This document shows positions 1 to 24,822 of a stretch of DNA of 24,822 bases, piece after piece (within the stretch, counting starts at the first letter, position 1; the number at the start of each line of letters is the position of its first letter). The translations under genes and the position numbers were made by a program. This stretch comes from an uncultured Collinsella sp. (GTDB lineage Bacteria > Actinomycetota > Coriobacteriia > Coriobacteriales > Coriobacteriaceae): contig CALGZY010000059.1 of NCBI GenBank assembly GCA_937934355.1, positions 1 through 24,822 of the forward strand. The letters are read 5' to 3'. The notes beneath the pieces are model-generated. The model was given only the letters and a program-made list of their open reading frames with translations. It had not been told where the DNA came from and made no database searches.

Positions 1-988
1 AGACCTTGATGGCGTCGAGGTCCTCGGGGTTCACGCCCTGGGCCAGCGCCTCCTCAATCTTACGCTCTTCCTGAGCCTTTGCGGCCTCGCGCTCGCGCTT
101 CTCCTTGCGCTTTTTGCGGCGACCAGTGGACTCGCGAGAGGCCTCCTCGACGGCGGCACGAGCCTCCTCAAGCACCTTCTCGCGGCTGTACTCCTCGGCC
201 TCGCGAGCCATGCGGCTGTAGTGGTCCTCTTCGTTGTTGTGACCGCCCTTGCGCTTCTTGCCCTTGCCCTGCTTATCGGGGTTGGGGAAGTCCATGCCGG
301 CAGCGACGTTGTTGCTGGCGTTGGTGCGATGGCTGTGCGGACGGTTCTCGGAGGCGTTGCGCTCGGAGTTGTTGTCGGAGGCGTTGCGATCGTTACGACG
401 GCCACCGCGGCGGTCGTTGTTGCCGCCACGACGGTTGCCGCGCTCGGCAGCGCGCTCGGCCTTGGCCTTCTCCTCGGCGTCCTTCTTCTCCTTGAGCACG
501 GTCTCCTGTGCGGCGATCTGGTCGAGCAGCGAACGGAAGCGCGAACCGGAGTCGGAAGCGGGAACGGCGCGGCGCTGGGCCTCGCGGGCAGCCTCCTCCT
601 TCTCGCGGGCAAGGCGCTCCTGCTCGGCCTTCTTCTTGGCCTCGGCCTCGGCGCGGGCGGCCTCCTCGGCAGCCTGGGCGGCTGCGAACTGACGGCGCTC
701 CTCCTCGCGAGCCTTCTCGGCGGCGATGCGCTCGCGCTCTGCCTCGGCAGCGCGTGCTGCCTCCTCGGCGGCAGCGGCCTGCTCCTCGGCCTGCTTGGCG
801 GCCTCGACTTCCTGGGCGCGGGCCTCGATCACCGAGGCGAGCTGCTTGCGGACCATGGCGACATAAGCGTCCTCCAAGGTGGAGGAAGCGGACTTAGCGG
901 GAATCTTCATTTCGGCGAGATGACCCATCAGTTCCTTGGAGGTCATGCCGAACTCTTTGGCCAGGGTGGACACACGGACTTTTGCCAT
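1..988 (-). CDS. infB: Translation initiation factor IF-2, N-terminal part (runs off the window)
   Basis: IF-2 is the GTPase that brings initiator tRNA to the 30S subunit and promotes subunit joining. Only the first 329 codons are in the window; the GTPase domain lies beyond base 1. The protein begins MAKVRVSTLAKEFGMTSKEL, a typical IF2_N helical domain (about residues 1-50). Next come a long Ala/Glu/Lys/Arg coiled-coil-like stretch (about 50-185), an Arg/Gly/Asn-rich RGG-like segment (about 185-235) and another basic, charged stretch. Such low-complexity extensions are normal for actinobacterial IF-2. The ATG at 988 has an AGGTGA-type ribosome site about eight bases upstream. It is the third gene of rimP-nusA-infB, 91 bases after nusA. 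Identification is firm from the N-terminal domain and gene order; the catalytic part cannot be checked here. Confidence 0.93.
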   Translation of the reverse strand, partial: MAKVRVSTLAKEFGMTSKELMGHLAEMKIPAKSASSTLEDAYVAMVRKQLASVIEARAQEVEAAKQAEEQAAAAEEAARAAEAERERIAAEKAREEERRQFAAAQAAEEAARAEAEAKKKAEQERLAREKEEAAREAQRRAVPASDSGSRFRSLLDQIAAQETVLKEKKDAEEKAKAERAAERGNRRGGNNDRRGGRRNDRNASDNNSERNASENRPHSHRTNASNNVAAGMDFPNPDKQGKGKKRKGGHNNEEDHYSRMAREAEEYSREKVLEEARAAVEEASRESTGRRKKRKEKREREAAKAQEERKIEEALAQGVNPEDLDAIKV

Positions 989-1009
989 ATGACTTCACCT
1001 ACCCTTTCT

Positions 1010-1024
1010 GGCACCTTGGGTGCC
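1010..1024 (-). other. Small hairpin between nusA and infB
   Basis: A perfect six-base-pair stem (GGCACC/GGTGCC) with a three-base loop lies about 22 bases upstream of the infB start codon. There is no T-run, so it is not an intrinsic terminator. It may affect infB ribosome access or mRNA processing; that is a guess. The rest of the 91-base spacer is GC-rich and holds nothing else I recognise. Confidence 0.35.
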
Positions 1025-1079
1025 TAGAGACTGAACGAGCGTGGGGTATGCGCTGGGACCCGCCCGGCGCGACCGCGCG

Positions 1080-2327
1080 CTAGATCAGGTCCTCCGCATC
1101 ATCGAAGGCGTCGGTGTCGTGGACACCGCAGAAACGGGAGCCGGGACGGGCCTGGTTGCGGCACTGGATGCCGTCCTCGGACACGAACTCGCAGCGACGG
1201 ACGTCCTCGTCCTCCTCGTCACCGATCAGGTCGGCGGCGGGCTCCTCGTGAACGGGAACATTCTTGAGGATGTCGGCGGCAAGGGTCTCGGACTTAATGT
1301 CGATGTGCCAGCCGGTCAGGCGCGCGGCGAGGCGGGCGTTCTGGCCCTCCTTGCCGATGGCGAGGGACAGCTGGTCATCGGGCACGATGACGCCGGCGTA
1401 GGCCTTCTCCTCGTCGATAAGGACGCGGGTGACCTTGGCAGGCGACAGGGCGTTGGCGACGTAGACGGCCGGATCGGCATCCCACAGGATGACGTCGACG
1501 CGCTCGCCACGGAGCTCGCCCACGACGGCGCGAACACGGCTGCCCTTAGGGCCGACGCAGGCGCCCACGGGATCCAGGCGATCGTCGAGCGAGTGGACGG
1601 CGACCTTAGAGCGCTGACCGGGCTCGCGGGCGATCGACTTGATCTGGACGGTGCCCTCATAGATCTCGGGCACCTCCTGCTCAAACAGACGACGCATGAG
1701 CTCGGGGTGGGTACGGGAGATGACAATCGGCGGACGGCTGTGCTCGCCACGGACCGGCTGCAGGTTGGAGTTGGGGTCGCGAACGTCGATGATTACGGCC
1801 TTGATATGCTGGTTGTGCAGGTAGCGCTCGCCCATCGGACGCTCGTTGCGCTCGTTCTCGTAACGGCGCTGGTCGAAGTGCGGAAGCTCGGCCTCGACGC
1901 CCTCGCGAATCTTGACGATCGTGAAGTCGGGCGTGGACTGCAGCACGGTACCGCTGATGAGGTCACCGATGCGGCCGGAGAACTCCTCGTAGATCTGCTC
2001 GCGGGCGGAGTTGCGTACGATAGCGTTGATCTCGGCCTTTGCGTGCTGGGCGGCGATGCGGCTCGTGTTCTTGGGAGTGACGTCGATCTCCTCGAACTCG
2101 GTGAAGTTGCCCACCTCGTCCATGGAATCGTCGATCGGCTCCAGACGGTAGACGTAGATCTTGCCGGTGGTGCGGTCGATGGTCACCTTGGCGCCCCACT
2201 CAAGATGCAGGATCTCGGCATAGCTCTTGGCGAGCGACTGCTCCAGGCGGTCGATCAGGTAGAGCTGGTCGATGTGCTTCTCCTGGCAAAGCTCCATCAG
2301 GGCGGACATCATGTCGGATGCTGCCAT
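1080..2327 (-). CDS. nusA: Transcription termination/antitermination factor NusA, with a C-terminal Cys/His motif
   Basis: NusA binds RNA polymerase and nascent RNA and controls pausing, termination and antitermination. This 415-residue protein has the N-terminal RNAP-binding domain (about 1-115), an S1 domain (about 122-215, starting at SGTVLQ) and two KH domains with GxxG loops at GPKG (259-262) and GKEG (324-327). After KH2 comes an acidic linker and then C379, C389, C400 and H403, a C-x9-C-x10-C-x2-H pattern that resembles small zinc-binding modules and is not part of standard NusA. The ATG at 2327 is chosen over an in-frame codon at 2360 because it has an AAGGAAAG ribosome site and begins one base after the rimP stop, implying coupling. 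It sits second in rimP-nusA-infB. Confidence 0.95.
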
Positions 2328-2328
2328 C

Positions 2329-2823
2329 TTACTTTCCTTCCTTCGCGGGCTTGAAGTCATAGGTGGGCTTCAACTTGCACTTTTTAACATCAGAGAAATC
2401 GAGGGTAACGGACTCGCCGTCCTCGAGCTCGAGGGTCACGTTCGTCTCTGTGGCGGCGGCAATCTTGCCGGCGTACTTGCGACGGCCCTCGGTGGCGGTA
2501 GAGGTGAGCTCGCAGTTCTCGCCCACAAAACGGGCAAAGTCACGCGGGCGGCGCAGCGGGCGCGCCATACCCGGGCTCGACACCTCGAGCGTATAGCTCG
2601 AAGAGATGGGGTCGAGCTCCTCAATCACATCGCCGACCCATTTGGTGTTGGCCGTGACGTCATTGAGCGACAGGCTCTGACCCTCGGCACCCTCGATACG
2701 CACACGCACGCAGGGGGCCTTGGTGGCACCCACGAGCTCAACGTCGACGATGTCGACATCGTGCTGGGGAGCAACGGCCTCGAGCGCGTCGATGATCGCC
2801 TGCTCGGTCTTGGTCTTGACCAT
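2329..2823 (-). CDS. rimP: Ribosome maturation factor RimP
   Basis: RimP is a cytoplasmic factor for 30S subunit maturation. The 164-residue product matches the family in length and layout: an N-terminal alpha/beta domain containing DVDIVDVELVG and the hallmark LEVSSPGMARPL, then a C-terminal SH3-like barrel (about residues 95-160, KYAGKIAAATETNVTLELEDGE) with a lysine-rich end. The ATG at 2823 has a strong GGAGGTG ribosome site seven bases upstream. A longer in-frame reading to 3003 would have to pass through a terminator and a promoter and is rejected. It is the first gene of rimP-nusA-infB and follows a leader with its own promoter and intrinsic terminator. Confidence 0.94.
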   Translation of the reverse strand: MVKTKTEQAIIDALEAVAPQHDVDIVDVELVGATKAPCVRVRIEGAEGQSLSLNDVTANTKWVGDVIEELDPISSSYTLEVSSPGMARPLRRPRDFARFVGENCELTSTATEGRRKYAGKIAAATETNVTLELEDGESVTLDFSDVKKCKLKPTYDFKPAKEGK

Positions 2824-2843
2824 TGCGGCACCTCCATCCATAC

Positions 2844-2876
2844 AAAAAAGAAGCGGGGCCGAAACCCCACTTCTTT
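2844..2876 (-). terminator. Intrinsic terminator inside the rimP-nusA leader (candidate attenuator)
   Basis: Read on the minus strand, GAAGTGGGG and CCCCGCTTC pair around a six-base loop and extend with A-T pairs, followed by six consecutive T residues. The hairpin starts roughly 19 bases after the expected transcription start of the promoter at 2902-2930 and ends about 20 bases before the rimP ATG. So it lies within the operon's own leader and is not simply the end of leuS, which has a separate terminator at 3016-3050. Confidence 0.85.
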
Positions 2877-2901
2877 CAATTACAACTTCATTTGCAAGTA
2901 A

Positions 2902-2930
2902 ACTATACCAATACCTGCGCAAACGTGCAA
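2902..2930 (-). promoter_or_regulatory. Sigma-70 type promoter of rimP-nusA-infB
   Basis: On the minus strand a -35 box TTGCAC (2925-2930) and a -10 box TATAGT (2902-2907) are separated by exactly 17 bases. Transcription should begin near 2895, giving a leader of about 70 bases before rimP that contains the terminator hairpin. The remainder of the leuS-rimP spacer shows no gene. Confidence 0.7.
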
Positions 2931-3015
2931 CCACAACACAAACCCGCAGGTCAGCGTGAGCACAGGTTCTCCACAAGAAATGGATAATTGGGTGTTGTCG
3001 CAAGTATCCATAACC

Positions 3016-3050
3016 AAAAAGAGGGGCGACTCCCTGTGGAATCGTCCCTC
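3016..3050 (-). terminator. leuS terminator
   Basis: Arms at 3021-3033 and 3038-3050 form a 13-position stem with one A-C mismatch and one G-T wobble and a four-base loop, followed on the minus strand by five T residues. It begins about 30 bases after the leuS stop. The plus strand also has a T-run on the other side, so it could work in both directions. Confidence 0.8.
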
Positions 3051-3079
3051 GCTTTTTATGTCAACTATGCGCGCAGCGC

Positions 3080-5656
3080 TTACTTGACCACCAGGTTAAC
3101 CAGCTTGCCGGGCACGCAGATGGCCTTGACGACCGTCTTGCCCTCGGTCCACTTGGCAACGGCAGCCTCGGCGGCAGCCTGCATTTCCTCGTTGGAGGCA
3201 TCGCGGGCCACGTCAATGCGGCCACGGACCTTGCCGAGTACCTGGACGACGATCTGCACCGTGTCCTCGATGGACTCGGCCAGGTCGAACTCGGGCCAGG
3301 CGGCGGTGTAGGCGTTGCCCTCGCAGCCGAGTGCCTCGTGCCACAGCTCGTCGGCCCAGAACGGGCAGATGGGCGCCAGGACGCTCACGATGTCCTTGGC
3401 CACGCCGTAGCACAGGGCCTTGTCGCGGTCAGCACCCTCGGTGGCGTTGAGGTAGGCGCTCGCCGCGTTGACGAGCTCCATGACGGCCGAGATCGCGGTG
3501 TTGAACTGGCCGCGATCGAAGTCCTCGGTGCACTTGGCGATGGTACGGTGACGCTCGCGGTAGAGCTTCATCGCGGTCTCGTCGAGCGCGGACTTGTCGA
3601 AGGTTACGTTGACGTCGCCCGACTGGACGAGCTGCCACACGATACGCCAGGCGCGCTTGATAAAGCGGTTGGCGCCCTCGACGGCCTTGGGATCCCAGTC
3701 GAAGTCCTTCTCGGGCGGGGCGATAAACAGGATCGCCAGACGCATGGTGTCGGCGCCGTAGGGCTCGATGACCGAGCTCGGGGGCACGACGTTTCCCTTG
3801 GACTTGGACATGGTGTCGCCGTTCTCGTCCTTGACCATGCCCTGGCACAGCAAGTTGGTAAAGGGCTCGTCCACGCTCAGCAGGCCCAGATCGCGCAGCG
3901 CCTTGGTAAAGAAGCGACTGTAGAGCAGGTGCAGAATGGCATGCTCGATGCCGCCGATGTAGTTATCGACGGGCATCCAACGGTCGGCGGCCTCGCGGGA
4001 GAAGGGCAGCTCGGTGTTGTGCGGGTCGGTATAGCGCAGGTAATACCAGCTGGAGCAGGTGAAGGTGTCCATGGTATCGGTCTCGCGCTTGGCCGGGCGG
4101 CCGCAGACCGGGCAGGTGGTCTCGTAGAACTCCTTGCACTCGGCGAGGGTCTCGCCGGCACCCAAGTCCAGGTTCTCGGGCAGCGTCACCGGCAGCTGGT
4201 CCTCGGGCACGGGGACGATGCCGCAGTGCTCGCAGTGGATGGCCGGGATGGGGTTGCCCCAATAGCGCTGGCGGCTGATGAGCCAGTCGCGCAGACGGAA
4301 CTCAACCTTGCGACGGCCGCAGCCCATGGCCTCAAGATCGGCCACGATCGCAGCCTCGCCCTCGGAGTGCTTGCCGCCGCGCATGCCGGTGTACTTGCCG
4401 GACTGGACGAGCGTGCCCTCGGCAGCGTGGGCGCAATCCCAGTCAACGTTCTCGGCATGGAAGGTATCGATGGTCTCGCCGCTGGCCTCGACGGCAGCGC
4501 GGTCGTCATCGTCCAGGATGATCGGCACAATAGGCAGATCGTACTTGCGGGCGAACTCAAAGTCACGCTGGTCGCCGCAGGGAACGGCCATGACGGCGCC
4601 GGTGCCGTAGTCGGCAACGACATAATCGGCAACCCACACGGGGACCTTCTCGCCGTTGACGGGGTTCACCACATAGCGGCCGGTAAAGGCACCGTGCTTC
4701 TCGAGGGTGCCCTGGGCACGCTCGACGGCAGAGATATGCTTGGAGTCCTCGACGATCTTGGTGACGGCCTCCTCGTACTCCGTGCCCTCGACGAGCTCGT
4801 GCAGGCGCGCGTACTCGGGAGCCAGGACAAAGAAGGAGACACCGAAGAGTGTGTCGGCTCGCGTGGTGAAGACGGTGATCTTACCCTCGTCGCCCTCGAT
4901 GGGCTCGCCATCCTTGTCGCACAGGGTAAAGTCGACCTCGGCGCCCTCGGAGCGGCCGATCCAGTTGGCCTGCATCTGCTTGACGCGCTCGGGCCAGCCG
5001 GGGAGCTTCTCCAGATCGTCGAGCAGCTCCTGGGAGTACTCGGTAATCTTGAAGTACCACTGCTCCAGGTCGCGCTTCTCGGGCTCGGTGCCGCAGCGCC
5101 AGCACTTACCCTCGGTGACCTGTTCGTTGGCCAGAACGGTCTTGCAGTTGGGGCACCAGTTGACCGGGTTCTTCTTGCGGTAGACCAGGCCCTTTTCCCA
5201 CAGCTTCTCAAAGATCCACTGGCCCCAGCGATAGTAGTCGGGGCTGCAGGTCTTGACCATGCGATCCAGATCGTAGGAGAAGCCCATGCGCTTCATCGTG
5301 GCGAGCGCCTGGTCCATGTTCTTATACGTCCAGGCGGCAGCCTGCGTGTTGTGCTTGATGGCGGCGTTCTCGGCAGGCAGGCCAAAGGCATCGAAGCCGA
5401 TGGGGTGCAGCACGTCGTAGCCGCGCATGCGGGCCTGACGGGCCATGGCATCGCCGATGGTATAGTTGCGCGCGTGGCCCATGTGCAGGTCGCCCGACGG
5501 ATACGGGAACATCTCGAGCACGTACTTCTTGGGCTTGCTGTCGTCGGTGTCGACGGCAAAGAGGTTGGAGTCCTCCCAGGCCTTCATCCACCTAGACTCA
5601 ATGGCCTGCGCGTCGTATGCAGGGATCTCGTCCTTATGATCTGTGCAATCGCACAT
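3080..5656 (-). CDS. leuS: Leucyl-tRNA synthetase
   Basis: LeuRS charges tRNA-Leu and edits mischarged products. The 858-residue length is normal for bacteria. Visible landmarks are the HMGH form of the HIGH motif (58-61, in [13 protein letters not shown]), the CP1 editing domain (about 225-430, with TTRADTLFG and [15 protein letters not shown]), a zinc-ribbon-like CPNC...CWRC segment before it, the SKSKG form of KMSKS (around 616-621) and the C-terminal anticodon and tRNA-binding domain ending [11 protein letters not shown]. The ATG at 5656 has AAAGGAGC just upstream. A longer open frame to 5833 has no family similarity and would translate the inverted-repeat leader. One oddity is that the usual AHD or GHD of the editing site reads C360-G361-D362 here, so the histidine is absent. 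It is transcribed alone. Confidence 0.97.
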
Positions 5657-5677
5657 ATCAGCTCCTTTAATCTTAGC

Positions 5678-5799
5678 TGGGGTCGGTCGGCTTGGCTTTT
5701 TCGCTACTGCGAACAGTCCTGCGCAAGACGAAGAGCACATTAAGTGCTCTTCTTTGCGTGCGGAACTTGTAGCGAACACAGCCAAGCCGACCGACCCTA
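5678..5799 (-). repeat. Large near-perfect inverted repeat in the leuS leader
   Basis: The ends at 5680-5697 and 5780-5797 form an uninterrupted 18-base-pair stem. After a small internal loop the stem continues for eight more pairs (TTCGCTAC with GTAGCGAA). The interior folds again, capped by AAGAGCAC/GTGCTCTT around a five-base loop. The element starts about ten bases after the predicted leuS transcription start and ends 22 bases before the ATG, so the leuS mRNA would carry it as one long hairpin. It could be a regulatory leader or a small non-autonomous inverted-repeat element. I see no T-box consensus and no clear target duplication. Confidence 0.8.
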
Positions 5800-5814
5800 A
5801 GGTTAACTTGACTG

Positions 5815-5823
5815 ATGATAGCA
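5815..5823 (-). promoter_or_regulatory. Extended -10 promoter of leuS
   Basis: The minus strand reads TGCTATCAT, a good extended -10 motif (TGnTATAAT). No convincing -35 box is present, which is tolerated with an extended -10. The expected start near 5808 places the inverted repeat at the very 5' end of the transcript. Confidence 0.5.
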
Positions 5824-5831
5824 AATACGAC

Positions 5832-5866
5832 AAGCGAGATGCCTGCGACTTGCAGGCATCTCGCTT
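5832..5866. terminator. Strong 15-base-pair hairpin between guaB and leuS
   Basis: The arms at 5832-5846 and 5852-5866 are perfect complements with a five-base loop. The T-run is short on both strands and slightly better on the plus strand (CTTTATC). Because both flanking genes read on the minus strand, its likely job is to insulate leuS from guaB read-through, but the orientation is ambiguous and it overlaps the -35 region of the leuS promoter. Confidence 0.55.
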
Positions 5867-5903
5867 TATCTAAATAACGTGGTTGGAACTCAACCTTTGT
5901 ATG

Positions 5904-5929
5904 AAACCCGTTCTAGCACGAACGGGTTT
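5904..5929. terminator. 10-base-pair hairpin downstream of guaB
   Basis: AAACCCGTTC (5904-5913) pairs perfectly with GAACGGGTTT (5920-5929) around a six-base loop. It follows the structured repeat after guaB and may terminate guaB transcription. The T-run is only three to four bases on either strand, so efficiency is uncertain. Confidence 0.5.
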
Positions 5930-5930
5930 T

Positions 5931-6016
5931 CCAAGTGCCGCAGATTGCCGTGAAAGAGGAGCGACGCGTACTTTGGTACGCGAGCGACGGTTTGAACGGT
6001 AAGGTGCGGTGCTTGG
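5931..6016. repeat. Structured intergenic repeat, copy A (candidate ncRNA or REP-like element)
   Basis: The 44-base core (5952-5995) is nearly identical to copy B at 13497-13541. Core landmarks are GAAAGAGGAGCGA on the left, a seven-pair hairpin CGCGTAC/GTACGCG at 5965-5982, and GAGCGACGGTTTGA on the right. Outside the core, 5931-5951 and 5996-6016 form a 21-position stem with three wobbles and one two-by-two purine internal loop. The arm sequences differ from copy B but pairing is kept, so the fold appears to matter. It begins ten bases after the guaB stop. The transcribed strand is unknown. Confidence 0.75.
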
Positions 6017-6025
6017 GAAAGCCGC

Positions 6026-7537
6026 TTAGCGGTAGCTGACGCTTTGCTGGGAGTCCTTGACGACAACGTCGTGGGCACCGCCTTCGACGATGGAGGTGGA
6101 GCTGACCAGGGTCAGGCGTGCCTTTTCCTGGAGCTCGGGAATCGAGAGGGCGCCGCAGTTGCACATCGTGGACTTGACCTTGTAAAGCGTGCCGCCCACG
6201 CCGTCCTTGAGGGAGCCGGCGTACGGGACGTAGGAGTCGACGCCCTCGACGAAGCTGAGCTTCGCGGCGCCGCCCAGGTCGTAGCGCTGCCAGTTGCGGG
6301 CACGCGCGGAACCCTCGCCCCAGTACTCCTTCATGTACTGGCCATTGACGTTGACGCGCTCGGTCGGGCTCTCGTCGAAGCGGGCGAAGTAGCGGCCCAG
6401 CATCATAAAGTCGGCACCCATGGCAAGGGCGAGCGTCATGTGGTAGTCGTAGACGATACCGCCGTCGGAGCACACGGGCACGTAGACGCCAGTCTCCTCG
6501 TAGTACTCGTCGCGAGCACGGCAGACGTCGATCAGCGCGGTGGCCTGGCCACGGCCGATGCCCTTAGTCTCGCGGGTAATGCAGATGGAACCGCCGCCGA
6601 TACCGACCTTGATGAAGTCGGCACCGCAGTCGGCCAGGAAGCGGAAGCCCTCGGCGTCGACGACGTTACCGGCACCGACCTTGACGTCCTCGCCGTAGTT
6701 GGCGCGGATCCACTCGATGGTGCGCTTCTGCCACTCGCTGAAGCCCTCGGAAGAGTCGATGCACAGGACGTCGGCACCGGCCTCGATGAGCAGCGGCACG
6801 CGCTCGGCATAGTCGCGGGTGTTGATACCGGCGCCGACCATGTAGCGCTTGTCGCCGTCGAGCAGCTCGTTGGGGTTGGTCTTGTGGCTGTCGTAGTCCT
6901 TACGGAAAACGATGCCCATCAGGTGATCGTTGTCGTCGACGATGGGCAGGGCGTTGAGCTTGTTGTCCCAGATCACGTCGTTGGCAACCTTGAGGCTGAT
7001 GTTCTTGTCGCCCACGATGAGCTGCTCACGCGGAGTCATGAACTCAGAGACCTTCGTCTGGTGGTCATCGCGACTGGGGCGATAGTCACGGCTGGTGACG
7101 ATGCCCAGGAGCTTACCCTTGGGAGTGCCATCGTCGGTAACCGGCATGGTGGAGTGACCGGTCTTCTCCTTGAGCTCGATGACCTGCTCCATGGTCATGT
7201 CGGGGGTCAGCGTGGAATCGGACTGAACGAAGCCGGCCTTGTGATCCTTGACGGCCTTGACCATAGCGGCCTCGGACTCGGCGCTCTGGGAACCGTAAAT
7301 GAAGGACAGGCCACCCTCGGTAGCGAGCGCGACACCCATATCGACGCCCGAGACGGACTGCATGATGGCGGAAACCATGGGGATGTTCAGGGTGATTGCC
7401 GGCTTCTCACCGCGCTTAAAGCGGGTTAGCGGCGTCTTAAGAGAGACGTTGTTGGGGATGCACTGCGAGGACGAGTAACCAGGGACCAGCAGATACTCCG
7501 AAAACGTGTGGGACTCACCGGGAAAGAACGTAGCCAT
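6026..7537 (-). CDS. guaB: Inosine-5'-monophosphate dehydrogenase
   Basis: IMPDH oxidises IMP to XMP with NAD+, the committed step of guanine nucleotide synthesis. The 503-residue protein has a TIM barrel interrupted by two CBS repeats (about residues 105-215). The catalytic loop reads [15 protein letters not shown] with the nucleophile at Cys319, and the mobile flap has the IMPDH-specific Arg418-Tyr419 pair in NWQRYDLGG, which separates it from GMP reductase. The substrate-binding DSSEG (261-265) and SDGGI (357-361) segments are present. The sequence is somewhat divergent from textbook GuaB (GGGS in place of GPGS). The ATG at 7537 has AAAGGAG six bases upstream. It is monocistronic and shares a divergent promoter region with the small regulator. 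Confidence 0.94.
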
Positions 7538-7616
7538 GTTTCTCCTTTTTCCATGCGACCGGTCGGCTGCAGGCCTCGTAGGACCCAGCCCAACCTTGGG
7601 CGCCCAATACTGGGGA

Positions 7617-7646
7617 AGTATCTTAACGCACTTTGACTGCTACAAT
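7617..7646. promoter_or_regulatory. Overlapping divergent promoters of guaB and the ModE-type regulator
   Basis: On the minus strand TTGTAG (7640-7645) and GATACT (7617-7622), 17 bases apart, would drive guaB. On the plus strand an extended -10, TGCTACAAT (7638-7646), would drive the regulator. The plus -10 covers the minus -35, so the two polymerases should compete. The guaB leader of about 70 bases contains a GCCCAAGGTTGGGC hairpin near 7600 but no riboswitch I recognise. Confidence 0.45.
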
Positions 7647-7730
7647 GCATGATTTAAGAAGAGCACACGAGGGTTTGACGCAGGCTTTGCGTTTACCCAG
7701 CAAACACTTTAGCGGAGAGACGTGGAGCGC

Positions 7731-8075
7731 ATGGAGTACAAGACGACGGCAAAGTTGGTCATTCAGTCGTGCGACAAGGATCTGCCGGGCGTGTTCGGCC
7801 ACGGCTGTGTCTTGCTGCTGCAGGGTATCGCCCGCGAGCACTCGCTCAACCGTGCTGCCAAGAGCATGGGCATGGCGTATTCCAAGGCCTGGCGCATCGT
7901 GAACGAGGCCGAAGGTCAGCTGGGCTGCAAGCTCATCGAGCGCGACGGCGCCCGCGGATCCACCCTCACCCCCGCCGGCGAGCGAGCCATAGCGGTCTAC
8001 GAGGAGCTGCAGGCCGACATCAACAACGTCATTGCCAACAAAGCAAACGACCTCATCGCCAGCATTAAAGAGTAG
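7731..8075 (+). CDS. ModE-type winged helix-turn-helix transcriptional regulator (DNA-binding domain only)
   Basis: This small cytoplasmic DNA-binding protein of 114 residues resembles the N-terminal domain of ModE and, more distantly, LysR. It contains FGHGCVLLLQGI, the helix-turn-helix SLNRAAKSMGMAYSKAWRIV and the wing GSTLTPAGERAIAVYEEL. It has no C-terminal molybdate-binding (TOBE/Mop) domain, so molybdate sensing is not supported; such stand-alone proteins often act with other partners. The start is uncertain: ATG at 7731 (GGAGAG eleven bases upstream) or GTG at 7722 (site too close). It is the only plus-strand gene, diverges from guaB, and its last 11 bases overlap the end of the convergent PLP-fold gene. 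Its targets are unknown. Confidence 0.82.
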   Translation: MEYKTTAKLVIQSCDKDLPGVFGHGCVLLLQGIAREHSLNRAAKSMGMAYSKAWRIVNEAEGQLGCKLIERDGARGSTLTPAGERAIAVYEELQADINNVIANKANDLIASIKE

Positions 8076-9069
8076 CTAATTTACGAAGGGCGTTGTCTAG
8101 GGCGGACGCTACGACCAGGGGGTCGTCGGTACCGGCGAAGAGGCGGACGGTGCTGCCCTGCTTGCCGCGTGAGACCGAAAGGCGCGTCGTTGCGCCGCCG
8201 GCGGGCGATGTGCGAAACTCCCCGGGCAAAGCACCGAACAGCTTGGCCGCGCTACGCTCGATAAGGTCAAATTCAACTGCCGGGCCAAAGCCGTGCTCGA
8301 GGATTCCCGTTGCAACAGCATGGTCGGGATGCGAGCTCAGTCCGGGATAGCGTACGTTGCGCACCATCTCGTTGGCGGCCAGATACTCGGCCAGCGCACG
8401 GGCGCGGTCGAAGTGCGCCTGCATGCGGGTGTCGAGCGTGTCGAGCCCGTGCTCTAGAACCTCAGCCTCAACGGAGGACAAGTCGAGCGCGGCCATTCCG
8501 CACCCCTCGAGCAGCGCATGCGCGCACTCGGCAGCAGCATCCACACGATGGCGCTTGAGCTGCGAGCGCGCCACCGAAGCGGCAACGAGCTTACGCGAAG
8601 ATTTACCGGCACACACGCGGTCGAGCGCCTCGAGCGACAGCGCAGCACCCAGCCGCAGCGGATCGCAGCCAAAAGCCGACGCCACTGTGTTGTCCACAAC
8701 CAGCAGCGCGCGGGCCTCACGAGCCGCGCGGCCCAGAGCGCGAAGGTCAGACACACGCAGACCAAACCCGCCGATGGAGTTGACGAACCACCACAGGTGC
8801 GGACCCTCGGCATCAAACGAAGCATCAAAGCCCTCGGACGCGGCGGCAAACGCCGCAACCGACGGCGGGTCCACGAGCACAACGTCGCGGGCATCAAAGC
8901 CGCACGCAAACGCATCGGCAAAGTCATCGGCAAACGCAACCAGGCGGTCACCGGGACGCACAATCCCCAGCTGCGACAGAGCTGCCGGCACATGCGGGGC
9001 CGCAAGCAACCGCGCCTCACGCGCGCCGGCCCTCAAAGCCCAGGCCTCTTCTAGCTGCTGTACGCCCAT
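8065..9069 (-). CDS. Cys/Met-metabolism PLP-fold protein, short and lacking the PLP lysine (probable pseudoenzyme)
   Basis: The 334-residue protein belongs to the cystathionine gamma-synthase/beta-lyase family by its large-domain core VVDNTVASAFGCDPLRLGA and its C-terminal VRLFAGTDDPLVVASAL, which keeps the substrate-carboxylate arginine (R309). The family is usually 380-400 residues; here about 60 N-terminal residues, which carry the Tyr and Arg that hold the PLP phosphate of the partner subunit, are missing. Counting without gaps from Asp126 (pyridine-nitrogen Asp), the Schiff-base lysine position (+25) is Arg151; the nearest lysine is K156. The start at 9069 is chosen because the upstream GTG at 9099 lies next to the scrB terminator. 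It stands alone and converges with the regulator. Activity is doubtful, so no specific reaction is assigned. Confidence 0.75.
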   Translation of the reverse strand: MGVQQLEEAWALRAGAREARLLAAPHVPAALSQLGIVRPGDRLVAFADDFADAFACGFDARDVVLVDPPSVAAFAAASEGFDASFDAEGPHLWWFVNSIGGFGLRVSDLRALGRAAREARALLVVDNTVASAFGCDPLRLGAALSLEALDRVCAGKSSRKLVAASVARSQLKRHRVDAAAECAHALLEGCGMAALDLSSVEAEVLEHGLDTLDTRMQAHFDRARALAEYLAANEMVRNVRYPGLSSHPDHAVATGILEHGFGPAVEFDLIERSAAKLFGALPGEFRTSPAGGATTRLSVSRGKQGSTVRLFAGTDDPLVVASALDNALRKLATL

Positions 9070-9084
9070 ACGGTACCGTCCCTT

Positions 9085-9125
9085 CAAAACAAAACCCACG
9101 ATGCGGATGTTCCCCGCATCGTGGG
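9085..9125 (-). terminator. scrB terminator
   Basis: Perfect 12-base-pair arms at 9095-9106 and 9114-9125 with a seven-base loop are followed on the minus strand by TTTTGTTTTG. This is a classic strong intrinsic terminator about 40 bases after the scrB stop. A TATACT sequence at 9136-9141 could be a -10 box for the downstream gene, in which case the hairpin would lie in that gene's leader, but it has no good -35. Confidence 0.88.
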
Positions 9126-9163
9126 CAACGGCTGCAGTATAGCGCCGATATGCGACGAATCGC

Positions 9164-10702
9164 CTAGATGTTGAGCGCGTGATAGGTCACGCTCGCGCCA
9201 GCGGCGTCAACGGACACGCCATAGGTCGCAGGGTAGATGCGCGTGGAGAACACAAGCGCACCGTCGTTAACAAACACTTCGACCGACGAGACATCGCCGA
9301 CAATGCGCACGTTACGAACCTCGTCGACGGGCTCCCAGCGCACGGTACGACCGCAGCCGGCAGAAGCGCGTCCCTCATCGGTAAATCGCATCTCAAAGCG
9401 CGAGGGCAGTTCGCCCTCGGCGGGCACAAACGCCAGCTTCAGCTCGCCATCAACGGTTGCGGTAAATGCGCCGTCGGCACCGTCGACAACAACGTCAAAG
9501 CAGGTATCGTCGGCAACCTCCAACGAGCCCTCCCCCACACGAACCGAGGCATAATGGCGCTCGATCTCGCGCGCCGGCTGCTGCAGCACCACGCCGCCGT
9601 CACCGGCCGTAAGCTCGCGCGGCACCGTCATGCAGTGCTGCCAGCCCGCCACCAGCGTCGGTGCGTTGCCATAGGTCGTCTCATCGGGCATACCCATCCA
9701 GCCGATCAGAATGTGGCGACCGTCCTCGGCCGTGAACTCCTGCGGAGCATAGAAGTCAAAACCGGCGTCCCACAGGCGGAACTCGCCCAGTTCATAAGCG
9801 TCATTGCCACCCGTAATGTCGCCCGTTACAGGCATGTAGCCCGCGGCGTACACGTTGCCACGGTCCCAACGGCCGCCCTCAAGGCCCTGGGGCGAGAACG
9901 ACAAATATGCAGCGGTATCGCCATTCGCATCGAGCTCGATATAGCCGGGGCATTCCCACATAAACCCAAAACGCTCGGGCGTAGACACACGGCTCTCGAG
10001 CTCCCAGCTCAGCATATCGGCCGAACCATACACCAGGATCTCGCCCACATCGCGCCCGGCACCCTCGCCGTGCATCGCACAAAAACGGCTCTCGACATGC
10101 GGCCCGTCCACGCGACGACGCGCGCCCAGCACCATGTGGTAACGCCCATCATCATCGCGCCACACCTTGGGGTCGCGCACGTGGCAGGTCAAATCCTCGG
10201 GATAATCCTCGGACGCCAACACCACGCGCTTTTCGCTGAACTCCCGACCGGCAAGGCCATCAACGCTCTCAACATAGACGGTATCGGCGCGGCGGCCGGT
10301 ATTGACGTAGTCGTACGTGCCGTCTGCATCGGAAAGCTTAACGTTGCCCGTGTACAACACGCGAATGCGGCCGTCCTCGGCAAGCGCGGAGCCCGAATAC
10401 ACGCCATGGCAGTCGAACGGCCCGTCGGGAAGCAGCGGGGCGCCAACGTAGTCCCACGTCATAAGATCGCGACTCGTCGCATGGCCCCAGGCCTTAACGC
10501 CGCCCTCGACATCAAACGGCGCATACTGAAAATAGGCATGGAACACGCCACCCGCCTGGCAAAGACCGTTGGGGTCGTTGAGCCAACCCGCCGGCGGCAT
10601 AATATGGAAGCGTTGGCCATACGCGCCATGACCGCACTCAGAGGCGGCGGCGTCAACAGCGGCGACCAGCTTTGCAAGGTCGCGACCAAGTGCATTAGAC
10701 AT
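9164..10702 (-). CDS. scrB: Sucrose-6-phosphate hydrolase (GH32)
   Basis: This cytoplasmic retaining glycosidase splits sucrose-6-phosphate to glucose-6-phosphate and fructose. The 512-residue protein has all GH32 landmarks: WLNDPNG with the nucleophile Asp43, the RDP motif with the transition-state Asp177 (HVRDPKVW) and ECPG with the acid/base Glu250. A five-bladed propeller (about 30-345) is followed by a C-terminal beta-sandwich (about 370-512). There is no signal peptide, which fits an intracellular phosphosugar substrate and argues against a secreted invertase or fructanase. The ATG at 10702 has AGGA eight bases upstream. It lies 107 bases after scrA and ends in a strong terminator, so scrA-scrB is probably one transcript. 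Confidence 0.93.
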   Translation of the reverse strand: MSNALGRDLAKLVAAVDAAASECGHGAYGQRFHIMPPAGWLNDPNGLCQAGGVFHAYFQYAPFDVEGGVKAWGHATSRDLMTWDYVGAPLLPDGPFDCHGVYSGSALAEDGRIRVLYTGNVKLSDADGTYDYVNTGRRADTVYVESVDGLAGREFSEKRVVLASEDYPEDLTCHVRDPKVWRDDDGRYHMVLGARRRVDGPHVESRFCAMHGEGAGRDVGEILVYGSADMLSWELESRVSTPERFGFMWECPGYIELDANGDTAAYLSFSPQGLEGGRWDRGNVYAAGYMPVTGDITGGNDAYELGEFRLWDAGFDFYAPQEFTAEDGRHILIGWMGMPDETTYGNAPTLVAGWQHCMTVPRELTAGDGGVVLQQPAREIERHYASVRVGEGSLEVADDTCFDVVVDGADGAFTATVDGELKLAFVPAEGELPSRFEMRFTDEGRASAGCGRTVRWEPVDEVRNVRIVGDVSSVEVFVNDGALVFSTRIYPATYGVSVDAAGASVTYHALNI

Positions 10703-10764
10703 ATCAAAGTCCTAACGGATCGAAAGTTACAAGGCACAAGAGATCGGCACCAGATACGGGAAAC

Positions 10765-10789
10765 GCCCGCGAGCATACAACCCGCGGGC
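10765..10789. other. Hairpin in the scrA-scrB spacer
   Basis: GCCCGCG (10765-10771) pairs with CGCGGGC (10783-10789) around an 11-base loop. It lacks a real T-run (GTTTCCC on the minus strand), so it is more likely a processing or mRNA-stability structure, or a leaky terminator that lowers scrB relative to scrA. Confidence 0.4.
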
Positions 10790-10809
10790 ATCCCCTCAAT
10801 CAAAAGCTC

Positions 10810-12210
10810 TTAGGCCTGCTCGGAAGCCTTGGGCTCGTCCTTGTACAGGACAAACGAGACAGCAAAGGAAACCAGCGCGGCGACCGCAAACATGATCGCG
10901 TACTGCACGGGCTGGGCCAGGCACAGCAGGATACCGAAGATACCGGTAACGCCCGTGCCGGAGGCGGCCAGCGAAGTGAGCGCGCAGACAAGGGCACCGC
11001 AACCGCCGCCGATGCAGCCGGCGATGAAGGGCTTAAAGAAGCGCAGGTTCACACCAAAGATGGCAGGCTCGGTAATGCCCATGAAGGCGGACAGGGCCGA
11101 AGGAAGCGCCAGACCCTTGATCTTGGCATCGCGGGTCTTAAATGCAACGGCGAGCGCGGCACCACCCTGGGCGATGTTGGCGGCACTGGCGATGGGCAGC
11201 CAGTAAGTCACGCCGTACTGGGCGAGCTGGCCCAGGTCGATGGCGGTGTACATCTGGTGGATACCGGTAACGACCGTGGGAGCATAGAACAGGCCGACGA
11301 TAAAGGAACCGATGCCGAAGGGCAGGGTGAGCAGGGCCCGGATCAGACCGAGAATGGCGTTCTCAGCCCAGACAAAGATGGGGCCGACGGCAACGAGAGT
11401 CACGAGCACGGTCACGAACACCGAGACGAGCGGGGTCACAAAGAGGTCGAACATCTCGGGGACAACCTTGTGGAGGCGCTTCTCCAAGAAGGCGAGGATG
11501 GCGCAGGCGATAACGATGGGGATCACGTGGCCCTGATAACCGACCCACTCAAAGCTGTACACACCGGGAATGACGTTGACCATGGTCTGCACGCCCTCGG
11601 AGGCAACCGTGTAGGCGCTCTGCAACGAGGAGTTGATGAACGCACCACCGACGACGGCGCCCAGATACGGGTTGGCTCCAAAGGCCTTAGCGGCGGAGTA
11701 ACCGATCAGGATCTGCAGGATGCCAAAGGACGTTCCCGAGACCAGGTCGGCAATCTTGTAGATAAAGTTATTGGTGTCGAGCGCGATAAAGCCGTTGGAG
11801 GCCATAAAGTTGAGGGCACTCATAATGCCCAGCAGCAGGCCCGAAGCCACGATGGCGGGGATGATGGGGACAAAGACGTCGCCGAGCACCTTAATGGCAC
11901 GCATAAAGATGTTCTGCTGCTGCGCCGCGGCCTCCTTGACCTCGGCCTTGGTGGCAGCCTCGACGCCGCTGAGCGCAATGAACTCGTCGTAGACCTTGTT
12001 GACGGTGCCGGTGCCAAAAATAATCTGGAGCTGGCCTTGGGCCTCAAAGACGCCCTTGGCGCCGTCAATATTCTCGAGGGCCTCCTTGTCAACCTTCGCG
12101 TTATCGGCAATCACCAGGCGCAGACGCGTGGCGCAATGCGCGGCAGAGACGACGTTGTCGGCGCCACCGATGTTGTCGAGCACCTCTTGGGCTGATTTGC
12201 GGTAGTCCAT
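10810..12210 (-). CDS. scrA: PTS sucrose permease, IIBC component
   Basis: This membrane permease imports and phosphorylates its sugar. The 466-residue protein begins with a IIB domain (about 1-85) whose phosphorylated Cys26 sits in SAAHCATRLRLVI, followed by a glucose/sucrose-superfamily IIC domain with about ten membrane segments and conserved TGIHQMY and GITEPAIFGVN. No IIA domain is fused, so phosphate must come from a IIA protein encoded elsewhere. Sucrose specificity is inferred from scrB next door; trehalose or beta-glucoside permeases look similar. The ATG at 12210 is chosen over one at 12243 because MDYRKSAQEVLD is the usual IIB start and GGAGGAAAGGGA lies just upstream. Two LacI-type operators sit 57-96 bases before the start. 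Confidence 0.9.
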   Translation of the reverse strand: MDYRKSAQEVLDNIGGADNVVSAAHCATRLRLVIADNAKVDKEALENIDGAKGVFEAQGQLQIIFGTGTVNKVYDEFIALSGVEAATKAEVKEAAAQQQNIFMRAIKVLGDVFVPIIPAIVASGLLLGIMSALNFMASNGFIALDTNNFIYKIADLVSGTSFGILQILIGYSAAKAFGANPYLGAVVGGAFINSSLQSAYTVASEGVQTMVNVIPGVYSFEWVGYQGHVIPIVIACAILAFLEKRLHKVVPEMFDLFVTPLVSVFVTVLVTLVAVGPIFVWAENAILGLIRALLTLPFGIGSFIVGLFYAPTVVTGIHQMYTAIDLGQLAQYGVTYWLPIASAANIAQGGAALAVAFKTRDAKIKGLALPSALSAFMGITEPAIFGVNLRFFKPFIAGCIGGGCGALVCALTSLAASGTGVTGIFGILLCLAQPVQYAIMFAVAALVSFAVSFVLYKDEPKASEQA

Positions 12211-12266
12211 GACTTCCCTTTCCTCCAACGGGCGCATGTGCACCCGACCATCTTTGACACTTACAC

Positions 12267-12280
12267 TGTAATCGTTTTCA
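12267..12280. promoter_or_regulatory. LacI-family operator, site 1 (cre-like)
   Basis: The minus strand reads TGAAAACGATTACA, which fits the CcpA cre consensus TGWAANCGNTNWCA at every defined position. An identical copy lies 26 bases upstream (12293-12306). It is 57 bases before the scrA start codon and next to a LacI-family gene, so it is the probable binding site of that regulator. Confidence 0.8.
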
Positions 12281-12292
12281 GTTTCATATGCC

Positions 12293-12306
12293 TGTAATCG
12301 TTTTCA
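12293..12306. promoter_or_regulatory. LacI-family operator, site 2 (cre-like)
   Basis: A second exact copy of the 14-base TGAAAACGATTACA (minus strand). The 26-base centre-to-centre distance is about two and a half helical turns, so two dimers would sit on nearly opposite faces. The scrA promoter must lie near or between the two sites; I could not pick convincing -35 and -10 boxes. Confidence 0.8.
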
Positions 12307-12312
12307 CAGAAG

Positions 12313-12344
12313 GGTGAACGGTAGGAAAATGCCGGTGAATGGTA
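12313..12344. repeat. Direct repeat pair GGTGAAnGGTA spaced 21 bases
   Basis: GGTGAACGGTA (12313-12323) and GGTGAATGGTA (12334-12344) are 21 bases apart, exactly two helical turns, between the operators and the end of the regulator gene. The layout would suit a second DNA-binding protein acting upstream of the scrA promoter; no protein can be named. Confidence 0.45.
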
Positions 12345-12394
12345 GTTTTACGGCAAAAACAGGGGCCTCAAAGGCAGGCAGACATGCCCAAAGC

Positions 12395-13375
12395 CTAGAC
12401 ATTCATAAGTTGATGGCCGAGTTTGAGCGTCTTGAGACCGCTCTCCCCCTCCACGCCATCGAGCGTGTTGAGCAACATATTGGTCGCCTCGACGCCACTG
12501 GTCAGGTAGCCATAATGCACGGTGGGAATGCCGCCCGTCAGCGCGCGCAAAAACGCGTTGTCGCCAAAACCGCTCACGCGGTGTATACCCTCGCCCATGC
12601 CGCGAACCTCATCGATGGCACGCAGCGCGCCCGCCGCCATGGTGTCGGTCGCGCACGCGATAAACGAAACGTCGGGGTCGACGGACAGCAGTTCACGCGC
12701 CGCACCATAGCCCGAGTCGAGCGTAAACGAGCCCAGGCGAATCAAGGCGGCATCGAGCGGGTTGCCCGCGGCGCGCAAGCCGGCCTCAAAACCGCGACGG
12801 CGGTCATAACCGGCCGCGCGGTCCTCTTCGGTAACTCCAATGTAGGCGATCTTGCCGTCCACGCGGCCCGCAAGCGCATGGCCCAGCTCAAAGGCAGCCT
12901 CGTAATCGTCGTGATAGACGCACGCCGCGCCCTCGACGTTTTGGCCGATCAGCACAATGGGCACACGGCACGATTCAATCGCCCGACGGTGCTCGTCGGT
13001 GATCATGGTTGCCACGAGCACGATGCCATCGACCGGGTGATTTTGGAATAGATCAAGATATTCGAGCTCGCGACCGGCCGCGTTGTCGGTATTGGCAAGC
13101 AGCATCTGGTACCCGCGGCGACTGAGCACCTGGCCAATGCCGGCGGTAATGCGGCTCACGGATTCCGAGTTAATCTTGGGCACGATGACGCCGATGAGCT
13201 TGGTGGAGCCGGTGCGCAGCGCACGAGCCTGGCTGGATCGCACGTATCCTGTCAGCTCAATCGCCTTCTTAATGCGCTCGGCCTTGTCCGTCGATATGTA
13301 GCCACCGTTGAGGTAGCGCGAGACGGCGGCGCTCGAAACGCCGGCCAGCTCGGCCACATCCTTCATCTTTACCAC
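12395..13375 (-). CDS. LacI-family transcriptional regulator, probably of the sucrose genes
   Basis: The 326-residue product has the LacI helix-turn-helix near its start (KDVAELAGVSSAAVSRYLNG), the hinge helix (SQARALRTGSTKLIGVIVP) and a periplasmic-binding-protein-like sugar-sensing domain (about 60-320, with FIACATDTMAAGALRAI). It should repress scrA-scrB until a sugar ligand is bound, by analogy with ScrR-type repressors; the two identical operators before scrA support this. Start choice: GTG at 13375 has AGGGG five to six bases upstream and puts the DNA-binding domain at the N-terminus as usual. ATG at 13366 is too far from that site, and ATG at 13408 would add an atypical 11-residue tail. 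It is about 185 bases upstream of scrA on the same strand. Confidence 0.88.
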   Translation of the reverse strand: MVKMKDVAELAGVSSAAVSRYLNGGYISTDKAERIKKAIELTGYVRSSQARALRTGSTKLIGVIVPKINSESVSRITAGIGQVLSRRGYQMLLANTDNAAGRELEYLDLFQNHPVDGIVLVATMITDEHRRAIESCRVPIVLIGQNVEGAACVYHDDYEAAFELGHALAGRVDGKIAYIGVTEEDRAAGYDRRRGFEAGLRAAGNPLDAALIRLGSFTLDSGYGAARELLSVDPDVSFIACATDTMAAGALRAIDEVRGMGEGIHRVSGFGDNAFLRALTGGIPTVHYGYLTSGVEATNMLLNTLDGVEGESGLKTLKLGHQLMNV

Positions 13376-13469
13376 GAGCACCCCTGACAACGAATTCACA
13401 AGCACCATGATAGCTGCCTTGCCAGCAAATTGAGTAAATAGAATTCCTGGTCGAGCAAACGTCAGCGAG

Positions 13470-13567
13470 CGGGCAGCTGCCGTGGCGAGGTGCCGCGAAA
13501 GAGGAGCGAAGCGTACTTTATGTACGCGAGCGACGGTTTGAGCGGCAGATCGCCCGGCAGATGCCCG
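13470..13567. repeat. Structured intergenic repeat, copy B
   Basis: The 45-base core (13497-13541) matches copy A at all but three positions, and the differences are in the hairpin loop and one flanking base. The outer arms 13470-13496 and 13542-13567 pair as CGGGCA, CTGCCG, GGCGA and TGCCGC blocks broken by one mismatch, one bulge and a two-by-two purine loop in the same place as in copy A. Arm sequences are unrelated to copy A beyond the innermost pairs, where T-A in A becomes C-G here. It lies in the spacer after the Pel operon, upstream of the LacI-type gene. Confidence 0.75.
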
Positions 13568-13675
13568 CGCAGCGTCGACCGGTCCGGCGTTCGGCAGAAC
13601 GCCGGAACATAAGAGCCCGGCAGATGCCCGCGCCGCGTCGAGCGGTCCGGCGTTCGTTAGAACGCCGGAACATAG
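13553..13675. repeat. Tandem duplication of a 63-base unit, each with a perfect hairpin, after the Pel operon
   Basis: Unit 1 (13553-13615) and unit 2 (13616 to about 13675) are nearly identical. Each contains TCCGGCGTTC and GAACGCCGGA separated by four bases: a perfect ten-base-pair hairpin at 13583-13606 (loop GGCA) and at 13646-13669 (loop GTTA). The second hairpin starts six bases after the DUF4956 stop codon on the minus strand. No T-run follows either hairpin, so they may stabilise the 3' end of the operon mRNA or act as paired weak terminators. The first unit also supplies part of the right arm of structured repeat B. Confidence 0.75.
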
Positions 13676-14341
13676 TTATCCATGATACTCGCCGTTGTAC
13701 TGGATGAGGGTCAGGTCCTCAACGCCATCGAGCGTGCGAATCGCGTCGGCATAGGGCATGTCCACGCCGTCCGAGAATACCTCCACGGCCATCTCGACTT
13801 TGTCGCCGTGCATCGTCTTGGACTTAACGGTGAACTTGGTACGCCCAAACGCGCGCACGATATCGTCGCCGGTGGTCTGGCCCGTGTAGTGAATGACCAT
13901 CATGTACACGCGCGCCTTGTCCTGATGGCTCGCAAACCCGGCGATCATCACCACGATGACCACCGCCGTGAGCGCCACGAGCGCGTACATGCCGGCGCCT
14001 GCCGTAATGCCCGTGGTAATGGACCAAAACAAATACAGCAGGTCGAGCGGGTCCTTGACCGCCGTACGATAGCGGACGATAGACAGAGCACCGACCATAC
14101 CGAGTGAGATGACCACGTTCGTCGAGATCGCGAGCGTGACCATGCAGGTGAGCACGCACATGCCCACAAGCGTCACGGCAAAGCTACGCGAATACACCAC
14201 GCCGGTAAAAAAGCGCTTGTACACGTAATAGATCAGGATGCCCATGGCGAGCGCCACAAGCAGCGAAAGGCCAATCTTGGCAGGGTCGACCTGGCCAAAC
14301 GCCTCCAAAACGGAGTTCTTAAAAAAGTCCCTGGTGCTCAT
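13676..14341 (-). CDS. DUF4956 membrane protein, last gene of the Pel operon
   Basis: The 221-residue integral membrane protein has about four hydrophobic segments (roughly 22-40, 52-72, 76-90 and 110-136) and the family's central motif GMVGALSIVRYRTAVKDP (81-98). The C-terminal 75 residues are soluble, with an ACT/ferredoxin-like pattern (KVEMAVEVFSDGVDMP). The function of the family is not established. In many bacteria DUF4956 genes sit beside VTC-domain and CotH-like genes, as they do here, which suggests a joint membrane complex (inference). The start ATG at 14341 follows the VTC gene's stop by three bases, with GAGGGG about 11 bases upstream. Confidence 0.87.
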   Translation of the reverse strand: MSTRDFFKNSVLEAFGQVDPAKIGLSLLVALAMGILIYYVYKRFFTGVVYSRSFAVTLVGMCVLTCMVTLAISTNVVISLGMVGALSIVRYRTAVKDPLDLLYLFWSITTGITAGAGMYALVALTAVVIVVMIAGFASHQDKARVYMMVIHYTGQTTGDDIVRAFGRTKFTVKSKTMHGDKVEMAVEVFSDGVDMPYADAIRTLDGVEDLTLIQYNGEYHG

Positions 14342-14344
14342 GGT

Positions 14345-15136
14345 CTAAATATCCCCTCGGTTCTCAAAATCCGATTCCCAGTAATTAAATCCGCGCAGGT
14401 AGGCGGTCTTTTCGTAACACAGGCAGTACTTGGAGACCGCCGTAAGCTCGGCCGCGCCCGGCGGCACCAAATCACGCACCAGCTGCGGGCAAAACTCCGT
14501 AAACTTGACCTCCATCACCAGCTTGCCGGGCTCCAGGACCGGCAGCACGGGCAGCGTCGCGTCAAAGATATCGAAGCTTCCCACCGCGGCACGCACGTTC
14601 ATGTCAAACGTAACGCGCACGGTGCCCTCGTCCATCACCCACGGCTCACGCTCGTAGTCCACGATGGTCCGCGGGCGCATCATGTTGCAGATGCACTCGA
14701 TGTAGAACTCGCGACAGAGCGGATAGGGGCTCCTCAGCAAAAAGCCGTAGCCGCCAGCCAGAATCTGCTCAAACTCGCCACGTGTGAGCGGCGCGTCCTC
14801 CTTATAGATCCAGCTACCGTACTTCTTTTTGCGCTCGAGCTTAATCGCCTTGTCGCTGCCGTTATAGATGCGAACGCGATACTTTTTGCGCATGAGAATG
14901 CCGGCGTCTTTTTCCTCGTAGGCCGAGTTGCAGTAGTCGTCAAAGTACAGGCTGCGAATGGTGTAACCGCCCGCCCGCGCATGCTTGTCCAGCTTAAACA
15001 CCGGCGCCATGCGACAGGCAAGCGCAACGTGCTCGCCCTCGTTAATGAGATATTTGAGCTCGTGGCGGTAACGCTCCTGCGTGGCACGCACGGGCGGGGC
15101 CGCCAAGCGCTCAAGCAGCGCGCTAGCCCTCCTCAT
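14345..15136 (-). CDS. VTC-domain protein (polyphosphate polymerase family)
   Basis: The 263-residue soluble protein has the VTC/triphosphate-tunnel fold: ERYRHELKYLI (21-31, with E26 and K28), RSLYFDDYCN (61-70), KYRVRIYN (85-92, R87 and R89), IKLERKKK (98-105), RPRTIVDYEREPW (154-166), VRVTFD (173-178), LVMEVKF (206-212) and SKY (235-237). The alternating basic and acidic residues of the tunnel are present, so catalysis is plausible. In yeast Vtc4 this domain makes polyphosphate from ATP; bacterial versions are poorly characterised. It overlaps the CotH-like gene by 14 bases and is followed by DUF4956. The ATG at 15136 has GGAGG six bases upstream. Whether it makes polyphosphate or modifies something in the exopolysaccharide system cannot be told. 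Confidence 0.88.
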   Translation of the reverse strand: MRRASALLERLAAPPVRATQERYRHELKYLINEGEHVALACRMAPVFKLDKHARAGGYTIRSLYFDDYCNSAYEEKDAGILMRKKYRVRIYNGSDKAIKLERKKKYGSWIYKEDAPLTRGEFEQILAGGYGFLLRSPYPLCREFYIECICNMMRPRTIVDYEREPWVMDEGTVRVTFDMNVRAAVGSFDIFDATLPVLPVLEPGKLVMEVKFTEFCPQLVRDLVPPGAAELTAVSKYCLCYEKTAYLRGFNYWESDFENRGDI

Positions 15137-16892
15137 ACGTATCCTCCACGACCTTACCGCCGTCTTGCACGTAAAAACACTTCATGCCGTACTGTTTGCC
15201 ATCGTCGGTAACGTAATAGTCAAACGCATCTTGCGTAAAGCCGTCGGAGTTGGTGGCACGCACGCGCACAAAATACTGGCCGGCATCGGGCGCATCGCAC
15301 GTTACCTCCGGCAGCAGCACGTCCTCGGCCTTAAAGACCACGTCGCTTATGGCATAGTCGCGCGCAAGCTCCACGGTATAGCGAATATCGCGCGCCTTAA
15401 AGTCGTAGGACGCATCCCAGTTGATGCGCAGCTTACCGTTATCGATCTGTGGCACGCCAATGTAGAACGGCATGGGCTTTTTATAGCTCTCGCGAAAGCT
15501 CTTATAGTTCTCCTCGATCTCAGAAGGAATCGCCGCGGTGATCTGCTCGTATTGGTCCTTGGTGACAGGCAGATGGTCGATATCGGGCGAAGCAAAGACC
15601 AGCGATTCAGTAACCTCGCGGTAGTGCTTGATCATCTTGGTCAGGCGAGTCTCGGTCAAATACGAGCGCAAGTCCTTGACGGCACGGTCGAGTTCGCTGC
15701 GGAACGACTTGCTGCGCAACGCACGGTTAAACAGCACATTGCCCCAGTAGTTGCTCACGCCGCGCTCCCAGCTCGCGTAGTCCGAAAACCCGGTAAGAGA
15801 AAGCTCCAGCTTACGCAGCATGCCGTCGTTATCCCAATCCAAAAAGTACCAGGTATTTGAGTTGAGAGGGCTGTACAGATAGCAGTTACGGTTCTGCGTA
15901 TCGCAGTTGCCCGTCAGGATCTGAAACGCCAGCCAATAGACCAGATTCTCGGTATCAAAGTAGGTATCGAGCACATCATCGATCTTTTGCGATTCATCGT
16001 TGAGCGCATCGAGCATCTCGATGAGCTTGGTGTGGTCCGAATCGCCCTTAATCTCGAGCATGCCCTCAAAGTTTGCCTGGTTGTAGTCGGGATCATCGGC
16101 AAGCTTAATGGTGTCCTCGTAGCGATGGAAATCAAAGCTGTTCACCTTGTACAGGTGCCCGCTCTTATCCAGGCCATGTGCCTTAAGCGCCGTCTTGTTG
16201 AGCTGCTCCACCTGCGTAAACAGGCCGTAGTCCTCAAAGGTGTCGTTGGACTTTTCGGTCTGGTCGCACACCCACAGATGCACAAACTGCGTACGCAGGC
16301 CCATCATCTGGGGAATGCCACGGATCAGATCGTAGGCCATCTTGTTGCGAAAACGCATACCCTCGCCCATGTGCTTGTTGAGCGCAATCGCGCGCTGTTG
16401 GCGCCAGGTACCCTTGCCCTTTTTGAGCTCCACCTTGTAATTCTTCTGCGAGTTCATGCTTGATGTCTGACCGCGCACCTGCACGGTAGCATTGGGCGCT
16501 TCCTCGCCATAGCCAACCTCGCCGGCCACCGGGCCGTCTTCGTCGCCCGGCTGCAGCAGGCCCATAACCTGATAGCGCGTCACGCCCATGTCGGCATAGT
16601 CATACACCGAGTACGTGTTGATCTCGGCCCAGCTGTGGTCGGTGTTCTCGGAGCTGTTGCCGCGTGAGACCGTCAGGTACATGGTCACAATACCCGAGTC
16701 ATCGTAGACCTCGTAGAGCTCGTCCTTGTCGCGCAGGTGCTTGGACTGGTCGGAGGCCTCGGTCTTTTTAATCTTGTCCTGCTTTTTGACCTTTTTGGTC
16801 GAGGAGTCTTCCTGCACCGAGCAGCCCGAAAGCAACAGCGCACCGGCAGCCGCCTCAAACAGGCGACGGCGAGACATCATCCTATCGGTCAT
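15123..16892 (-). CDS. CotH-kinase-family lipoprotein in the Pel operon
   Basis: The 589-residue protein starts with a twin-arginine-like SRRRLFE and a lipobox LSGC (Cys24), so it is probably exported and anchored to the outer face of the membrane. The body (about 60-440) is CotH-like: VRGQTSSMNSQKNYKVEL, FRNKMAYDLI, GNCDTQNRNCYLY with Asp331 and WYFLDWDNDG with Asp352, acidic residues where CotH kinases have their catalytic aspartates. A C-terminal Fn3-like sandwich follows (about 470-570). CotH of Bacillus phosphorylates spore-coat proteins; no spore genes are seen here, so the substrate may be another surface protein or the polymer. It overlaps pelG by 11 bases; ATG 16892 has GGGGAGG five bases upstream. 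Confidence 0.88.
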   Translation of the reverse strand: MTDRMMSRRRLFEAAAGALLLSGCSVQEDSSTKKVKKQDKIKKTEASDQSKHLRDKDELYEVYDDSGIVTMYLTVSRGNSSENTDHSWAEINTYSVYDYADMGVTRYQVMGLLQPGDEDGPVAGEVGYGEEAPNATVQVRGQTSSMNSQKNYKVELKKGKGTWRQQRAIALNKHMGEGMRFRNKMAYDLIRGIPQMMGLRTQFVHLWVCDQTEKSNDTFEDYGLFTQVEQLNKTALKAHGLDKSGHLYKVNSFDFHRYEDTIKLADDPDYNQANFEGMLEIKGDSDHTKLIEMLDALNDESQKIDDVLDTYFDTENLVYWLAFQILTGNCDTQNRNCYLYSPLNSNTWYFLDWDNDGMLRKLELSLTGFSDYASWERGVSNYWGNVLFNRALRSKSFRSELDRAVKDLRSYLTETRLTKMIKHYREVTESLVFASPDIDHLPVTKDQYEQITAAIPSEIEENYKSFRESYKKPMPFYIGVPQIDNGKLRINWDASYDFKARDIRYTVELARDYAISDVVFKAEDVLLPEVTCDAPDAGQYFVRVRATNSDGFTQDAFDYYVTDDGKQYGMKCFYVQDGGKVVEDTYEEG

Positions 16893-18426
16893 CAGAACCT
16901 CCCCAATGCTTGCGATACACGTGAACTACTGCGCGCTCAAACGCGCCATATGGCTCACCCTTATGGCGACCTTCCTCATAGCGCTGCTCGGCACGGTCGA
17001 GCAAGCGGCCCAGCTGTGTAAAGCGACCCGTTTTGTCGGTCGCCACAATGGGCTGCTGGCTCAGGATACGATACGGCAAGTTGGCGGTATAGGTATCGAG
17101 CCGCAGAAGCGCCACGATAAAAAACACCGCTGCACCCAACAAAAAGCCAAATCCGTAAAACTGCTGCGGCAAAAGCAACGACACGGCAGTCGCCAGCCCG
17201 GCCACACCGGCAAACAGCCCCGATGCCATCACGGCCCCCTTGTAGTCGGTAAAGTACAGCAAGATGAGCATCACCGTATTGCCCACGGCATACAGGCCAT
17301 AGCCCACGCACAGCGTGCGAAAATACCCGTGCATAAGGTTGTTAAAGCCCAACGGTAAGGCCGACAGCACCGTGGTCTCGAGCGAGATGACCGCCGCGGT
17401 CACAAACAACTGTTTGAGCGCGCAAAAGCGCAGTTCGCTGTTGAGCGTGGAGAGCATCCCCTCCTCTGCCACCACGATGTCGCCCACCACGCCGCCGTCG
17501 TTGAACAGACTGTAGTAGTCGCGGTAGCGTGGATAGAAGTTGACCTCGACCGAAACCACAAAGTTGACGGTCGTGACCAGGATCGTCAAAAACGCGATCA
17601 GCGCCGGCACATCGTAGTAGGGCGCACCATAAAACAAGCCCTTGACCTGAACGCCAATGGGACCAGCCCAAATAATCACCAGGTGCGCAAAGAGTCCCAG
17701 ATTGGTTAACAGGCCCGTGAGCGCCAGCGGCATAAACTGATCGAGCCACTGCAAAAAGGGCCAGGGACTGCGGTCACTCTGCGGAAAATACCGGTACAGC
17801 AGTACCACGTCCCAGACGAGCATGACGCCGTAGCCCAGGGCAATTGACGCCAACAGGCCCTCGACCGGCGGCAGTCCCAGCGCCAGCGCGGCCAGGGCGC
17901 ACAGGCACGTCACGCCAATGGCGGCCGCAAAGCTGCACAGGATGCCGCGGTAATCCTTGATGGCCGTGAGGTAACTCATGCCGTTCCAGTTGACGATCAT
18001 AATGTTGAACAGCCACAGGCACAGCAGCCCCTGCAGCAGCGTAGCGCCCGAGAACAGCAAAAAGACGCCGTAGAGCACCGTGCCCGCAACGAGCATGATG
18101 GCGTTGGAGCCCCAAAACGAAGGCAGGATCTCATCCTCGCGCTCGGCAAACAACATATCAGCCAAAAAGCGCGTGACCGGCATGGAGAAAAAACTCGTGA
18201 GCAAAAGCGAGGCCAGCAGTGTGTAGGTCACCATGCACACCAGCAGATCCTGGTTGGCACGGCCCACACCCCACAGACCGCACAGTACCAAGATACCCAC
18301 CTGGAGCAGCACGCCCAGCAGCATCGGGCCCGTGCACACAATGCCGGCGTAGCCGTAAGCGCGCATCGTGGCAAACAGGCCCTTGCGCCTAAACAGGCGC
18401 TTGAGCTCAAAACCAATTCCGGCCAC
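16882..18426 (-). CDS. pelG: Pel polysaccharide membrane transporter PelG
   Basis: PelG is a polytopic inner-membrane protein of the MOP (flippase-like) superfamily that, with PelD and PelE, forms the synthase complex and probably carries the growing polymer across the membrane. The 514-residue protein opens with the family signature MAGIGFELKRLFRRKGLF and has about 12 hydrophobic segments, conserved VSVEVNFYPRYRDYYSLFNDGG and a charged cytoplasmic tail. Length is slightly above the roughly 450-460 residues of Gram-negative PelG because of that tail (about 445-514). The start is GTG at 18426, three bases after the pelF stop, with GGGGGAG about seven bases upstream; it overlaps the next gene by 11 bases. 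Confidence 0.93.
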   Translation of the reverse strand: MAGIGFELKRLFRRKGLFATMRAYGYAGIVCTGPMLLGVLLQVGILVLCGLWGVGRANQDLLVCMVTYTLLASLLLTSFFSMPVTRFLADMLFAEREDEILPSFWGSNAIMLVAGTVLYGVFLLFSGATLLQGLLCLWLFNIMIVNWNGMSYLTAIKDYRGILCSFAAAIGVTCLCALAALALGLPPVEGLLASIALGYGVMLVWDVVLLYRYFPQSDRSPWPFLQWLDQFMPLALTGLLTNLGLFAHLVIIWAGPIGVQVKGLFYGAPYYDVPALIAFLTILVTTVNFVVSVEVNFYPRYRDYYSLFNDGGVVGDIVVAEEGMLSTLNSELRFCALKQLFVTAAVISLETTVLSALPLGFNNLMHGYFRTLCVGYGLYAVGNTVMLILLYFTDYKGAVMASGLFAGVAGLATAVSLLLPQQFYGFGFLLGAAVFFIVALLRLDTYTANLPYRILSQQPIVATDKTGRFTQLGRLLDRAEQRYEEGRHKGEPYGAFERAVVHVYRKHWGGSDDR

Positions 18427-18429
18427 CGG

Positions 18430-19857
18430 CTACTCCCCCTCTCTGGGCAGGTTAAACGCACACGCCGTCTCGTCGTACAGTGCGCGATAGTTGGTGAGCA
18501 TCTGCTCGTGCAAAAAGTACGTGGCAACGCGGCGCTGGCCGCGCTCCCCCATCTCAATGCGACGGGCGCGACTTGTGCACATGCGTTCCATGGCATCGGC
18601 CAAGCCCTTGCGATACATAGGCGGCGTCACAAAACCCGCCACGCCAAAGTCGTCGCCCGGGGCGCCTTCGAGTAGCTCGCGGCAGCAGCCCACCTCGGTC
18701 GTCACGCAGGGACGGCGCGCTGCAAGCGACTCCAGCACGCTGAGCGGCTGGCCCTCGGAGATGCTCGTCAAAATGGTAAAGTCGAGCTTTTCCATGTACT
18801 CGACCACGTTGACGCGACCGGTAAAGATCAGGTCGCGCACGCCAAGGGTATCGACCAGCGCGTGGCACTCGGCGCCGTACTCTTCGTCGTCCACGCCGCC
18901 CATGATGTGCAGGCGCACCTTAGGCAGGCGCTCGTGCAGCTCAAAGAAGGCATAGATCATGGTCTTGACGTCCTTGATGGGCGCCAAGCGCACCACTGCG
19001 CCAATATCCACCCAGCCATCATCGGGCTTTAAGGGAATATCCTTAAAGCGATCGAACTGGATGCCGTTGGGGATAACCAGGCATTTGTCCGCATCACAGC
19101 CCATATCAATCTGCGTCTTGCGGGCGTTATGGAACAAACTCGTCACGCGGAAGGCGCGGCGGTAGATCTCCTCCGAAAGCAGGTAGAAAAAGCGAATCCA
19201 GCGGTCCTTAAATGACGGCACCACCCAGTCGGCGCGAATGATCTCTTCCTCGCGCTCGCGGGTATAGATGCCGTGCTCGGTGAGCAGCACCGGCGCATGG
19301 TGAACGCTTGAGCCCAGACAGGCGAGCAGGCCGCCGTAGCCGGTCGAGATAGCGTGGTACACATCGGCAACCGGCACCTCGCTGCCCAGCAGGTAGAGCA
19401 CCGGCAACAGCATAGAGCGCATGGTGTGGAATGCGTCGGCAAAGGGCGTGTAGGGGTACTCGGCAAGGCACACGTCGCGGAAGATGTCCATAAACGTTCG
19501 GCTCTGCAAAAACGAGAGCGGATGAACGCGACGGCGCTGAAAGATATCGAACAGCACGTCCCAGTCCGGATTGGAGAGCGACACCAGACGGCGTAGCGCC
19601 TCGCGCTCGCGGTCGTTAAAACTGGCTTCGTGCTGCTCGCCCGAAAGCCGCAGGGCATCGTCCAGGAACACCTCGTGCACCTCGACCACGTTGCCGGGCA
19701 GCTCGTAGACAAACTTGCCACGGTCGGCAGCATGCGCGCCGATCACCCACAGCACAAACTCGTGCTCGGGCATAGCCGTAATGTAGCCGTGCATCCAGGT
19801 AGACACGCCGCCGTGCACATAGGGGTAGCAACCCTCGAGTACCAAGCAGATTCTCAT
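18430..19857 (-). CDS. pelF: Pel glycosyltransferase PelF (GT4)
   Basis: PelF is the cytoplasmic GT4 glycosyltransferase that polymerises the Pel chain from UDP-sugars. The 475-residue protein has the family N-terminus LVLEGCYPYVHGGVSTWMHG (glycine loop), a Rossmann-like N domain to about residue 265 and a C domain with VIPNGIQFDRF, VVRLAPIKDVKTM and the retaining-GT motif ISEGQPLSVLESLAARRPC, whose two glutamates are eight residues apart as expected. CRELLEG follows. The start ATG at 19857 overlaps the pelA stop as ATGA, with AAGGAGGG upstream. Gene order D-E-A-F-G is that of known Gram-positive pel operons. Confidence 0.95.
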   Translation of the reverse strand: MRICLVLEGCYPYVHGGVSTWMHGYITAMPEHEFVLWVIGAHAADRGKFVYELPGNVVEVHEVFLDDALRLSGEQHEASFNDREREALRRLVSLSNPDWDVLFDIFQRRRVHPLSFLQSRTFMDIFRDVCLAEYPYTPFADAFHTMRSMLLPVLYLLGSEVPVADVYHAISTGYGGLLACLGSSVHHAPVLLTEHGIYTREREEEIIRADWVVPSFKDRWIRFFYLLSEEIYRRAFRVTSLFHNARKTQIDMGCDADKCLVIPNGIQFDRFKDIPLKPDDGWVDIGAVVRLAPIKDVKTMIYAFFELHERLPKVRLHIMGGVDDEEYGAECHALVDTLGVRDLIFTGRVNVVEYMEKLDFTILTSISEGQPLSVLESLAARRPCVTTEVGCCRELLEGAPGDDFGVAGFVTPPMYRKGLADAMERMCTSRARRIEMGERGQRRVATYFLHEQMLTNYRALYDETACAFNLPREGE

Positions 19858-21734
19858 TTGTCGCTACCCTCCTTGCGCGCAATGGTCACCGTCTTGTCCG
19901 TGGCTTTGACCAGGTACAGGTCGCCTGTCAGATGCGTAATCTCGCCACCCGTCACCGCACCCGGCTCGCCATTATTGGTACGGAACATGAGCCAAGCCTC
20001 GTCGTGGAAATTGCCCAGGCTGAGCGTCCAGGCATCCGCACTGGTATCCACACTCACCGTAACCGACGAAAAGCGCTGAATGGCGCCCGAGCAATCCGAG
20101 CCGGTCTGGCGGCGCAGGTCGGGCGCAGACTTGGTAAGCCAGTCCAGGTAGTCGGTCAGGCCGCCCTTGTAGACTTCCCAGCCCTCCTTGGCGCCGCGAT
20201 CGGGATCGAGCAGGTCGTCCGGGTGCATAAAGTGCGTACTCACGTAGTGCATGTTGAGCTCGGACACGGCAGCCAGGCGCATATAGGAATCGTCGACCAT
20301 GCCGCCCGAAACAATACGCGGCTGCTCCACAATACCATCGCTCGCCACGCCAAACTCCTGCACGTACGGCAAGTCGGTACCGTCCTCAAAGTACGTACTG
20401 GCAATAGTCTTAATGCGCGGAACGTCGGTGCCGATAAGCTGGCGCGCGCGGGCCGAAAGGATATTCGACGGTGGCACGTAGACCGAGCCGTGCGCGTTGG
20501 GCAGCACCTCGTCCTGGAAGGCTATAAGCTCGTTGAGCGAAGCGACGAGCGTTTCCTTGTTTTTCCACGTCTTGTAGACGTACAACGTACCATAGTCGGT
20601 GTCCCAGAGCGCAAGCGGCTGATGGTTGTAGCCGTGAAAGCCCAGCTCTCCGCCCATCTGCAGCAGCATGCCGCCAAAGTAGCGGAACTGCGTGGTATCG
20701 GCCTGGCGCGCGGGCTCGGTCTGGTTGACCGCGTCCTCGTAGTTTTCGATCATCACGCCGGTATAGCGAATGCCGTATTTTTGCGCGAGCTTTTGCAGAT
20801 CGGGCCACCAGACCTTGGCATAAAAATCGGCGACGGAAAGCCCGTAGTCGCGCTTGATGTAGGTGCCGTCGCCCGAGGGCACAGGGCTGGGAAAGTCGTC
20901 CAAATAGAACACGGCGCTGTTGATGACCGGATAGGCCGTGGCTTCACCCAGCAAGCTTATGGCCGAAGCATAGAACCCACGCATGACCTTGTCGTAGATG
21001 CCAATGTTGCACACCACGGTGTGACCACTGCCGCAATCGTTAGACCAAATGAGCGGCGTGCCCGCGTCACCGGTCTTTGCCCAGACGTGCGCCGTTTCGC
21101 GCAATGAAACCGAGAGCGAAGAATCGAAGGGATCCGAGAACTCGTAGCGCTCTCCCCCGCCCAGCATAAAGTCCTCACTCGGCACAATGCTTTCGGCTTT
21201 TACATAGTCATATCCGGCCGATTCAATGCCAAGCTTGGAGGCAATCACTTGCAGATAGCTCGAGTTATCCGGCGGCATGACGAGCATAAGAGAACCGCCA
21301 GCACTCACCCAACCCATAATGTCGCTCAGGTGCGTACCGAGCCCATCGAGCGACGGCATGAGCAAAATCACGCGATCGAAGGAGGTCAGCGAGGGAATGG
21401 CATCCGCACCATCCAGAGCAAGGTCCACGTCGCGGTGCGCGATCTTCATGTCCAGCAAAATCTGGTCGAACTGTTCCTTTACGTCCTCGACGCCATCTTG
21501 ATCCGAGTCGGTAATGACCAGGCACGTGGGCTTTTGGCCAAAGATTGCCGAGGAGGCCGGCACCGCATCGTTGGCGGCAAGCATCCCCAGCTTATGCTGG
21601 CCCGCACTGTACTGCACGCCGGAACGCTCCACCAGCAGCACGGCGGCCATGGCAGTAAAGACCGCCCACACCACGAGGAGCCCCATCCAACGAAAGCGAC
21701 CTGCACGGTCGCGGATATGTTGCGCCACGCTCAT
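19854..21734 (-). CDS. pelA: PelA-like polysaccharide deacetylase (DUF2194), membrane anchored
   Basis: The 626-residue protein has one N-terminal membrane segment (about 15-35) and an extracytoplasmic body. A flavodoxin-like region (about 60-250) precedes a carbohydrate-esterase-4-like deacetylase with YLDDFPSPVP (paired Asp), LGFHGYNHQPL (HxxxH-type metal ligands), VYVPPSNIL and a late His in HYVSTHFMHPDD; a beta-rich C-terminal tail follows. It should remove acetyl groups from the nascent polymer, giving the cationic Pel. Unlike Pseudomonas PelA there is no glycoside-hydrolase domain, matching the deacetylase-only PelA of Bacillus cereus. The start ATG at 21734 overlaps the pelE stop as ATGA with AGGAGG just upstream; a longer start at 21758 is less likely. 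Confidence 0.88.
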   Translation of the reverse strand: MSVAQHIRDRAGRFRWMGLLVVWAVFTAMAAVLLVERSGVQYSAGQHKLGMLAANDAVPASSAIFGQKPTCLVITDSDQDGVEDVKEQFDQILLDMKIAHRDVDLALDGADAIPSLTSFDRVILLMPSLDGLGTHLSDIMGWVSAGGSLMLVMPPDNSSYLQVIASKLGIESAGYDYVKAESIVPSEDFMLGGGERYEFSDPFDSSLSVSLRETAHVWAKTGDAGTPLIWSNDCGSGHTVVCNIGIYDKVMRGFYASAISLLGEATAYPVINSAVFYLDDFPSPVPSGDGTYIKRDYGLSVADFYAKVWWPDLQKLAQKYGIRYTGVMIENYEDAVNQTEPARQADTTQFRYFGGMLLQMGGELGFHGYNHQPLALWDTDYGTLYVYKTWKNKETLVASLNELIAFQDEVLPNAHGSVYVPPSNILSARARQLIGTDVPRIKTIASTYFEDGTDLPYVQEFGVASDGIVEQPRIVSGGMVDDSYMRLAAVSELNMHYVSTHFMHPDDLLDPDRGAKEGWEVYKGGLTDYLDWLTKSAPDLRRQTGSDCSGAIQRFSSVTVSVDTSADAWTLSLGNFHDEAWLMFRTNNGEPGAVTGGEITHLTGDLYLVKATDKTVTIARKEGSDK

Positions 21735-22636
21735 CTGGCCTCCTCCCCGTCGCGCCAAAACGCCAACTGTTCGCGGTTGTCGGCGCTCAAATACACATGT
21801 TGCTTGTCAATCGCATCGATCACACGGTGGACCTCGTCACCATCGCGGCGCATCACGGCCAGGCGCAGGCAAAGCATCCAAACCTCCTGCTCCTCGGGCA
21901 CGTCGAGCACCAGCTGGTCGGTCACGGCCTGCGCCTCGTCGATCTGTCCGACATCGGCCAGCGCCGTCGCGTATCGAATGCGCAGCTCAAAAGTGTCTTC
22001 GCGCTCGCAGCGACGCGCAAGCAGGCGCGCGTACTGTTGGCGCTGAATCTGAGCCACGCGCCCCTCGGCCAAGCCCGAGCCTAAGTATTCACCAAGAAAA
22101 TCACAGTATTCGATGAGGTTTTGCGCGCTCGGGTCCGTCTTAAAGGCGCGCTCCAGCTGCTGCAGTTTAAGGTCGGACTCCTTGGAGATCTGCGCCACCG
22201 CCGTCGCGGCATAGTGCGCCACCTCAACGTCGTCGTTAAGCTTAGCCGCCTGCAGCTGCGCCAGGTACGCGTCGGGCTCCTCGGTGAGCATGGAGAGCAT
22301 TAGGCGGCGCCGGTATGCCGGGTCATTGACGATGAGCGCCTCCTCGAGCGGCACTACGCCTGCATCGTCCTCACCACTCGATACCGACATACTACGATGC
22401 AGGTCGTCGTTGAAGCGCAGCGACTCCAGCGCAGACTCTTTCAGCCCCTCGCCAAACATCGCGCCGCGGACCGATAGCAGAACCACCAGCATCGGACCCC
22501 ACAGCGGCACCAGCACTATCACAGCCAGCATGTGCCCGCGCACTGGCAGCAGGGCCAGCTTCATAAGCGTCTTCAGCATCAGGCAAACCAGCGCATGAAT
22601 CAGCAGCAAGACGGCAGCAGCGACAAGCGAGATCAA
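21731..22636 (-). CDS. pelE: PelE-like membrane protein with TPR repeats
   Basis: The 301-residue protein has two N-terminal membrane helices (about 3-25 and 36-56), a short linker and then alpha-helical repeats of TPR type (about 105-290; for example ALADVGQIDEAQAV). That is the PelE architecture. In Pseudomonas, PelE links PelD and PelG in the inner-membrane synthase complex; the same role is inferred here. Sequence similarity in this family is low, so the call rests on domain order and position between pelD and pelA. The start is a TTG at 22636 that overlaps the pelD stop (TTGA), with GAGGGGGG seven bases upstream, a strong case for translational coupling. Confidence 0.82.
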   Translation of the reverse strand: MISLVAAAVLLLIHALVCLMLKTLMKLALLPVRGHMLAVIVLVPLWGPMLVVLLSVRGAMFGEGLKESALESLRFNDDLHRSMSVSSGEDDAGVVPLEEALIVNDPAYRRRLMLSMLTEEPDAYLAQLQAAKLNDDVEVAHYAATAVAQISKESDLKLQQLERAFKTDPSAQNLIEYCDFLGEYLGSGLAEGRVAQIQRQQYARLLARRCEREDTFELRIRYATALADVGQIDEAQAVTDQLVLDVPEEQEVWMLCLRLAVMRRDGDEVHRVIDAIDKQHVYLSADNREQLAFWRDGEEAR

Positions 22637-24771
22637 GCGGCACCCCCCTCACCGTCACCGGTGTAAGAGATGTGCTGCAGCAACGCCACGATGTCCTCGC
22701 CATCGACGGGCTCCACCGTAATCTGCTTTACGCTCAGGCGCTCGCGGATAATGGGAAGATCGCACGCCTTTGCCTGGCGCATAAGCAGGTAGAGCACGTT
22801 GCCGTCGACCAAGCCCGCCGCGTCGCTCTCGCGGATTGCTGACCCAATTGCGCCCACCAGCTCGTCGACAGGCTCCATGCCCGGTACCACGCGAAGGAGC
22901 AAAAAACTCCCCATCTTGCTATCTGCCAGAGCCTGCTCCGCCGCGAGCTCTTGGCCAAAGGCAGCCTGCTTGAGCACGCAAGTTCCGTCAACGCAGCGTT
23001 TATCCTGCGCCACCGCCTCATAGTCAAAGGCACGGCTCAGCGCGCTTTCGACCAGCCCGCACAAGATGCGGAACAGGTTTTGATAATAGAGGGTCATTTG
23101 GTTTTCGGCCGCACTACGCACAAAGATCAACACGGCGGGTGCCCCGTCGCGCTCGATCGTGTATCCAAACATGGGAAGCCCCGGCGTCAGCTCGCGGTTC
23201 ACCCACAGGTTCGAACGACCCCCGTCGCCCAAAAGAGGTGCAAGCTGCTCAAGCGTGAGCGAGCGTGCGGCATCTTCGGCAATCGCGGGACTTGCCGCCA
23301 CCAGGCGTGCAAATGCCCCGCCCGAAACATGGTAGATCGCCACCGAATCGTTCTCGAGGATCTCGCCCAGAAGCTCGCAGCACTTGCGATAGATGTCGCG
23401 CGGGTTGAGCACATCGAGCTCCTGCGTCACGGCAAAGATCTTGCCAAAGCTGTCGTGGCGACCCACGATCTGGCGCCTGTACGCGCGCTTGTCCTCGATC
23501 GCGTCGTGGTAGAGCTGCGTAAGGAACGTATTGCGGTTGCGCACGAGATCGTTTTGGTCGCGCTCCGCCCTAATGGCTTCGCTGTTGCGCAGCTGCACAT
23601 AGCCGCACACGGCACCCACCACAAAGTACGCAATAAACGGTAGCCAGTTGGACGGCTCGTAGAACAGACCCTGGAAGGTATAGCCGTACTGAGTAAAGTA
23701 GCTGGCTGCCAAACCCACCGACGCCAGCAGCGCCGCAACCAGGCCAAAGTCCAAGCCATACAGCGTGCCGATCAGCACCACGTAGAGCAGGCGATAATCG
23801 AGCACGTTGAGCTGGACCGATTGTGAGAACAGATGCTCCAGTACCTCGAACAGAACCCAGGCAACGCCCGTCTCCAGGCATTTAATAGGCAGCGCGCGCA
23901 TCTGGATGCGGTCGATGGCGGCACGCAGCGGGTTGATCTTTTTGATGCGTCCAGCGCCCCAGCGAGCTTGAATGGTCGAGAGATCGCGCAGCAAGTCATA
24001 GCGCTGAAACCAGCCATAGCGCACGCGAGCGACGTCGCTGGCGGGCAGGGCGTAGCCGGCAGAATCGCCATAGGCAACGGCAAGGCCGGGGAACAGCGCC
24101 TTGAGGGCCTCGCCCACCTCACCCGCCGTGTGATGGAAGGTATCGGCAACGTCGAGCGTCTCAAAGTTACCATCCCAGCTATCGAAGATGCGGCGCACCA
24201 GCACCGCAAGCTCCTCGGCACACAGCAGGGGAAACGCCGCATCCTGCGCGCCCTGCAGAGCGACCGATCCGGTTGAGCACGCGTCGAACAGCGGCACCAA
24301 AAACGGGTCCTCCAGTGCGGCAGACGCGGTATACAGGAACGGCACGCGCAGGATCTTGGTCTGAACGCCCTCGCGAGCAGCGTAGTACCGGCACAGGTCG
24401 TTGGCTGCGTGCGCGATAATGCCCTTGCCCGTTCGCCCCGCGGCATCGGCGGCACCCTCGGCACCCGCGGGCCCCGCTACATACAGCAGTTGGACCCGGC
24501 GACCCGCGCACGCACGAAAGACCGAGCGCAACAGCTCGATATCGCCCACGATATCGGTATGCGGGGTAAGGTAATTAGACAGGTAGACCACGCGTTCGAA
24601 TTCGTAGGCCTGATCCAGGTGTTGCAGAAGCTCTTTCCACGAGGCATGGGGCGATGACTCATCGCGGCGTGCTTCCGCGGCAGCGACGACCTGCACATGG
24701 TCCCCGGGGAACGCCTTGGCACAAAAGTCATCGTCAACATATGCGGTGTTGCCAACAACCAGCACCTCCAT
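22633..24771 (-). CDS. pelD: PelD-like c-di-GMP receptor with an N-terminal SDR-like domain
   Basis: PelD is the membrane scaffold that switches on Pel synthesis when it binds c-di-GMP. This 712-residue protein has an extended-SDR (NAD-epimerase-like) domain (about 1-245), about four membrane segments (297-395), a coiled linker, a GAF domain (about 440-580) and a degenerate GGDEF domain (about 600-705). The inhibitory-site motif RxxD is intact as R647-E-S-D650, while the GGDEF position reads DGNVL, so it can plausibly bind but not make c-di-GMP. The SDR part has lost the GxxGxxG loop (VVGNTAYVD) and the YxxxK pair, so it is probably not an active epimerase. The ATG at 24771 has AGGGGAG nine bases upstream; the in-frame ATG at 24798 lacks one. 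Any earlier operon genes lie outside the window. Confidence 0.9.
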   Translation of the reverse strand: MEVLVVGNTAYVDDDFCAKAFPGDHVQVVAAAEARRDESSPHASWKELLQHLDQAYEFERVVYLSNYLTPHTDIVGDIELLRSVFRACAGRRVQLLYVAGPAGAEGAADAAGRTGKGIIAHAANDLCRYYAAREGVQTKILRVPFLYTASAALEDPFLVPLFDACSTGSVALQGAQDAAFPLLCAEELAVLVRRIFDSWDGNFETLDVADTFHHTAGEVGEALKALFPGLAVAYGDSAGYALPASDVARVRYGWFQRYDLLRDLSTIQARWGAGRIKKINPLRAAIDRIQMRALPIKCLETGVAWVLFEVLEHLFSQSVQLNVLDYRLLYVVLIGTLYGLDFGLVAALLASVGLAASYFTQYGYTFQGLFYEPSNWLPFIAYFVVGAVCGYVQLRNSEAIRAERDQNDLVRNRNTFLTQLYHDAIEDKRAYRRQIVGRHDSFGKIFAVTQELDVLNPRDIYRKCCELLGEILENDSVAIYHVSGGAFARLVAASPAIAEDAARSLTLEQLAPLLGDGGRSNLWVNRELTPGLPMFGYTIERDGAPAVLIFVRSAAENQMTLYYQNLFRILCGLVESALSRAFDYEAVAQDKRCVDGTCVLKQAAFGQELAAEQALADSKMGSFLLLRVVPGMEPVDELVGAIGSAIRESDAAGLVDGNVLYLLMRQAKACDLPIIRERLSVKQITVEPVDGEDIVALLQHISYTGDGEGGAA

Positions 24772-24822
24772 GGCGCACCCCTCCCCTAAAATCCACATTT
24801 GTCATAGTCAAACATGCGTATT

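Follow-up and report, generated by a model that had tools for sequence, protein, structure and literature searches.

The window, a stretch of 24,822 nucleotides from an uncultured Collinsella sp., carries eight genes on the minus strand, in the order pelD-E-A-F-G followed by cotH, VTC and DUF4956, as defined by open reading frame calls and Pfam (Table 1). The initial annotation described a pelD-E-A-F-G set that runs unbroken into genes for a CotH lipoprotein, a VTC protein and a DUF4956 protein, and the reading frame coordinates and Pfam matches confirm this description. The junctions consist of overlaps of 4, 4 (with pelA taken from its ATG), 4, 11 and 14 bases and two 3-base gaps, in agreement with the sizes given there (overlaps of 4 to 14 bases and 3-base gaps). 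For pelD, the ATG at 24771 is the start shown by loci L065 and L069, with 24798 as the alternative, and pelA may begin at either a TTG (21758) or an ATG (21734). The count of eight genes is also correct, since DUF4956 is followed by a 267-base gap that contains a doubled hairpin element and then by a same-strand LacI-type gene. Dispersed relatives of the hairpin element occur in five of six Pel-bearing relatives. Scanning for promoters and terminators gave 6 and 15, respectively, against 4.3 and 12.8 in shuffled sequence, and because these counts lie near shuffle level no internal promoters or ends are claimed; Rfam gave no match above gathering scores. The same gene order is present in the close relatives L065, L067, L068 and L069, where gene maps of relatives were derived from six-frame profile searches.

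Table 1 Features of the Collinsella pel locus (positions within the window).
Feature	Position	Strand	Description
pelD	22633..24771	-	Receptor-like protein with membrane and cytosolic parts; reading frame also open from 24798; sub-threshold DUF4118; RxxD present
pelE	21731..22636	-	Membrane/TPR protein; sub-threshold TPR_19; assigned by position and homologues in other Pel loci
pelA	19854..21734	-	Deacetylase-type; DUF2194 PF09960 E 1.5e-172; reading frame also open from TTG 21758
pelF	18430..19857	-	GT4 polymerase; DUF3492 and GT4; NF038011 PelF 321.5 bits
pelG	16882..18426	-	Exporter; PF16933 E 7.9e-138
cotH	15123..16892	-	CotH-family kinase; PF08757 E 5.9e-66; N-terminal lipobox-like LLSGC
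VTC	14345..15136	-	VTC-domain, polyphosphate-polymerase-like; PF09359 E 5.1e-30
DUF4956	13676..14341	-	Membrane helices and C-terminal ACT-like domain; PF16316 E 8.5e-12
Doubled hairpin element	13552..13674		60-base element with a strong hairpin, in two copies; directly past operon end

Among the core proteins, PelF exceeds the NF038011 cut-off of 100 bits in NCBIfam, and the homologues of PelF and PelG (NF038011 and PF16933) adjoin in the operon. PelD and PelE gave only sub-cut-off Pfam matches (DUF4118 and TPR) and are homologous to proteins of other Pel loci. In PelA, DUF2194 spans residues 35-616 and Pfam shows no second domain above cut-off, leaving the deacetylase part alone. For loci that carry the accessory block, a degenerate epimerase domain at the N-terminus of PelD is described from fold prediction in the available text of an earlier study (PMC7112168); Pfam gives no such match in the 721 residues of Collinsella PelD. 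Of 23 PelD rows aligned, all 19 that cover the region contain RxxD, and GGDEF domains are found in 6/6 Pel-bearing relatives. PelD is therefore a plausible c-di-GMP receptor, and the initial reading of a Gram-positive Pel operon with such a receptor is supported to that degree.

This arrangement has close published relatives. The available text of Whitfield 2020 (PMC7112168) reports cotH, a polyphosphate polymerase gene and DUF4956 behind Gram-positive pelDEADAFG; the core order is the same as in Collinsella, the three tail genes follow in what is by description the same order, and PelA is similarly cut to its deacetylase domain. The loci described there carry one gene more than the Collinsella operon, encoding a cyclase/phosphodiesterase in bifidobacteria and DUF4832 in clostridia and streptococci, and neither Collinsella nor Coriobacteria is named in the available main text. 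In S. intermedius, SIR_1591-1594 lie after pelG and include a CotH with a C-terminal FN3-type part, a polyphosphate-polymerase domain and an ACT-domain membrane protein. According to the available text of a 2025 study (PMC12345266), aggregation is reduced without CotH or without the gene taken here as DUF4956, deletion of the polymerase has no reported effect and does not cut aggregation, Pel is still made without any extra gene, and deletions of CotH and of the four-helix ACT-domain gene shift the amount of Pel in opposite directions. We infer that SIR_1592 is the DUF4956 protein, a name not used in that text. Streptococcal PelD lacks GGDEF whereas Collinsella PelD keeps RxxD, and Collinsella has no counterpart of the SIR_1591 hydrolase. 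In C. perfringens NELoc-2 (PMC2879425, PMC11677781), genes for VTC, CotH, HEAT-repeat and family-2 glycosyltransferase proteins lie together, as in the coriobacterial locus L056, a likeness drawn from a published table and protein size only; no Pel genes are listed in the available parts of those reports. The proposal of a distinct matrix system in the initial annotation is not supported, given that the block was published in 2020 and its deletions in 2025, and that relatives of the three genes occur outside Pel in many genomes.

The conserved Asp pair of the CotH family is present in the Collinsella protein, where Asp331 and Asp354 align with the CotH structure 5jd9 and are kept in 99% and 100% of 75 CotH domains. 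The two residues are 23 positions apart, as are D228 and D251 of the B. subtilis spore-coat kinase (PMC7821199, available text). Unlike that kinase, the Collinsella CotH is a predicted exported lipoprotein in a polysaccharide operon and not a coat protein. CotH proteins appear to be exported in general, as a loose script detected a lipobox-like motif or hydrophobic N-terminus in 75/81 CotH matches, and at least four of the other six are short or start-less pieces. For characterised CotH, the available text of PMC7821199 gives coat proteins as substrates and leaves open where the ATP for the reaction in the spore coat would come from.

A single VTC sequence found no match among solved structures, and a 24-row VTC profile found Vtc4 with E 2.1e-21. 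Fifteen of 16 tunnel positions are identical in 108/108 rows, the counterpart of Vtc4 E426 not being among the aligned positions. In the alignment, R87 and R89 fall on two arginines that we read as R264/R266, altered in a catalytically impaired mutant in the available text of PMC9911596. The eukaryotic VTC complex described there shares this Arg pair within a homologous tunnel domain and is likewise paired with a membrane part. In contrast to that complex, VTC is the sole Pfam domain of the Collinsella protein, with no SPX, and the membrane part is DUF4956, no more than a possible relative of Vtc1. In the yeast complex, as far as the available text describes it, the polymer passes through a channel with a basic lining as it is synthesised, the two steps being coupled; no published report of a bacterial VTC-DUF4956 activity was found. 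PPK1 is present in 30/35 VTC genomes, indicating that VTC is not merely a PPK1 substitute, and a role as sole polyphosphate maker was rejected for most genomes on the same count. In the pel operon of genome G001, VTC is interrupted while CotH and DUF4956 are open. Natural VTC-DUF4956 fusions were considered as evidence of contact and rejected, because the two candidates, P0030 and P0046, in which both Pfam domains occur, lack the end of VTC and look like deletion products.

AlphaFold2 models of DUF4956 consist of membrane helices and a C-terminal ACT-like domain, and R90 and R92 are invariant in 108/108 rows. In structure comparison the C-terminal part was the sole part with a match, to an ACT-like fold, and a DUF4956 profile matched one solved chain, an ACT domain, at E 0.39. 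The ACT fold is often a ligand sensor. The membrane part had no convincing match to any solved fold, the yeast VTC channel included; MgtC (PF02308) gave weak matches to it in 5/5 proteins, all below cut-off (best E 0.0024, Collinsella protein 0.78).

The wider distribution of these genes was examined in the best 80 of 552 confirmed DUF4956 loci from public genomes, a choice that leans toward Pel-like copies. Within this set of 80, DUF4956 is immediately preceded by VTC in 78 loci, and the module stands without Pel in 56, with three more unclear. Of the 21 loci with PelG, 19 have CotH upstream of VTC; in loci without PelG, CotH is found downstream in 33 and a Cthe_2159 beta-helix protein downstream in 14. 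VTC and DUF4956 are both present in 37/38 coriobacterial loci. CotH also occurs beside a GT2 synthase locus, not only beside Pel, and in locus L085 the accessory block is still with pel and precedes pelD. A first tree was built from 118 loci and the Collinsella window, yielding 108 rows once loci had been removed in which VTC or DUF4956 was broken, short or missing; two pairs of loci are duplicates from two sources (L059 is the L108 contig and L070 the L078 contig). With ten rows labelled none or CotH-upstream-without-Pel excluded, the resulting 98-row VTC and DUF4956 tree separates Pel from other loci by one change (25 versus 73 rows, SH-aLRT 98). The CotH tree also requires one change (27 versus 39 rows, SH-aLRT 100), its 27 rows including L083, L093 and L154, which have CotH upstream with PelG not detected and were counted with Pel; both trees are quick searches without bootstrap, and a long-branch warning applies to the one for CotH. 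Taken together, the adjacency, the partner placement and the one-change trees show the trio, at the level of sequence, to be one branch of a portable module built on a VTC-DUF4956 pair, whose third, exported member is CotH in Pel loci and a downstream CotH or Cthe_2159 beta-helix protein elsewhere. The simplest reading of the two trees is that the module apparently joined Pel once and was later inherited with pel. A response regulator and kinase (two main clusters) were found nearby in 41/73 stand-alone rows and 0/25 Pel rows, a contrast rejected as unfair because pel genes occupy most of the upstream side of the 8 kb searched in Pel loci.

The initial annotation took co-occurrence with pelFG beyond chance as the check on the tail genes, and across genomes the outcome was mixed. 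Among 149 Coriobacteriia, DUF4956 is present in 6/6 genomes with PelG above cut-off against a background of 36/149 (hypergeometric p 1.4e-4), all six belonging to one genus, and in one genome, G095, the pel operon does not include the DUF4956 genes. Across 346 Actinomycetota, only 1/5 PelG genomes has DUF4956, against 38/346 overall. The tail genes do travel with pel in one clade.

We propose, with evenly balanced confidence, that the locus is an ordinary Gram-positive operon for the biofilm polysaccharide Pel joined to a published accessory block that would act as a portable phosphate-polymer synthase/exporter with a surface phosphotransferase. By analogy with published work in other species, the Pel core would synthesise and export a GalNAc-rich polymer under the control of c-di-GMP, with deacetylation taking place outside. 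On the inner face of the membrane, VTC would use ATP to polymerise phosphate, and DUF4956 would be its membrane partner, serving as guide or route of export and carrying an ACT-type domain as sensor. As a secreted lipoprotein, CotH would be a surface phosphotransferase whose substrate is a protein or glycan of the matrix; it would tune this matrix but not be needed to make it. The most speculative step is that CotH could take its phosphate from the exported polymer; the S. intermedius effect of deleting CotH, with none reported for the polymerase, speaks against CotH needing the VTC product, since the phenotypes should then match. A role of the tail genes in modifying, anchoring or energising the polymer, as first suggested, remains a guess. 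In favour of the phosphate-polymer model are the adjacency of VTC and DUF4956, the Vtc4 match with its kept tunnel residues, the invariant R90 and R92 of DUF4956 set beside the basic channel of the yeast complex, the export signals of CotH and the PPK1 count. Further points against it are the interrupted VTC in G001, the literature searches that found no bacterial VTC-DUF4956 activity, the DUF4956 membrane part that had no convincing match to a solved fold, and the presence of DUF4956 in only 1/5 PelG genomes of the Actinomycetota sample. A further reading, offered by analogy with the yeast VTC complex and rated unlikely, is that VTC-DUF4956 may be a bacterial vectorial phosphate-polymer machine that feeds a swappable surface partner (CotH using the polymer, Cthe_2159 binding it) and was captured once by the Pel lineage. 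Synthesis from ATP would be coupled to export, so that a polyanion or a donor of phosphate becomes available in the ATP-poor surroundings of the cell, and a cationic polysaccharide would be paired with an anionic phosphate polymer or phosphorylated matrix.

An alternative hypothesis, which we consider unlikely, is regulatory: as the available text of PMC7112168 suggests for CotH, a kinase would act by protein phosphorylation, with CotH and a DUF4956 sensor tuning Pel, no phosphate polymer and VTC marginal. The opposite shifts in Pel amount in the S. intermedius CotH and DUF4956-type deletions, together with the absence of a reported polymerase effect in the available text, would fit such a scheme. 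The sensor-type fold at the DUF4956 C-terminus would fit it as well. However, VTC adjoins DUF4956 in nearly all of the best 80 of 552 loci with its tunnel residues kept, even without Pel or CotH, and the apparently exported CotH proteins would be away from the cytosolic synthase. CotH could instead phosphorylate Pel sugars, which would make the polymer zwitterionic; the donor would be ATP or another compound, and VTC-DUF4956 would supply or clear phosphate. The tie of a predicted exported kinase-fold protein to polysaccharide loci (Pel and the GT2 synthase locus) suggests such a role, which nevertheless seems rather improbable, as characterised CotH acts on coat proteins (PMC7821199, available text) and the available literature held no published description of phosphate on Pel. 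Least probable in our judgement is that the three genes merely share the pel promoter and have a separate function, in storing phosphate or in surface chemistry that has nothing to do with Pel. The many module loci without Pel among the best 80 of 552, the production of S. intermedius Pel without any tail gene (available text of PMC12345266) and the broken VTC in G001 are consistent with mere passengers. Against this, the reading frames of CotH and VTC extend 11 and 14 bases into the genes before them, and in each of the two trees the copies linked to Pel branch separately from the others. The block also remains beside pel in L085, where it precedes pelD, and the S. intermedius deletions alter aggregation in the same available text.

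With these results, a Gram-positive Pel variant already described in the literature is also placed in a Collinsella gut bacterium. What is new is the origin of the trio, in which the tail genes would form a widespread unit that combines VTC-DUF4956 with an exchangeable exported partner, and would not be Pel parts as such. The 2025 statement, in the available text of PMC12345266, that the arrangement was not found outside Pel is qualified by this, as the same three families occur together outside Pel in permuted order. The VTC-DUF4956 unit is also found beside a GT2 synthase and is open to study in hosts without Pel, where two questions may be tested jointly: the product of bacterial VTC domains and the phosphate donor of exported CotH.

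The continuous run of eight genes described in the initial annotation is confirmed, with neighboring genes meeting in overlaps of 4–14 bases and two gaps of 3 bases. PelA, PelF, PelG, CotH, VTC and DUF4956 were assigned with Pfam and NCBIfam; PelD and PelE gave sub-threshold domain matches only and are identified by position and by homologues in other Pel loci. Collinsella is the database label on one homologous protein and on both nearest contigs, and the nearest genome compared (G001) has 39% of the window's words. Downstream of DUF4956, Pfam identifies genes for a LacI-type regulator and a PTS transporter, which are part of a sucrose-type cassette. This cassette is absent at the same site in two related loci (L065, L069), where DUF4956 is followed by the gene found beyond the cassette in the window, and it therefore lies outside the operon. 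The hairpin carried by the element behind DUF4956 recurs, at up to 2 mismatches, 4 to 9 times per genome in five of six Pel-bearing Collinsella relatives (reversed control, 0); none was found at that threshold in the sixth, G095. Matched changes on both arms are common among these copies, one of which lies just 3' of DUF4956 in each of G001, G101 and G141, and the element appears REP-like or terminator-like.

Features of the window and of a coriobacterial comparison locus
Feature	Location	Strand	Description
Eight-gene operon	24798 (or ATG at 24771) to 13676	minus	pelD-E-A-F-G-cotH-VTC-DUF4956
Two 60-base element copies	13552-13674		Hairpin GTTCCGGCGTTC-NNN-GAACGCCGGAC; directly after DUF4956
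Sucrose-type cassette	9164-13408		LacI-type regulator, PTS transporter, invertase-like gene; between pel operon and next gene
Gene resembling an invertase	9164-10702		
Candidate polysaccharide locus	L056 3105-13579		VTC, DUF4956, CotH, 754-residue protein, HEAT-repeat protein, GT2 synthase

The operon was initially proposed to encode a distinct matrix system, which is not borne out, as the available portions of two papers describe the same accessory block in other Gram-positive bacteria (PMC7112168, PMC12345266); the operon belongs to an already published kind. In streptococci and clostridia, according to Whitfield et al. (2020), pelDEADAFG adjoins a second set of accessory genes that comprises cotH, a polyphosphate polymerase gene, DUF4956 and DUF4832, and bifidobacteria have a cyclase/phosphodiesterase in place of DUF4832 (PMC7112168). 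The window has the same trio but no fourth gene. The main text of that paper does not mention Collinsella or Coriobacteria, and our literature search found no paper linking Collinsella with a pel operon. In the accessible part of a 2025 study of S. intermedius, each extra gene was deleted and every mutant remained Pel-positive and aggregating (PMC12345266). Loss of the CotH gene (SIR_1594) or of a four-helix ACT-domain gene (SIR_1592, which we take to be DUF4956) reduced aggregation in sputum medium by more than half, with lower Pel in the former and higher Pel in the latter, and no effect is reported there for the polymerase gene, SIR_1593 (PMC12345266).

How did the trio come to adjoin Pel? 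A profile search of genome contigs with a 50-row DUF4956 alignment confirmed 552 loci, and among the best 80, which were analysed, VTC lies directly upstream of DUF4956 in 78. PelG is present in 21 of these 80, with CotH upstream of VTC in 19, CotH missing from L092, and both CotH and VTC missing from L089. The other 59 carry CotH downstream of DUF4956 (33), a Cthe_2159 beta-helix protein in CotH's place (14, including L102, L107 and L108), VTC-DUF4956 alone (6, some on short contigs), CotH upstream with PelG undetected (2), no VTC (L146) or other pel-type genes nearby (L095, L096, L154); CotH and Cthe_2159 never share a locus among the 80. The trio's order is permuted outside Pel. This could explain why such an arrangement is not reported there in the accessible part of the 2025 study (PMC12345266). 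In L085 (10001-20669) the block precedes pelD rather than following pelG, with its internal order CotH-VTC-DUF4956 unchanged.

Trees were built by quick searches without bootstrap, and midpoint rooting served for drawing only. On the joined VTC and DUF4956 alignments (108 rows), five mapped context labels required 18 changes, compared with an average of 55 after shuffling. In a tree limited to 25 Pel rows and 73 CotH-downstream or Cthe_2159 rows, the Pel rows form one side of a single branch (SH-aLRT 98). In a separate CotH tree, one branch (SH-aLRT 100, with a long-branch warning) parts 39 rows from 27, the latter being the Pel rows and three CotH-upstream loci without detected PelG. CotH and Cthe_2159 alternate within the stand-alone part of the VTC and DUF4956 tree. 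The simplest reading is that the module was recruited into Pel once, and that its exported partner was freely exchanged elsewhere; we consider this ancestry very probable.

Among 149 Coriobacteriia genomes, PelG exceeded family cut-offs in 6, DUF4956 in 36, VTC in 35 and CotH in 21. VTC and DUF4956 are adjacent in 37 of the 38 coriobacterial loci retrieved, with copies interrupted or partial in L058, L061, L066 and L070. Judged by coordinates, 5 Pel loci and 11 loci lacking PelG have CotH next to this pair; in two of the 11 (G022, G095) a gene is interrupted. VTC occurs somewhere in 19 of the 21 CotH genomes (Fisher p 1.4e-12), although CotH is a long protein located elsewhere in three of the 19 (G071, G131, G137). 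The pel operon of G095 (L073) has CotH and VTC without DUF4956, and a second locus of that genome (L057) has VTC, DUF4956 and an interrupted CotH. Across 346 Actinomycetota, 5 genomes have PelG above its cut-off (a fragment in one of them) and 38 have DUF4956, but only one genome carries both; the link between trio and Pel is therefore tied to particular clades.

Family membership, conserved catalytic residues and CotH export signals are evident in the predicted proteins, and gene neighborhoods and trees reveal a near-constant VTC-DUF4956 pairing and cleanly separated Pel copies. The preferred hypothesis is that VTC would make a phosphate polymer with DUF4956 as its membrane partner, and that CotH would transfer phosphate at the surface. 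In the pel operon of G001, a stop interrupts the VTC gene (L066 12509-13342) while CotH and DUF4956 are open. This interruption and the silent polymerase deletion in the accessible part of the S. intermedius study (PMC12345266) are the strongest counter-evidence and weaken a simple VTC-to-CotH chain. That VTC-DUF4956 acts as a polymerase with export is conceivable, at somewhat less than even chances, and CotH using its product is unlikely.

A second synthase locus, L056, carries the trio in the order VTC-DUF4956-CotH, followed by a 754-residue protein without Pfam match, a HEAT-repeat protein and a GT2 synthase that scores 139.6 bits against PgaC/IcaA, below the cut-off of 422.3; GGDEF and response-regulator/HD genes are divergent from it, and L057, L060, L062 and L063 have parts of its gene set in common. 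The available gene tables for C. perfringens NELoc-2 list VTC, CotH, HEAT and family-2 glycosyltransferase (PMC2879425), and the accessible part of a later paper gives polyphosphate polymerase, CotH, HEAT, glycosyltransferase, sigma and anti-sigma genes (PMC11677781). Compared by these published tables alone, NELoc-2 and L056 have similar gene lists (PMC2879425, PMC11677781), and the genes in the earlier tables are also similar in size (PMC2879425). L071 has an RsgI-like gene ahead of VTC, and genes from the same cluster occur in L072, L074 and L075. To the published Pel accessory block, this analysis adds an account of where the tail genes came from and how widely they occur, together with the tests to which this leads.
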